From: Polynucleobacter necessarius
GTDB taxonomy: Bacteria > Pseudomonadota > Gammaproteobacteria > Burkholderiales > Burkholderiaceae
Assembly: GCF_900095175.1 (NCBI RefSeq)
Contig: NZ_LT606946.1
Location: forward strand, 908,058-972,057
Direction: 5' to 3'
Length of the DNA: 64,000 nt
Part shown: piece after piece, positions 1-64,000 of the stretch
How the letters are laid out: every line of letters begins with the position of its first letter
Position numbering within the stretch: position 1 is the stretch's first letter
Made by a program: the position numbers and the translations under genes
Notes under the pieces: model-generated
The model's database searches: none
Seen by the model: the letters and a program-made list of their open reading frames with translations, nothing else
Told to the model about the DNA's origin: nothing

Positions 1-45
1 GACAATAGCCAATGCTTGCAAAAACTCGCGACGATTTAAAGACAT
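1..45 (-). CDS. soxB: SoxB thiosulfohydrolase, first 15 codons only
   Basis: Only the N-terminus is in the window; the gene runs off the left edge. It starts at the ATG at 45-43 and reads MSLNRREFLQALAIV, a twin-arginine-type leader (NRREFLQ) followed by the start of a hydrophobic stretch. SoxB is the periplasmic di-manganese enzyme that hydrolyses sulfate from SoxYZ-bound intermediates. The identification rests on this leader and on position: it is the next gene after soxX on the same strand in a soxCDYZAX run, where soxB is the usual last member. An AGGAAAA ribosome-binding stretch precedes the ATG. Any other Tat-exported protein is possible in principle. Confidence 0.72.
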   Translation of the reverse strand, partial: MSLNRREFLQALAIV

Positions 46-61
46 AGTATTTTCCTAAAGA

Positions 62-83
62 AAACAGACCTTTCGGCCTGTTT
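62..83 (-). promoter_or_regulatory. Intercistronic hairpin between soxX and soxB
   Basis: Nine-base arms (62-70 and 75-83) with one G-T pair enclose a four-base loop. The element lies between the soxX stop and the soxB start. On the minus (sox) strand it is followed by only a short interrupted T run, so it may be a leaky terminator or an RNA-stability element setting soxB level. On the plus strand it is followed by ATTTTTA and would look like a weak terminator. Confidence 0.45.
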
Positions 84-90
84 ATTTTTA

Positions 91-696
91 TTACTTGTTA
101 ACAGGCGACTCTGGATCTAAGAGCAATGCCATGACATCCTGCATTTGTTTTTCATTTAAGAGTTTGAAGTGCCCGAAACGAGGCATATTGCTACATACGT
201 TATATGCCTTGGAATTGTTAATACGATTCCAAGTGTAGGCAACAACCTCTTTAGAGTAACCACGCAATTTGCCATAACCAGTGAGTGACGGGCCAATATT
301 TCCATAAGAAATTTCTTTTGGAGAAATTTGATGACAGTTATAGCAACCACCACCATTCACAGACCCCGGTTTATCACGCCAGGTTGCGCCTCGGCCGCTT
401 TGGGCAATCTTTTCACCACTCTTCCAGTCACCGATATATTTACCATCGGATGGCTGCTTGATCATAGCCAGGTTTTCTTTTTGAATCTTTTCACGAACCT
501 TGGGATCTCCACCACCATCGAGATTTACAGGGTTTGAGCAAAACTTTTGAGCCGCATCTTGATCTAAGCGGTCTAATCCCGCCTGCCCTTTAGCCTCAAA
601 ACTGTTAGACATCATCTTTTCAAAAGGGGTAGCAGCACTAACAGTACCTGCTACAGCTAGGAGCGTAAACGCCAAAATTGATAATTTGTTTTTCAT
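91..696 (-). CDS. soxX: Sulfur oxidation c-type cytochrome SoxX
   Basis: 201 aa. A Sec signal peptide (LSILAFTLLAVAGTVSAA) precedes a periplasmic monohaem cytochrome c domain. The haem site is CYNCH near residue 119 and a likely distal Met ligand lies in CSNMPRFGH near residue 170. SoxX pairs with SoxA to form SoxAX, which oxidatively links thiosulfate to the Cys of SoxY. It lies 18 bases after soxA and ahead of soxB, as in classic sox operons. Length and the C-terminal QDVMALLLDPESPV helix fit the family. Confidence 0.93.
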   Translation of the reverse strand: MKNKLSILAFTLLAVAGTVSAATPFEKMMSNSFEAKGQAGLDRLDQDAAQKFCSNPVNLDGGGDPKVREKIQKENLAMIKQPSDGKYIGDWKSGEKIAQSGRGATWRDKPGSVNGGGCYNCHQISPKEISYGNIGPSLTGYGKLRGYSKEVVAYTWNRINNSKAYNVCSNMPRFGHFKLLNEKQMQDVMALLLDPESPVNK

Positions 697-714
697 ATTA
701 TTTATCTCCAGCGA

Positions 715-1557
715 TTAACGCTTCAGTCCTGGTGCATTCATGGTTCCGCCCTTAGCATTTACAGCCATATACATGGAGACTGCAATGGTATCTTCGGAAA
801 TGTAGATTGGCTCTGGGAAGCGTTGTTGACGGTAACAGTCGTTTAAGCGACGTTGCATGGTCCAGAAAGTGCCGCTGGATACACGGTAGGCGGGCCAGTA
901 ACCCCAGCCTAATGCAGCACCCTTCTCAACAGTTAAATTAGGCAGGTCCTGTAAGCGAATGCGTTTGCCATTAGACGCGTGGCATGATGCACAGGAGAAA
1001 TCCATTGGACCACCCTGATAGAAGAATGATTGCTTACCCATTTGGTAGGCCTGTTTTTCTTTCGGGTGCTTAGCAACGACATTAATCGGCATACCCTTAG
1101 ACTCTGCGACGACATATGCCACAACAGCCTCTAGATTCTTTCTTTTGCCCTTGCTAAATCCTGCCTTGATGATCTCGTTTGCATCATATCCTTGCAATTT
1201 GGTCATGCAGGTAACAAGGCGAGACTCCAAATCCTGTACTTGATTAGTGTCTTTAAAGTATTTCGGCAACTGTGTATAGGCGCCTTTAACTACACCAGGA
1301 CCCATACCTAAGTCACATTTTTGCAAAGATACATTCTTAGGCCCCATGGGCTTTTTCCAAATATCCTCACCAGCTGCCTCATACAAATCAGCAGGGTTAC
1401 CATCGGCAATCATTGCGCGATATTTTTCGATTTCGTCAGTTGGAGCCCCTCCAGTTGGAGTAGCGGCTGTAGAAGCCTCATTTTTTGCAGGACTAGAACA
1501 GCCCTGCAATACTGCAAATAGGCCAATAATGACGCCATATAAAATGCGTGTTTTCAT
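715..1557 (-). CDS. soxA: Sulfur oxidation c-type cytochrome SoxA
   Basis: 280 aa. The N-terminus is a lipoprotein-like leader (VLQGCSSPA, Cys near residue 20), so the protein may be membrane-anchored. The haem-binding motif CASCHAS is near residue 190. The late Cys in LNDCYRQQRFPEP matches the conserved Cys of SoxA that ligates the active-site haem and carries the persulfide. Cysteines near residues 81 and 117 (QKCDLGMGPG, LVTCMTK) lie in the N-terminal half, where a second haem is lost in many SoxA proteins. With SoxX it starts the Sox cycle by loading thiosulfate onto SoxYZ. Confidence 0.94.
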   Translation of the reverse strand: MKTRILYGVIIGLFAVLQGCSSPAKNEASTAATPTGGAPTDEIEKYRAMIADGNPADLYEAAGEDIWKKPMGPKNVSLQKCDLGMGPGVVKGAYTQLPKYFKDTNQVQDLESRLVTCMTKLQGYDANEIIKAGFSKGKRKNLEAVVAYVVAESKGMPINVVAKHPKEKQAYQMGKQSFFYQGGPMDFSCASCHASNGKRIRLQDLPNLTVEKGAALGWGYWPAYRVSSGTFWTMQRRLNDCYRQQRFPEPIYISEDTIAVSMYMAVNAKGGTMNAPGLKR

Positions 1558-1593
1558 GGTAACCCTTTTATAGTTTTAATATGCGTACTGATA

Positions 1594-1902
1594 TTAAGAA
1601 GCCGTAGCTTCATCAGTACGTTTGTCGCCTTTGCTATCGTTCCAAGTCACAACAATCTTGTCGCCCTTAGCACCCTTGTACTTAAAGTTCAAGAAAGGGT
1701 CTTTAGATACTGCTGGGCCAAATTGACCATTGAATACATCTTTGCCATTGGCTTTGACATTGATTGTGCTGATAAACCAAGCTGGGATAACCTTACCTGA
1801 TGGGTCTTTCCGCTGACCGGACTCCATATCATGCTTCATCAAAATTTTTACATCTACAGTACCGCCGTTTTCAGCAGCTCTTACGCGCATTGGATCAGCC
1901 AT
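1594..1902 (-). CDS. soxZ: Thiosulfate oxidation carrier subunit SoxZ
   Basis: 102 aa, no signal peptide, as expected because SoxZ travels through the Tat system with SoxY. The sequence MRVRAAENGGTVDVKILMKHDME and the downstream immunoglobulin-like beta pattern are typical. SoxZ is the structural partner of SoxY in the carrier that holds sulfur intermediates during thiosulfate oxidation. It lies 48 bases after soxY and 36 bases before soxA. Confidence 0.95.
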   Translation of the reverse strand: MADPMRVRAAENGGTVDVKILMKHDMESGQRKDPSGKVIPAWFISTINVKANGKDVFNGQFGPAVSKDPFLNFKYKGAKGDKIVVTWNDSKGDKRTDEATAS

Positions 1903-1950
1903 TTTGGTTCCTCTCTATGTATGAATTGTGTTTATTAATGTGCTTCGGGA

Positions 1951-2403
1951 TTAACCGCCGCAACCACCAAGCGTTACCTTGACTTCTTTAACGGCCATTA
2001 ACCACTTACCATCAGCTTTTACCAAGCCGTATACATTGGATGTTTGACCCATTTTGATACGCGTTGTCACAAATGAATCTGTGCCGGCAGGAATAAAGAA
2101 TTGAGCTGCAAGTGAGCTTGGGTTCTTTTCAACCAAGATAGCCATTTGCTCAGCCTTAAGGGTAGAAGTGATTCCAACAGGAACAACTGCACCATTTTCA
2201 GCGATATCCGGAGCATTCAAAGTCACTGCAGATGATTTATCTGGACTATCAGCGCCCAAGATCTTGAATACATCATCGATACCTTTGCCTTCAAAAGTGG
2301 CTTTGTTCCACTCTTGAGCTTGAGCAGTGCTAATAAGACCTGCAGAAGTCATTAGGCCAAATACTGCTGAATACTTCATCAAACTGCGTCGCTGCTGATT
2401 CAT
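1951..2403 (-). CDS. soxY: Thiosulfate oxidation carrier protein SoxY
   Basis: 150 aa from the ATG at 2403, chosen because it begins the leader MNQQRRSLMKYSAVFGL, a twin-arginine signal; a longer reading upstream has no leader sense. The protein ends in VTLGGCGG, the signature GGCGG tail whose Cys carries the sulfur substrate on a swinging arm. SoxY is the central substrate carrier of the Sox multienzyme system in the periplasm. Neighbours soxD (upstream) and soxZ (downstream) give the usual order. Confidence 0.96.
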   Translation of the reverse strand: MNQQRRSLMKYSAVFGLMTSAGLISTAQAQEWNKATFEGKGIDDVFKILGADSPDKSSAVTLNAPDIAENGAVVPVGITSTLKAEQMAILVEKNPSSLAAQFFIPAGTDSFVTTRIKMGQTSNVYGLVKADGKWLMAVKEVKVTLGGCGG

Positions 2404-2575
2404 AAAAACTCCTTTATTAATCTTAACTTCTGTCAATTTATTGCTTATTTTGCATTAAAACATTGTGGTTACTACCTAATTGGCTATTTTATTTGCCGCC
2501 AGAGAGTATCCACGTCACTAAAGTCTTACGATCTTCATCAGAAAGCTGGGCTTGTGGCGGCATTGGAAGGGAGCC

Positions 2576-3568
2576 TCATACACCCGACCCGCCGGCCTTA
2601 ACCTTTGCCATGAGCTTATCCACCGCGCCACTCTGCCCATCATATTTCTTGGCAATATCGGCTATTGATGGGCCAACCAACTTCGCATTAGGCGCATGAC
2701 AGGCTGAGCAGTTCTCATTTTTAAAGAGCGCTGCCGGTCCTTTTGATGCAGAAGAATGGGTATCTGCTGCATGAGCTAAGCCCTCACCAGAAGCCCCAGG
2801 CAATTGCTTAATTGGAGGCTTGGTTGTATCTGCGCCTCTATAAGGGCCATACATGCGGTTTTGCTCTGCAATATTGTTATGGGCATTACGAGCAAAATCA
2901 GGCAATGTTGAGCCAATTTGAACAAATGGAACGCAATTGTGCATACAAGAACTTCCATTGACATCTGGTTTGTCTTTAACATTCCAGAAACCATGTTTGG
3001 TCGTCATGCCATTTCGGTTTGGCATTTTGACCTCAGCAATATTTTTATCGCTCAACACAAAATCATCAGGAACAATTTCGCCAAGACTGAGAATGAAAGC
3101 AACAACTGCATAGGTATCATCAGGCGTTAAAGATCTTGGGGCATTCCATGGCATCGCACGGTAAATGTAATCCCACAATGTAGATACCGTTGGCACCTTC
3201 ATTAAGGTTGTTCTTTGGGGCTGCTTCATATCTTTTAATGAGGCAACCTTACCTGTCTTGACATCATCCTTAGTGGTACCACCAGCGATGGGCGTAAAGA
3301 TTTCATTTGATTCACCAAAGGTGCCGTGACAACTTGCACACTTAGCCTCCCAAATAACTTGACCTTTTTCTACAGAGCCAGAGCCCTTGGGTAGACCCTT
3401 AAAGTCAGGGCGAACATCGATATCCCAAGCGGCAACTTCCGCAGGAGTAGCAGTTCTACCAATGCCAGGGAACTTGGCTGAACCCGATTGCGCTAAGGCT
3501 TGATGCGCAGTCATTGCGATGAGAGCCGCAAATCCTAAGCGGACGCTAAATTTATCCAACTTGAACAT
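2576..3568 (-). CDS. soxD: SoxD dihaem cytochrome c, cut short by an in-frame TGA
   Basis: 330 aa as read; signal peptide ending ALAQ, then two haem sites, CASCH near residue 76 and CSACH near residue 288. SoxD takes electrons from SoxC during sulfane-sulfur oxidation. At 2578-2576 the frame meets TGA directly after GGSGV. The same frame then continues with GSLPMPPQAQLSDEDRK and TLVTWILSGGK to a TAA at 2491-2489. The family motif here is GVWG, so the TGA sits exactly on the Trp codon (TGG to TGA). The intended product is about 359 aa. The lost tail is the C-terminal helix of the second cytochrome domain. The start overlaps the soxC end by 17 bases. Confidence 0.9.
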   Translation of the reverse strand: MFKLDKFSVRLGFAALIAMTAHQALAQSGSAKFPGIGRTATPAEVAAWDIDVRPDFKGLPKGSGSVEKGQVIWEAKCASCHGTFGESNEIFTPIAGGTTKDDVKTGKVASLKDMKQPQRTTLMKVPTVSTLWDYIYRAMPWNAPRSLTPDDTYAVVAFILSLGEIVPDDFVLSDKNIAEVKMPNRNGMTTKHGFWNVKDKPDVNGSSCMHNCVPFVQIGSTLPDFARNAHNNIAEQNRMYGPYRGADTTKPPIKQLPGASGEGLAHAADTHSSASKGPAALFKNENCSACHAPNAKLVGPSIADIAKKYDGQSGAVDKLMAKVKAGGSGV

Positions 3569-4952
3569 TGCTCACCTCGCCGTTTGAATCCAATTTCCAT
3601 GACTGAATTGCATTGTTGTGATAGATGGAACGAGTTCCACGGACATCACGCAACTTTTTAATGGCAGGTTGAATGTATCCCGTATCGTCCATAGCCCTCG
3701 ATTGCAGGATAGCTGGAGAGCCATCCCATACCCAATCGATATTGAATCGAGTAATTGACTTCGTCAGAATCGGCATCTCCAAACGAGCCTTACGCCAGTT
3801 ATTGCCACCATCAAACGAAACGTCTACACGGGTGATTTTTCCACGGCCAGACCATGCCATGCCACTCACGTTGTAGAAGCCTTTATCCAGCAACTGCTGA
3901 CCACCAGACGGTGTTGTGATAACTGATTTACATTCTTGAATCGATGCATATTGACGGTGCGATCCATCCGGCATCAGTTCAATATAGTGAACTGCCTCAT
4001 CCTTCGCATTCCATGGCATATCACCTACTTCAAGGCGACGCAACCATTTCACCCAACTAACACCTTGAACACCAGGAACCACTAAACGTAACGGAAAACC
4101 ATTTTCAGGGCGTAACATCTCACCGTTCATCGCCCAAGCCACGATAGTGTCGTTTAAACAGCTTTCCAAGTTAATGGTGCGAGTCATGCCAGAACCATCA
4201 CCACCTTCAGCAAGCATGAACTTGCCTTTTTTGAGGTTAGCGCCACATTCTTCAAGCAACACTTTTAAAGGAACGCCAGTGAACTCACAGCAAGAAAGCA
4301 TGCCGTGCGTGTACTGAACAGTAGGTACGGCAACATTACCCCATTCAAGACCAGTATTAGCACCGCACTCAATAAAGTGAGTACGAGAAACTGATGGCAA
4401 TCTCATCAAATCGTTCATGGTGAAAACGCGTGGGTTTTTCACCAAACCATTCACCATCAGGCGATGAGTTTCGGGATTGAGGTTATACCAACCTTGATGG
4501 TGACGCTCAAAGTGCAGGCCATTCGGAGTAATGGTTCCAAATAATCCCTGTAGCGGCGTAAAAGCCACCGAGGCAGCGGATACACGAGTCAAACCAGGAG
4601 ACTCACGTCGAATGAGATTTGATTCATAAATGGATGGCACACCATAAGGCATCGTTGCCACATTCTTACCAAGAGTGGTTTGCCACTCCTGCTTTTCAAG
4701 AATTGCAGGATCACCTTCACCTGCAGCCATAGCCAACGGAGTAGTTAGGCCCGCGGCCGCGCCGCCAAGGGCAGACATGAAGCCCTTGCGTAAAAAGCCG
4801 CGACGATTTTCATCTAAGCCATTAGCGTTAACGTCAGCTATCAGCTCCTGAGAAATAAAATGCTCGGGGGCCTTCACGAGACGAGCCTGATTTGCAGGCT
4901 TTTCGATAGCGCCAATGTCTTGCGCACTAATCTCTATTTGTTTGTTGGTCAT
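3552..4952 (-). CDS. soxC: SoxC sulfane dehydrogenase, molybdenum subunit
   Basis: 466 aa from the ATG at 4952. A Tat leader with RRGFLRKGF lies near residue 50, after an unusually long N-terminal stretch. The sulfite-oxidase fold follows, with the molybdenum-ligating Cys in THFIECGANTG and the dimerisation domain at the C-terminal end (ITRVDVSFDGGNNWR). SoxC with SoxD forms the periplasmic Mo/haem enzyme that removes six electrons from SoxY-bound sulfur, allowing complete oxidation of thiosulfate to sulfate. It is first in the sox operon, 34 bases after the ArsR-type regulator gene. The molybdate transporter genes just beyond suggest linked cofactor supply. Confidence 0.94.
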   Translation of the reverse strand: MTNKQIEISAQDIGAIEKPANQARLVKAPEHFISQELIADVNANGLDENRRGFLRKGFMSALGGAAAGLTTPLAMAAGEGDPAILEKQEWQTTLGKNVATMPYGVPSIYESNLIRRESPGLTRVSAASVAFTPLQGLFGTITPNGLHFERHHQGWYNLNPETHRLMVNGLVKNPRVFTMNDLMRLPSVSRTHFIECGANTGLEWGNVAVPTVQYTHGMLSCCEFTGVPLKVLLEECGANLKKGKFMLAEGGDGSGMTRTINLESCLNDTIVAWAMNGEMLRPENGFPLRLVVPGVQGVSWVKWLRRLEVGDMPWNAKDEAVHYIELMPDGSHRQYASIQECKSVITTPSGGQQLLDKGFYNVSGMAWSGRGKITRVDVSFDGGNNWRKARLEMPILTKSITRFNIDWVWDGSPAILQSRAMDDTGYIQPAIKKLRDVRGTRSIYHNNAIQSWKLDSNGEVSNVQVG

Positions 4953-4986
4953 ATGATCTCTACTTAAATGAATAGACGCTTCAAAA

Positions 4987-5328
4987 TTAATGCAGACTCT
5001 CAGCAATCTTCGCGCACACCGTCTGACACATCTCTACGGTTGCGTTATCTGCGATAGAGTAAAAAACGGTTGTTCCCTCTTTACGTCTGAGCAAAATTCC
5101 CGCTTTATGAAGTGCGGAAAGGTGCCGCGATACATTAGCTTGACTAGAGCCGCATAACTCAACAACCTCAGAAACAGACTTTTCGCCACTGCACACCGCA
5201 TACATGATGCGTAGGCGTGATGGCTCTGAAAGAACGCTGAAATATTCAGCAACGTGTGCAAATACTTTTTCCATCGCTTGTGGAGAAAGATCTTTGGTGG
5301 CTTTTTTAACTTTTGATTTGATATTCAC
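4987..5328 (-). CDS. ArsR-family transcriptional regulator heading the sox operon
   Basis: 113 aa. A winged helix-turn-helix of the ArsR type is clear: FSVLSEPSRLRIMYAV, then recognition helix SSQANVSRHLSALHKAG and wing RRKEGTTVFYSI. Cysteines fall at residues 46, 59, 101 and 105. ArsR proteins of sulfur pathways (SoxR, BigR, SqrR types) sense persulfide through a pair of Cys, one early and one late, so this pattern suggests a sulfur-responsive repressor. That role is inferred from position and Cys content. It is transcribed with soxC and diverges from modB; a palindrome lies just upstream. Confidence 0.85.
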   Translation of the reverse strand: MNIKSKVKKATKDLSPQAMEKVFAHVAEYFSVLSEPSRLRIMYAVCSGEKSVSEVVELCGSSQANVSRHLSALHKAGILLRRKEGTTVFYSIADNATVEMCQTVCAKIAESLH

Positions 5329-5339
5329 TGGTTATAACA

Positions 5340-5361
5340 ATATATACGTATACGTGCATAT
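5340..5361. promoter_or_regulatory. Candidate ArsR operator palindrome
   Basis: A perfect 10-base palindrome ACGTATACGT (5346-5355) is nested in a larger imperfect dyad 5340-5361 with ATAT flanks. It begins 12 bases upstream of the arsR start and sits in the short divergent gap to modB. AT-rich 12-2-12 type dyads are usual ArsR binding sites, so it may be the autoregulatory operator controlling sox, and perhaps mod. No experiment supports it. Confidence 0.5.
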
Positions 5362-5431
5362 GTTGGACACCCAAGACTAAAACACTTATATAGTGGGATA
5401 CTCTAGGCTGCAATGGCAATACAATCAAAAA

Positions 5432-6084
5432 ATGGATATTGATGCAATTCTGCTGTCCCTAAAGCTCGCTTTTTGGACCATGGCGCTGATACTGCCATTT
5501 GGGATCTGGGTAGCTCATAAGCTGATTAAGCTAAATAAGAGTCGCCCTTGGCTTGAGGCTGCCCTCGCGCTTCCCTTAGTCCTACCGCCGACCGTCTTAG
5601 GGGCTATTACTTTCTAGTTTCATTTGGTAATACCAGTATTTTTGGCGCCCCAATTGTGTTTTCATTCACGGGCATCCTCATAGCCTCACTCATTGTGAAT
5701 ATCCCCTTTGCTATTCAACCCATTCAAAGGGCGTTTGAGGCAATTAACCCTGAAATCAGAGAAGCTGCTCAGGTGAGCGGTCTGAGTGATTGGCAGATCT
5801 TTCGTCTAATAGAGCTGCCACTATCTTGGCGGGGAATAACGGGTGCAGCCGCCCTCACCTTTGCCCATACCTTGGGAGAATTTGGCGTTGTCCTCATGGT
5901 TGGCGGCACCATTCCAAGGGAGACCAAAACAGCCTCAATTGCAATTTATGACAAGGTTCAGAGCTTTGATACTGCTGGTGCTGGCTCTATAGCGCTTGTT
6001 CTCCTGGGTACCTCACTGGTATGCATAGCGCTTTCCTATGGAATATTTGGTGGCAACCCAAATCGGCGCAGAGGGCTTAATTGA
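5432..6084 (+). pseudogene. modB: ModB molybdate ABC transporter permease, frameshifted
   Basis: About 217 aa when repaired. The first part (from the ATG at 5432) ends in PLVLPPTVLG; the second resumes with YYFLVSFGNTSIFG and carries the permease EAA loop (EAAQVSGLSDWQIFRLIELP) and the FAHTLGEFGVVLMVGG segment. The frame is lost at 5600-5605 in a GGGGC stretch, by one base lost or two gained. ModB forms the membrane channel of the molybdate importer and couples to ModC, whose gene overlaps it by one base (TGATG). No modA is beside it, so the binding protein must be elsewhere or absent. Confidence 0.85.
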
Positions 6085-7196
6085 TGTTGAAGGTAAAGAT
6101 TACCCAGATCAACCCAAGCCCACTACAAATAAGCCTGGAGTGTGCTCCAGGTGAATTGCATGCTTTAGTAGGCCCCTCCGGAAGTGGCAAAACTACAGTC
6201 CTCAGATCTATTGCCGGCCTAAACAAAACAGTCAGCGGAAAAATTGAGTGCAATGGTGAGGTGTGGCTTGAAAGTGATCATCTGGGAACAATAATTAAAC
6301 AACTATCTCCAGCAGAACGTTCATGCGGCTTCTTATTTCAGCAGTACGCTCTTTTCCCACATCTCAGCGCAATCGATAATGTAGCAATCCCTTTGCAAAA
6401 TTCCGGCCTCAGCAAATCAGAACGCAAAGGTATTGGAATGAATTTATTAGATCGTATGGGTATCGCCAGTCTTTCTGGGCGTATGCCTCATCAGCTATCC
6501 GGCGGACAACAACAACGTGTTGCCCTGGCCCGAGCATTAGCCCGAAAACCTAAAGCCTTACTGCTCGATGAGCCATTTTCAGCCATTGATGCACCAACAC
6601 GCCAGGGTCTTTATAAAACATTAGCAGAGCTAAGAACAGACTTAAATATCCCCATGATCTTGGTGACACATGACTTGCGTGAGGCTGATTTATTAGCCGA
6701 CAGAATTACCGTCATAGATCAAGGCATTAGTTTGCAAACTGCCGCCCCACAAACTCTTTTCCAAAAGCCCAGAAATTCTCGGGTTGCTGAATTGGTTGGT
6801 ATCAGCAATATGTTTCATGGCGTATTCGACTCGGGTAACTTGAGTTGGGACGGCTGCAATAAGAACTTTATGGTTGCCGATAAAGGCAAGATTCCACCTA
6901 AAGTGCGTGTAGCTTGGGTTATTCCTCAAAGTGGATTGAGCGTACATAACAACGCAAGCATTGGCAGTGTGTCAGTGATAGCTGAAAAGATGAGCAGCCT
7001 TGGTCAAATTGCAGTTATTCAATTGAGAATTCAAGATAGTGAAAACATGATTGAATGGGAAGCTTCTTCTGCAGAGGTAAGAGGGCTAGGAATGGTTGTT
7101 GGCAGTCAAATGCATCTTGAGCTTGATGGCAATCAAATTCACATTATGCCTTTGCGTCCGATTAATGATCCACGACGATTTATTGAGCATCAGTGA
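6084..7196 (+). CDS. modC: ModC molybdate ABC transporter ATP-binding protein
   Basis: 370 aa from the ATG at 6084; an in-frame TTG just before it is less likely. Walker A GPSGSGKTT (near residue 33), Q-loop FQQYALFPH, signature LSGGQQQR, Walker B LLLDEPFSA and the H-loop THD are all present. The C-terminal third looks like the TOBE-type molybdate-sensing region of ModC. It energises uptake through ModB. Other anion importers (sulfate, CysA) share this layout; the modB neighbour and SoxC context favour molybdate. Confidence 0.88.
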   Translation: MLKVKITQINPSPLQISLECAPGELHALVGPSGSGKTTVLRSIAGLNKTVSGKIECNGEVWLESDHLGTIIKQLSPAERSCGFLFQQYALFPHLSAIDNVAIPLQNSGLSKSERKGIGMNLLDRMGIASLSGRMPHQLSGGQQQRVALARALARKPKALLLDEPFSAIDAPTRQGLYKTLAELRTDLNIPMILVTHDLREADLLADRITVIDQGISLQTAAPQTLFQKPRNSRVAELVGISNMFHGVFDSGNLSWDGCNKNFMVADKGKIPPKVRVAWVIPQSGLSVHNNASIGSVSVIAEKMSSLGQIAVIQLRIQDSENMIEWEASSAEVRGLGMVVGSQMHLELDGNQIHIMPLRPINDPRRFIEHQ

Positions 7197-7220
7197 TCTG
7201 GATATGCTCATACCTAGATT

Positions 7221-7844
7221 TTAGATGGGCTTCTTGGCAACCATACCGAGTAAGGCTGACATGCCAGTATGTCTAGCACCTTCAGACAATTCCTTTTCGT
7301 AACGCTGAAGATCTAGGATTTCAAATTCGTGACTAAGCTCACGAATCATCTCTTCTGTATAAAGATGCTCGATTAAGGATGGGCCACCTGTTTTATATTC
7401 CAATTGCTTTGGTGTGTAACCCTGGAGTATAAAAATACCACCCGGTTTCAAAGCCTGATGAACTTGCTTAAAGATTCTAGCTCGCATCTCTGGATCTGCA
7501 AACTGAATAAAGATAGCAATGATTGCATCATACGAATTAGTCTGCCAATTAAATCCATCCGTATCGCAGAGGCTATATTGAATATTAACTTGGTTGTCTT
7601 TTGCAAACTGATTGGCCTTGGCAAGTGCAATATCAGAAACATCAAAACCGGTGACATGCATTCCCTGCTTAGCAAGCCAAATGCCATTACGCCCTTCCCC
7701 ATCAGCAATGCAGAGAACGGAAGAATCTGGTTTTAGATATTGAGATACTTGCTCAACAAGATACTCATTTGGCTCTTTACCAAAGATAAACTCTTCTTTA
7801 TCAAAGCGCTCATTCCAGAGCTGGGTAGCATCGGTAAAGGACAT
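7221..7844 (-). CDS. Class I SAM-dependent methyltransferase
   Basis: 207 aa from the ATG at 7844, preceded by GAGGACC at a good distance; a TTG further upstream is less likely. Motif I is degenerate (VLCIADGEGRNGIWLA) and is followed by the acidic strand VTGFDVSD and the ALKPGGIFILQGY segment, as in TehB/UbiE-like methyltransferases. The substrate cannot be read from sequence. It converges with modC and stands apart from metZ, whose start lies on the far side. Confidence 0.8.
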   Translation of the reverse strand: MSFTDATQLWNERFDKEEFIFGKEPNEYLVEQVSQYLKPDSSVLCIADGEGRNGIWLAKQGMHVTGFDVSDIALAKANQFAKDNQVNIQYSLCDTDGFNWQTNSYDAIIAIFIQFADPEMRARIFKQVHQALKPGGIFILQGYTPKQLEYKTGGPSLIEHLYTEEMIRELSHEFEILDLQRYEKELSEGARHTGMSALLGMVAKKPI

Positions 7845-7877
7845 GTAAATTGTGGTCCTCAATTAGTGTTGATGAAA

Positions 7878-9086
7878 TTACTTCTTCAGACCGCCAACGA
7901 GGTCATTCTTTAAATCAACCACATTCTCAAGACCAACTGCAATTCGAACAAGGCCATCAGTGATGCCGGCCGCCTTACGGGCTTCTGGACTAACGCGGCA
8001 ATGTGTTGTTGTTGCAGGGTGAGTAATTGTTGTACGAGTATCACCAAGGTTTGCAGTAATGGAGCAAAGCTTGGTTTGATTAATCAATTTAAATGCAGCC
8101 CTCTTTCCACCTTTAAGCGTGAAAGATAGAATGGCGCCACCCGCCTTTTGCTGGCGCTTAGCCAAAGCGTGCTGAGGGTGCGACTTCAGGCCTGGATGGT
8201 AAACGCGCTCTACTCCAGGCTGCTTTTCTAGCCACTGCGCAATCTCTAAAGCATTTTGACTCTGCTGCTTCATGCGCAATTTGAGGGTTTCCAAACCCTT
8301 CAAGAACACCCAAGCATTGAATGCTGAGAGTGTTGGTCCAGCAGTTCTTACATACGGAAATACTTTACCCATAATGAAATCATTGCTGCCCACAATCGCG
8401 CCACCAACCACCCTACCTTGGCCGTCCAAGTATTTCGTGGCTGAATGAATGACTACATCAGCGCCTAATGAGAGCGGTTTTTGCAATGCAGGCGTGCAGA
8501 AGCAGTTATCTACAGCAAAAAGTGCGTTCGCCTTCTTCGCTATCTTAGAAATTGCTTTAATGTCTGCAATCTCAGTCAAGGGATTAGAAGGGGTTTCTAA
8601 ATAAAACAGCTTAGTATTTTCTTGGACGGCATTCTGCCAAGCCTTAGTATCAGACAAATCCACATAAGTGGTTGTGATGTCAAAGCGTCCCAAAATATTG
8701 CTAAACAATTGGATGGTTGCACCAAATACGGAGCGCGAACAGACTACATGGTCACCCGCTTGCAGATGGGACATAGCCATTGTCAAAATAGCAGCCATTC
8801 CAGAAGATGTCGCAATACAGGCCTCGCCACCCTCCAAGGCAGCAAGACGATCCTGAAACATACTCACTGTCGGATTAGTGAATCGAGAATAAATAAATCC
8901 CTGGTCGGCATGGGCAAAACCATCAGCAGCCAACTCGGCGCTATCAAAACAAAAGCTAGAAGTGAGGAACATCGCCTCTGAATGCTCTTGGTATTCAGCG
9001 GTACGTCGAGTTCCAGCGCGAGCCGCCAGGGTTTCAAGCGCAAGCTTTGAGAAGTCAGGTTTTTTGCGGGTAGTTTTACTCTTCAT
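7878..9086 (-). CDS. metZ: O-succinylhomoserine sulfhydrylase MetZ
   Basis: 402 aa, full length. A Cys/Met-metabolism PLP enzyme: the PLP-binding Lys lies in SATKYLDGQGR near residue 218, with the upstream VDNCFCTPALQKPL motif. MetZ makes homocysteine directly from O-succinylhomoserine and sulfide in the cytosol. It follows purF, the usual arrangement in betaproteobacteria, and is the last gene of the trpF-to-metZ run. Cystathionine gamma-synthase is the main alternative; the purF linkage favours MetZ. Confidence 0.9.
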   Translation of the reverse strand: MKSKTTRKKPDFSKLALETLAARAGTRRTAEYQEHSEAMFLTSSFCFDSAELAADGFAHADQGFIYSRFTNPTVSMFQDRLAALEGGEACIATSSGMAAILTMAMSHLQAGDHVVCSRSVFGATIQLFSNILGRFDITTTYVDLSDTKAWQNAVQENTKLFYLETPSNPLTEIADIKAISKIAKKANALFAVDNCFCTPALQKPLSLGADVVIHSATKYLDGQGRVVGGAIVGSNDFIMGKVFPYVRTAGPTLSAFNAWVFLKGLETLKLRMKQQSQNALEIAQWLEKQPGVERVYHPGLKSHPQHALAKRQQKAGGAILSFTLKGGKRAAFKLINQTKLCSITANLGDTRTTITHPATTTHCRVSPEARKAAGITDGLVRIAVGLENVVDLKNDLVGGLKK

Positions 9087-9117
9087 ACCGCTATTTTGAC
9101 ACTGAATTGCAGAATTG

Positions 9118-9139
9118 CCTCAGACACGCATGCCTGAGG
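9118..9139 (-). other. Hairpin between purF and metZ
   Basis: Nine-base arms (9118-9126 and 9131-9139) with one G-T pair and a four-base loop sit in the purF-metZ gap. No T run follows on the minus strand, so it is not a standard terminator. It may stabilise or separate the transcripts. Confidence 0.35.
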
Positions 9140-9155
9140 AACTCGATCGTTGTTT

Positions 9156-10694
9156 TTAGTCTTCGGTAGCCAAATGCAGATGAAGCTGTGAGCGGGCAAA
9201 GTCACTAGAGTCACGTTGACGATCAGCCTTAGCCTCGGAAGTATTACGAGCTGCCTCTAGTGCATCTAGGTAGGACTCATTGATGTCACCAGTAATATAG
9301 TTGCCATCAAAACAAGAGGCTTCAAAGTGCTGAATATTGGGATTGATATCCTTTACAGCCTGCTTCATATCTTCAACACTTTGGTAAATCAGTTGATCCG
9401 CGCCAATCATCTTGTTGATCTCTTCGTCGGTACGACCATAAGCCACAAGTTCACTACGGGTTGGCATATCAATACCATAGACATTGGGGAATCGTACAGG
9501 AGGTGCAGCAGAAGCAAAAATGACTTTCTTTGCACCAGACTCACGCGCCATCTGCACAATCTCAAACGAAGTCGTGCCGCGAACAATGGAATCATCCACG
9601 ATCAATACCGTCTTATCTTTGAATTCAATGCGCATTGCATTGAGCTTTTGACGTACAGACTTCTTTCGAACTGCCTGGCCAGGCATGATGAAGGTGCGGC
9701 CGATATAACGATTCTTAAAGAATCCTTCGCGGTAATCAACGCCTAGACGTTTGGCAACCTGCATTGCCGCTGGACGACTAGAGTCTGGAATTGGCATTAC
9801 AACATCGATCTCACCAGGGATAGTTTCTTTACGAATCTTCTCAGCAAGGTAGTCACCCATACGCATACGAACGTTGTAAACAGTAACACCATCAATCGTC
9901 GAGTCTGGACGAGCCATATAAACGTATTCAAAAATACAAGGCGTTAGAACAGCATCAGGAACACATTGACGTGAATAGAAATTACCATCTAAATCGATAT
10001 AGATTGCTTCACCTGGATTAACGTCACGCACAAAAGTAAAGCCAAGACCATCAAGCGCAACAGACTCAGAGGCAATCATCCACTCTGGCCCCTTGGGCGT
10101 ATCAATGCGACCGATACATAATGGGCGAATACCATATGGGTCGCGAAACGCTAATAAACCATAATCAGCAATCAAAGAAACAACCGCATAAGAACCCTTA
10201 ACGCGCTTAGTTACCTCAGTAATCGCATTAAACATCGCACCCTCATCCAGTGCCGCGCTATTGGTTTCTTTTTGAAGCTCGTCAGCCAAAACATTTAGCA
10301 GTACTTCTGCATCAGAGCTAGTGTTGATATGGCGACGATCATGGTAAGCCATCTCTACACGTAGGCTAGCAGCATTAGTGAGATTACCGTTGTGCGCCAA
10401 GATAATTCCATATGGAGCGCTCACGTAAAAAGGTTGAGCCTCTTCTTCGCTACTAGCTGAGCCTGCAGTTGGATAACGTACCTGGCCAATGCCAGCGTTA
10501 CCGATCAAGCTACGCATATTGCGAGTTCTAAATACATCTCGAACTAGACCGTTCGCTTTATGCATCGTGAATGAGTTGCCATTCATCGTTGCCATACCGG
10601 CAGCATCTTGACCGCGATGTTGCAAGAGCAACAAAGCGTCATATATCAGCTGATTAACTGGGGAGTGGGAAACTGTTCCAACAACGCCGCACAT
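9156..10694 (-). CDS. purF: Amidophosphoribosyltransferase PurF
   Basis: 512 aa, full length. The nucleophile Cys directly follows the initiator Met (MCGVVG), the glutaminase domain holds HRGQDAAG, and the phosphoribosyltransferase domain has the PRPP loop TVLIVDDSIVRGTTS near residue 368. It catalyses the first committed step of purine synthesis, PRPP plus glutamine to phosphoribosylamine. It lies four bases after cvpA, an association conserved across proteobacteria. Confidence 0.97.
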   Translation of the reverse strand: MCGVVGTVSHSPVNQLIYDALLLLQHRGQDAAGMATMNGNSFTMHKANGLVRDVFRTRNMRSLIGNAGIGQVRYPTAGSASSEEEAQPFYVSAPYGIILAHNGNLTNAASLRVEMAYHDRRHINTSSDAEVLLNVLADELQKETNSAALDEGAMFNAITEVTKRVKGSYAVVSLIADYGLLAFRDPYGIRPLCIGRIDTPKGPEWMIASESVALDGLGFTFVRDVNPGEAIYIDLDGNFYSRQCVPDAVLTPCIFEYVYMARPDSTIDGVTVYNVRMRMGDYLAEKIRKETIPGEIDVVMPIPDSSRPAAMQVAKRLGVDYREGFFKNRYIGRTFIMPGQAVRKKSVRQKLNAMRIEFKDKTVLIVDDSIVRGTTSFEIVQMARESGAKKVIFASAAPPVRFPNVYGIDMPTRSELVAYGRTDEEINKMIGADQLIYQSVEDMKQAVKDINPNIQHFEASCFDGNYITGDINESYLDALEAARNTSEAKADRQRDSSDFARSQLHLHLATED

Positions 10695-10698
10695 AAGC

Positions 10699-11265
10699 CT
10701 AGATCCCTATGGTTAATGAAGGTGTTACGGTAGGAGTAATTTTAGGTATTGAATCGCCTAATTGCTTTGCCCAATCCGCAGGCAACCAAGACTTAATTAA
10801 GCCAGTTGCCATATCGATTGCTGGGCGTGTAATAGCCTTTTGCCAAGCTGCGCTTTGCGGTATTGGTGTAAGTGCTGCCAATGTAGCCATCACAACGACG
10901 ACCAAGCCACCACGGGCTAGACCAAAAACCAAACCCAAAAAGCGATCAGCCATACTCAAGCCAGCAGACAAGATAATTTTTTGAATGACGTTGCCGATCA
11001 ATCCACAAACAATCAAAGTAAAGATAAATAAAATCAGAAAGCTGACACCCAAACTCAACAACTCATCCATATGAAAGGTAGATAACCATTCAACAGAAAG
11101 ATAATTGGTGTAGTGATAAGCAACCCAAGCTGCAACAAACCAGGATGCAAGCGCTAAGACTTCCTTAAATAAGCCCCGAGAAATTCCTACCAAAGCAGAA
11201 ACCAACAGCACTACCAGGGTGAAGTAATCCACCATAGTTAATTTTAGAGTGGATAAAAATTCCAT
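10699..11265 (-). CDS. cvpA: CvpA family membrane protein
   Basis: 188 aa with four predicted membrane segments beginning at YFTLVVLLVSALVGISRG. The family motif RFLGLVFGLARG follows the third. CvpA is an inner-membrane protein named for colicin V production and linked to purF in many genomes. Its ATG overlaps the stop of the SPOR gene (TAATG). A second in-frame ATG at codon 11 (MVDYF) would give a protein closer to the usual 162-178 aa. Confidence 0.9.
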   Translation of the reverse strand: MEFLSTLKLTMVDYFTLVVLLVSALVGISRGLFKEVLALASWFVAAWVAYHYTNYLSVEWLSTFHMDELLSLGVSFLILFIFTLIVCGLIGNVIQKIILSAGLSMADRFLGLVFGLARGGLVVVVMATLAALTPIPQSAAWQKAITRPAIDMATGLIKSWLPADWAKQLGDSIPKITPTVTPSLTIGI

Positions 11266-12062
11266 TAAGGGTTCCCAACCTCAACCAGCCTTGGAGATAA
11301 ACCCATGGCTTTTACTTTTTTCTCTGCAGCTTCAGCCGCATCCTTGTCGGTAAATGGTCCCGCCCTCAAAACGTACAGCTTGACACCATCAGCACCGTTT
11401 TTATTGCTTACATAATTCGGAATCTTTTGATCCTTCATCTTGTTGATCCAGCCTTTTGCACGCTCTTCGGAAGCAAAGGCACCAATCTGAATAATGTACT
11501 TGACGGAGCCCACCTTTTTAGGGGGCTCTTCAGCTTTAGATTTAGGAGTCGCATTTGGGATAGCAACCACCTCTTCACCAGCAGCTAGACCTATCGTTGA
11601 AGCAACTTTAGGTGTTGCAATATTGGGCTTGGTTTCGGGTTTGACATCCGGTGTTGGCGCTACAACAAGCTCTTTGGGCTGAGAAACTTCTTTTCCTACA
11701 ATTGGAGCCGGAATGGAAGCAACTGGCTTAGTCTTTTCTTCATTTGTAGGCATAGCAGCATTGGGAGCAGGAAGACTAGTCACAATATTTACAGCAATAT
11801 CGTTGTTCACAGACTTAGGCTTGTTATCCAAGATGTGGGGTAGGCTAACAACTGCAATTAATACCAAAACTGCGGCACCAATTAAGCGATGGCGGGCACG
11901 CTGTTGCTCTGGGTCTTCGGTAAGCGCAAGCTCTTCACTCTCTTGAGCACGCTGAAAACTACGAGGGGCTAACTTATTGACGGTGCGACGACCCCTTACC
12001 GAACCTTGATTAAGGTCTTCAGTCTCAGGGTTTCGCTTAAAAAGCTTCGGTAAACGAATCAT
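11265..12062 (-). CDS. SPOR-domain protein (DedD/FtsN-like)
   Basis: 265 aa. A cytoplasmic basic region is followed by one membrane segment near residues 60-80 (LIGAAVLVLIAVVSLPHIL), a long Pro/Ala/Lys-rich periplasmic linker, and a C-terminal SPOR domain starting at KYIIQIGAFASEERAK. SPOR domains bind denuded glycan strands at the division septum. It lies between folC and cvpA, the position of DedD-like proteins in many proteobacteria. Confidence 0.88.
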   Translation of the reverse strand: MIRLPKLFKRNPETEDLNQGSVRGRRTVNKLAPRSFQRAQESEELALTEDPEQQRARHRLIGAAVLVLIAVVSLPHILDNKPKSVNNDIAVNIVTSLPAPNAAMPTNEEKTKPVASIPAPIVGKEVSQPKELVVAPTPDVKPETKPNIATPKVASTIGLAAGEEVVAIPNATPKSKAEEPPKKVGSVKYIIQIGAFASEERAKGWINKMKDQKIPNYVSNKNGADGVKLYVLRAGPFTDKDAAEAAEKKVKAMGLSPRLVEVGNP

Positions 12063-12065
12063 GGA

Positions 12066-13340
12066 TCAATGCGCCTGGTTATTTCGATATGCCAATACGC
12101 CGGCAACGGTATAGAAGGATCCGAAGATGACAATTCTATCACCCTCACCTGCCTTAGAAAGCGCTTTTTGATACGCTGCAGCAGGATCTGGAAAGCACTC
12201 AATATCGCCATCCTCCCCATTTTTAACTGCTACACCCAGCTCCACTAGCTTGTCAGATAAGGCAGAAGCTTTAGCGGCACGAGGAGTTGGCAAATCAGTG
12301 CAGAACCAGAAGTCAACACTGTTCAATAAAGGCTTAATAACGCCTGCTAAATCTTTATCGGCCATTGCGCCAAAAATAGCGTAGGTATAGGGATGATAAC
12401 CCATTTTATCTAGGCCCTGCCCTAAGGTTGCAGCCGCATGGGGATTATGGGCGACATCTAAAACGATAGTTGGCTGACCTGGAAGAACTTGAAAGCGGCC
12501 AGGCAACTCCACCAATGCAAACCCATTACGAATATCTTGTGCGCTGACTGGGAGACGTTGATGAAGGGCCATCAAGGCGGCGATCACAGCAGAGGCATTA
12601 AGAATTTGATTAGCACCTCGCAAAGCAGGATAGCCGAGACCGCTAAAGCGTTTTTGACGCCCTGCCCAACCCCACTGCTGCTTATCACCCTGAAAGTTGT
12701 AATCACGGCCATGAAGCCATAAGTCACAACTCAGTACTTCAGCGTAGTCAATCAGAGACTGTGGTGGCACCGGGTCACCACAAACTGCAATAGCGCCAGC
12801 TCGGAAGATACCCGCTTTTTCACGGCCAATCGCTTCACGTGTACCACCTAAAAAATCAGCGTGATCAATATCAATGCTCGTGACGATCGCGCAATCTGCA
12901 TCCACGATATTCACGGCATCTAAACGACCGCCCATGCCAACCTCTAGAACCACAGCATCTAGATTCGACTTGGAAAATAAATGCATGATTGCCAAAGTGG
13001 TGAATTCAAAATACGTTAGCGTTGGCGCATCCACCAAGCTAACTCGTGCATGCTCTACGGCAGCAAAATGCTCGAGCAAGAGATCGTCTTTAACTTCCTC
13101 ACCGTTGACCCGAGCACGCTCATTAAAAACCAGTAAATGAGGAGACATGTGGCAACCCACTCTATAACCAGAGGCCAGCAAAATGCTTTCAAGGTAGGCG
13201 CAGGTTGAACCCTTGCCATTAGTCCCGGCAACAGTGATAACGGGGCAATCAAAATGAAGGCCTAGAGCTTCTTTAACTCGATTGATGCGATCAAGACCCA
13301 TGTCGATACCGACCGGGTGGGCTGTTTCAAGATGGCTCAA
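12066..13340 (-). CDS. folC: FolC folylpolyglutamate/dihydrofolate synthase
   Basis: 424 aa from a TTG at 13340. Mur-ligase-type ATP site VAGTNGKGSTCAYLE (near residue 37), DHADFLGGTRE and the C-terminal VLDVAHNPHAA are diagnostic. It joins glutamate to dihydropteroate and extends the folate tail. The start is doubtful: the upstream frame already encodes family-like sequence (ILFSSLTAWLSHLE) back to about 13372, but no ATG or GTG is in frame there. A run of seven G on the plus strand (13368-13374) could hide an indel. Otherwise a TTG or rarer start is used. Confidence 0.92.
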   Translation of the reverse strand: MSHLETAHPVGIDMGLDRINRVKEALGLHFDCPVITVAGTNGKGSTCAYLESILLASGYRVGCHMSPHLLVFNERARVNGEEVKDDLLLEHFAAVEHARVSLVDAPTLTYFEFTTLAIMHLFSKSNLDAVVLEVGMGGRLDAVNIVDADCAIVTSIDIDHADFLGGTREAIGREKAGIFRAGAIAVCGDPVPPQSLIDYAEVLSCDLWLHGRDYNFQGDKQQWGWAGRQKRFSGLGYPALRGANQILNASAVIAALMALHQRLPVSAQDIRNGFALVELPGRFQVLPGQPTIVLDVAHNPHAAATLGQGLDKMGYHPYTYAIFGAMADKDLAGVIKPLLNSVDFWFCTDLPTPRAAKASALSDKLVELGVAVKNGEDGDIECFPDPAAAYQKALSKAGEGDRIVIFGSFYTVAGVLAYRNNQAH

Positions 13341-13397
13341 CCAAGCCGTAAGGCTAGAAAACAGAATGGGGGGGTTGGTGTGCGGAACTCAAGCGCT

Positions 13398-14285
13398 TTA
13401 TACAGCTGCGCTACCCGCAATCGCAGGCTCAGGAAGCTGCTGGAGCAACGCCAAGAGACGAGCGATTTCACCGCGCATTTGGCGACGATCCACAATCATG
13501 TCAATACCGCCCTTTTGCATTAAGAACTCAGAACGCTGAAAGCCTTCTGGTAATTTTTCACGTACAGTTTGCTCAATAACACGCGGACCAGCAAAGCCAA
13601 TCAATGCTTTCGGTTCAGCCATCACTACATCACCCATAAAAGCAAAGCTGGCAGAAATTCCACCCATAGTCGGATCGGTTAAGACGCTGATATACGGCAA
13701 ACTTTTTTTGGACAACAAAGTCAGCATGGAGTTTGTTTTAGCCATCTGGAAAAGAGACAGCAAGCTTTCTTGCATACGCGCGCCACCTGTTGCCGTAATA
13801 CAGATAAATGCACACTTCTTAGCAATAGCCTCTTGAACGCCTCGAGCAAAACGCTCACCAACAACCGAACCCATAGAGCCGCCCATGTATTGGAACTCAA
13901 AGCAAGCAGCCACTACAGGGATACTTTCAATCTTGCCACCAAGCACGATTAAGGCTTCAGACTCACCAGAGGCATCATTGGCCTCCTTAATACGGTCTGG
14001 GTATTTCTTGGAATCTTTAAATTTCAGCGGGTCAGTTGGATAGATGTCGGCACCAATCTCGTAGCGACCCTTTTCATCCAACAGGCTATCCAAACGCAAA
14101 CGTGCACCGATACGCATATGGTGACTGCATTTGGGACAAACCGATAAATTAGCTTCAATATCAGTGCTGTAAAGGACGGTTTCACAACTGGGGCACTTAA
14201 CCCATAGACCCTCTGGTACGGATTTGCGATTCGCAGGATCCGTATGTTGGATTTGTGGAGGTAGTAATTTATCGATCCAGCTCAT
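13398..14285 (-). CDS. accD: Acetyl-CoA carboxylase carboxyltransferase subunit beta
   Basis: 295 aa, full length. The N-terminal zinc ribbon shows two CxxC pairs ([10 protein letters not shown] and CPKCSHHM near residues 34-57). The carboxyltransferase fold follows, with [18 protein letters not shown] and the oxyanion-type glycine pair in MGGISASFA. With AccA it transfers the carboxyl group from biotin to acetyl-CoA for fatty-acid synthesis. It sits between trpA and folC as usual in this lineage. Confidence 0.96.
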
Positions 14286-14307
14286 CAGTTTTTAACTATC
14301 CAGTGCA

Positions 14308-15105
14308 TTAACTATCTAAAGCGACGCGAATTTCACGTATGAAGTTTTCAAGTGATTGTACCGCCTGGCCAGGGGCAGAATCCTCCAAAAGACGAATGAT
14401 TCGACTGCCAATTACCACCGCATCCGCTGTTTTTGATACGGTACGGGCACTTTCAGCATCATTAATGCCAAAACCAACTACAATCGGGATAGGGGTGGCT
14501 TCACGGATTTTAGGGATGATGCTGGCCACATCCTGGGTATTTAAGTGAGAAGCACCAGTTACACCCCGCATAGAGACGTAATAGGTATAACCAGAAGCTA
14601 TTTTGGCTGCGTCTTTTATGCGTTCTGGTGATGAAGTGGGCGCTAATAGGAAAATTGGGTCAACACCGGCAATTTTCATCCGAGCAGCAAAGTCCTCACA
14701 CTCTTCCGGCGGGTAATCCACGACAAGAACACCATCAACACCAGCAGCTTTGGCCTCTGTTGCAAAGCGTTCTGCGCCCATCTGCTCGACAGGGTTGGCA
14801 TATCCCATCAAGACTACGGGGGTATTGGTATCAAGCTTGCGAAACTCCTTAACCATCTCCAAGCAGCCATGCAAAGTCACACCCTGAGTGAGCGCTCTTT
14901 CAGACGAACGTTGAATCACCGGACCATCTGCCATTGGATCAGAAAAAGGCACGCCGAGCTCAATGACATTGGCGCCACCACGAACTAATGCGTGCATTAA
15001 CTCAACAGTGATTTTTGGATCAGGGTCACCAGCAGTAATAAAAGGAATTAACCCTTTTTTTCCAGTAGCCTTTAGTTCATTAAACAGTGCAGTAATTTTT
15101 GACAT
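14308..15105 (-). CDS. trpA: Tryptophan synthase alpha chain
   Basis: 265 aa. Catalytic Glu in [14 protein letters not shown] near residue 50 and Asp near residue 61; phosphate-binding loop GFGIND near 213. TrpA cleaves indole-glycerol phosphate and channels indole to TrpB. It follows trpB by 48 bases, on the same strand. Confidence 0.97.
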
Positions 15106-15153
15106 GGCAATTCGTAATTATTATTTTTATGTAAGTTCGTGAGTGACTTCGAA

Positions 15154-16347
15154 TTAACCTTCGGAGCCAGTAGCTTGAGCAACGGTATGCATATCCTTAT
15201 CGCCGCGACCAGAAAGATTTACCAAGATTGTTTTATCTTTAGAAAGTGTTGGCGCCAATTTGCAAGCATAGGCAATTGCGTGCGAAGACTCTAAAGCCGG
15301 AATGATGCCCTCGATACGACAGCAATCATGAAATGCTTTCAAGGCTTCTTCATCCGTGACTGCAACATAGTCAGCACGGCCCGAATCTTTTAACCAGGCA
15401 TGCTCAGGCCCAACACCGGGATAATCCATACCCGCTGAAACGGAATGTGTTTCAGAAATCTGACCATTCTCATCTTGCAATAGATAGGTACGGTTACCGT
15501 GCAATACGCCCGGCTTACCAACACAAAGTGCCGCGGAGTGAAGGCCGCTATTTAAACCGTGGCCTGCAGCTTCAACACCAACCAATTTCACCTCTGGGTA
15601 GTCGATATAGGGATAGAAAATACCCATTGCATTAGAACCACCACCAACGCATGCCATGACATAGTCAGGCTGACGGCCAGTCATCTCTGGCATTTGTACT
15701 TTGCACTCTTCCCCAATGACACTCTGAAAATCTCGGACCATCATTGGATATGGATGGGGGCCTGCAACAGTACCGATGATGTAGAAAGTATCTTCTACGT
15801 TGGTAACCCAATCACGCATTGCCTCATTCAGCGCATCTTTGAGAGTCTTCGTTCCCGATTCAACAGGAACTACTTTTGCACCAAGTAATTTCATACGAAA
15901 TACGTTTTGTGCTTGACGTGCAACGTCAACAGAACCTTGATAGACAGTGCAATCCAACCCAAAGCGAGCGCAGATTGTTGCTGTAGCAACACCATGCTGC
16001 CCTGCTCCTGTCTCAGCAATGATGCGTGGCTTACCCATGCGCTTTGCTAGCATAGCTTGGCCAATCACATTATTAATTTTGTGAGCGCCAGTGTGATTTA
16101 AATCTTCGCGCTTCAGATAGATCTGCGCACCACCCAACATTTCACTCCAACGCTTGGCGTGATACACAGGTGACGGGCGACCTACAAAATGTTTGAGTTC
16201 GTAATGGAACCCCTCTAAAAATTCAGGATCGTGTTGGTATTTTGCGTAAGCCGCTTTAAGCTCATCTAAAGCGAACATGAGTGTTTCAGAAACAAATACG
16301 CCACCGTAAGGACCGAAATGTCCTCGTGCATCTGGCTTATCGTACAT
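15154..16347 (-). CDS. trpB: Tryptophan synthase beta chain
   Basis: 397 aa, full length. PLP Lys in [11 protein letters not shown] near residue 88, catalytic Glu in AETGAGQHG, and the phosphate-binding GGGSNAMG loop near 233. It condenses indole with serine to tryptophan using PLP and partners TrpA. It lies between trpF and trpA. Confidence 0.98.
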
Positions 16348-16379
16348 AAATACCTCTTTTGATTAGTTACAGCAAATAA

Positions 16380-17054
16380 TTAAGGTGATGTGCTTGCGTC
16401 TGCCGCTCGCACTGCCTCGATAAACTGCCTCATCAAGGCGTGATCTTTTACACCCTTGCTGATTTCTACGCCACTAGAGACGTCAACCGCGCAAGGATGA
16501 AGACGAGCAATAGCTTCGCCCACGTTGTGAACGTTCAACCCACCACTCAAAACGACCTGAGGCGCGTTTGCGCTTATCCATGCTTGTGGAATTCCTGACC
16601 AATCAAAAGGAACGCCCCCTCCTCCATAACCCTCAACGAGAGCATCGAGCAAAAAGGCATTTGCTTGCCTATATTGTAGGGAAAAATCATCAAAGGCGAA
16701 GCCTGCTCCAACGCGAGCCGCCTTCATCCAGGGTTGACCTGCCGCAAGGCGCTGGCATTGGGCCGGAGACTCATCCCCATGAAACTGCCATAAAGTGATC
16801 GAAGCGGCTGCCCGGATAGCCTCAAATTCAGCATCTGAGGCGTTAACGACCAAGCCCACGGCATCAACCCCAGCCGGAAGCCTGGAAATCAATGCAGCAG
16901 CAATATTAGGAGTAACCGCCCTGGGACTTGGCGGATAGAAAACAAAGCCAACCGCATCTACGCCAGCAGCTACCGCAGCATCCACATCTGAAGGTGTCAT
17001 AAGACCGCAGATTTTGACCCTAGTACGCCCGTGAGAGTTAGTAAGTAAGCCCAT
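16380..17054 (-). CDS. trpF: Phosphoribosylanthranilate isomerase
   Basis: 224 aa. N-terminal VKICGL with the catalytic Cys, the Asp in DAVGFVFYPPSPRAV, and the C-terminal SGGLNVHNVGEA and AVDVSSGVE phosphate site. It performs the Amadori rearrangement before indole-glycerol phosphate synthesis. It opens the trpFBA-accD-folC run. The ATG at 17054 places a few extra residues before the barrel. Confidence 0.96.
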   Translation of the reverse strand: MGLLTNSHGRTRVKICGLMTPSDVDAAVAAGVDAVGFVFYPPSPRAVTPNIAAALISRLPAGVDAVGLVVNASDAEFEAIRAAASITLWQFHGDESPAQCQRLAAGQPWMKAARVGAGFAFDDFSLQYRQANAFLLDALVEGYGGGGVPFDWSGIPQAWISANAPQVVLSGGLNVHNVGEAIARLHPCAVDVSSGVEISKGVKDHALMRQFIEAVRAADASTSP

Positions 17055-17147
17055 AGAATTGATGATACGGGGTTATGGGTTACTTGCAAGGCTTTGACCT
17101 GATGGGCATATGCTATTCAAAGATAGCCCCCTCGTTACCCAATACAA

Positions 17148-18071
17148 TTAATTACCTTTAGGTTTAGCCGTAACTGACGATTTGTCCATATCACCCAAAA
17201 CTAGCGGCAATCCGGTTGGACCCGATCCAAAAATAATAATTTTTGAGTTATTGGAAGTTGCAAGACTCTGAGTAGCCTCAACACCGCGCCAACGCAAATA
17301 GTTATCTGATAAGCCCGGGCGGACAATATCTTGGAATTTTCGTATACCCTCAGCCTCGATCTCTTTACGAAGAGCCTCTTGTTTGGCAGCCTGCAGGATG
17401 TGCTTATCGCCATCAGCCTTAGCGAGCTCTACCATCTTCCGCTCGATAGCCTCCTCAACCTCCCTAGGGAAGCTAATGCTGACTATCTCAACATCACTCA
17501 CGCGGATTAATTTGACGCTTTCCAAGCCCGGCGGGCTAATATTGTCAACCAAGATTCTGTCTGAGGTGATAGCAATTTCTCGGACAACTTTTTGAATCTC
17601 GGATGTAAATGCCTTATCAGATGCAAAGCTACCAATTCTTCCGCGGATAATTGAAATCACCTGAGGTTCAACGACCTTATTAAGATAATCAGGTCCGATA
17701 TATTTGTGCAGCATTGGCAAGGTACGCACATCAATCTCATACTGGTAAACAACCCTTACCTTTGACTTGAGCAAGTCAGAAGTCAAAACATCAAGCTCAA
17801 GAACCTGATTTTACAACCGAGCATCATACTGAGTGAAGGTATTCCAAGGGAAGACGAAATGTACACCTTCTTTGCAAACCTCTGACATATCAACCCCGCC
17901 CCATAGAGGCCTATAAATTACAGCCACCTTACCAGCGGGGACGGCGTTGACGATTTTTGGCCATAAAAGCAAAAGACTGTCGATGCCAATAAATACTGCC
18001 AGGGAAATTTGAATCAAATACTGATCAATCAGACGATCAATGGCACGATAAATTAATTTAATCAATTTCAT
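17148..18071 (-). pseudogene. SPFH/prohibitin-family membrane protein, interrupted by in-frame TAA
   Basis: About 307 codons. A single N-terminal membrane segment (LIQISLAVFIGIDSLLLLW, residues about 20-40) is followed by a band-7/SPFH domain: VPAGKVAVIYRPLWGG, VHFVFPWNTF, then RVVYQYEIDVRTLPML and the coiled-coil AKADGDKHILQAAKQEALRK. At 17813-17811 a TAA interrupts the frame (YDARL-stop-NQVLELDVLTSD), one change from CAA. SPFH proteins scaffold membrane microdomains and bind or protect membrane proteases and transporters. The ATG overlaps the exporter stop (TAATG), so it is the last gene of the parA-DUF697-exporter operon. Its role there is unknown. Confidence 0.78.
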
Positions 18072-19707
18072 TACTCACCTGCATCCTCGAACAATTTGCC
18101 ATCTCTAAAAGATAATACGTAATCAGCAGTATTAAAATAATAATCATCATGTGTGATTGCTATCACAGTCTTGCCCATCTGCTTTAACCTAGGCAGCAAC
18201 TGTTTATAAAAATGTTTTCTGAACTGAGGATCTTGATCTGCAGCCCACTCATCTAGGATGATGATATCCCTGTTCTCAAGCATGGCCACAAGAAGGGCAA
18301 TACGCTTCCTTTGACCCGTAGAGAGCTGGATATGAGAAAAAACCCCTCATTAATTGAAAACTTTTTCTCAATCTCAAGTAACTTTTGCCAAGGCAACATA
18401 TTATCTTCATCCAAATCAAATAAGCCGTACAGCTTTTGGAATAAATAGAAATCACTGAATACAACAGAAAAAGGTCTCGATATGAGCTTGATGCAGGCTG
18501 CTCCACCTCGACTCCGTTAACACAAATACTTCCTTGGCTGGGCTTATAGAGGCCCGTCAAGATACGCGTGAAGGTAGTTTTTCCAGAACCATTACTTCCT
18601 TTAATGAAGTATAAATTTCCCGCTTTTAATTCATAGCTGACGGGGCCCTAGAGCAAAACCAGAAGAATCCCTGCCCTTTGGGTGTTCATAAGTGACATCA
18701 TGTACAGATAAGGTTTCAAATTTATCAATTTGGATCACTTGGGTATTTTCCATGGATTGCTTAGCCGTTTTTGACAACTCATCCTGTAGCAATAACAGGG
18801 AATTTGCTGAAGCATTTGCCTCTGACAGGGCGGGAATGGTCTGGATAAGGCCTGACAACTGCCCGACTAGGAAGATACCGGCGGTTGATGCGGCTAAAAC
18901 TGAGTCCGCGAAACCGTCAACAAGTGCGGGGACAATGAATATTAAAATCCCAACAACCACAAACATCAGGGTTTGCAAATAATTAAAGAAATTTGTGATT
19001 CCAACGAGGGAGTAGGCTTTTAAATTACTTGAGAGTAGTGATTGCTCAACCATATCCGCTGTTATATCTCTGGCGCGCTTTGAGTGCATCTTGATTTCTT
19101 TGAAGCCATTTAAAAAATCGCCAAATAGATCAAAAACTTCACCGTCTTTTGCAAACGCATCACTTACGCAATCCTTGACTCCCAAGATAAATTTTGTAGA
19201 AACAAAAAATATAATTACAGCAGCCACAAAGGTAATGAAAAACGCAATCCATGAAATGGTGGCCATATAAATGGTCAGACAGGTTAATGTCGCAGCGGAT
19301 TGACACATCATCACCAAAATGGGGATAGCACCAGATACAACCTGAGTGTCCCTCCCGAGGGATTGCAAAATTTTAGCCTTACCTACCTGGTCAACAGTAT
19401 GTAAATCGGAGCGAAAATACTCACCCAATATACGTATTTTAAATTTATGTATTAAAAATTGGGCGCTTCTAATATTGTCTCGGTTAGCCTTACGCGTGAC
19501 GATTAAAAAAAATGCCAGGACAATTGAATATAAAAAGAATTGAAGAAAAACAGATTCGCCTTCTGCAGCTCTAGCCACAGACATATTAACTAAGGCAATC
19601 AAAGCTGTATTTGCAACCCCAACAAAGCAGGCAAGCCAAATTAGGCGCCTCAGATCACCCGAACCTTCAATCCTCAAAAACTGGACCACCTCAGATCTTG
19701 AGAACAT
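18071..19707 (-). pseudogene. Cyclic-peptide-type ABC exporter (SyrD/PvdE family), three frameshifts
   Basis: About 545 aa when repaired: a six-helix membrane domain then one ATPase domain. Walker A GSNGSGKTT, signature LSTGQRKR, Walker B IIILDEWAADQDPQFRK and H-loop AITHDD are the hallmark set of the SyrD/PvdE peptide-exporter family. Frame breaks lie at 18642-18645 (one extra base in a G run), 18468-18472 and 18337-18342 (one base missing in each A run, plus-strand bases). The start is uncertain: the ATG at 19707 fits family length; a GTG at 19734 or TTG at 19746 is possible. The likely job is export of the NRPS product made by the divergent genes. Confidence 0.85.
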
Positions 19708-19749
19708 AGAGCTAATGTTATTGTCAGTATTCACTTGTAAGCACAATCT

Positions 19750-20624
19750 TTAATCAATAAAACGACGGATGAAATTCTGCTCTTTGAACATTTTCCTGGC
19801 TTTTTCATAGGAGTCAGAAAAATTCATCCGCATGGTGGCAATCTCAAAATCGATGAGAGACCCTTTTTTCTCAAAGTGAGCAATAAAAACTGAACCAAGC
19901 GCATGGGTGCTGGCGTATGACAAAGCTGGCTGAACGGCTATATTTATCACTCTACCAACAACCGGTATCTTTTTAACCACATGTAAGCCGATGTAATGAG
20001 ATATTCCAGTGGTGACATTACCCGATATCAAACTTGAAATGATCGCACTGGCACTCTCTTTTCGGAATGGAACCTCATAAAGTTTGCATAATTCAAGAAT
20101 CATTTTTAGTTGAACTCCAGTAACTGCAGCTGCATCCAAGAAATGTACCGGCACAAGTCCAGCCAACATTGACCATTCAGCATGCTTTCGAACAATATCA
20201 TTTGCAGGAGCGTCTGGCATTTGCTCTGTAACGGCTATTGGTTTACCTGCACTAGATTTCTTTTTGGATTTTGAATTAAAGAAGAAATTTTTGTCATCGT
20301 GTTTTAGGTTGGCGGAATTAGACTGATTAAATATTTCTTCAGCACCATCACCTCCAACTTCTACATCTATTAACGTAGGGTAGCCCATAATGAAGTGAGC
20401 GGTAGTATCGTCATCTGAGACATGGGAGGAAAATATTGCTTCGGAGCTATCAGACACATCGAGTATGTTTGGTATTTTTTTCCTTGATCCGCACTTTTCG
20501 CAGCATTATTAACATGCGAATCCTTGGCAAATCTAGACTCGGGGATGGAATGAGCCGACCCATCTTCGGACCTAATCTCTTCGAGAGGATTTAGCTTAAT
20601 AGTAGAACGCCTTCGTCCATTCAT
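19750..20624 (-). pseudogene. YcjF/DUF697-like membrane protein A, frameshifted
   Basis: About 291 aa when repaired. The N-terminal half is hydrophilic and low in complexity, ending in a Lys/Ser-rich patch (NSKSKKKSSAGK). The C-terminal half has hydrophobic helices resembling DUF697/YcjF domains (AEWSMLAGLVPVHFLDAAAV, then GVQLKMILELCKLY). Its hydrophobic region aligns with the protein at 21479-21985, so the two are paralogues. The frame breaks at a T7 run, 20475-20481 on the plus strand; one more A on the coding strand restores it. The ATG overlaps the parA stop (ATGA), implying translational coupling. Function unknown. Confidence 0.68.
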
Positions 20625-21391
20625 TTTGAATCCAACTTTAATTTTTTGAGAAGTTCAATTGTTAGCGCACGATAATCTTCTGCGGCACTTGAGGATGGCT
20701 TATAAGTCATAATGCCCTGATTAAATGAAGGCGCCTCTGCCAGCGATACATTCTCGCGAACAATAGAAGAAAGCACCTTATCCCCAAAGCTTTGTTTTAG
20801 TAATTCGATAACATCTTTTGCATGCCTAGTTCTAAGATCAACACGTGAAGGCAAATAGCCCAAAATATCAATAGAGGTATTGAGCACTTCCCTGACTTCG
20901 TTAAGAGTGTTCACCAACTGACTAACGCCAATCAAACTCATTACATGTGTTGTGACAGGAACCAACAATTCATCTGCAGCGGCCAATGCATTCAAGGTCA
21001 ACAAGCCAAGAGTAGGCGGCGTATCAATGAGAATGATGTCCCATCCGCCTAAATCAACCTTAGATAGGCGTCTTTTTAGCAGGGACTCTACCGCTATTTG
21101 ACCAGATAAAGACTTTTCAATCTGGGACAACCTTTTGGAACCTGCCATTACATCTACTCCCGGCATGCGAGTGGTGCAAATTAAGCTCTCAAAGGGTTCA
21201 TCATCCACCAAAAACTCAAAGGTGCCTTTTGCGTCAGCCTTAATACCAACCCACTGAGTAGCATTAGCCTGGGGGTCCAAGTCCAGAACCAGTGTTCTTA
21301 AACCATGCTCAGCAAGAGCACAGGCCAAATTAACTACCGTTGTAGTTTTGGCGCAGCCCCCTTTTTGATTGGCCACCGCAATTACCGTCAT
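20621..21391 (-). CDS. ParA-family ATPase, orphan
   Basis: 256 aa from the ATG at 21391 (MTVIAVANQKGGCAKTT); an upstream extension to 21424 lacks family sequence. The deviant Walker A KGGCAKTT, Walker A' VLDLDPQANATQW, and Walker B-like IILIDTPPTLG identify a Soj/ParA-type ATPase. These dimerise on ATP and use nucleoid or membrane surfaces to position cargo. No parB is adjacent. It sits between two DUF697-like paralogues and is coupled to the downstream one. Chromosome partition is therefore unlikely; positioning of a membrane or enzyme assembly is a guess from context. Confidence 0.88.
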   Translation of the reverse strand: MTVIAVANQKGGCAKTTTVVNLACALAEHGLRTLVLDLDPQANATQWVGIKADAKGTFEFLVDDEPFESLICTTRMPGVDVMAGSKRLSQIEKSLSGQIAVESLLKRRLSKVDLGGWDIILIDTPPTLGLLTLNALAAADELLVPVTTHVMSLIGVSQLVNTLNEVREVLNTSIDILGYLPSRVDLRTRHAKDVIELLKQSFGDKVLSSIVRENVSLAEAPSFNQGIMTYKPSSSAAEDYRALTIELLKKLKLDSK

Positions 21392-21429
21392 ATTAGAGAT
21401 TTCGCCCAGTTTATGTAAACGCAAAAATA

Positions 21430-21460
21430 AATAAGCCCACTAATAATAAGTGGGCTTATT
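21430..21460 (-). terminator. Rho-independent terminator after DUF697-like protein B
   Basis: Perfect 12-base arms AATAAGCCCACT (21430-21441) and AGTGGGCTTATT (21449-21460) enclose a seven-base loop. On the minus strand the stem is followed by TATTTTT. It separates the 21479-21985 gene from the parA operon, so parA likely has its own promoter or depends on read-through. Confidence 0.82.
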
Positions 21461-21478
21461 GCAATGCTTATGTTTAGC

Positions 21479-21985
21479 TTACTTTTTCACAGCCTTTTTG
21501 AATTCTTCTTTTAAGTCAGCCTTAACAGCTTCAGCATCAAAGCTGTCCGCAGTACCGCCGCCTTCGAAATGCTTAACCATCACTTTTCCAATTGCGTAAG
21601 TTGCCGCAACTGAGAATGCAGACATGGAAACAAAACCAAATAGCGGGCCATAGCCTGGGAAAAGTTTTGCTGTCGATCCAACAACAACACCGGCGCCGAT
21701 AGCTGGAGCGAGCGTACCAGTCAATACCGTAATCAATGAGCGGAGCTTCTCCTTGCTAAAAGTAGAGTCATAAACCTTTGCAATATCATTTACCAGCTTA
21801 GCCTGAATACCACCAATAACCAAAACATCAATATTGGAGACCGGGATCAACGCAGCGCCTACACTCCATTTGGCAGCATTGGCGATTAACTTGCTAACCT
21901 GATCTAATTTATCGGATGCCTCGGGGCTTAATTCCTTCACTTCAGCTTCAGAAACATCTGAAACACTGGCTGTGTTACTTGTCAT
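21479..21985 (-). CDS. YcjF/DUF697-like membrane protein B
   Basis: 168 aa. An acidic N-terminus (residues 1-30) precedes helices AAKWSVGAALIPVSNIDVLV, Gly/Ala-rich segments (APAIGAGVVVGS) and a charged C-terminal tail ending EEFKKAVKK. The block AKWS-AALIPV-ID-GGIQAK-AKVYD-FSKEK matches that of protein A at 19750-20624. Such domains occur in YcjF and in GTPase-linked membrane proteins. No GTPase is present here; the nearest NTPase is ParA. It is transcribed separately and ends in a clear terminator. Confidence 0.75.
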   Translation of the reverse strand: MTSNTASVSDVSEAEVKELSPEASDKLDQVSKLIANAAKWSVGAALIPVSNIDVLVIGGIQAKLVNDIAKVYDSTFSKEKLRSLITVLTGTLAPAIGAGVVVGSTAKLFPGYGPLFGFVSMSAFSVAATYAIGKVMVKHFEGGGTADSFDAEAVKADLKEEFKKAVKK

Positions 21986-22234
21986 AATTTTTCCTAGAAA
22001 AAGGCATCAGTTAATAACTCGATAATATTAGCCCAAAGGTTAACATATAGGAGTGAATTTCCCGCTTAGACTTTCTACACACATTGGCCACCCCCCTTAA
22101 TTTGTCACTAATCTGCCTATTCTAGTCAGCACTAAATCGGTGCATAAGGCCATGATTGGGGGCATTTCAAGGCACATCATATTAGCCATAGAGCGAGCAG
22201 AATCCTCTGTTCGAATAGTAAAAAAGTTACAAAA
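21986..22234. other. Divergent intergenic region between the two arms of the NRPS island
   Basis: About 250 bases separate the minus-strand DUF697-like gene from mbtH on the plus strand. It must hold both promoters. I see AT-rich stretches but no convincing -35/-10 pair, no strong palindrome and no Fur-like box by eye. Confidence 0.4.
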
Positions 22235-22473
22235 ATGGATGCAATAGAAAAAAGCTTTTTAATAATTCCGGTAACGGTCTCACTATAGACGGAGATCATT
22301 TCAAGATCTTGATCAATGAGGAAAACCAGCATTCGCTGTGGCCTGCTCAAAAGATCGCTCCATTAGGGTGGACAGAGACCGGTTTTACTGGATCAAAAGC
22401 AGAATGCGTGGAATTTGTAGATGAAAGCTGGCAGGATATGCGGCCTAAAACACTCGCGATGTCCTCGAAATAG
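22235..22473 (+). pseudogene. MbtH-like NRPS accessory protein, single-base frameshift
   Basis: About 80 aa when repaired. From the ATG at 22235 the reading MDAIEKSFF loses frame in a T5 run (22256-22260); one added T gives NNSGNGLTIDGDHFKILINE and then the MbtH signature. That signature is ENQHSLWPAQ, PLGWTETGF and ESWQDMRPKTL, ending at the TAG 22471-22473. MbtH proteins bind adenylation domains and are often needed for their solubility and activity. It lies 73 bases ahead of the NRPS gene, the standard place. Confidence 0.87.
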
Positions 22474-22546
22474 TCAGCGATAGCCCTATCGCAACTATTT
22501 TAAGAAGATTGGTTTATTTCTTTAATTTAATCAATCTTATATTCAA

Positions 22547-25500
22547 ATGAGTATGGAATCATCCCGCTTGAGCTATTTGGTAGGGGCATCATCTTTGGAT
22601 GTCTACCCGCTTACGGGTGCTCAAAATAATGTCTGGTATCACCAGCAACTTGACCTCGAATCATCCGTCTACCATATTGGGTCAGCCATTACGTTTTCTG
22701 GCCACCTTGAAATTCAGCACCTTGAAGCGGCGTGGAAAAAAGTTATCGCGCATGTCGACACACTAAGATCTAGCATCATCCTGCAGGATGGCACCCCTTT
22801 TCAAAAAATCCATGCAGAAGAGCTTCAATAGAAATACTATTTAGCGACATTCGGTCTGATGCCGACCCCGCCTTAAAGGCAAAAGAACTTATAAGGAATG
22901 CTTTAACTAAACCAATCAACTATTTTGAATCGCCTTGTTTTAGGCTGGGGGTTATTCAGACTTCAGATTCGAAATGGATTCATTACTTTATCCCTCATCA
23001 TCTTTTTATTGATGGGTCGGCACGAGCGAACATTCTGCGCCTTGTTGCAAAAGCCTATAGCAATATTCATGAAGTTCTCGAGCAATCCGTATCACTTCCC
23101 GAGATAGTCAAGCTTGATCTAGATTACTTGTGTGGCGAGCAATATCAGATAAATGCTCAATATTGGTCCAGCAATTTAGCCTCAATAGAGACTGCAACTA
23201 GCATTTCAACGGTTGAACTAGGCTCCGCCTCCCTGACCCTTTATTCATCTATACGTACTACCATTTCCCGTCAAAAGTTTGAGCAACTTACCAAGCTAAG
23301 CAAAGAAATTTCTGGGAGTCGAGCATCGATATTTGCCACCGCCCTATTTATTTACTTAGTACGTCTATATAACCAGCGGGATCTTTGCATTGGCTTGCCA
23401 ACAGCCGGAAGAGCTAAAGGTCAGGAGGCTTTCTCTGGAATGACGACAAATATTTTGCCTCTCCATATCAATCTTAATTTTGGATTAACTGTTCGCGATT
23501 GCATTAAATTAGTTTCCGAGCAAATCCGTGAAGCAATCAAGCACGGGCACTACCCCTTAAGTCAGATATCAAAAAATCGCCGCAAACATGGACTGGGAGA
23601 TCCCTTTGCTGCCGTTCTCAATTTTCAAAGCTTTAATTTTGATCTTCAATTTACAGGCCTAGAGGTTGATTTAAATCTCCTTAATTCAGGTCCTATTTCT
23701 GATGTGGCGCTACAAGTTCTTGATCGCCAAGATGGTTGTGAGGTAGAGCTCATCTTAGATTACAACCCCTCACGCTATAGCGGCAGCCAAATTCAGTCTT
23801 ACCTGAATAATTTGCATTACGTAATTACTGAGCTACCAAATTATCTAGATCTCCCTATCGCTCTCACTCCATTGCTTGAACCAAGAGAGTTGCAATCGGT
23901 TTTAGAGATTAGTGGTCACTCAATAGTTAATACTCAAAATCTCAACCTCACCCTACCCGAACTCTTTGCTGCTCAAGTAGCGAGAACACCAGATGCTACA
24001 GCCTTGGTCTATGAAGACCAGAGCCTGACCTATGCCCAATTAGATGCCAAGGCCAATCAATTAACCCGTTATCTGATTGCACAAGGCATTGGGCCAGAGC
24101 AAATCGTTGCCTTGCTGTTAGATCGCTCACCACAGATGATCATTGCCTTATTGGCAATCTTAAAAGCTGGTGCTGCATCTACCACTTGATCCTGACTATC
24201 CTGCCCAACGTCTCTCGTTCATGCTGGGTGATAGTGGTGCACAACAAGTTATCACCAATAGCTCTACCTTAGGGCATTGTGAGTTAGCAGATTTTGCTCA
24301 GCTGCAGATCATTGATTTAGAGAACCTAGCGCAGCAGACCCAGATTGAGGGCTATAGTCCTCAAGCAATTACTGATAGTGAACGTGTCAGACCGCTACTG
24401 CCTGAGCACTTAGCCTATGTGATCTATACCTTGGGTAGTACGGGGACACCGAAGGGGGTGGGTATTGCGCATGCGGGCACTATTAATCTTGCAAGCGCTC
24501 AAGTCTCCACTTTTGCAATTGACTCAGTCAGTAAAGTGCTTCAATTTGCTTCACAAGCATTTGATGCCAGCATATCCGAGATTATTACCACCTTTAGCGT
24601 AGGGGCTACGCTAGTATTACCGCCAAGTAGCGCTGGTCTATCAAAAGCAATAGAGCTTGCCAACACTATTGCAAGGCATGAGATTACTCATGCAACCATT
24701 CCACCTGCGTTACTTGCAGCTCTTGAAGCCAAAGAAGTGGTGGCGCTTGAAACCCTCATCGTCGCCGGCGAAGCCTGCCCCCCCCTTCCTTGGTGGAGTG
24801 CTTTGGTGATGGTCGCCGCATGATCAATGCATACGGCCCTACTGAAACGACAGTATGCGCAATGATGAGTGAGCCTTTAAATCCACAGTTAGATGGACTC
24901 ACCTCACAATTAGTCCCCATTGGTACGCCAATTTCCAATACCCAAATCTACCTCCTAGACTCCACCCTAGAGCCCGTTCCCCCTGGCGTAGTGGGCGAAC
25001 TCTATATTGCAGGAGCAGGTTTAGCTAGAGGCTACTTAGGTCGTCCTGGCTTAACTGCAGAACGCTTTATTGCTTGCCCTTTTGGACAGCCTGGTAGCCG
25101 GATGTATCGCAGTGGTGACTTAGCTAGAAGACGCTCTGACGGTGCCTTAGAGTTCTTAGGTCGTGCTGACCAACAGGTCAAGATCCGTGGCTTTAGGATT
25201 GAGTTAGGCGAAATCGAAGCAGCACTCTTACAAGCCTGCCCAGAATTAGCGCAAGCAAGTGTGCTTGCTCAGATGGTGGCTGGTGAACAAAAGCTCGTGG
25301 CTTATTTAGTAACCCAAGCCAATACGCCAGCACCTAGTGCTAACCAGCTGCGTGCTGCCTTAGGTGACTCACTACCAGAGTACATGGTGCCGAGTGCCTT
25401 TGTATATCTAGCTACCCTACCACTGACCCCCAATGGCAAACTCGATCGTCGCGCTCTGCCTGAGCCAGAGTTTGTTACCGACACTGCTTACCGTGCACCA

Positions 25501-26512
25501 AGTAGTGCTAATGAACAACTGTTATGTGCACTCTTTAGCGAACTACTCGGTGTGGCTACTGTCGGTGTAGACGATAGCTTCTTTGCACTGGGGGGACACT
25601 CCTTATTGGCCATGCGCTTAATTGCACGAGTGCGGCAACAGATTGGTATTACGCTACCACTACGAACTCTATTTGAATTTGCTACACCAGCAGGCTTAGC
25701 GTTGCAGTTGGCTGATAAGTCTATAAAGACATACAACCCTCTAGTTGCCCTCAGAAAAACCGGGAAATATCCACCTATTTTCTGCCTGCACGGAGGTGGT
25801 GGAATCGGTACCGTTTACTCTAACCTCAGCAACGCTCTTGGGGAAGACTACCCTGTCTATGGAATTCAGGCGAAAGGCCTAGAAGATGGAGATGAATTAC
25901 ACACCTCCATTAACGAAATGGCCGATGAATACATCAAGGCAATTCGCACTGTTCAAGCTAGCGGCCCATATCATTTGCTGGGATGGTCGCTTGGAGGGAC
26001 ATTGGCTCATGAAATGACCTGCAAACTTGAAGCAATGGGAGAAGAAGTTTCACTGCTGGCACTTTTAGATACCAAGGCCGTATATGTAAATCACGACCAA
26101 CTAGAGGGGCTAACCATGAAACAGTCCATTATTAAGCCAGCAAAGGATTATGGCGTTGAACTAGATGGGTCGGAGAATCTGCACCTAGAATTTATTCGAG
26201 AATTGTTGGTTGGGCAGGACTTAATCCCCCGAGGGCACACCCTTAGATTGGGTCGAAAGAGCATTTAAACAACTGGCCGCAACTCCAGACCTCACCAGAA
26301 ATCATCAAACTAGGGTGTGTAACGCCCCAATCATCTTCTTCAATGCAGAACAAGAGGATAGAACAGATAATCTGGAAAGCTATTTATGGAGTAAGCATAC
26401 TAATTCACCTGTTTATACTTATCCAATCGATTCCCTGCATAACACAATGATGAAGCAATCAGCTGTAACCAATATTGCGCGTCACATTAAACAATACCTA
26501 AGTCAACGCTAG
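22547..26512 (+). pseudogene. Single-module NRPS, C-A-T-TE, with four frameshifts
   Basis: About 1,320 aa when repaired, close to EntF in size and layout. Condensation: YPLTGAQNNVWYHQQL start and active site HHLFIDG. Adenylation: [54 protein letters not shown] and [10 protein letters not shown]. Carrier: [14 protein letters not shown] with the pantetheine Ser. Thioesterase: [13 protein letters not shown], nucleophile GWSLGG, late His in DSLHNTMM. My ten-residue specificity code is DASTIAAVCK, like Phe/Tyr codes. Frame breaks: 22827 (A lost), about 24176 (two bases lost), 24778-24785 (C8 run), 26226-26230 (one C extra). All core motifs survive, arguing against old decay. The donor for the C domain is not encoded here. 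Confidence 0.9.
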
Positions 26513-26529
26513 TATCTAAATTTATATAT

Positions 26530-27254
26530 ATGAATATTATTAATAAAACGCAGGTAGATGAATTTTATGAGGTTAGATTTTTGCAATTGCCAAACTATCT
26601 CTCTGAAGATGAAGTTGACTTGCTATCAAAACAAGTTGAGGCCTTAGAGCAAAGTGAATTTCCAGGGCATGTTCTGGAGGAGCACGGGAAAGGATACAGA
26701 GCTTTGCACGGCTGCCATCTATACAATAAGTTTTTTAATAAACTCATCAAATCCCCAATGCTTCTTCGGCCAGCCAAAGCATTATTAAACGATGATGTTT
26801 ATGTTCATCAACTTAAGATCAATTTAAAGAAACCATTTAATGGGGAGTTATGGCCATGGCACCAGGACTATATTTACTGGCGTGAAAAGATGGTGTTCCG
26901 AACGACTCAATTTTAAGCGTCATGGTATTTTTAGATGACGTTACTGAATTTAATGGGCCTCTTTTCCTAGTACCTAAGTCACATAAGCTGGGATGTATTA
27001 ACCAAGAGACTGAATCACCAACCGGAGGTTGGAATCAGGACGTAAGCGCTGAACTTACTTATCAGGTTGAAACGGACTTAGTTGAAAAGTTGATTCGGGA
27101 GCATGGGGTGGTATCTACTAAGGGCCCCAAAGGGACAGCCCCTTGGTTTCACGGGAACATCATTCACGCCTCACCTTCAAATATCTCCCCATTTGCAAGA
27201 CGCGTGGCGATTATCACCTACAACGGCATCTCCAATAAGCCCCTGGTGGGCTAA
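26530..27254 (+). pseudogene. Phytanoyl-CoA dioxygenase-family Fe(II)/2OG oxygenase, frameshifted
   Basis: About 242 aa when repaired. The iron-binding HxD is in WPWHQDYIYW and the distal His and 2OG-binding Arg are in HASPSNISPFARR, the PhyH pattern. The frame breaks at 26889, where one G is missing; restoring it gives REKDGVPNDSILSVMVFLDD. PhyH enzymes beside NRPS genes usually hydroxylate a free or carrier-bound amino acid or the finished product. It starts 18 bases after the NRPS stop, so it is probably co-transcribed as a tailoring enzyme. Confidence 0.86.
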
Positions 27255-27362
27255 AGGGAGCTTAGGCCGGCTTTTTTGTATGCCAGAGATACGTCGCCGC
27301 TTCGAAAAGAAACCGTAGAAATTACATAAACTAATTTCACAAATAAAAGCGAAGGATATGAA

Positions 27363-27551
27363 ATGAATTTTATTGGACTGTTGCTGCTAGTTGGGGCAAT
27401 CTACCTAGGCTACTCTTTATTAAAGAAAAAGGGTGTAGCGAAAGAAGGTCCCGTCAACCTAGATAAGAATCCTAAAAAGCTATACCGGGTTGTTATTGAA
27501 ATAATATTATTATTTACTATGGCCTGGCTGTTTATAAGATTTATATATTAA
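27363..27551 (+). CDS. Small two-helix membrane protein
   Basis: 62 aa. Two hydrophobic helices (IGLLLLVGAIYLGYSLL and IEIILLFTMAWLFIRFI) flank a charged loop. An AAGGA ribosome-binding site sits just upstream. I do not recognise the family. Its place between the oxygenase and the lipoprotein suggests it belongs to the NRPS operon, perhaps as an export or membrane-assembly factor, but that is only positional. Confidence 0.6.
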   Translation: MNFIGLLLLVGAIYLGYSLLKKKGVAKEGPVNLDKNPKKLYRVVIEIILLFTMAWLFIRFIY

Positions 27552-27601
27552 TCAATTTTTAATAAAAGATTATCCTCAAATCGTTTTTATTGGAACGAAA
27601 A

Positions 27602-28830
27602 ATGAACGCTCGATTTATTAAGTTAATTTCTATCAACTGTTTTTTTGATGCTTACCGGTTGCAGCACTGTTGCTCCGGACTTTAGCGACATGTCGCAATC
27701 CTATCAAACGGTCTTAGAGAAATACCAAAATAATAATTTGCTGCTAAATGTCATTCGCTCATCCAAGAATATGCCACTGAGCTTTCTTGAGATTCCATCG
27801 GTTGTGGGCACAGGGAATATCAGCGAAACGGCTGGACTTGGGGTATTTCTTTATGGGGCTGGCGGCCTAATGACGGGAATGGCAACGGCTTCAAATTATT
27901 ACAACCCCTACGCATCTATGAGTCTTGGCAGATCATTCAATTTCACACAGTCGTCGCTTGAAAACGCTCAGTTTCAAAAAGGCTTTATTAGCAATATCTC
28001 CATAGAGACTATGACCGCCTTCACAAAGGATCACATCTCAAAAGAGCTTTTGTACACAATGGTAATAGATCGTTTTGAGGTTACGAGCCCCAAGGGCGAG
28101 AAAATCATCGCCTACAACAATCCCTCATCGGCTACATATAAGGAATTTCAAGAGCAACTTCGCGGCCTGATTGGTGGTGGCTTAACCACTGAGATGATTT
28201 TAATGAATATGCCAATAGGCCCCATGCTGACCAACAAGGAACTCGCAAATACCATGTTAGTTAACTATGTAGCAAATAAAGATAAGTCGAGGATTGTATT
28301 GGCCGAATTAAAAACGAATGGTGTTAAGGCATATCAATTTCAGGAGCCGGTCAATGTAGCTCGATTTTGTTTTGATACTACCCAGTATAAAAATAGTAAT
28401 AGAAAAATTCGGAGAAACAATGCTTTGCGGTGCCGCAACCACCCCGGCGGCATTAAGTGCAAATTTTCAATCCAACATAAGCAAACCTACCGTCAAAATT
28501 CAATTACGTTCAACCAGGGATATATTTGATTTTTTCGGACAAATAGCCGCCAAACAATTGCAAGAAAATCCTGAATACATCTATGTTCGCGGAAGAAAGC
28601 AAAAATTGAATGGTGATTTTGAAAGCTATGGAGAATACCCAATTTTACTTATAGATAAGAACAACAAAGAAAAGGCCATTGCAACCATTGCCTATGACGG
28701 CAATCTTTACTCCATTCCCGATAAACCAGATACCTATAGCGCCTATTCATTCAATCTTTTATCTCAATTCTTTAATTTGACGAAGGTGCCAGGCTTCGTC
28801 CCGCCCTCTCCCTTCGTTCTAATTAAATAG
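27602..28830 (+). pseudogene. Uncharacterised lipoprotein, two frameshifts
   Basis: About 409 aa when repaired. From the ATG at 27602 the leader MNARFIKLISINCF runs into a T7 run (27640-27646); removing one T joins it to LMLTGC, a lipobox with Cys near residue 21. The mature part has a Gly-rich segment (GVFLYGAGGLMTG) and ends PGFVPPSPFVLIK. A second break at the A5 run 28403-28407 is repaired by removing one A (KFGETMLCGAATTP). I do not recognise a domain. Given its place before the PPTase gene it may be an envelope part of the island. Confidence 0.65.
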
Positions 28831-28849
28831 AGGTTGGTTTATTGAAATA

Positions 28850-29601
28850 ATGGATCAGAATTGGAGCGAGCTGACTGGTTATGACTTAGAGCTTAGTAAG
28901 GATGACTGCCTTTGCCTGATGATGAACATCAGGCAAATTACCTTGACTGATCTAGATTTGATGCAATCCCAATTAGACGAGATGGACGAATTGAAGGCGA
29001 ACAAGATTGCTAACGAACAAAATCGTAGACAGTTTATTGCCTCAAGACTGCTTCAAAAGGTCTACTTAAAAAGTATTTTTTCTAGTAAGCCAGATATTGG
29101 ATTGGGGGTCAATGGTAAGCCATTTTTAAAAAATGGTTCAGGGGAATTTAACATCACACACTCAGGTGATTATCTGGTAATCGCATTCGCGTATCATCCG
29201 ATTGGGGTGGATCTTGAGAAGATTGGGGACTTTCCAGAAAGGAATTTTATTAAAGATAATTTCTTCCACCCTGGCGAAACTACTGAGCTGAATCAATTGC
29301 AAGATGAAGATTTTAATACGGCTTTTTTACTTGCTGGACAAGAAAAGAAGCCTTGCTGAAGGCAATTGGTCGTGGATTAGAGATGGAAACTAAAAGCTTT
29401 CGAGTTAGCTCCGCGCCAAATCTTCCCCACCTAATTGAAGGTCCAGATGCCAAAAATTGCGACTGGAAATTCATTAACCTACCGGAAATTGATCCAGAAT
29501 ATATTGGCAGTATTTGTCACAATAGACCCAGAATTGAAGTGAGATTTAGGTATATTCGACCAAACATCAAATGGATAGATGCTTTAGCAAAAAAATATTA
29601 A
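28850..29601 (+). pseudogene. Sfp-type 4'-phosphopantetheinyl transferase, frameshifted
   Basis: About 250 aa when repaired. The PPTase motifs are clear: GKPFLKNG, FNITHSGDYLVIAF, IGVDLEKI with the Mg-binding Asp and Glu, and WTRKEALLKAIGRGLEM. The last motif is split by a missing T at 29335, where LLAGQEKK should read LLAWTRKE. Sfp-type enzymes attach phosphopantetheine to carrier-domain Ser, so this would activate the NRPS carrier. Its stop overlaps the end of the convergent gene at 29598. Confidence 0.86.
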
Positions 29602-30431
29602 TTTGGGTAACGAAGATAGATGTTGTTATAGCTATCAGCAAGCCGTATGGTTGAGTTGCCCAATTTAGCCACAGACTCTATTGCCAATAACTTCTCCAAG
29701 CGGCGTGCTCTATAAGACCAACCCTTAGGCAATTCCATGACAGAGCCAAGGTCAGCCAAAGATTTCAGCTTTAATGAATGAAGAAACATGTCAGTGTATG
29801 CGGTCATCACATAGATATTTCCATCCGGATCAATCAGCTCGTAAATTTGAGAGCCTGCATTCCAAATAAAATGCGAATCTTCGGCGGTGTTATAGGGTAA
29901 ATAATTGCCACCCGTTAAATATTGTCTGATTATTTTCGGGTTTTTGAAGATATCTAACAGAGTAAACTTACTGATACCTGATTGATAAAATTTCAAGAGC
30001 CCAAAATTCTCGTACTTTTTATTAATATTTACACAGGATAAGTCCATAGTAGGATGGTATACACCAGATAAAACAGCCCTACTTAACTTTAAACCTGTAG
30101 TTTCCAATTGCGCCTCAACTGATACAGGCGTCAATTTGAAATAATCGCTTGGCGAGCAATCACCAAAACCCTGAGTCGAGAAAGTATTGACCTAGACGTA
30201 GTAGAGATGAATACTAAAAACATTAATCATGCAGAATGTATTTTCATCATGCAATATAGAAAGGTTTTGAGATGATGTCTTCTGATATGATGGAGCGTTT
30301 ACGATGCTGACGTCCTGAATTGCAGCGGCATCCTTAGCTTGAGAACCAAACTCAATTTCTAATGAAGTTGCAAAAGCATTAATGCCAAATATTAAAAATA
30401 AAATAGCAGTAAATCTTAGGGCAGTTTTCAT
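29598..30431 (-). pseudogene. Uncharacterised exported protein, interrupted by in-frame TAG
   Basis: About 277 codons. The N-terminus is a good Sec signal (LRFTAILFLIFGINAFA). A TAG at 30194-30192 interrupts the frame after FSIHLYYV; the same frame resumes VNTFSTQGFGDCSPSDYF and runs to the end (YNNIYLRYPN). CAG or TGG are one transition away from TAG. The second part has Cys in FGDCSPSD and MDLSCVN that could form a disulfide. No family recognised. It converges on the PPTase gene with overlapping ends, suggesting it marks the island's right border. Confidence 0.6.
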
Positions 30432-30655
30432 ATTTAAGTCACCAGCATTAAATTAATTAAAGGGATGCTACCACCACAAAATTGAGATGCAATAAAGGAT
30501 AAGGTCAATAGCATGATACATTACAAAAATATAAAATATTTCCAAATCATCAGGCTGAATTCCTACTTTGCTGGGGCATTAATCAACTGAACAAATAAGA
30601 AAATAATTTTTAATGGCGATACAGAATTATCTATAGCATCAAAATCGGACTAAAT

Positions 30656-31486
30656 TTATTTTCGAATCAAATAATTAGGTAACCAAGAATTAGCTAACCA
30701 TGGCTTAGGGATCTGAAACTCATCTGGATAGGCAATTTGAGCCAAATAGAGCCCAGCCGGTGAAAAGGTTGGTGCCGCAATGCTACGGTCTTTTGCAGCA
30801 AGGACCTCAGCCATCCATCCCGCTTTTTGCTTGCCAACACCGATCTGGATAAAGCTTCCCACCAAATTACGCACCATGTGATGCAAGAAAGCATTCCCTT
30901 TGATCTTGAAATAGAGCCAAGGCTCATCAGAGAAAATATCAATGGAATACATTGTCTTTACTGGCGTCTTACTTTGACACTTCGAGGATCGAAATGAGGT
31001 GAGATCATGTTCACCAATTAAACATTGGGCAGCATCTTTCATGGCCTCCACATCAAACCAGCGATCCGCCGGCAACATGACGTAACCCGCGCGATCTGCT
31101 GCCATAGGAGAACGGCATGGGCCAGCATGTAAAGCGTAAATATAGGTGCGCTCATGGGCAGAATGTCGGGCGCTAAACTCTTCAGGCACCACTTGAGCCC
31201 AATTAACCACAATCGACTCTGGCAAGAAAGTATTGACCCCTCTAACCCAAGACCAGTTCTCTCGCTCAACCTCAACATCAAAGTGCACTACCTGGCCTAA
31301 AGCATGGACACCCGTATCTGTTCTGCCCGCTGTAATGACACGTATAGGGGTGGATTTCAATCCATCCGTCCCAACAAAGGAAGAAATAGCCTTTTCTAAC
31401 TCATCTTGAATCGTATTCTGATTTACTTGGGACTGCCATCCTGAATAAGGGCTGCCGTCATATTGAAGGCCTAAGGCGATGCGCAT
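30656..31486 (-). CDS. truA: tRNA pseudouridine synthase A
   Basis: 276 aa. N-terminal [14 protein letters not shown], catalytic Asp in [19 protein letters not shown] near residue 57, and C-terminal [15 protein letters not shown]. TruA modifies U38-U40 of tRNA anticodon stems. It ends the asd-fimV-truA group, an order shared with many proteobacteria. Confidence 0.97.
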
Positions 31487-31494
31487 AGTGACGT

Positions 31495-32879
31495 TTAAGA
31501 ATCTCTGTGCGATAACTCGGTCAGCAGACCTTGGGCCTCAACCGTAATTGCAGGATCAATTGAACTGCCAATGTGGACAATTTCTTGAAGAGATTTTTTG
31601 GCTGCGGCGAAATCTTCAATCGTGATGTAGGCCCGAGCCAAATTTAACTTCACACGAAGAGCATCAGCCAGCGGATTAATCTCAGCAACTGGAGGCTGAG
31701 TCGGTTTTTTAACAGGCGTCAAGTCGAGATCAATTCCAGCGAATAATGCCTTAGCACGATCCGGCATTGCAGTATTCGAAGAATGATGCTGTTGAGGAGT
31801 AGCATTTTCTTTGGGAATGCTCTCTGAAAAATTTCGGGCTTCAGAGCGACGAGCATTTTTTGCTAGCAACCAGAGCAATAAACCAGTAAGCCCCATCAAT
31901 GCTAATGCGAAGATTGCTGGTGCAAAACCACCCATGCCAAAAGAATCATCATTTTTTGCAGGCTCTGATGTCTTGCCTTTAGCTTGATCAAGAAGGCATT
32001 GCAAATCAGCAATATTCTTTTCAAGTTCAGCAACGCGAATTCGTGTTTGTTCAAGCGCTTTTTCTTGAGCTACAAGTCTTCCGTATAGCGGCGCTCTTCA
32101 GAGCTGCCTTCAGCACTCGATCCAATTTTAAGTCTATCTTTAGCTGGTGCATCGGGACCGTTCTTTGGAGTGCTTGAGCCTTGCGCCCCACCTCTTGCTT
32201 CTCGTTCAGCTAACCACTGAGCATTCGACTCAGCCACAAACTGCTGAGCCTCTGCCGGACTAATTGAACGTAACAAGGCCTGATTCGGCTGATTAAGCTC
32301 AGCACCAGCCTCAAGACGGTTAATGCTGCCACTAGCAAATGCATCAGAATTGGCTTTAAATAAAGCCATCATGGTTTGATCAAGATTTGCGCCCTGCATT
32401 TGGGGCGCTAATTGCGCAGCAATTTCAGAAAGGGTTTGGCCTTGTCTCACTAGAATTTTTTGAGCGTCGCCAAGGAGCAATGTGTAGGCTTTGGTGATGC
32501 TTCCCGCAGACCAATTTAAGGTGACCATAACATCTAAGAATGGATCCTCTGTCATTGGCACAGATTCAACTGTCTCAAGCAGAATCATCAACTGCTCTTG
32601 TTGGTTGCGATAAATCATCACCTGAGGATTGAGATCAAGGACCTTTTGAGATATCCCCAATCGGTCGTACGCAGTCTCACTAGCAATACTGACATTTAAG
32701 CTGGAAAGTGCGGATTGCTCATCTGCACCAACTCGAATCGGAAACTCTACCTTGAGTGGTTCTCCGGGCCTAGAAAGGAGCTTTGGAGAACCAAGGGAAA
32801 TGGCTGCTGCTGCACAGGACCAACTTAGCCAAACTAAGCAAAGCGCTCTTGCAAACTGAATCTGGCTAAATCTGAACAT
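31495..32879 (-). pseudogene. fimV: FimV/TspA-like polar protein, frameshifted
   Basis: About 461 aa when repaired, from the ATG at 32879 ([14 protein letters not shown]), which overlaps the asd stop (TAATG). It has a signal sequence, the FimV N-terminal domain (GSPKLLSRPGEPLKVEFP), and a LysM-like patch (LVRQGQTLSEIAAQLAP). Then come a coiled coil (RIRVAELEKNIADLQ), a membrane helix (APAIFALALMGLTGLLLWLL) and a C-terminal helical repeat. The frame breaks at 32079-32080; one more A on the coding strand reads YTERLVAQEKALEQ. FimV organises the cell pole and type IV pili. The gene order asd-fimV-truA supports the call. Confidence 0.82.
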
Positions 32880-34036
32880 TAGCGCTCTAACAAGATGCGG
32901 AGCATACGACGCAATGGCTCTGCAGCGCCCCATAAGAGTTGATCGCCGACGGTAAATGCACCTAGGTATTCAGGGCCCATAGCCATCTTATGGAGACGGC
33001 CGATTGGCACCGTTAGAGTTCCGCTAATCGCGGCTGGAGACAATTCACGCTCAGTAGTCTCGCGATCATTTGGAATGGCCTTAACCCACTGGTTATCGTT
33101 AGCCAAAATGGTTTCGATCTCTTTTAGCGGAATGTCTTTTTTGAGCTTGACTGTTAAACCTTGTGAATGGCAGCGCATCGCGCCAACACGAACACACAAG
33201 CCATCAATTGGAATACTTCCAGGGGTTCTAAATGGAGGGCGACCTAATATCTTGTTAAACTCAGCACCGCCCTTCCACTCTTCCTTAGTCTGACCATTCT
33301 CAACAGGAACATCAATCCAAGGAATCAAGCTACCTGCTAGAGGTGTATTGCGGAAGTTTTTCTTTGGAAAATCAGGTGAGCGCAAAGTCTCAGTAATCTT
33401 ACGATCAATATCCAAGATCCAAGAGGATGGATCTGCCAATTCTATTGCTACGCTATCACGTAAAGCACCCATCTGCAGAAGCAACTCGCGCATATTTTGT
33501 GCGCCAGCACCAGAAGCCGCTTGATAAGTCATGGCACTGATCCACTCAACCATGTCGGCCTTAACTAAGCCACCCATCGCCATCATCATTAAGCTAACTG
33601 TACAGTTACTGCCAATCCAGCTCTTTCCACCTGCCGCTAATGCTTTATCAATCACAGGTCGATTTACTGGATCCAAAATTAATACAGCATCATCTTTCAT
33701 GCGCAATGCACTTGCAGCATCAATCCAATGACCTTGCCAACCAGCAGCACGTAGCTGAGGGAAAATCTCATTGGTGTAGTCGCCACCCTGACAAGTCAAA
33801 ATAATGTCGCAACGCGAGAGCGCCTTGATGTCATTCGCGTCCAGCAGAGTATTTTCACTCTTGGTGACCTTTTGGCCATTTAAGAGCGGCACTTCACCAC
33901 CAGTTTGACTGGTACTAAAAAATACGGGCTCAATAAGATCAAAATCCTTCTCAGCGAGCATTCTCTCCATAAGAACGCTACCAACCATACCGCGCCAGCC
34001 GACTAAGCCTACTAATGGTGTTTTTGTATTTGCCAT
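32879..34036 (-). CDS. asd: Aspartate-semialdehyde dehydrogenase
   Basis: 385 aa from the ATG at 34036 ([20 protein letters not shown]), not the upstream in-frame codons. NADP-binding GWRGMVGS, catalytic Cys in [16 protein letters not shown] near residue 134, and the late His in [14 protein letters not shown]. It makes aspartate semialdehyde for lysine, threonine, methionine and cell-wall diaminopimelate. It follows leuB by about 50 bases. Confidence 0.97.
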
Positions 34037-34087
34037 GATGATCAACTATCTATTGAGTGTGATGAATGATTTAAATATATGAAACTC

Positions 34088-35161
34088 TTATTTTGAGAGA
34101 GCTGCTACTACAGCATCGCCCATTTCAACGGTAGAAACTTTTTTCGTGCCATCGGTATAGATGTCAGCCGTGCACAGACCTTGAGACAAGACTTTTTGCA
34201 CCGCCGCTTCAATTCGATCGGCTTCTGCAGGCATGCCTAAGGAATAACGCAACATCATTGCGGCAGACAAGATGGTTGCTAAAGGATTAGCAATACCTTT
34301 GCCAGCAATATCCGGAGCAGAACCATGACTTGGCTCATACAGCCCTTTATTGTTTTTATCCAATGAGGCAGATGGCAACATACCGATGGAGCCAGTCAAC
34401 ATTGAGGCCTCATCAGAGAGGATGTCGCCAAATAAGTTCCCAGTTACCACAACATCAAATGCTTTTGGCGCTTTGACTAACTGCATTGCGGCGTTATCAA
34501 CATACATATGTGATAACTCGACATCTGGGTAATCTTTACCAACGCGAATCATGACATCACGCCACAACTGTGAAGTCTCCAGCACATTTGCTTTATCAAC
34601 GCTACATACTTTCTTGCCACGCTTGCGTGCTGCCTCAAAAGCAACGCGACCAATGCGCTCTACTTCGGGCTCGCTGTAATGCATCATGTCGTAACCTTCA
34701 CGCGCACCCTTAAACAAAGGAAGTTCAGAAGTACGAATACCACGCGGCTGACCAAAGTAGATATCGCCATTTAGCTCACGAATAATCAATATATCTAGAC
34801 CGCTCACAATTTCTGGCTTCAAACTAGAAGCAGCTGTCAGTTCGTCATAGCAAATAGCAGGCCTAAAATTGGCAAACAACTCTAAATGTTTACGCAAACC
34901 TAAAATAGCCTGCTCAGGTCGGAGTTCACGAGCCAAGGCATCATATTTCCAGTCGCCTACAGCACCAAACAAAATAGCATCTGCTTTCTTAGTCAACTCT
35001 AAAGTTGCTGGCGGCAATGGATTACCAGAAATATCGTAAGCAGCCCCACCTACGGGAGCAGTCTCAAGATCAAATTTTGGGCCGAGTGCGTTTAATACCT
35101 TAACGGCTTCAGCAACGATTTCCGGGCCGATACCATCGCCCGGTAGGACTGCAATTTTCAT
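34088..35161 (-). CDS. leuB: 3-isopropylmalate dehydrogenase
   Basis: 357 aa. Begins [15 protein letters not shown]; substrate Arg/Lys/Tyr site [17 protein letters not shown], metal-binding [15 protein letters not shown], and NAD site [18 protein letters not shown]. Third enzyme of leucine synthesis. It follows leuD by 23 bases. Confidence 0.97.
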
Positions 35162-35184
35162 GAAAGGCCTCTAACTCTATAAAA

Positions 35185-35832
35185 CTACGGCAGTTGTGTC
35201 GCAAGCCAAGGCATCTTGAGGATGCGCTCAGCTTCATAAGCCTTGATTTTATCTGCATGTTGCAGGGTTAAGCCAATATCGTCCAAGCCGTTGAGCAGAC
35301 AATGCTTTCTGAATGGCGCTACATCAAAGCTATAGGCGGTGCCATCAGGGGTAATTACTTGCTGTGCTTGCAGGTCCACCGTGAGCTGATAACCACTAAA
35401 AGCCAAGGTTTCATTAAATAAATGGTCTACCTGCAGTTCAGTGAGAACAATCGGTAAAAGACCATTTTTAAAGCAATTATTGTAAAAAATATCGGCAAAA
35501 CTGGGTGCAATAACAGCTCTAAAGCCGTATTGATCCAAAGCCCATGGAGCATGTTCGCGAGAGCTGCCGCAACCAAAGTTCTTGCGGGCCAGCAAAATAC
35601 CGGCATCTTTATAGCGTGGCTGATTTGGAACAAAATCTGGGTTAATCGGGCGCGTACTGCAGTCCTGACCAGGTTCACCATGGTCCAAATAGCGCCATTC
35701 ATCGAATAAATTCTGACCAAAACCCGTTTTCTTAATCAATTTTAAGAATTGCTTTGGAATGATGGCATCGGTATCCACGTTCTCGCGATTAAGCGGAGCA
35801 ACCAATCCTTTGTATACCGTAAATTTTTCCAT
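35185..35832 (-). CDS. leuD: 3-isopropylmalate dehydratase small subunit
   Basis: 215 aa. N-terminal [20 protein letters not shown] and [14 protein letters not shown] swivel-domain motifs. It completes LeuC to isomerise isopropylmalate. The leuC-lipoprotein-leuD-leuB order is intact. Confidence 0.97.
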
Positions 35833-35863
35833 AATGATTTCTTGCTAGTTCGTCTCTACCGGG

Positions 35864-36070
35864 TTACTTAACGGGAGTTACAACCACATCTTTCCCTTTA
35901 GTTTGGGACTGGTTGTTATTGCTGTTGCCGCTACCACCCATTGAATTTCCCATCGTTTGCAAATCCTTACCAACACCTTCCATGGTGTTGGCACACGCAG
36001 AGAGAAGTGCTCCAATAACAGCAACTGCAGCCAAACGCTGAATCATGGTGAGTGAAGATAATTTAGGCAC
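35864..36070 (-). CDS. Entericidin-like small lipoprotein
   Basis: 68 aa. A signal sequence with lipobox ALLSAC (Cys near residue 26) is followed by NTMEGVGKDLQTMGNSM, the entericidin EcnA/EcnB pattern, and a Gly/Asn/Ser/Gln-rich tail. A GTG at 36070 has AAGGA upstream; the ATG at 36046 lacks one, so GTG is chosen. It lies inside the leu operon between leuC and leuD, a placement also seen in related betaproteobacteria. Function in this setting is unknown. Confidence 0.78.
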   Translation of the reverse strand: MPKLSSLTMIQRLAAVAVIGALLSACANTMEGVGKDLQTMGNSMGGSGNSNNNQSQTKGKDVVVTPVK

Positions 36071-36081
36071 TGTGCTTTTCC

Positions 36082-37491
36082 TTAAGAGATCTTACGAACA
36101 TCAACAAAGTGACCCTCAATAGCCGCAGCAGCAGCCATTGCAGGACTAACCAAATGCGTTCTTCCGCCATTGCCCTGGCGACCTTCAAAATTGCGATTGG
36201 AGGTAGATGCGCAACGCTCACCCGGCTCGAGTCGATCGGCGTTCATTGCCAAGCACATAGAGCAACCTGGCTCGCGCCACTCAAAGCCTGCAGCCTTAAA
36301 TACGCGGTCTAAACCTTCACGTTCAGCCTGTGCTTTAACTAATCCAGAGCCAGGAACGACCATGGCCAACTTCACATTAGCGGCTACTTTTTTACCTAGA
36401 CGATCAACCACTTTTGCCGCAGCGCGAATATCTTCAATGCGGCTATTAGTGCAAGATCCGATAAATACTTTATCAATCGAAATATTACTTAATGGAGTAT
36501 TGGGAACAAGATCCATATACTCAAGCGCACGCTCCATCGCAGAACGTTTATTAGGATCACGCTCTTTTTCTGGATCTGGAACGCGATCACTAATTGCGAG
36601 AACCATTTCTGGTGAAGTACCCCAAGTGACTTGAGGTGCGATCTCTTCAGCTCGCAACTCAACCACAGCATCAAAATGTGCATCGGCATCAGAATGCAAA
36701 GTACGCCAGTACTGTAAGGCATGACGCAAAGCCTCGCCTTTAGGGGCGTAAGGTCTACCTTGAATATATTCGATCGTAGTTTCGTCTACGGCCACAAGTC
36801 CAGCACGAGCACCTGCCTCAATTGCCATATTGCAGAGGGTCATGCGACCTTCCATAGACAAGTTGCGGATAGCTTCGCCCGCAAACTCAATGGTGTAACC
36901 AGTTCCACCAGCAGTGCCAATCTTGCCTATCACAGCAAGCACAATGTCTTTAGCAGTAGATCCTGGTTGCAGGCGTCCATCTACCTTGACCAGCATGTTC
37001 TTGCTCTTTTTCATGAGCAAGGTTTGGGTGGCTAATACATGCTCAACTTCGGATGTACCAATACCAAAGGCAAGCGCACCAAAGGCACCATGTGTACTTG
37101 TATGCGAATCGCCACAAACCACTGTCATGCCTGGCAATGTTGCGCCCTGCTCCGGTCCAATAACGTGAACAATTCCTTGGCGGAAATCATTCATCTTGTA
37201 TTGAGTAATACCAAAGGCATCACAGTTTTGATCCAGCGTATCTACTTGTAACTTAGAAATCGGATCCGTGATTCCCTCAGAGCGATCAGTGGTGGGAACA
37301 TTGTGATCAGAAACCGCCAGATTGGCAGAGATTCGCCAAACTGGTCGGCCAGCTAGATTTAATCCTTCAAAAGCTTGAGGGCTCGTCACCTCATGCAATA
37401 ACTGACGATCTATATAAATTGTGGCCGTGCCATCCTCCTCAGAATAGACGACATGGTCATCCCACAATTTGTCGTAAAGCGTGCGTGACAT
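36082..37491 (-). CDS. leuC: 3-isopropylmalate dehydratase large subunit
   Basis: 469 aa from the ATG at 37491 ([15 protein letters not shown]); the longer upstream reading runs into gltA and has no family match. The 4Fe-4S ligands are in [16 protein letters not shown] and [11 protein letters not shown]; substrate site [14 protein letters not shown]. It forms the isopropylmalate isomerase with LeuD. It follows gltA by 10 bases. Confidence 0.97.
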
Positions 37492-37501
37492 GTAAGCCCT
37501 T

Positions 37502-38815
37502 TTATTTACGTACAGTAATGTTAGGAACTTTACGTGAAGTTTCTCCAACATATAGCTGACGTGGACGGCCAATCTTGTACTCAGGATCGGTAATCATTTC
37601 TTCCCACTGAGCAATCCAACCCACTGTTCTTGCCAAAGCAAAAATACAAGTGAACATTTCTGTAGAAACGCCCAAAGCGCGCTGAACAATTCCTGAGTAG
37701 AAGTCTACGTTTGGATAAAGCTTGCGGCTTACGAAGTATTCATCTTCCAAGGCAATCTTTTCAAGCGTCATAGCCAACTTGAATAATGGATCATTCTCAA
37801 GACCCATCTCTTTCAACACCTCATGGCATGTTTCACGCATCAATTTGGCGCGTGGATCAAAATTTTTATAAACGCGATGACCAAAGCCCATCAAGCGAAC
37901 ACTAGAGTTCTTATCCTTAACTTGAGCAATAAATTCACCAATCGTATCTACGCCACCATTGGATTGAATCTCATTGAGCATCTGCAAGCAGGCTTCATTA
38001 GCACCGCCGTGTGCTGGACCCCATAGACAGGCAATACCAGCAGAGATTGCAGCAAATGGATTGGTGCCAGAAGAGCCACACAAGCGAACTGTTGATGTGG
38101 AAGCGTTCTGCTCATGGTCGGCATGCAATGTGAAAATGCGATCCAAGGCGCGAACCAAAACTGGATTGACTTTGTATTCTTCACATGGTGTAGCAAACAT
38201 CATACGCATGAAGTTCGCAGTGTATGACAATGAATTATCTGGATAGATGAATGGCTGACCTACGGAATACTTATAGGCCATCGCAACTAAAGTTGGCATT
38301 TTTGCAATCAAGCGAATTTGTGCAACTTCACGAGCATGCGGATCGCTGTAATCAATCTCATCATGATAGAAGGCAGCCATGGCGCCAACCAAGCCAGTCA
38401 ATACGGACATTGGGTGCGCATCGCGACGGAAGCCACGCAAGAAAAATTGCATTTGCTCATGAACCATCGTGTGATGCATGACCATTGCTTCAAAATCTTT
38501 TTTCTGTTTGGCATTTGGTAACTCACCATTCAGAAGCAGGTAGCAAACTTCCAAGAAGTCGCAGTTATGTGCGAGGTCTTCAATTGGGTAGCCACGATAG
38601 AGCAACTCACCCTTATCGCCATCGATATAAGTGATCTTGCTATTACAAGAAGCTGTAGATAGAAAACCTGAATCGTAGGTGAACTTTCCGGTTTGACCGT
38701 AAAGCTTGCGAATGTCAATTACATCAGGACCAATCGTGCCTTTATAAATTGGCAAGTCGATATCTGGTGTGCCGTCCGAAAACGATAATTTTGCCTTGAT
38801 GTCCGATTCAATCAT
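37502..38815 (-). CDS. gltA: Citrate synthase
   Basis: 437 aa, type II hexameric family length. Catalytic His in [11 protein letters not shown] and [11 protein letters not shown], catalytic Asp in [14 protein letters not shown] region, and [16 protein letters not shown]. First step of the TCA cycle. It follows sdhE on the same strand, so the TCA genes sdhCDAB-sdhE-gltA run together. Confidence 0.98.
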
Positions 38816-38897
38816 TTCTAATCCTTAGTCATTCAAATTGATAATTAATACACTATTTGATCATGCGTCTGTACTGCTGTTGCATCCAAAGGCTGAA

Positions 38898-39170
38898 TTA
38901 CTTCTGTCTCAGCTTTTGTAAAACCGCCTTAAAGGCAGCTTCTTCTTGCAAATCTTTTTCCAGCGCTTCTACAGAATCCTTGCGACCAATTAACAAATCC
39001 ATCAGGTCGTTATCTTCCAAAGAAAATAGCTGGGTTAATACTTTTCCATCTTCTGCGCTAAGTTGATCGCCATAGCGACCAAAGAAACGCTGCAGAATTA
39101 AATCGTTTTCAAGCAAACCCCTGCGGGCATCACTCTTTAGACGATATAACTCTGCATTACTCAGGGTCAT
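38898..39170 (-). CDS. sdhE: Succinate dehydrogenase assembly factor SdhE
   Basis: 90 aa. The [14 protein letters not shown] segment contains the conserved R-G motif required for FAD insertion into SdhA. Its ATG overlaps the sdhB stop (ATGA). It helps covalent flavinylation of succinate dehydrogenase. Confidence 0.93.
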
Positions 39171-39871
39171 ACTGCCCTGCGTACCATCAATTCCTTGATC
39201 TTTCCAATTGCTTTGGTCGGATTCAAATGCTTAGGACAAACGTCCACGCAGTTCATGATAGTGTGGCAACGGAATAAACGATACGGATCTTCCAGGTTAT
39301 CCAAGCGCGCTGCAGTATCCTCATCACGGCTATCGGCGATAAAGCGATAAGCCTGCAACAAGCCTGCTGGACCAACGAATTTATCTGGATTCCACCAGAA
39401 AGATGGGCATGAGGTTGAGCATGATGCACATAAGATGCACTCATACAAACCATTTAACTCTTCACGCTCCTCAGGACTCTGTAGGCGCTCTTTCTCTGGG
39501 AATGGATTGTCATTAACTAAGTAAGGCTTGATGGATAGATATTGCTTGAAGAACAAAGTCATATCCACAATCAAATCGCGTACAACTGGCAAGCCAGGTA
39601 ATGGTCGCAATGTAATAACTTTAGGCAAGGTCAACATATTAGTTAAACAAGCCAAACCATTCTTACCGTTAATGTTCATGGCATCAGATCCACAAACACC
39701 TTCACGGCAAGAACGACGGTAGGAAATTGTCTCATCTTGCTTCTTAAGAGAAATCAAAGCGTCCAGCAACATACGCTCACCAGTCAATTCAAGCTCATAA
39801 CGCTCCATGCGTGGGGTTGCATCGACATCTGGATCGTAGCGGTAAATTTCAAATATACGAATATCACTCAT
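39167..39871 (-). CDS. sdhB: Succinate dehydrogenase iron-sulfur subunit
   Basis: 234 aa. 2Fe-2S ligands in [12 protein letters not shown], and two further cluster motifs [13 protein letters not shown] and [12 protein letters not shown]. It relays electrons from SdhA flavin to quinone. Follows sdhA by 17 bases. Confidence 0.98.
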
Positions 39872-39888
39872 TTTTAATTTCTCTTCGC

Positions 39889-41667
39889 TTAGAAAGTACG
39901 TTCTTTGGGAGGGAAAGACTCAACAGTCAATGGCTTGAGAACAACTGGCTTGTAATCCAAGCGATTGCCTTCGCTATACCAAAGCGTGTGCTTCATCCAG
40001 TTAGCATCATCGCGCTCTTGATAATCATCATGTGAGTGTGCACCGCGACTTTCAGTGCGAGCTGCCGCAGAGATCATGGTTGCGTTAGCAGCTTCGATCA
40101 AGTTAGCAACTTCCAAAGCCTCGATACGAGCAGTGTTGAAAATTTCAGACTTGTCTTTGAGCCATAAATGCTTTGCGCGCTCTGTGAGTTTAGCTATCTG
40201 GCGAACACCCTCATCCATCAACTCTTGGTTGCGGAATACGCCAGCATATTTCTGCATAGTTTTACGAATATCATTTGCAACGTCTTGTGCATACTCACCA
40301 GAAGTCGAGTTATCAAGAGCCGCAATACGAGCCATGGTTTGCTCACCAGCATTTGCAGGCAATGGTTTGAACTCGCGATTCTTGAGGTCCATTGCAACAA
40401 TATGGTTACCGGCAGCACGACCAAATACAAGTAAGTCGAGCAATGAGTTTGTGCCCAAGCGGTTTGCACCGTGAACGGATACACAAGAGCACTCACCGAT
40501 GGCATAGAGACCATTAACGATCTCGTTATGCTTGCCGTTTGCAGGCACAACAACTTGACCATTGATGTTGGTAGGAATACCACCCATCTGATAGTGAATT
40601 GTCGGCACAACTGGGATTGGCTCTTTAGTAACGTCAACGTTAGCAAAGTTAATACCAATCTCATATACAGAAGGTAAACGCTTCATGATGGTCTCAGCAC
40701 CGATGTGCGTTAAGTCGAGAACCACATAATCACCGTTAGGACCACAACCGCGCCCTTCTTTAATCTCCTGGTCCATGCAGCGAGAAACGAAATCGCGTGG
40801 GGCCAAATCTTTGTAAGTTGGAGCGTAACGCTCCATAAAGCGCTCGCCATCTTTATTGCGCAAGATACCGCCTTCACCACGGCAACCCTCTGTCAACAAC
40901 ACGCCTGCACCAGCTACGCCAGTCGGATGGAATTGCCAGAACTCCATGTCTTCCAATGGAATGCCTGCACGTGCTGCCAGACCCATACCGTCGCCAGTAT
41001 TAATAAATGCGTTTGTCGATGCGTCCCAAATACGGCCTGCACCACCAGTAGCCATCATGACTACTTTAGTTTCGAGGATGTAAACCTGGCCGGTTTCCAT
41101 TTCAAGCGCTGTAACACCAACAACATCACCTGCGTCGTCACGGATCAGATCCAAGGCTAACCACTCAACGAAGAAATTAGTCTTTGCGCGGACATTGCGC
41201 TGATATAAAGTGTGCAACATAGCGTGACCAGTGCGGTCAGCTGCTGCGCAAGCACGTTGAACGGCTTTCTCACCATAGTTGGCTGTGTGACCACCGAAAG
41301 GACGCTGATAAATCGTGCCGTCTGGATTACGGTCGAAAGGCATACCAAAATGCTCTAACTCGTAAACCACTTTAGGGGCTTCGCGACACATAAACTCGAT
41401 AACGTCTTGGTCACCCAACCAGTCAGAACCTTTGATGGTGTCATAAAAGTGATAGTGCCAATTATCTTCACTCATATTGCCAAGTGAGGCGCCGATACCA
41501 CCTTGTGCGGCAACAGTATGCGAGCGAGTTGGGAATACTTTAGTTAATACCGCAACGTTCAGGCCAGCTTCTGCCAATTGCAAAGAAGCGCGCATACCTG
41601 AACCACCTGCACCAATAATTACCGCATCGAAACGGCGGCGTGGCAATGCTTTTTTAATCGCGGTCAT
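39889..41667 (-). CDS. sdhA: Succinate dehydrogenase flavoprotein subunit
   Basis: 592 aa from the ATG at 41667 ([17 protein letters not shown]). FAD-binding [17 protein letters not shown], flavin-linking His in SHTVAAQGG near residue 49, and active-site [21 protein letters not shown] region. It oxidises succinate to fumarate on the inner face of the membrane. The stop of sdhD lies four bases ahead. Confidence 0.98.
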
Positions 41668-41671
41668 TGAA

Positions 41672-42037
41672 TTACACTTTCCACAAAATTTGTACGGCAT
41701 AAGCCGCACAGGCTACGAGATACAAAACAGTTAACACCTGAAGTGTTAAACGAATGCTGACAGGCTTGATGTAATCCATCCAGATATCACGAATACCAAT
41801 CCAAGCGTGATAGAACAAACTGATGAAGAATAAGAGCGTCAATAGCTTCATGAACTGATTGCTAAACAATCCAGCCCAGCCCTCATAAGTTGCGCTACCG
41901 GTAATGCAATAGTCAACCAACAAAACGATTGTGAAGACCACCATAACAATGGCAGTCACACGTTGAATAATCCACTCTTTAAGGCCGTAATGAGCGCCAA
42001 CTACTAAGCACTTAGATCCAATTTGATAAATAGGCAT
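41672..42037 (-). CDS. sdhD: Succinate dehydrogenase membrane anchor SdhD
   Basis: 121 aa with three membrane helices (IIQRVTAIVMVVFTIVLLV; LLTLLFFISLFYHAWIGI; LQVLTVLYLVACAAYAV). The haem-ligand His in FYHAWIGIRDIWMDY is conserved. It anchors SdhAB with SdhC. Confidence 0.94.
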   Translation of the reverse strand: MPIYQIGSKCLVVGAHYGLKEWIIQRVTAIVMVVFTIVLLVDYCITGSATYEGWAGLFSNQFMKLLTLLFFISLFYHAWIGIRDIWMDYIKPVSIRLTLQVLTVLYLVACAAYAVQILWKV

Positions 42038-42061
42038 TAGATTTCCTTAATAAAGAAGTGC

Positions 42062-42481
42062 TTAGTACAAGCCGAATAATTTGAGACCAACAATCGCAGT
42101 CAAAGCGAGGCCCAAGAAAAATACAAAGATCGCTGAGCGATTAGCGTCTGCCTTTTCAACCCCAATCTCTAAATCGAGCAAGAGGTAGCGGATACCAGCG
42201 CAGAAATGGTGCAAGAAAGACCAAATCAGGCCCAAGAGAATCAGTTTTACGAGTACGTGACCAGTGATTGACTGGAATTTTTGATAGCTCATTTCTGAAG
42301 CCAAACTCTGATCAAAAAGATAGAGCAAGAAAGGCAACATCAAAAACAGGGCCGCCCCACTAATCCGATGAAGAATGGAAACTTTTCCAGCCCAAGGAAG
42401 GCGATATTTAATTAACTGTGCGAGACCAATATTTCGGTAAACCGGTCTATCTTTTTTTACGTTTTGCTGTGCATCAACCAT
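42062..42481 (-). CDS. sdhC: Succinate dehydrogenase cytochrome b556 subunit
   Basis: 139 aa from the ATG at 42481 (MVDAQQNVKKDRP). Quinone-site SILHRISGAALFLMLP and haem-ligand LHHFCAGIRYLLLDLE. Three membrane helices. First gene of sdhCDAB-sdhE-gltA; its promoter must lie in 42482-42624. A ten-base palindrome TGTTGCAACA sits there at 42526-42535. Confidence 0.95.
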   Translation of the reverse strand: MVDAQQNVKKDRPVYRNIGLAQLIKYRLPWAGKVSILHRISGAALFLMLPFLLYLFDQSLASEMSYQKFQSITGHVLVKLILLGLIWSFLHHFCAGIRYLLLDLEIGVEKADANRSAIFVFFLGLALTAIVGLKLFGLY

Positions 42482-42624
42482 GGGCAATCTCAATCATTCG
42501 GTGGAGGTTCAGTGTGGTTTTGTTGTGTTGCAACATATTCTATTGGAAACCTTGGGGATGGTGGGGACTTTTTAGCGTTTAAAGGGGTTAAATAGTGGTT
42601 TTTACTGATTTTTGAGTGTACTAC

Positions 42625-43362
42625 CTAGTTCAATTTATTGTCGTAGTGCTGATCAGAAGTGTCATACCTTGCGCGCCGAATTTCTACTGGTTTATTCCCG
42701 TAGGTAAAAGCTGCACGTTCAACCGACAGTAAGGCAGAGCCCTCTGGAACTTCCAAGTGTTTGGCCAGCTCTGAATTTGCCAGAACAGCCTTAATCTTTT
42801 CTTCTGCCCTGACCATGTGGGTGGCATATTCACTCTCATAAAAGGCATACATCGGCCCAGGCCAAGAATTAAGAGCTTCAAGAGTGAGCCCCTTAAAGCG
42901 CCCCTCAGGCAACCAAATCTCCTCAAAAACAATCGGACGACCTGCTGAGCTTTGCACCCGATCTATTCGAATAACAGGATCACTTGCCTTTAATTTAAGC
43001 AACTTAGCAATATAAGCATCAGATTGACTGATTTCACAGGCTAAAAACTGGTTTTTGAGGTGCAACTTCTCACCAGAGTCAGGCTCTAAACGTAAAAAAC
43101 GGTACTGAAAGTCCTCCTCTTGGTGGGTGGCAACAAAAGTTCCTTTGCCCTGACGTCTGACAAGTAAATTTTGGGCTGCCAACTCATCAATGGCCTTACG
43201 AACAGTTCCCTGGCTCACTGCATAGCGTGCTGCAAGCTCCATTTCACTAGGGATGACATCCCCAGGCATCCATTCTGAGGCCTGCAAGCTAGCCAAAATC
43301 ATGGCTTTAATTTGCTCATAAAGCGGGCTAAATGAGGCAATTGGTTCGGATATCAGTGACAA
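42625..43362 (-). CDS. GntR/HutC-family transcriptional regulator
   Basis: 245 aa. An N-terminal winged helix (PGDVIPSEMELAARYAVSQG, VRKAIDELAAQNLLVRRQGK) is followed by a UTRA ligand-binding domain (IVFEEIWLPEGRF; EEKIKAVLANSELAKHLEVP). It lies between sdhC (same strand, downstream) and mdh (divergent), so control of TCA genes by an organic acid is likely. The ligand is not readable from sequence. A palindrome and a 7-base repeat lie in its divergent promoter region. Confidence 0.9.
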   Translation of the reverse strand: MSLISEPIASFSPLYEQIKAMILASLQASEWMPGDVIPSEMELAARYAVSQGTVRKAIDELAAQNLLVRRQGKGTFVATHQEEDFQYRFLRLEPDSGEKLHLKNQFLACEISQSDAYIAKLLKLKASDPVIRIDRVQSSAGRPIVFEEIWLPEGRFKGLTLEALNSWPGPMYAFYESEYATHMVRAEEKIKAVLANSELAKHLEVPEGSALLSVERAAFTYGNKPVEIRRARYDTSDQHYDNKLN

Positions 43363-43402
43363 ATTAACTCCACAGAGTCTTCTATTGGATAAAATTCAAG
43401 CT

Positions 43403-43451
43403 TATCTCATATCTCATATCTCATATCTCATATCTCATATCTCATATCTTA
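43403..43451. repeat. Tandem 7-base repeat upstream of mdh
   Basis: Six perfect copies of TATCTCA plus a seventh differing in one base (TATCTTA), 49 bases in all. They lie in the divergent gap between the GntR gene and mdh and end inside a palindrome (43447-43458). Such short arrays change copy number by replication slippage and could vary promoter spacing. Confidence 0.9.
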
Positions 43452-43458
43452 TATAAGA
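43447..43458. promoter_or_regulatory. Palindrome TCTTATATAAGA, candidate GntR operator
   Basis: A perfect 12-base palindrome ending the 7-base repeat array and lying five bases before the presumed mdh -35. HutC/GntR-type operators are commonly AT-rich palindromes of this size, so it is a fair candidate site for the divergent regulator. Not tested. Confidence 0.55.
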
Positions 43459-43463
43459 CATGA

Positions 43464-43493
43464 TTGACAGTGTAAATGGAAAGTCCATACACT
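43464..43493 (+). promoter_or_regulatory. Candidate sigma-70 promoter of mdh with internal dyad
   Basis: TTGACA (43464-43469) and TACACT (43488-43493) with 18-base spacing, 55 bases before the mdh ATG. The spacer holds an imperfect inverted repeat: GTGTA...TGGA on the left and TCCATACAC on the right, overlapping the -10. A repressor bound there would block the promoter. Confidence 0.5.
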
Positions 43494-43547
43494 TGAATGG
43501 ATAATAGAAAAGATTTCATTAATTAACCTCAACTGGAGTTATTAGTA

Positions 43548-44537
43548 ATGGCAAAAGCCCCAATGCGTGTTGCAGTCACCGGTGCAGCCGGTCAAATCGG
43601 ATATTCCCTCCTCTTTCGCATCGCCAATGGCGGTTTGTTAGGCAAAGATCAACCAGTAATCCTCCAGTTACTAGAAATTCCAGATGAAAAGGCTCAAAAA
43701 GCGTTAGCTGGCGTCATGATGGAGTTAGAAGACTGCGCATTCCCATTGTTAGCTGGAATGACAGCACACTCTGATCCAATGACTGCATTTAGGGATATTG
43801 ATGTTGCCTTGTTGGTTGGTGCACGTCCACGTGGCCCCGGTATGGAGCGCAAAGATTTGCTCTCAGCCAACGCTCAGATTTTCACAGCTCAAGGTAAAGC
43901 TTTGAATGCTGTAGCTAAGAAGACTGTCAAGGTATTGGTTGTTGGTAACCCAGCAAATACCAATGCTTACATCGCCATGAAATCTGCTCCAGATATTCCT
44001 GCGAAGAACTTCACTGCAATGTTGCGCTTGGATCACAACCGCGCGCTCTCTCAATTAGCTAACAAATTGAACAAGCCAGTTGCTGATATCGAGAAATTAG
44101 TTGTTTGGGGTAACCATAGCCCAACAATGTATCCTGACTATCGCTTCGCAACAGTTGACGGTAAGTCTGTCAAAGACAGTATTAATGATCCAGCATGGAA
44201 CAAAGATACATTTATCCCTACAGTTGGTAAACGTGGTGCCGCCATCATTGAGGCACGCGGACTATCTTCTGCAGCCTCTGCTGCTAACGCAGCCATTGAT
44301 CATATTCGTGACTGGGTTCTCGGCACGAATGGCAAATGGGTCACCATGGGTATTCCATCTAAAGGTGAATATGGCATTCCAGCTGAAGTGATTTACGGCT
44401 ACCCAGTGGTTTGCGAAAACGGTGAATACAAAATGGTTGAAGGTTTAGAAATCGATGAGTTTTCACGTGAGCGCATGAACCACACTCTTAACGAATTGCT
44501 TGAAGAACAAGCAGGCGTTAAACACCTTCTTTCATAA
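43548..44537 (+). CDS. mdh: Malate dehydrogenase
   Basis: 329 aa. NAD site [17 protein letters not shown], substrate Arg loop [16 protein letters not shown], and catalytic His in [13 protein letters not shown] near residue 188. This is the longer cytosolic-type malate dehydrogenase usual in betaproteobacteria. It faces the GntR regulator and the sdh operon. Confidence 0.97.
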
Positions 44538-44549
44538 GGACTTGCATAT

Positions 44550-44918
44550 ATGAAGCGTACCCTTCTCCTCGTAAGTATGATGGCTGCTGGCTTTGTTGGC
44601 ACAGCCAGTGCAAGCGAGGCAGTATCGACTTGGACTTGTAGCGAAAGCAAGCAATTTAATACGACCGGAACAATGGAAAAGATTCGCCTAACATGGCAAT
44701 CCAAAACTTTTGAACTGGTTCGTGAAAATTCTTTGCCTGGTAGTTTGCGTTACAAAAATACTACCAGTGGGCATGATCTAGTGGTGCTCGGTAACAAGGC
44801 TATGCTTTTTAATATTAAGCCTGGAACTCGTCTTGCAGATTTCTGTCAAACCGCAGAAATGAAAAGGGGTGACCTTCCTCATTTATTTGCTGATGCGGAG
44901 CCGTTTACACAGAACTAA
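44550..44918 (+). CDS. Small periplasmic protein of unknown function
   Basis: 122 aa with signal peptide cut after TASA (near residue 21). Two Cys (WTCSESK and ADFCQTAE) could form a disulfide; no membrane helix remains. It starts 12 bases after mdh and ends before a strong terminator, so it is in the mdh transcript. I do not recognise a family. Confidence 0.72.
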   Translation: MKRTLLLVSMMAAGFVGTASASEAVSTWTCSESKQFNTTGTMEKIRLTWQSKTFELVRENSLPGSLRYKNTTSGHDLVVLGNKAMLFNIKPGTRLADFCQTAEMKRGDLPHLFADAEPFTQN

Positions 44919-44941
44919 ATCTTAGCTCTGACTCCACAATG

Positions 44942-44969
44942 AAAAAGCTGAGAATTTCTCGGCTTTTTT
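44942..44969 (+). terminator. Rho-independent terminator of the mdh transcript
   Basis: AAAAAGCTGAGA (44942-44953) pairs with TCTCGGCTTTTT (44957-44968) with one G-T pair and a three-base loop, followed by T. It could also serve the convergent gene at 45001 in reverse, since the A run gives a T run on the other strand. Confidence 0.85.
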
Positions 44970-45000
44970 ACTTATTAACATCTCTAGGGTTACTCAAATA

Positions 45001-46212
45001 CTAGTGAAATAAAGGTTGCTGTGTAGGTGCATCATCAGGCAACTCCGCATACACGGCATCACCCGATCGATCTGGAAACAGTGGTGCTCCGCAATCATCG
45101 CAAAGCTCTGGGTCAAATAGCATTGCATGGCGGAAGACATCACCAACCCCAGCATCCCTAAGTGCATCTGCAATTCGCTTCATCGGACTCTCATCATCTG
45201 ATAAATCATTGAGGGCATCATTAGCAACACTCTCTCGGTCGTATAGAGGCCAAATCACACCATATACCACCTCAGAAGAGCCTTTTAAGCTAAATGAGAT
45301 TCGATACTCGTCGGCTTGATCTTCACCAAACGCCCCTACTACGCAAGACAATCCTGCCGGCAGAACTCCAAGCGTGCTCTCAAGAAAATTGACAGCAGCC
45401 CGGATACTTAATGGACGGATCTGTTTATCAGCCAGTCGGCAATTCGTAAAATATGCCTCTGGCAATAAGAGCTCAAACTCACAACCCGGTAAAAGTGCGG
45501 CAATAGGTTCTTGCATCATGTTTTGCCAACCTATCAAGCTGACGCCACGCTCTTGACGTGTTGGTGCATCAGCTTGCCATCTGAAAAGTGGCGAACCAGA
45601 AGGTGCAGTAACAGCAGCAATAATGAAGCGTGGATCGGCCAAAACTGCAATGATCTCCGACATCTCGCGCAACTCCAACTTCACCTCACTAGCGCTAATA
45701 GCAGCGCTTGCTAAGGCCTCCGTAAGTAGGCGCGTTTGACAATGCGAGTGCGGCATCTGATCAATGCTGTAAAGCCAGGGAACAATGGCTAGGCGCGCAT
45801 CAGTGGAGGCAATTGAGCTATGCAGTGCAGCAGCCGTAGATTCAATGACGCTCACTGGAAGCGCACCAGAAGGAATCTGATAGCGGGTATGTGCAACGAT
45901 CGGTAAAGCCAATAAAAGCACATCCCAATTCTGATCCTCATGCTCCATGAGCAAAGACTCAGCCAAGGTCTCAGCGCAATCTGCAAGTACCTCGAAGGCT
46001 ACAGTATTAATTCGAAATGTTTGATCAAGAGCGGCATCAATTACATTTTGATTTTGGCTTTTGAGAAGACGCATTAAGCGAATATTTAAGCGCTCTTCCC
46101 AAAATTGGTCTTCAATATGACTCCCGGAGGCCGCCAAAGAAATAGCATCCGCTACTAGACGTTCGACATCCGGTGAGGTGCGCTGCGAGGATTTAGTGCG
46201 ATGAACCGCCAT
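45001..46212 (-). CDS. DUF2863-like conserved protein
   Basis: 403 aa, soluble, acidic, no signal peptide. It resembles the DUF2863 family found in Burkholderiales. A C-terminal CxxC (ELCDDCGAPLFPD near residue 375) suggests a small metal-binding knuckle. It begins 11 bases after yaaA stops on the same strand. Function unknown; family assignment is from memory of overall pattern. Confidence 0.72.
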   Translation of the reverse strand: MAVHRTKSSQRTSPDVERLVADAISLAASGSHIEDQFWEERLNIRLMRLLKSQNQNVIDAALDQTFRINTVAFEVLADCAETLAESLLMEHEDQNWDVLLLALPIVAHTRYQIPSGALPVSVIESTAAALHSSIASTDARLAIVPWLYSIDQMPHSHCQTRLLTEALASAAISASEVKLELREMSEIIAVLADPRFIIAAVTAPSGSPLFRWQADAPTRQERGVSLIGWQNMMQEPIAALLPGCEFELLLPEAYFTNCRLADKQIRPLSIRAAVNFLESTLGVLPAGLSCVVGAFGEDQADEYRISFSLKGSSEVVYGVIWPLYDRESVANDALNDLSDDESPMKRIADALRDAGVGDVFRHAMLFDPELCDDCGAPLFPDRSGDAVYAELPDDAPTQQPLFH

Positions 46213-46223
46213 GATGCACTCTC

Positions 46224-47000
46224 CTACTTTCTTTCAGGACGTCTAAACAAGGGCTTCTCTGGCTTAGACTCAGAGGCAGCATATTTGTAACCATCCAAAT
46301 TGAAGCCTTTCAAATCGGCTGGATCAGTAATGCGATTTTCAACGACATAACGTGCCATTAAACCTCTGGCTCGCTTGGCATAGAAGGAAATAATTTTGAA
46401 TTTACCGTCTTTACCATCTTGAAATACAGGGGAGATTACCGGGCAATCCAAGTTCTTCGCCTGCAATACCTTGAAATACTCTTCAGACGCCAAATTAAGG
46501 AGAAAGGGGTTCTTTTGCTTTTCCAGAACTGCCTTCAAGGAATTGGTCACGCGCTCACCCCAAAACGCGTACAGGTCTTTACCTCGAGCATTTTTGAAAG
46601 AAGTACCCATTTCTAGGCGGTAAGGCTGCATTAAATCTAAGGGGCGCAAAACGCCATACAAGCCTGACAGGATACGAACATGATCTTGGGCAAAGGAAAT
46701 CGCCTTGGCATCAAGCGTCTTCACGTCAAATCCATCATAGGCATCGCCATCAAAGGCATAAATCGCTGGCTTGCTATTCTCATCAGTAAATTTCTTGGAC
46801 CAGTCACGATAGCGCCCTACATTCAGCGCAGCTAGCTGATCCGATAAACCCATCAGATTGGCAACCTCCTGAGGGGGGAGTTTCTTTAAGTCAGCTATCA
46901 ACTTAGCTGATTCCGAGACAAACTCAGGCAAGGTCGGAGCCTTAACCTTGGCAGGGGTTTTGTAATCTAAGGATTTAGCAGGTGAAAGGACGATCAACAT
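46224..47000 (-). CDS. yaaA: Peroxide stress protein YaaA
   Basis: 258 aa. N-terminal MLIVLSPAKSLDY, middle AIYAFDGDAYDGFDV and RILSGLYGVLRPLDLMQPYR are the DUF328/YaaA signature. It limits free iron during peroxide stress and binds DNA. It ends in a short Lys/Arg tail. Confidence 0.94.
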   Translation of the reverse strand: MLIVLSPAKSLDYKTPAKVKAPTLPEFVSESAKLIADLKKLPPQEVANLMGLSDQLAALNVGRYRDWSKKFTDENSKPAIYAFDGDAYDGFDVKTLDAKAISFAQDHVRILSGLYGVLRPLDLMQPYRLEMGTSFKNARGKDLYAFWGERVTNSLKAVLEKQKNPFLLNLASEEYFKVLQAKNLDCPVISPVFQDGKDGKFKIISFYAKRARGLMARYVVENRITDPADLKGFNLDGYKYAASESKPEKPLFRRPERK

Positions 47001-47068
47001 GGCACAATTTGAGAATGAATTACTCCCATTCTAGCGACTACCTACCTTATTTGCCCTAAACCATCCGC

Positions 47069-48267
47069 ATGAACCAAAACCCCCTTCTGACGCCAGTATT
47101 TCCCAGTCGCCTACCTGAGGTAGGAACCACGGTATTTACAGTCATGTCGGCCCTCGCTACAGAGCACAAAGCTATCAATCTAGGGCAAGGCTTTCCAGAC
47201 TTTCCTTGTGATCGGGAACTCATATCTCAGGTCAATACAGCAATGCTGTCTGATCACAATCAATATCCACCAATGATCGGGATTGCGGAGTTACGTCAAG
47301 GCGTGTCAAAAAAATATCCGCTTTGTATAGTCATGACTACAACCCCGATACAGAAATTACTATCACCGCTGGGGGCACCCAAGGAATCCTCACGGCTATC
47401 TTGTCATGTGTCAGCACAGGGGATGAAGTTGTCATCATTGGGCCAGCTTACGATAGCTATCGACCTTCAATTGAATTGGCTGGCGGAAAAGTAATTGCCG
47501 TATCTTTAATTGCTAATCGTGATGATCAAGGCAGCGTGAATTCTTACTCAATACCTTGGGATGATTTAGCTAAAGCTATTAATCCAAAAACACGACTCAT
47601 CATCAACACTCCCCATAATCCAACCGGGATGATTTGGCAAAAGACGGATCTAGATCGCCTGGCAGATTTAGTCAGAAACACCAATGCATTGCTCTTAAGT
47701 GATGAGGTCTACGAGCATATGGTGTACGACGGGCATCAACACGCCAGCATAGCCAGCCATCCTGAATTAGCAGCACGAAGTTTTCTGATGTCGAGCTTTG
47801 GAAAAACCTACCATGTCACCGGCTGGAAAGTGGGTTATGTTGCTTCCCCCGCATCGATGATGGCGGAGTTTCGCAAGGTACATCAATTCAATGTGTTCAC
47901 AGTAAACACGCCAATGCAATATGGTTTGGCGAAGTACCTTGAGAATGCGGATCACTATTTAGGGCTGTCCTCTTTTTATCAAGCTAAGCGTGATTTTTTT
48001 AGCAAGGGCTTGGCTCAAACAGGCTTTGAATTATTACCAGCTCCAGCAACGTATTTTCAGTGTGTCAATTACACCAATTTACAGATCCCTCAAGCCAAGA
48101 TGGGCGAAGCTGATTTCTGCTTGTGGCTTACCACCAAAATTGGTGTTGCTGCTATCCCAGTTTCTGCTTTTTACGCCCATCCAGTTGAGTCTGGCGTAAT
48201 CCGTTTTTGTTTTGCTAAAAAAGAAGAAACGCTTTCAAAAGCATTAGAGCGTTTACAAACCCTGTAG
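47069..48267 (+). pseudogene. PLP-dependent methionine-type aminotransferase, frameshifted
   Basis: About 399 aa when repaired. Class I/II aminotransferase motifs: NLGQGFPDFPCDRE, TAGGTQGILTAILS, NTPHNPTGMIW and the PLP-Lys site SSFGKTYHVTGWKVGY. It resembles YbdL/KAT-like enzymes acting on methionine or aromatic amino acids. The frame breaks in an A7 run (47308-47314); one more A gives VSKKISALYSHDYNPD. The A AAA AAA heptamer is in the correct phase for -1 slippage. Confidence 0.87.
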
Positions 48268-48281
48268 AAGAGGAATTCATC

Positions 48282-49016
48282 GTGGAAATAAGCAAACCCA
48301 AGAAAGACATGATTGATGTTTATAGCTGGCCAACGCCAAATGGTCATAAGGTGCACATCATGCTCGAGGAATGTGGATATAAGCCTGGCAAAGACTGGAT
48401 TGCTCATCTTATTGATATTGGGGCTGGCGATCAGTTCAAACCAGAGTTCTTGGCAATTAGTCCAAACAATAAAATTCCCGCCATCGTGGATCCACAAGGA
48501 CCTGATGGCAAACCAATCCACCTTTTTGAGTCTGGGGCAATCCTGCTCTACCTAGCCTCCAAAACGGGGAAATTTTTACCCAAAACGACTCGAGGTAAAT
48601 ACGAAGTCCTGCAATGGCTCATGTTCCAAATGGGTGGCTTGGGGCCTCTATTGGGACAAAACCACCATTTCCGACTCTATGCTCCAGAGAAAATAGACTA
48701 TGCAATCACTCGATACACTAATGAAGCTAAGCGCTTATACGGGGTGTTAGATCATCAACTGCAAGATAATCCCTATATTGCTGGTAAAAATTATTCCATT
48801 GCGGATATTGCTATTTTTCCATGGTCAAGAAACTGGAAAAACCAAGGGATTGAGATTGATGAGTACCCGCATTTCAAGCGGTGGTTTGAAATGGTTGGTG
48901 AGCGCCCTGCTGTCAAGCGTGGTGTTGAAGTATTAACTGCATTACGTAAGCCCTTGCATGACGATAAAGCAAGAGAACAATTATTTGGTTCATCACAGTA
49001 TCAAAAAAGGAAATAG
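48282..49016 (+). CDS. Glutathione S-transferase, Nu class (YfcG/YghU-like)
   Basis: 244 aa from a GTG with GAGG eight bases ahead; an ATG at 48309 is the alternative. N-terminal thioredoxin-fold VYSWPTPNGHKVHIMLEECG with the Thr-Asn pair that replaces Cys, FESGAILLYLA, and the C-terminal SIADIAIFPWSRNW. YfcG/YghU enzymes act as glutathione-dependent disulfide reductases. It lies between the aminotransferase and a hydroxyacyl-CoA dehydrogenase. Confidence 0.9.
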   Translation: MEISKPKKDMIDVYSWPTPNGHKVHIMLEECGYKPGKDWIAHLIDIGAGDQFKPEFLAISPNNKIPAIVDPQGPDGKPIHLFESGAILLYLASKTGKFLPKTTRGKYEVLQWLMFQMGGLGPLLGQNHHFRLYAPEKIDYAITRYTNEAKRLYGVLDHQLQDNPYIAGKNYSIADIAIFPWSRNWKNQGIEIDEYPHFKRWFEMVGERPAVKRGVEVLTALRKPLHDDKAREQLFGSSQYQKRK

Positions 49017-49017
49017 C

Positions 49018-49872
49018 ATGAAGATTCAATCGGTCGGAGTTATTGGCGCGGGCACAATGGGCAATGGCATTGCGCAGGTTTGCGCCGTTGCAGGGCTTGA
49101 TGTTGTGATGGTGGATATCAATGATGCTGCTGTTGAACGTGGTTTGAGTCAAATCAGCAAGAGTTTAGATCGCCTCGTCAAAAAGGAAACCCTCACAGCA
49201 AAAGACAAAGATGCTGCATTAGGCCGGATCAAGGGAAGCACATCTTATTCTGACTTTAAGGGTCTGCAATTGGTGATTGAAGCTGCCACTGAGAATCAAG
49301 CCATTAAAGAGAAGATCTTGAAACAAGTTGATGAGATCGTTGACAAAGAAACCATTATTGCTACGAATACTTCCTCACTATCCATTACCAAGCTTGCTGC
49401 CTTAGATTCCTACCCAAGCCGCTTTATCGGTATGCACTTTTTTAATCCCCCGCCGATGATGGCCTTGGTAGAAGTGATTCGAGGTTTGCAAACCTCTGAT
49501 GCAACACACGTAGCCATTATTGAAATGGCTAAGCGTATTGGTAAAGAGCCCATCACAGTCAAGAACTCACCCGGCTTTGTTGTCAATCGCATTTTGTTGC
49601 CGATGATCAATGAAGCCTTCTTTGTGCTCTACGAAGGGCTCGCTAGCCCAGAGGACATTGATGCTGGTATGAAATTGGGCTGCAATCAACCCATTGGCCC
49701 GCTCGCTTTAGCTGACCTGATTGGTCTTGATACCTGCTTAGCGGTAATGGAAGTCTACTTTGAGAACTTCAGTGATTCCAAGTACCGCCCTTGCCCATTG
49801 CTTCGTGAGATGGTTGCAGCAGGATATCTCGGCCGTAAGACGGGACGTGGTGTCTATACCTACGATCAATAA
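49018..49872 (+). CDS. 3-hydroxybutyryl-CoA dehydrogenase
   Basis: 284 aa from the ATG at 49018. NAD site VGVIGAGTMGNGIAQVCA, catalytic His in GMHFFNPPPMMALVEVI, and NSPGFVVNRILLPMINEA. It interconverts acetoacetyl-CoA and 3-hydroxybutyryl-CoA, linking to PHB or butyrate metabolism; the phasin gene at 61 kb supports PHB storage. Upstream TAG of the GST gene ends two bases before the ATG. Confidence 0.94.
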   Translation: MKIQSVGVIGAGTMGNGIAQVCAVAGLDVVMVDINDAAVERGLSQISKSLDRLVKKETLTAKDKDAALGRIKGSTSYSDFKGLQLVIEAATENQAIKEKILKQVDEIVDKETIIATNTSSLSITKLAALDSYPSRFIGMHFFNPPPMMALVEVIRGLQTSDATHVAIIEMAKRIGKEPITVKNSPGFVVNRILLPMINEAFFVLYEGLASPEDIDAGMKLGCNQPIGPLALADLIGLDTCLAVMEVYFENFSDSKYRPCPLLREMVAAGYLGRKTGRGVYTYDQ

Positions 49873-49914
49873 TTTTTCAACCCATCATCCATTAATCCGA
49901 GTAAAGAAGTTTTT

Positions 49915-50394
49915 GTGAACCCATTACCCCCTCTTGTTCGTAAATTAGCCTACGCTGGTCTCATCCCATTTGTGAGTCTCGCTTTAATGGTGCAGCTTGC
50001 ACCAACTCCGCTCAACTACTTAAGCGCTGAATCACTAGCCGGTTATGGGGCTGTGATTACTGCTTTTATGGGCGCATTACATTGGGGTGCTAATTTGCAT
50101 ACCTTAGGCAAGGCACCTCCGGGCGACCGCTGGGAAGATCGCAACGCCTGGATTTGGGGCGTGATACCAGCGATAGTAGCCTGGGTTGCGTTACATATTT
50201 ACATTCCAGTTGGCTTGGTAATCTTGGCATCAGCGTTGGTGATACAGCGCAATATTGATAAAGAAACTTATCAGTGCTATTTTTCTAGTGAAGAGGCTTG
50301 CGCAGCTTTTATCACCTTGCGCAATCGACTGACATTCGTTTCTGTCAGCTGCTTAATTTGGGCCGCGCTAGTTATTTTGTTTGTACAAAACTAA
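49915..50394 (+). CDS. DUF3429-family membrane protein
   Basis: 159 aa from a GTG. Four to five membrane helices with the GALHWGANLH motif between helices two and three, characteristic of DUF3429 (TMEM69-like). It ends 12 bases before rarA. Function unknown. Confidence 0.82.
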   Translation: MNPLPPLVRKLAYAGLIPFVSLALMVQLAPTPLNYLSAESLAGYGAVITAFMGALHWGANLHTLGKAPPGDRWEDRNAWIWGVIPAIVAWVALHIYIPVGLVILASALVIQRNIDKETYQCYFSSEEACAAFITLRNRLTFVSVSCLIWAALVILFVQN

Positions 50395-50406
50395 ATCCTG
50401 AAAGAA

Positions 50407-51720
50407 ATGGGCAATCTATTTGATCAAGCGCCCCCGCCTCCATTGGCGGAAGCCTTGCGCCCATCAAGTATTGAAGAGGTTATTGGACAAACACATCTAT
50501 TAGCCTCAGGTAAGCCACTCAATCTCGCTTTTGCTTCTGGCAAACCGCATTCAATGATTCTTTGGGGGCCGCCAGGTGTTGGTAAGACTACCTTAGCAAG
50601 ACTGTCAGCAAAAGCCTTTGACCGAGAATTTATAGCGATATCGGCCGTTCTTGCTGGTGTAAAAGAAATTCGTGAAGCTATTGAACAGGCCCAACAGTGC
50701 ATGTCTCAATACGGCAGACAAACTATTTTGTTTGTGGATGAGATCCATCGCTTTAATAAAAGCCAACAAGATGCCCTATTGCCCCATGTTGAATCAGGGT
50801 TGTTTACCTTCATTGGCGCCACCACCGAAAATCCCTCATTTGAAGTCAACTCAGCCCTCCTCTCGCGCGCACAAGTCTATGTACTCAAATCATTAAGTAC
50901 TGTAGAGCTTAAGCAATTATTTGATCGGGCACGTGAATATGCCATGCCTGGTATTCAGTTTGAATCAGCAGCAATAGATAGTCTCACAGAGCATGCAGAT
51001 GGTGATGCTAGGAGATTACTCAATTTATTAGAGCAAGTACGTAATGCAGTCTCCACACCAAATACAAATATTGAGAAGGTAGATCAGCAATTTATTGAAA
51101 ATGCTTTGACTGTTCAAGCGCGTCGCTTTGATAAAGGGGGCGACCACTTTTACGATCAGATTTCTGCGCTACATAAATCAGTACGGGGCTCCAATCCAGA
51201 TGCTGCGCTGTATTGGTTTTGCCGAATGCTCGACGGTGGGGCTGATCCCCGCTATCTTGCAAGAAGAATTATTCGTATGGCATGGGAGGATATTGGTCTC
51301 GCCGATCCCAGAGCAATGCAGCTAGCAAACGATGCAGCCCAAACCTTTGAAAGACTCGGTTCTCCCGAAGGAGAGCTAGCACTTGGGCAAACAGTCGTCT
51401 ATTTAGCGATTGCTGCCAAGAGCAACGCAAGCTACAAGGCCTTTAATGCAGCCAGAGCCTATGTTGCCAACGATCAAAGCAAACCTGTGCCCAACCATTT
51501 ACGCAACGCTCCAACCAAGCTCATGAAAGAGTTGGGGCATGGAAAAGAATATCGCTATGCGCATGATGAGCCTCATGCCTACGCAGCCGGCGAGTCCTAC
51601 CTTCCAGAAGGAATGGCAGAGCCCCATTGGTATGAGCCAGTTGATCGCGGACTAGAGAGTCAAATTGCCGAGAAGATGGCTTTCTTACGTAATTTAGACA
51701 GGGAATCTAAAAAGAAATGA
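50407..51720 (+). CDS. rarA: Replication-associated recombination protein RarA
   Basis: 437 aa AAA+ ATPase. Walker [10 protein letters not shown], Walker [16 protein letters not shown], sensor [10 protein letters not shown], and C-terminal [18 protein letters not shown]. RarA (MgsA) acts at stalled forks with SSB. Its TGA overlaps the next ATG. Confidence 0.96.
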
Positions 51721-52357
51721 TTCAAAATCAGACTGGCGCTACAGTGCTTAAGGGGACTTTTTATTACGGCATCATTTCTCCTTTTTCATACTTCTATGTC
51801 AAGCAGCGCCATCGACTTGATCAGCGCGTAGATATTGAACCAGTCCCAATCTTGCTCGGCGGGCTCTTTCGAGCGACAGACAATCGCGGCCCAGGTGAAA
51901 TAGAAGCAAAGCGCCCTCACACCTACCAATACTGTGTATGGCTTGCTGAAAAGTTAGGTTTACCTTTTCGTTTTCCTGAGCATCACCCTTTTCTTACAGT
52001 GGCAGCACAGCGTTTGCTAGTTCAGGAAATTGCGAATTGGGAAATGGTTGAGCGTGCATTTGAGTATGTTTGGGTTGAGGGCAAGGATCCCAATTTATCG
52101 TGGCCGGAATTTTGTCTACACCTTAGCCTATCAGCCGACACACCTAAGCCAGATGCACCGGAAATTAAGGCAAAGCTGATTAGCAATACCGAGCGTGCAA
52201 AAACAGATGGTGCATTTGGGGTGCCTACCCTCATCATTGATGGCCATGCTTTTTGGGTGTAGACACCATTGCTTGGGTGCTAGATTATCTTGATAGGCCA
52301 AACATGTTTGAAGAAGCGACTTATCGCTATGCAGCCCAAGTCCCATCTGGACTTTGA
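51717..52357 (+). pseudogene. 2-hydroxychromene-2-carboxylate isomerase-like DSBA-fold protein, frameshifted
   Basis: About 213 aa when repaired. Thioredoxin-fold of the DsbA superfamily with active-site Ser (FYYGIISPFSYFY), GGLFRATDNRGP and C-terminal GVPTLIIDGHAFWGVDTI. The G run at 52255-52257 lacks one base; with GGGG the FWG-D motif and the tail AWVLDYLDRPNMFEE are restored. It may act on aromatic or glutathione-linked substrates. It overlaps rarA by four bases. Confidence 0.84.
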
Positions 52358-52410
52358 GCAATACAATCAGTCATTAGCTATTTTTATTTGATTTTTAAGG
52401 GCCTACTACT

Positions 52411-52986
52411 ATGCGCAAGATCATTGCTTCTCTATTCATTATCACCAGCCTGATTGCTAGTGCCGCAAGCTTTGCGGGTCCTAAGGTGGAATTTAAAACC
52501 ACCATGGGTAATTTTGTTGTTGAGTTGGATTCTGTCAAGACACCAAAGACCACAGCCAATTTTTTAAACTATGTGAATAGCGGTTTTTATAACGGCACCA
52601 TTTTTCACCGCGTGATTGATGGCTTCATGATTCAAGGTGGAGGCTTTACTCCAGACCTAGTTCAAAAACCTACTAATGCGCCGGTAGCTTCAGAGGCTCA
52701 AAATGGCCTCAAGAACCAAACTTACACCATTGCTATGGCGCGTACTTCAGATCCTGATTCAGCTACAGCTCAGTTCTTTATTAATGTTAAAGATAATGAA
52801 GGCTTAAATTATCCCAATGCGATGGGCAATGGCTACACCGTATTCGGGAAGGTGATTTCTGGTACTCAAACCATTGATGCCATTCGCAAGATTCCAACCA
52901 TGCTTGCAACAGCTCCGAAAATGGGGCGTATGTCGGATGTGCCCAGCAAGACTGTCACGATTGAATCCACAATTGTTTTGAAGTAG
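52411..52986 (+). CDS. Periplasmic cyclophilin-type peptidyl-prolyl isomerase
   Basis: 191 aa. Signal peptide ends SFA near residue 22, then the cyclophilin core with NGTIFHRVIDGFMIQGGGF and the catalytic Arg in FHRV. PpiA-like, acting on periplasmic proline bonds. Confidence 0.94.
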   Translation: MRKIIASLFIITSLIASAASFAGPKVEFKTTMGNFVVELDSVKTPKTTANFLNYVNSGFYNGTIFHRVIDGFMIQGGGFTPDLVQKPTNAPVASEAQNGLKNQTYTIAMARTSDPDSATAQFFINVKDNEGLNYPNAMGNGYTVFGKVISGTQTIDAIRKIPTMLATAPKMGRMSDVPSKTVTIESTIVLK

Positions 52987-53021
52987 TTTTCATCCTTACT
53001 TGAACCCTGATAGTCAATAGC

Positions 53022-54850
53022 ATGATATTGCTAGATGACGCACAAAGCACTCAGGCTGAGCCGAGCAGTCGCCTCTATCAACAGGCACTGCAGTGCTGGA
53101 CTGTGTATGCTCAGTCCAGCTCCTCACAAACAATCACTGCGGTAGATGAGTGTCTGCGGAGCATTAATGAAGCATTGACTCGCGGTGAATATGTTGTCGC
53201 TGCATTTGCCTATGAATTAGGTCTATACATTCATAACATTGATCGGCGCCTTGATGGCGTTAAGCATCAGCATCCACTCGTTCAGGCATGGTCGTTTAAA
53301 TCCTATGAGAGCTTAAGTAAGCGAGATGTTGATGCATTCATTAGAGGTAGAGTTGAGGCACTTGATTCCGACTCTCAAGTTGCAGGCGTTAGCAATCTTC
53401 ATTTTTCTATTAATGAAGAGAAATTTAAGTCCGATATTGAGACTATTCAAGAGTACATTCGTAATGGTGATGCGTATCAAATTAATCACACCTTTCGAAT
53501 TACGGGAGAGACCTATGGTGACCCGCTGGCACTGTATGCACGATTAAGAAATCGACAGCCAGGAAGATTTGGCGCATTTATTGAGAGTGACTCGAGCTAT
53601 ATTCTTTCCCAGTCCCCTGAATTATTTATTCAGAAGCAAGGCGGCACTCTAAAGGCTATGCCGATGAAAGGCACTGCGAGTGCGCTGAATGATTCAGCAG
53701 AGCACTTATCGGCAGATGCCAAAAATCAAGCTGAGAATGTCATGATCGTCGACTTACTCCGCAACAATCTGAGAGTCGCCTAGCCTTACCCGGAACGGTA
53801 AGCGTTCCTCAACTTTTTGAGGTTGCTAGATACGGTGACGTACTACAAATGACCTCAACAGTTAAGGCAGAGGTGAAACCTGGGATTGCATTACGGGATG
53901 TCATTCATGCAGTCTTCCCTTGTGGCTCCGTTACTGGCGCACCCAAGAAGCGCAGCCTAGAGATTATCCAAGAATTAGAAGGACAAGATCGCGGCTACTA
54001 TTGTGGGGCACTTGGTTGGATTGACCCCAGCGGTGACTTTGCATTTAGCGTGCCGATTCGCACCCTTGAAATTGATCGGGACCCAAAGACCCTAGCCTCA
54101 CCTTTTACCTTGGGCATTGGCGCCGGTATCACGATTGATTCTGAGGCAAATCAAGAATGGGAGGAGTGCCAAATTAAAGCAGCCTTCTTGAGCGAGATGC
54201 CAAGCGAAATAGGATTATTTGAAACTATCTTAGTTCATCAAGGCAAGGCTCAATATTTGCAGCTCCACTTGGAACGCTTGACTGACTCTGCACTGGCACT
54301 AGGTATACCCTGCGACCTAAACAAGATCGTTATATCTATTGAAGATGCATGCGCAAACTGTACTAATGCAACTCACTATCGATTGCGATTGGATTTGAAC
54401 TTCGCCGGCAAACCAAGCTGTCAAACATATCCAATTGAACCACTGTAAGGTCCAGTAAAGATCTTTTGGGCGAGCGATATTCTTCCCGATCCAAGAAAAG
54501 CTACCCTTCACTCGGGCAATATCTTATTGAAGCATAAGGTGAATAGTCGAGATGTCTATGACCAAGCTTGGAAATTAGCAGAGGAACGCGGTGGCTTTGA
54601 TGCACTATTTATTAATGAAAATGGCTTCGTGACAGAAGGCGGGAGAAGTAGTGTTTTTATTAAGTCCGAAAATCGCCGGCTCACACCACCAGTCTCCGCT
54701 GGTCTTCTTCCAGGAGTAATGAGGTCAATCATCTTGAATAATCCAGAGTGGAATGCCCATGAGGCTAACCTGACTATTGAGGATGTTCTAAATGCAAAAG
54801 AGATTATGCTTAGTAACGCCTTACGCGGCCACATCTCTGCCCATTTTTAG
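53022..54850 (+). pseudogene. pabB: Fused PabB-PabC (aminodeoxychorismate synthase/lyase), frameshift and in-frame stop
   Basis: About 609 codons. N-terminal PabB part: YQINHTFRITGE, LSQSPELFIQ, MPMKGTASA, MIVDLLRNNL, FPCGSVTGAPKKRS and FSVPIRTLEI. C-terminal PLP lyase part: GLFETILVHQGKAQYLQLHLERL and GFDALFINENGFVTEGGRSSVF. It makes p-aminobenzoate for folate. The frame breaks at 53771-53774 (likely duplicated AG) and a TAA stands in frame at 54446-54448 (IEPL-stop-GPVKIFWASD). RNN in place of the usual RND may be another error. PabA is not adjacent. Confidence 0.86.
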
Positions 54851-54859
54851 AAAGCCTGC

Positions 54860-55420
54860 ATGAGGTTTTGCTCTCACTGTGCATCACCTATTAGTATCAA
54901 GATTCCTGCAGATGATTCGCAGGAGCATCATGTTTGCGACTCTTGCGGTGTCATTCATTATTTCAACCCCCGCAATGTAGTTGGTTCCATTCCAGTCTAT
55001 CGTGATCAAGTTCTATTGTGCCGTCGCGCAATAGAACCTAGACATGGCTTTTGGACTCTGCCAGCTGGCTTTATGGAGTTAGGTGAAAGCACCACGACCG
55101 GAGCGGCTAGAGAAACACAAGAAGAAGCTGGTGCCATTGTTCAAATTGGCCCACTCTACTCGCTGCTCAATGTGCCACATGCGGAACAAGTGCATCTTTT
55201 TTACCTCGCCACAATGAGCTCACCAGATTTTCAAGCTGGAGAAGAAAGTTTGGAGGTTGCGCTATTTGATGAAAAGGATATCCCCTGGAGTGAGATCGCA
55301 TTTCCGACAGTCAAGCAAACCTTAGAATGGTTCTTTGCTGATCGTGCTGCAGGGCTATTTGATTCAAGTAATGAGTTTAGTGTGCGCAGCAGGGATATTC
55401 TGCCAACAGAAAAAATTTAG
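54860..55420 (+). CDS. Nudix hydrolase with zinc ribbon
   Basis: 186 aa. N-terminal CxxC pairs (FCSHCASP and HVCDSCGV) form a zinc ribbon; the Nudix box GFMELGESTTTGAARETQEE-AG follows near residues 72-95. This layout matches NudC/YjaD-type or COG1051 proteins hydrolysing NADH-like or nucleotide-sugar substrates. It starts just after the pabBC end. Confidence 0.88.
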   Translation: MRFCSHCASPISIKIPADDSQEHHVCDSCGVIHYFNPRNVVGSIPVYRDQVLLCRRAIEPRHGFWTLPAGFMELGESTTTGAARETQEEAGAIVQIGPLYSLLNVPHAEQVHLFYLATMSSPDFQAGEESLEVALFDEKDIPWSEIAFPTVKQTLEWFFADRAAGLFDSSNEFSVRSRDILPTEKI

Positions 55421-55434
55421 ACGCCACAAGTTTA

Positions 55435-56170
55435 TGAGCAACATCAATTGGCTAGGATCTCAGGATGAATTTCCAAATCCGCTAAATTGCCCAGACCCAG
55501 ATCCAACAGTACCAGGCTTAATTGCAGTGAGTGAACGTATTTATCCAGGGCAACTGGAACGCGCATATCAGATGGGAATCTTTCCGTGGTACTCGGACAA
55601 CTAACCAGTGCTCTGGTGGTCTCCTAATCCCCGAATGGTACTAAAGCCTGCCCAATTTAAATGCCATGACTCATTAAAAAAACCTTACGTCATTTTTTAG
55701 CGGATTCTAGAAAAGATATTTGGGTTGATCATGATTTTGGAGTAGTCGTTCGCTCCTGTGCAACTGCCAGCAGAAAAGATCAGGATGGAACCTGGATTAC
55801 CTATGAAATCATGGATGCCTACACTGACCTTCATGAACAAGGCCATGCCCACAGTATTGCTGTAATGGAGAATGGTCACCTGATAGGAGGACTCTATTGC
55901 GTCGCTTTTGGTGGAATGGTATTTGAGGAATCTATGTTTAGCTACCAAGCCGATGCTTCAAAAATTGCCTTAGCAGCTCTGGCAGCTTGGTGCGTACAAC
56001 ATCAGGTGGAAATGATTGACTGTCAACAGGAGACCGCCCATCTTGACTCGCTAGGCGCGGCACCAATTTCACGTGATCATTTTTTAGCCCATCTGCAAGT
56101 TACCTTAAAGCAAACTAATATAGAGGTTCCCTGGAAATTTAATAAAGAAATTCTGCGTCACTGGCTATGA
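55435..56170 (+). pseudogene. aat: Leucyl/phenylalanyl-tRNA-protein transferase Aat, stop and frameshift
   Basis: About 245 aa when repaired, from the ATG at 55435. N-terminal [41 protein letters not shown], and C-terminal IGGLYCVAFGGMVFEESMFS identify Aat. A TAA at 55602-55604 replaces a residue after YSDN, and the A7 run at 55676-55682 lacks one base. It transfers Leu or Phe to N-terminal Lys/Arg, feeding ClpS/ClpA. Bpt, the parallel leucyltransferase, follows intact. Confidence 0.88.
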
Positions 56171-56922
56171 CACAACTAAAAGAGCTGCCTTTAACTGAGC
56201 TACAGTTTTATGCAACAGCACCCTACCCTTGCAGCTACCTGCCGGGCAAAACTGCGCGCTCACAGGTAGCAACCCCCTCGCACTTAATACATGCTGATTT
56301 ATATAGCGAGCTAGTCAATGCGGGATTTCGTCGAAGTGGTTTATATACCTATCGCCCCTATTGTGATAAATGCAACGCCTGCACTGCAACCCGTATTCCA
56401 GTTAAAGACTTCAAGCCTAATCGCAGTCAGAAGCGCGCATTAAAAAAGCATTCTGGACTAGAGATTCGCATTCTCAATTTGGGCTACCAAGAAGAGCATC
56501 TCCAGCTGTATCAAAACTACCAAAATGATCGTCATGCTGGCAGCGATATGGATCAAAGTAAGGACGAGAGCCAAGACCAGTACATGCAATTTCTACTGCA
56601 AAGTCGAGTGAATTCCAGAATCGTTGAATTTCGGGATGGTCCAGGTGATAGCGAACCAGGCCGCCTGCGCATGGTCAGCATGATCGATATCTTGGATCAA
56701 GGCATCTCTTCTGTTTACACCTTCTATGACACCAGCAATGTCTCAGCAAGCTATGGAAGTTACAGCATCCTATGGCAAGTTCAACAGGCTTTAGAGCTGA
56801 ATCTTCCCTACCTTTATCTGGGCTACTACATTCAGAATAGCGAAAAAATGTCCTATAAGGCTAAATTTCAACCTATTGAGGGTCTAATCAATGATCACTG
56901 GCAGCCAATCATTGGGCCATAA
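56167..56922 (+). CDS. bpt: Aspartate/glutamate leucyltransferase Bpt
   Basis: 251 aa. Cys-rich core [18 protein letters not shown] and the ate/bpt C-terminal [20 protein letters not shown]. Bpt adds Leu to N-terminal Asp/Glu in the N-end pathway. Its ATG overlaps the aat stop, so the two are coupled. Confidence 0.95.
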
Positions 56923-56931
56923 TATCTACCC

Positions 56932-57963
56932 ATGATTGATAGCTACCCCCTTTTGCGCCCCTGGCTTTTTTCTTTAGATCCAGAGCAAGTGCACAACCTC
57001 ACCCTGAGCAATCTGGATCGCGCTCAGCGCTGGGGGCTGTTACGCTGCTTAGTGAATCAACCCGATTCAGATCCACGCGAATTTTGCGGCATCACTTTTC
57101 CTAATCCCGTGGGGCTTGCTGCCGGCCTTGATAAAGATGGCAAGTATATTGATGCGCTAGCTGCCTTAGGCTTTGGATTTTTAGAAATTGGAACTGTCAC
57201 ACCCAAACCACAGCCCGGCAATCCAAAACCCCGCATGTTTCGACTGCCTGAAGCGCAAGCCATCATTAATCGCATGGGCTTTAATAATGATAGTGTCGAT
57301 GCCTGCGTCAAGCGCGTACGGAATTCTAGCTATTGGCAGAATGGTGGCATTGTTGGATTAAATATTGGCAAGAATGCAAGCACCCCAATTGAAAATGCTG
57401 CGAGTGACTACATCACTGCTATGCAAGCAGTTTATGAAGTTGCTTCATACATTACCGTCAATATCTCTTCTCCCAACACCCAGAACTTACGCGCACTTCA
57501 GGGTGAAGATATGCTGCGTGCCCTCCTGAGCTCGCTGCATTTAGCACGCGAAGCCCTATGTGATCAGTATGGCGTACGCAAGCCTCTCTTTTTGAAGATT
57601 GCACCAGACTTAGATCAAAGTGATATCAAACTCATTGCCGATCTCCTATTGGAATTTAAGATTGATGCTGTCATCGCAACTAATACAACGATTGCCCGCG
57701 ATGCAGTGAAAGGACTCGAGTTTGGAGAAGAGCTTGGTGGCCTCTCAGGTGCACCAGTTCGAATTGCCTCCACTGAAATAGTTCAAAATCTCAAACAATA
57801 TCTGGGCGATGCTATTCCAATTATTGGTGTTGGTGGCATTCTTTCAGGCAAGGATGCTTTAGAAAAAATTGAGGCAGGCGCAAGCCTAGTACAAATCTAT
57901 AGCGGGCTAATCTACCGAGGCCCTCAACTGATTACCGAGTGTGCTGCTGCTCTAAAAAGGTAA
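56932..57963 (+). CDS. pyrD: Dihydroorotate dehydrogenase (quinone)
   Basis: 343 aa, class 2 with an N-terminal membrane-associating helix. FMN/substrate motifs [15 protein letters not shown], catalytic Ser in [13 protein letters not shown], and [17 protein letters not shown]. Fourth step of pyrimidine synthesis. Follows bpt by 9 bases. Confidence 0.97.
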
Positions 57964-58045
57964 TTAGACAGGCCTTCATGGGTCTACACAGATAATCTGC
58001 ATTTCATATTGTGCAATTTCACTAAAAATCGCTACAATTGACAAT

Positions 58046-58864
58046 ATGAGCACGAGCAAACCCGAAAAAGTGTCAAAAGCACCTGGTGAGGCTGGTAAAA
58101 CAGCGATTCAGGTGGTTGAGCGCATGATGAACCTACTGGATGCCCTGGCTAATCATGAAGAATCGACTAGCCTCAAAAGTCTTGCTGAAGAAACCGATCT
58201 ACACCCCTCCACAGCGCACCGCATCCTCAACGACCTTGTAGCCTGCCGTTTGGTTGAGCGAGGTGATGGCGGAACCTATAGACTGGGTCTCAAGTTGCTG
58301 GAGCTTGGCAACCTTGTTAAGGCGCGCTTATCTGTGCGTGAAGCTGCACAAGCGCCAATGCGTGCTCTGCATAAACTCACCGGTGAAACCATCAATCTTT
58401 CCGTTAGACAAGGTGATGAGATTGTCTATATTGACCGAGCCTATAGCGAACGTTCTGGCATGCAAGTAGTCCGAGCGATTGGTGGACGCGCACCACTCCA
58501 CCTCACCTCGGTAGGTAAATTATTCTTGGCGAGTGATGATCCCAGTCAAGTACGTGCTTATGTCACGCGCACTGGTTTAGCAGGACATACTAGAAATAGC
58601 ATTACGGAGTTAAGCAAACTCGATGTAGAGCTAAATCAAGTGCGCAAATTGGGCCATGCAAGCGACAATGAAGAATTAGAATTAGGCGTAAGTTGCGTTG
58701 CAGCTGAGATTTATGATGACAGCGGTAAATTGGTCGCAGGGCTCTCGTTAAGCTCCCCTACTGATCGCATTCAGTCTGACTGGTTAAAACTCCTGCAGGA
58801 CACAGCCTTGCAGATTTCCAAAGGAATGGGCTACAAACCCAAAGTTAACGAAAATAATTATTAA
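58046..58864 (+). CDS. IclR-family transcriptional regulator
   Basis: 272 aa. N-terminal winged helix (LKSLAEETDLHPSTAHRILN, then RLVERGDGGTYRLGLK) and C-terminal effector domain ending GVSCVAAEIYDDSGKLVAGL. The target and ligand are not apparent. Converges with the PBP gene at 58890. Confidence 0.93.
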   Translation: MSTSKPEKVSKAPGEAGKTAIQVVERMMNLLDALANHEESTSLKSLAEETDLHPSTAHRILNDLVACRLVERGDGGTYRLGLKLLELGNLVKARLSVREAAQAPMRALHKLTGETINLSVRQGDEIVYIDRAYSERSGMQVVRAIGGRAPLHLTSVGKLFLASDDPSQVRAYVTRTGLAGHTRNSITELSKLDVELNQVRKLGHASDNEELELGVSCVAAEIYDDSGKLVAGLSLSSPTDRIQSDWLKLLQDTALQISKGMGYKPKVNENNY

Positions 58865-58889
58865 AAATCAATAGCGCTTGTAACTTCAA

Positions 58890-59942
58890 CTACATTAAGC
58901 GACGAATAGCTTGAGGCTCTCCTGAGGGCATGTGCTCATACCAATCCCGAACCCTTACCGCATCAGCAAAACGCGATTGCGTACTAACCGAGTCCAAGAA
59001 AACCAGTAGCAAGGGTGTGTTATTCACCCTGACCTGCATCACTAAACACCTGCCTGCCGCATTAATAAAGCCCGTTTTTTGCAGACCAATATTCATATCG
59101 CCAGCGCGCACCAAACGATTAGTGTTTACGAATTTCTGGGGTCGCTTTCCAATCACCATAGTTAAATCCGGCCAGGTGGAAAACTCGCGAATCTCTTTAT
59201 ATTGGTAAGCAGCGCTCAGCATACGGGCGAGGTCTTCGGCTGAAGCTACATTTTCACTCTTGAGACCGGTAGGATCGACAAAATGGGAATGCGTCATACC
59301 AATCTCTTTAGCCTTACTATTCATGGCATCGATAAAGGCTGAAATCCCACCCGGATAATTTCGACCAAGGGTATATGCTGCTCGATTTTCAGACGACATC
59401 AAAGCCAGCAATAAAGCCTCTTCTCTCGTTAAAACCGTACCGCCAGAAAGACGGGGGCTTCTATAAATGTTCACGTCATCTGAGTTAATGACCAGCGTTT
59501 CATCCATTGGTAATTTCGAGTCGAGTACTACCATTGCTGTCATCAGTTTAGTAATGGATGCAATCGGCAAACTCACTGAGGAGTTCTTTTCAAAATAGAC
59601 CTCTTTGGTATCTTGATTAACGACCATGGCAACGCTGGATTTGAGATTAAGATCATCATGTTGACCGCGCAGCCCTAGGGCGGTTGCAAATGATGGTCTT
59701 GCTGTTACCACGGACTGACTTGAACGCGTTACTGTGGTTCGAACTGATTTAGGCTTTTTAGTGGATTTTGCAGACTTCTTTACAACTACTTTGGCAGTTG
59801 ATTTAGTGCTTGGCTTAGACGATGCTTTGGATGTTTTAGCGGACTTGGAGTCATTATTAGCCGCATTAACCTGAAAAGAAGTCGCTAGGCCCAATGACAT
59901 TAGTCCAACTAAAGCGATGCGCCAAAATCGATTCAAATGCAT
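58890..59942 (-). CDS. D-alanyl-D-alanine endopeptidase (PBP7-like)
   Basis: 350 aa. Signal peptide, a Lys/Ser-rich low-complexity linker (residues about 30-75), then a penicillin-binding domain with SITK nucleophile, SEN motif and KTG. Peptidase S11 family; likely cleaves peptidoglycan cross-links during growth. The Lys-rich linker may bind cell-wall polyanions. Confidence 0.92.
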   Translation of the reverse strand: MHLNRFWRIALVGLMSLGLATSFQVNAANNDSKSAKTSKASSKPSTKSTAKVVVKKSAKSTKKPKSVRTTVTRSSQSVVTARPSFATALGLRGQHDDLNLKSSVAMVVNQDTKEVYFEKNSSVSLPIASITKLMTAMVVLDSKLPMDETLVINSDDVNIYRSPRLSGGTVLTREEALLLALMSSENRAAYTLGRNYPGGISAFIDAMNSKAKEIGMTHSHFVDPTGLKSENVASAEDLARMLSAAYQYKEIREFSTWPDLTMVIGKRPQKFVNTNRLVRAGDMNIGLQKTGFINAAGRCLVMQVRVNNTPLLLVFLDSVSTQSRFADAVRVRDWYEHMPSGEPQAIRRLM

Positions 59943-60049
59943 CCCAAATAACCTTCCAAAACTTTTAACATACCGAATGATAAATAACTTTTAGTTCTCT
60001 GCAGTAATTATTATCTGTATCGAATAGAAAATACTCTTCTGGAGCACCT

Positions 60050-60937
60050 TTATTCCGCAATTGTGGCAACAGCCTTTGCTTGTCCTCGATTCACCAATAT
60101 GACACCAGTCATAGTCAATATAAGACCCCCCGCCATCATTAGCGTGAAAGGCTCGTCAAATAAAAACCAGGCCATCACTGCAGTAGTTGGTGGCGTTAAG
60201 TACAGCAAGCTCGTTACCTTGGTTGCCGCCCCTTTACGAATCATCATGAATAGAAGGCTGATTGATCCGATTGATAAAGGAAAGATTGCCCATAGCAAAG
60301 CACCGATAACCGAAGCATTCCACACCATGACTCCAGACTCAAAGTAATACATGCAGATAAGGCAAAGAACTGCGGATACACCAAATTGAATGAATGACCC
60401 AGCGCGTAGATCAAAAACTGGGCAGAACTTCTTCTGATAGAGGGTGCCGAATGTTATGGAAAGTAATGCAGCAAAGGCAAGAACGTAGCTCAATAACGGG
60501 ATTTGAGTAAAGCCAATTTTTTCAAGCACTACGAGAGCCACCCCAGCAAAACCAAAACACAATCCAACCCACTGACGTCCAGTGACCTTTTCAGAAATCC
60601 AAGCTGCAAACCATGCAGTGATGATCGGCTGGAGGCCAACAATAATCGCAACCAAACCTGCAGCCATTCCCAAGCGTACTGCAAACCAAACACCCAAGAG
60701 GTAGCCAAACTGTAGTAATACCCCGGCTACGGCAATGTGCTTTATTTGAGGCCAGCTTGGCCAACTAATTCTCCAGACCAAACTAAGGCATGCCATAGCC
60801 ATTAAGACGCCTATGAAACGCCAAAACAGGAATGTGGCAGGCTCTACATAAGGCATCGCTAGACGTGCAATCACAAACCCCGTACTCCAGATCACTACAA
60901 ATAGCGGTGCTATTAGGCCATCTAACTTCAAACTCAT
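60050..60937 (-). CDS. EamA/DMT-family transporter
   Basis: 295 aa with ten predicted membrane helices in two EamA repeats, starting LIAPLFVVIWSTGFVIARLA. Drug/metabolite transporter superfamily; substrate unknown. It stands alone between pbpG and the phasin gene. Confidence 0.9.
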   Translation of the reverse strand: MSLKLDGLIAPLFVVIWSTGFVIARLAMPYVEPATFLFWRFIGVLMAMACLSLVWRISWPSWPQIKHIAVAGVLLQFGYLLGVWFAVRLGMAAGLVAIIVGLQPIITAWFAAWISEKVTGRQWVGLCFGFAGVALVVLEKIGFTQIPLLSYVLAFAALLSITFGTLYQKKFCPVFDLRAGSFIQFGVSAVLCLICMYYFESGVMVWNASVIGALLWAIFPLSIGSISLLFMMIRKGAATKVTSLLYLTPPTTAVMAWFLFDEPFTLMMAGGLILTMTGVILVNRGQAKAVATIAE

Positions 60938-61143
60938 GTTTAACTTATTGAAAATATAGGAATTTTTATTCGATTAATGATTTTAGGCTTATTTAGAAAT
61001 CATTACGTTTATAAGGCGGCCAGCCCCCTTTTGAATATTGCACCGCATCATTATTACTATAAAATAAGAACTAAATGAATTGACAATACCGAGATAAAGC
61101 TCATAGTGAACAGATGGATCAAGCCCACAGGAAAGGGATCGAA

Positions 61144-61689
61144 ATGAACTTAACGCCAGAACAAATTGCAGCAGCACAAAAAGCCAATTTAGAGACTTTG
61201 AGTGGACTGACTAGTCAAACACTTCAAAGCATCGAAAAATTAGTTGAGCTCAATATGCATATTGCCAGACAAAGCCTAGGCGACAGCATGAGTAGCGCGA
61301 AAAGAGCATTAGAAGTGAAAGACATTCAACAACTCCTTGCTCATCAAGCTGAGGCAGTCCAACCAATGGCTGAAAAGATCATGGCCTATAGCCGCCATTT
61401 ATATGAATTAGCACATGAAACTCAAGCAAACTTTACGAAGTCTGCCGAGAAAGAGTTTCAGGCAGGGCAAATAAAAATTAACGCATTGGTTGAAGACTGG
61501 ACTAAGAATTCACCAGCGGGATCCGAAGCTGCTGTTGTCGCTATGAAACAAGCTATTGCTTCAGCTACTAATGTGTTTGAAACCAGTCAAAAAGCAGTCA
61601 AACATGCAGTTGAAATTGCGCAAACCAATCTGAACAACGCTAACAGCTCTGTTGAGAAGACAATCAAAAGGGCTAGCAAGAAAAAGTGA
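61144..61689 (+). CDS. Phasin family protein
   Basis: 181 aa from the ATG at 61144 (MNLTPEQIAAAQKANLETL). Long amphipathic helices and an Ala/Lys-rich end (KKTIKRASKKK-like tail). Phasins coat polyhydroxyalkanoate granules. It suggests PHB storage, in line with the hydroxybutyryl-CoA dehydrogenase at 49 kb. Confidence 0.92.
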   Translation: MNLTPEQIAAAQKANLETLSGLTSQTLQSIEKLVELNMHIARQSLGDSMSSAKRALEVKDIQQLLAHQAEAVQPMAEKIMAYSRHLYELAHETQANFTKSAEKEFQAGQIKINALVEDWTKNSPAGSEAAVVAMKQAIASATNVFETSQKAVKHAVEIAQTNLNNANSSVEKTIKRASKKK

Positions 61690-61729
61690 TTCTGCCCTGT
61701 CTTTGTATTTCCCTCTTGCCAAAGCATGA

Positions 61730-61757
61730 AAAAAAGCCTCAATCACGGGGCTTTTTT
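61730..61757 (+). terminator. Rho-independent terminator after the phasin gene
   Basis: AAAAAAGCCTC (61730-61740) pairs with GGGGCTTTTTT (61747-61757) with one G-T pair around a six-base loop. It ends the phasin transcript and could also act on lpdA from the other side. Confidence 0.85.
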
Positions 61758-61787
61758 CTTAACCAGCAATAAATCAAAGAAAGCGTT

Positions 61788-63578
61788 TTAGTGCACCTTC
61801 TTTTTCACTGGCGGCAAATCAGTACAGTGACCATGAGCAGCCTCTGCAGCTAGGCCAACCGACTCACCTAAGGTTGGGTGAGGATGAATGGTTTTGCCAA
61901 TATCAACAGCATCAGCGCCCATCTCAATCGCAAGGCACACTTCACCAATTAAATCTCCAGCATGAGTGCCAACAATTCCTCCGCCAATGATGCGTTTGCT
62001 CGTAGCATCAAAGATTAGCTTTGTAAAACCTTCATCACATCCATTCGCAATCGCCCTGCCACTGGCAGCCCATGGGAATAAGCCCTTCTCATAAGCGATT
62101 CCTTGAGCTTTACATTGCTCTTCAGTCAAGCCGGCCCAAGCCACTTCTGGATCGGTATAGGCAACCGATGGAATTTGCTTAGCATCGAAATAAGACTTTT
62201 CACCAGCCGCTACTTCGGCAGCAACATGACCTTCATGCACAGCTTTATGCGCAAGCATGGGTTGGCCAACAATGTCACCAATAGCAAAAATATTATTCAC
62301 ATTCGTGCGCATTTGATTGTCGACCAGAATAAAGCCACGCTCATCAACGATGACGCCTGCAGCCGATGCATCAATCTTTTTACCGTTAGGTGTGCGGCCC
62401 ACTGCAACCAGCACTAAGTCGTAGGTCTGGGGCTCAGCGGGAGCACTCTCACCTTCAAAGCTTACCTGAATACCATCGGCCTTAACTTCAGCTTTAGATG
62501 CACGAGTCTTGAGCATGATCTTTTCAAAACGGCCGGCGTTAAATTTCTCCCAAACCTTTTCTAAATCACGATCAGCTCCGGCCATCAGACCATCCATCAT
62601 TTCAGCAATATCAATACGGGAGCCTAGGGTACTGTAGACCGTAGCCATTTCTAAACCAATAATGCCGCCGCCGATGACTAGCATGCGCTTTGGAATGCTC
62701 TTGAGTAATAAGGCCCCAGTACTATCGACAATGCGCGGATCGTCTGGCAAAAACGGGAGTTTTACCGGCTGACTTCCGGCTGCAATGATTGCCTTCTGAA
62801 AGCGCACTACTTCTTTTTGGCCGGCCAGATCCTGGCCACCACCTTTCGTTAACTCTACTTCAACGTGATTCGCATCTAAGAAGCGTCCTAATCCGCGCAC
62901 CACAGTCACTTTGCGCGCTTTAGCCATGCCAGCCAATCCGCCAGTTAACTTGGCAATCACAGAATCTTTGTAGCCACGGAGTTGATCTACTTCGATTTTT
63001 GGGGCGCCATAGCTAATACCATGCTTAGACATCGTCTTGACTTCATCCATCACTGCAGTCGTATGGAGCAAGGCTTTTGATGGAATACAGCCTACGTTCA
63101 AGCAAACGCCGCCTAAAGTCGCATAGCGCTCCACCAAAATAGTACTCATATCCAAATCAGCGCTTCGGAATGCAGCGCTATAGCCGCCAGGGCCCGCACC
63201 TAATACGAGCACTTCACACTCGTGGTCGACCTTGCCGCTATATTGGCCGGCGATAGGAGCAGCAGTCACTGGCGCTGCTACTGGGGCTGGTGCCGGAGTT
63301 GGACTAGCTGAGGGTGAAGAAGCCTGAGGCGCAGATGCTGCCCCCACTTCAATCTCAGCAATCGCACTACCCTTGCTAACCTTATCGCCAGCCTTGACAG
63401 CAATACTCAGAATGGTGCCAGCAGCATCAGCCGGGACTTCCATAGTAGCCTTGTCAGACTCCAGCACAAGTAATGGCTGTTCTTTTTCAATGACATCGCC
63501 CACTTTGATGAGCACTTCAATTACTGGTACGTCTGAGTAATCGCCAATATCTGGCACGAGAATAATTTGCTTAGCCAT
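61788..63578 (-). CDS. lpdA: Dihydrolipoamide dehydrogenase with N-terminal lipoyl domain
   Basis: 596 aa. A lipoyl domain (lipoylated Lys in LESDKATMEVP near residue 44) is joined by an Ala/Pro-rich hinge (residues about 83-112) to the flavoprotein disulfide reductase, with redox CLNVGCIPSK and C-terminal HPHPTLGE. This fused E3 is typical of betaproteobacterial pyruvate dehydrogenase. It lies nine bases after aceF. Confidence 0.96.
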   Translation of the reverse strand: MAKQIILVPDIGDYSDVPVIEVLIKVGDVIEKEQPLLVLESDKATMEVPADAAGTILSIAVKAGDKVSKGSAIAEIEVGAASAPQASSPSASPTPAPAPVAAPVTAAPIAGQYSGKVDHECEVLVLGAGPGGYSAAFRSADLDMSTILVERYATLGGVCLNVGCIPSKALLHTTAVMDEVKTMSKHGISYGAPKIEVDQLRGYKDSVIAKLTGGLAGMAKARKVTVVRGLGRFLDANHVEVELTKGGGQDLAGQKEVVRFQKAIIAAGSQPVKLPFLPDDPRIVDSTGALLLKSIPKRMLVIGGGIIGLEMATVYSTLGSRIDIAEMMDGLMAGADRDLEKVWEKFNAGRFEKIMLKTRASKAEVKADGIQVSFEGESAPAEPQTYDLVLVAVGRTPNGKKIDASAAGVIVDERGFILVDNQMRTNVNNIFAIGDIVGQPMLAHKAVHEGHVAAEVAAGEKSYFDAKQIPSVAYTDPEVAWAGLTEEQCKAQGIAYEKGLFPWAASGRAIANGCDEGFTKLIFDATSKRIIGGGIVGTHAGDLIGEVCLAIEMGADAVDIGKTIHPHPTLGESVGLAAEAAHGHCTDLPPVKKKVH

Positions 63579-63587
63579 ATCTTCTCC

Positions 63588-64000
63588 TTATAGCGCTGCA
63601 CGACGGAAGTCGGACATTAACTGAGCGATATAGACATTGAAACGAGTTGCCAAAGCGCCATCAATCACGCGATGATCTGCGCTTAAGGACAATGGGCAAA
63701 TTAAGCGCGATACAAATTGCTTACCATCCCACACTGGTTTCATAGCAGCTTTACTTACCCCCAAAATTGCCACCTCAGGTGCGTTCACGATCGGTGAGAA
63801 ATACGTACCACCAATTCCACCTAAAGAAGAGATCGTAAAACTAGCGCCCTGCATTTGCTCTGGCTTGAGTTTTCCGTCTCGGGCTAGAGCAGCTAACTCT
63901 GAAGTTTCGCGAGTGAGCTCAAAGATACCTTTTTTATCTGCATCACGAATCACTGGGACTACCAAGCCATTTGGAGTATCTGCAGCAAAGGCAATGTTGA
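63588..64000 (-). CDS. aceF: Pyruvate dehydrogenase E2, C-terminal end
   Basis: Only the last 137 codons are in the window; the gene continues to the right. The catalytic motif [16 protein letters not shown] near the end and [18 protein letters not shown] identify the acyltransferase domain of dihydrolipoamide acetyltransferase. It precedes lpdA, as in aceE-aceF-lpdA operons. Confidence 0.95.

Follow-up and report, generated by a model that had tools for sequence, protein, structure and literature searches.

Systems of the ParA/MinD type serve a range of cargoes, and those named in the available part of one account are the chromosome, the divisome, flagella, chemotaxis clusters, carboxysomes/BMCs and a conjugative element, with no peptide exporter among them (PMC10241942). 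The partners of these ATPases use a charged N-terminus, and parA is followed by the gene of a basic-headed candidate partner adjoining putative cargo genes, as in the locus described here (PMC10241942, as far as its available text goes). Links between SPFH proteins and peptide export have been described separately. In OXR-137, the genes of a cyclic-peptide exporter and of an SPFH/prohibitin protein are neighbours next to an assembly line and the authors mention scaffolding, but the case concerns one genome and is treated in passing, and the accessible text does not mention DUF697, ParA, the lipoprotein or a lanthipeptide version (PMC12016528). The glycopeptide (balhimycin) exporter Tba was found near a paraslipin, an SPFH protein, by proximity labelling, which places a nonribosomal peptide exporter physically close to such a protein, but in an actinomycete and, in the portion of the article available, without a statement on gene adjacency (PMC11960670). 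For synthesis, the nearest counterparts are synthetases with a starter condensation (C) domain such as RzmA, for which the available text indicates that the donor needs no gene of its own (PMC7804268).

Here, an island is described at positions 17148-30431 of a stretch of 64,000 nt (the window; NZ_LT606946.1, 908,058-972,057) of Polynucleobacter necessarius GCF_900095175.1. On balance, it is best explained as a pseudogenised nonribosomal peptide synthetase (NRPS) cluster joined to a proposed self-contained export platform with putative ParA positioning. The divergent, minus-strand half is the novel part of the island.

Gene content, chromosomal site and probable decay of the island

The island occupies the gap between two intact minus-strand chromosomal genes, trpF on the left (16380-17054) and truA on the right (30656-31486), which are 98% and 94% identical, respectively, in the congener G044, where trpF lies approximately 53 bp from truA. 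The same gap is free of the island in all of the 37 nearest congeners. Exact direct repeats of 12-40 bases were not found between 16981-17400 and 30301-30700, and no relative of the ABC exporter of the congener G185 was found in phage records. The island is probably a copy, acquired by horizontal transfer and since pseudogenised, of a two-module Polynucleobacter peptide cluster; in G185, homologues of its genes lie on contigs C35 and C2.

Comparison with G185, together with Pfam and NCBIfam, bore out the gene types listed in the initial annotation. The plus strand starts with an MbtH-like protein with an unclear start codon (22261-22473), recognised through 72% identity over residues 33-101 of the PF03621 MbtH of G185, the 54-aa ORF of the window by itself matching no NCBIfam model. 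It is followed by the NRPS remnant (22547-26512) and by a PhyH-type dioxygenase (26524-27320; PF05721 in both pieces) with a 268-aa G185 homologue. Downstream are a 62-aa membrane-protein-like ORF (27363-27551; 40% identical to a 72-aa G185 protein), a lipoprotein (27630-28827; 79% and 77% identical, in two frames, to a 416-aa G185 protein) and a 4'-phosphopantetheinyl transferase (PPTase; 28850-29601; PF22624, the N-domain, with HetI as nearest NCBIfam name) that matches the 237-aa PPTase of G185 in two frames.

The minus strand carries an SPFH/Band_7 protein (17148-18071; PF01145 in both pieces, the second scoring under the gathering threshold), which shares 86% identity with an intact 308-aa G185 protein, and a cyclic-peptide-type (TIGR01194-like) ABC exporter (18071-19746) with an ABC transmembrane region, which lies in three frames (18071-18289, 18276-18560 and 18631-19746) and matches the 554-aa ABC protein of G185. 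Then come a fusion of a basic-headed STIKLNPL segment with DUF697 (19750-20624; PF05128), which matches a 298-aa G185 fusion in two frames and is proposed as the partner of ParA, a ParA-type ATPase (20621-21424; AAA_31/CbiA; 75% identical to G185 parA) and a second DUF697 protein of 168 aa (21479-21985; PF05128; 85% identical to its G185 counterpart). A secreted-type protein lies apart from these on the same strand (29598-30437; 58% identical to a 287-aa G185 protein). Structure models of this protein and of the lipoprotein (mean pLDDT 70.7 and 70.9, respectively) matched nothing in the PDB at E <=0.001. The secreted protein, the second DUF697 protein and the [K/S]TIxxNPL segment had been absent from the earlier list, which gave parA, DUF697 and SPFH without comment and did not state that most island genes are not open.

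Judged against the intact G185 homologues and the frames of the pieces, about 13 disruptions fall in approximately 12.7 kb of island coding sequence and affect 8 of the 12 genes: one in-frame stop in the SPFH gene, two frame changes in the ABC gene, one in the DUF697 fusion, four in the NRPS gene, a frame change and a stop in the PhyH gene, one frame change each in the lipoprotein and PPTase genes, and one in-frame stop in the gene of the secreted protein. Open frames are kept by parA and by the genes of the 168-aa DUF697 protein and of the 62-aa protein. As a control, 41 G044 ORFs of at least 100 aa from the flanks were compared with the window; 33 of these (10,129 aa) matched and 8 without a match were dropped. 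Two of the 33 were split, which together with fimV makes three breaks in approximately 32 kb, and the disruption rate of the island is roughly ten times that of the flanks.

Since frame changes also occur in flank genes, fimV included, part of the breakage in the island could be assembly error, and one flank break as well as one of the PhyH breaks sits in a run of A. That all breaks are of this kind, and that the organism carries an intact, working cluster, is nevertheless unlikely in view of the tenfold difference in rate, the three in-frame stops at which the frame does not change (in the SPFH, PhyH and secreted-protein genes) and the position of the island on the same contig as its flanks in a single-contig genome. 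The island therefore looks like a fossil rather than a working minimal pathway. With 8 of the 12 genes disrupted, there is no support for the view that the locus holds a complete set for producing and exporting one small molecule. The record for this window is corrected in that the cluster looks broken, and searches for the product are therefore better directed at strains with intact copies.

The probable synthetase remnant and its putative product

The NRPS remnant consists of C (~22598-23892; PF00668), A (~23965-25440; PF00501), T (~25519-25701; PF00550) and TE (~25774-26500; PF00975) domains, matched on pieces of the broken gene. The catalytic histidine of the C domain, the loss of which had been named beforehand as counting against the initial annotation, is present, the HHxxxDG motif being kept as HHLFIDG (22846-24042). 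That annotation took the locus for a functional, compact pathway with the layout of EntF, the product of which would be an amino acid in N-acyl or oligomerised form. The complete C-A-T-TE order, the catalytic motif and the GWSLGG of the TE domain agree with this view, and EntF ranks among the closest C domains of solved structure for the G185 homologue. The latter, C1, is 62-67% identical to the split C domain of the window and was used as the query in its place; it scored 130 bits against the RzmA starter domain (7c1h), 117.9 against EntF and 109.2 against Txo2, so that EntF is outscored by a starter domain. Moreover, the NRPS of G185 comprises further pieces, namely T-E-C and T-TE in addition to C1, the T-E-C piece containing an epimerisation-type domain (TIGR01720; 120 bits versus a cut-off of 74.2). 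With the disrupted genes added to these points, a working EntF-like pathway was rejected as highly improbable. The best piece of the NRPS, a split gene scored in pieces, reached 342.7 bits against the EntF equivalog cut-off of 2400. A dihydroxybenzoate gene was not among the island pieces run against Pfam, and the initial annotation saw none either.

Judging by the pieces of a longer NRPS in this congener, the lone C-A-T-TE module probably survives from a larger synthetase whose internal modules were lost. The G185 assembly lacks the adenylation domains of this NRPS, so the number of modules counted is a lower bound and the pieces are assumed to join up; a contig-end overlap test of the pieces found no overlap. 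The initial annotation had also noted that the donor for the condensation domain is missing. No separate gene need be expected for it if the domain is of the starter type, and the RzmA cluster, like the island, is without ACP and acyl ligase genes (PMC7804268, in its available part). Given that the G185 homologue best matches a starter domain, the donor probably came from primary metabolism, as an acyl-CoA or acyl-ACP. The window differs from RzmA-type synthetases in that its remnant has only one module and its acyl donor is putative. Together, MbtH, NRPS, PhyH oxygenase and PPTase would form a synthesis module for an N-acylated peptide, probably of at least two residues. A tentative A-domain code was read by eye from motif anchors, and a literature search for such signatures had no hit. 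Overall, the gene calls, co-location, exporter type and HHxxxDG motif of the initial annotation were supported, and its completeness, single-module design and EntF kinship were not.

A putative export block with ParA across Polynucleobacter and the SPFH-DUF697 pair

A block of parA, the basic-headed [K/S]TIxxNPL protein, DUF697, a PvdE/SyrD-type ABC exporter, SPFH, the secreted protein and the lipoprotein recurs in Polynucleobacter. Its neighbours are NRPS genes in four genomes; in three it adjoins lanthipeptide synthetases (LanM). The genes parA, ABC and SPFH stand in a row in G005, G160, G055, G029, G114 and G185, with ABC either immediately behind parA or separated from it by the partner and DUF697. 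The proposed SyrD/PvdE-type exporter was supported by intact homologues in G185 (299.6 bits) and G005 (296.5 bits), which exceed the TIGR01194 cut-off of 286.2; the 371-aa piece of the window scored 70.8 bits, below the cut-off, because the gene is split. Weaker SPFH matches and two ABC genes were seen in G049 and G153, with no DUF697 or parA match within the 20 kb fetched.

The LanM proteins adjoining the block scored 786.9 bits in G160 (786.5 for locus L150), 778.5 in G005 and 618.1 in G055 (cut-off 304), and among 186 genomes searched the block is carried by all four that have a LanM over the cut-off. The genome of the window had no LanM match, and a LanM-like match in G151 (225 bits) was below the cut-off and came with no match to the SPFH block. 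LanA-like ORFs lie beside LanM in G005 and G055. Four ORFs in L148 with a common [ML]IEL[DE]E[VI] leader, and one L162 ORF that lacks this leader, were picked by eye as candidate precursors; none was picked in L150, and the one run against Pfam had no match. LanT exporters usually carry a C39 peptidase. These loci resemble class II lanthipeptide clusters in having LanM beside the same block in G005, G160 and G055, but the exporter beside LanM in G005 is a TIGR01194-type ABC protein without C39 peptidase. In a tree of ABC plus SPFH, the copies of G055 (with LanM) and G114 (with NRPS) are sisters with a support of 1.000; the block has exchanged its biosynthetic partner. The export module would be a platform complete in itself, combined in different relatives either with an NRPS or with a class II lanthipeptide synthetase.

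The six ParA copies compared all have KGGCAKTTT as Walker A motif (KGGxxKT), and four of five partners compared have basic heads with [K/S]TIxxNPLDxI, the motif being internal rather than N-terminal in G029. In G114 the partner gene lies away from parA, and the contig of G055 showed no such gene. The best NCBIfam names for ParA are those of plasmid partition (RepA, 116.4 bits; ParA_partition, 111.5 bits; both below cut-off), as would suit remnants of the partition system of an integrated plasmid, unrelated to peptide export. Against such an origin, parA, ABC and SPFH remain together in seven genomes including the window, even though ABC identity falls to approximately 40%, and in five of them the partner and DUF697 separate parA from ABC; an untargeted look noticed no replication gene in the island, and DUF697 accompanies SPFH even where parA is absent. 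A plasmid remnant is thus decidedly improbable, and was rejected on the conserved parA-ABC-SPFH linkage and the DUF697-SPFH pairing without parA.

This pairing extends to Pseudomonadota at large. In a sample of 398 genomes of the phylum, SPFH and DUF697 occurred together in 13 of 16 loci, DUF697 not being found in the other three, versus none of 80 general NRPS loci, a control drawn mostly from other phyla and not taxon-matched. The pair often stands beside NRPS, PKS or C39-type exporter genes; 10 of the 16 loci have no NRPS/PKS match above 150 bits, and three of these 10 have C39 ABC exporters. parA was found in none of the 16, and only in the Polynucleobacter version.

In the export platform favoured here, SPFH oligomers and DUF697 would assemble into a membrane platform that surrounds the ABC exporter, ParA would bind the basic head of its partner (fused to DUF697 in some copies) so that export sites are spaced or segregated, and the secreted protein and the lipoprotein would act in the periplasm and the outer membrane. 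It is tentatively proposed, as a possibility short of an even chance, that this SPFH/DUF697/ABC platform is a new class of ParA cargo with its own ParA-partner pair, pluggable into a lanthipeptide or nonribosomal pathway, and that its SPFH-DUF697 core serves as a general accessory to the peptide exporters of Pseudomonadota. If so, spatial control would be added to natural-product export, through a ParA system that serves a peptide exporter specifically, and evolution would have paired one export module with ribosomal or nonribosomal synthesis. Finally, SPFH adjoining DUF697 would be a genome-mining marker for peptide clusters of Pseudomonadota, and would suggest a role for DUF697.

An NRPS-exporter island between trpF and truA

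The genome consists of a single 1.9-Mb contig, with the window at 908058-972057, and the space between trpF (16380-17054) and truA (30656-31486) is taken up by the island. Pfam and NCBIfam matches, combined with ORF lists, bore out the gene types listed in the initial annotation, and added a second DUF697 protein, a basic-headed segment with the motif [K/S]TIxxNPL (joined to DUF697 as a fusion in Polynucleobacter genome G185), and a secreted-type protein (29598-30437, minus strand). TrpF and TruA match positions were checked by hand in the 37 congeners that matched TrpF best, none of which carried the island at this site; the truA-trpF distance was 24-55 bp in 34 of them and approximately 1.5 kb in the other three (G108, G011, and G004). 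The gap was also short in carriers of related blocks elsewhere (68 bp in G185 and 47 bp in G005). The G+C content of the island is 42.1%, versus 45.8% for its flanks, and the nearest relative of the window is G044 (98% TrpF identity), the simplest reading being that the island was gained after the split from G044. At the same site, G011 (stretch L166) contains a 1.5-kb insert encoding an M23 peptidase and a bactofilin according to Pfam, and a truA-trpF gap of similar size was seen in four more congeners (G108, G004, G095, and G037).

Intact homologues of the island were found in G185 on two contigs, i.e., L183 (NRPS start, MbtH, DUF697, ParA, the fusion, a 554-aa ABC exporter, and a 308-aa SPFH protein) and L113 (NRPS T-TE end, a 268-aa PhyH, a 72-aa protein, a 416-aa lipoprotein, a 237-aa PPTase, and a 287-aa secreted protein). 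When the window was aligned to these homologues, SPFH and the secreted protein each showed a single in-frame stop, ABC showed two frame changes, and the [K/S]TIxxNPL-DUF697 fusion, the lipoprotein, and the PPTase showed one frame change apiece. PhyH had a frame change plus a stop, and the C and TE parts of the NRPS had two frame changes between them; ORF frames and Pfam matches located two further frame changes in the A domain. This amounts to approximately 13 disruptions in approximately 12.7 kb, with ParA, the 168-aa DUF697 protein, and the 62-aa protein remaining open and the start of MbtH being ambiguous. Of the 41 G044 ORFs that served as a flank control, 8 had no counterpart in the window; among the 33 that had one (10,129 aa), two were split, and fimV (FimV_N) was a third split gene. 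Since the flank rate is above zero, some of the island breaks may be assembly errors; the island excess over the flanks is about tenfold, and three of its breaks are in-frame stops. The proposed export machinery is probably dead in the window strain. The split flank genes (approximately 5393-6081, 31495-32933, and 47069-48267) contain frame changes relative to G044 that represent either real mutation or assembly error, and one of them, fimV, belongs to the FimV/HubP polar landmark family. Past the block end in G185 (L113:5030-13446), a phage-type integrase (7017-8213, Pfam) and mobile-element-like genes are encountered.

The synthesis module

The catalytic motif of the window C domain, whose histidine had been singled out for checking, is kept (HHLFIDG). 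The C1 domain of G185 is 62-67% identical to it, and has its best match in the RzmA starter C domain (7c1h, 130 bits), with EntF scoring lower (117.9). According to passages of PMC7804268, starter C domains use acyl-CoA or acyl-ACP as substrates, and the RzmA cluster is without its own ACP or acyl ligase. The G185 NRPS is spread over contigs C35 (C1), C2 (T-TE), and C6, the latter encoding a T domain and two condensation-family domains with TIGR01720 between these two, which can be read as T-E-C. If these pieces form one line, the enzyme would be at least bimodular; no adenylation domains of this NRPS were found in the G185 assembly. The further G185 pieces suggest that the single module in the window is probably a remnant. 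In G114 (L117), a 53% identical PhyH likewise follows an NRPS TE region. CmlA-type diiron hydroxylases (CmlA_N) adjoin NRPS genes at L159:3095-4693 (G114) and L188:15385-17001 (G316, another family within the same order).

A proposed export block with alternative biosynthetic partners

The block was mapped by tblastn of its genes against selected stretches, together with ORF lists. In G005 (L148), G160 (L150), G055 (L162), G029 (L151), and G114 (L159), parA, ABC, and SPFH are consecutive, with the secreted protein and lipoprotein close by, while the G185 block is divided between L183 and L113, and partial blocks occur on short contigs of G175 (L149, L190) and G177 (L184). The basic-headed partner and DUF697 sit between parA and ABC in G005, G160, G029, G185, and the window. 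The DUF697 genes of G114 and G055 are on the far side of the lipoprotein, as is the G114 fusion gene, and no partner gene was seen on the G055 contig. Block SPFH was detected in 11 of 186 congeners (E <= 1e-30, window included), including two weak matches (G049 and G153), each beside two ABC genes in stretches without DUF697 or parA matches; the G049 stretch also carries PKS genes. The lipoprotein family is wider than the block, with relatives in 43 of the 186 congeners, and may therefore have other roles. These relatives often lack other block genes in their stretch (L152-L157, L160, L161, L163, and L167). Neither the secreted protein nor the lipoprotein had a significant match in the PDB.

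MbtH and NRPS genes adjoin the block in G029, G114, G185, and the window, and LanM, a class II lanthipeptide synthetase, does so in G005, G160, and G055. By condensation domains or LanM over the cut-off, the nine strong SPFH genomes fall into an NRPS-only group (the window, G185, G029, and G114), a LanM-only group (G005, G160, and G175), one genome with both types (G055), and one with neither (G177). The block copy of G177 is on a 4-kb contig, and its ABC shares 96% identity with the ABC of the LanM-type G005. All four congeners with LanM over the cut-off (4 of 186; G005, G055, G160, and G175) carry the block; G151, without the block, scored 225 bits for LanM, short of the cut-off, and eight further congeners reached only 16-19 bits. 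In the ABC+SPFH tree, G055 (LanM) and G114 (NRPS) are sisters with a support of 1.000, which is direct evidence of biosynthetic partner exchange. LanA-like ORFs, picked by eye, adjoin LanM in L148 and L162 (none were picked in L150), and the one at L148:11262-11399 is immediately upstream of the lipoprotein. By tblastn, PPTase was not found in the LanM-side stretches L148, L149, L150, and L162, but L151 and L159 on the NRPS side likewise yielded none, and its absence from the LanM side therefore counts for little. In G005 (L148:2701-3735), LanM adjoins an AurF-like protein that scores under the Pfam cut-off; G160 has a similar-looking ORF, and an unusual lanthipeptide oxidation is possible.

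SPFH and DUF697 outside the genus, and a possible mechanism

Three other genomes in an order sample of 399 contained SPFH (E <= 1e-30), all with DUF697 and ABC exporter relatives in the same stretch, two with PKS matches and the third with weaker NRPS matches. In a phylum sample of 398 genomes, a broader SPFH profile matched 17, counting the window and G316; the remaining 15 yielded 16 loci, several on short contigs, with DUF697 in 13, the ABC exporter (>150 bits) in 5, NRPS or PKS (>150 bits) in 6, and parA in none. In L226, L228, and L229 the ABC exporter is a different one, containing a C39 peptidase domain (PF03412) and resembling exporters of ribosomal peptides. Among 80 control NRPS loci chosen regardless of SPFH, and mostly from other phyla, neither DUF697 nor SPFH was found. 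SPFH matches occurred in 19 plasmid records, six of which were inspected: SPFH, DUF697, and ABC occur together in Skermanella, Tistrella, two Azospirillum, and one Rhodobacteraceae, and in the Caballeronia stretch only SPFH and NRPS turned up. On Tistrella mobilis pTM3 (L194), a megaplasmid that we take to be the carrier of the didemnin cluster, the SPFH-ABC-DUF697 genes are divergent from NRPS genes.

Within the open-licence PMC literature, nothing was found that combines lanthipeptide, ParA, ABC transporter, and SPFH, or Polynucleobacter and lanthipeptide. Text matches there pair DUF697 with biosynthetic gene cluster in one paper, and Polynucleobacter with nonribosomal peptide in four. Related arrangements are described in parts of the literature: at one NRPS/PKS cluster, a prohibitin gene comes after a cyclic-peptide exporter gene (PMC12016528), and proximity labelling placed a paraslipin close to the balhimycin exporter (PMC11960670). 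A charged N-terminus is a trait of ParA partners (PMC10241942), although exporters are not among the ParA cargoes named in the sections of that source considered here. In the proposed mechanism, the SPFH protein and DUF697 would assemble a platform in the membrane that carries the ABC exporter, ParA and its basic-headed partner would position this platform, and the secreted protein and lipoprotein may act in the periplasm and outer membrane.
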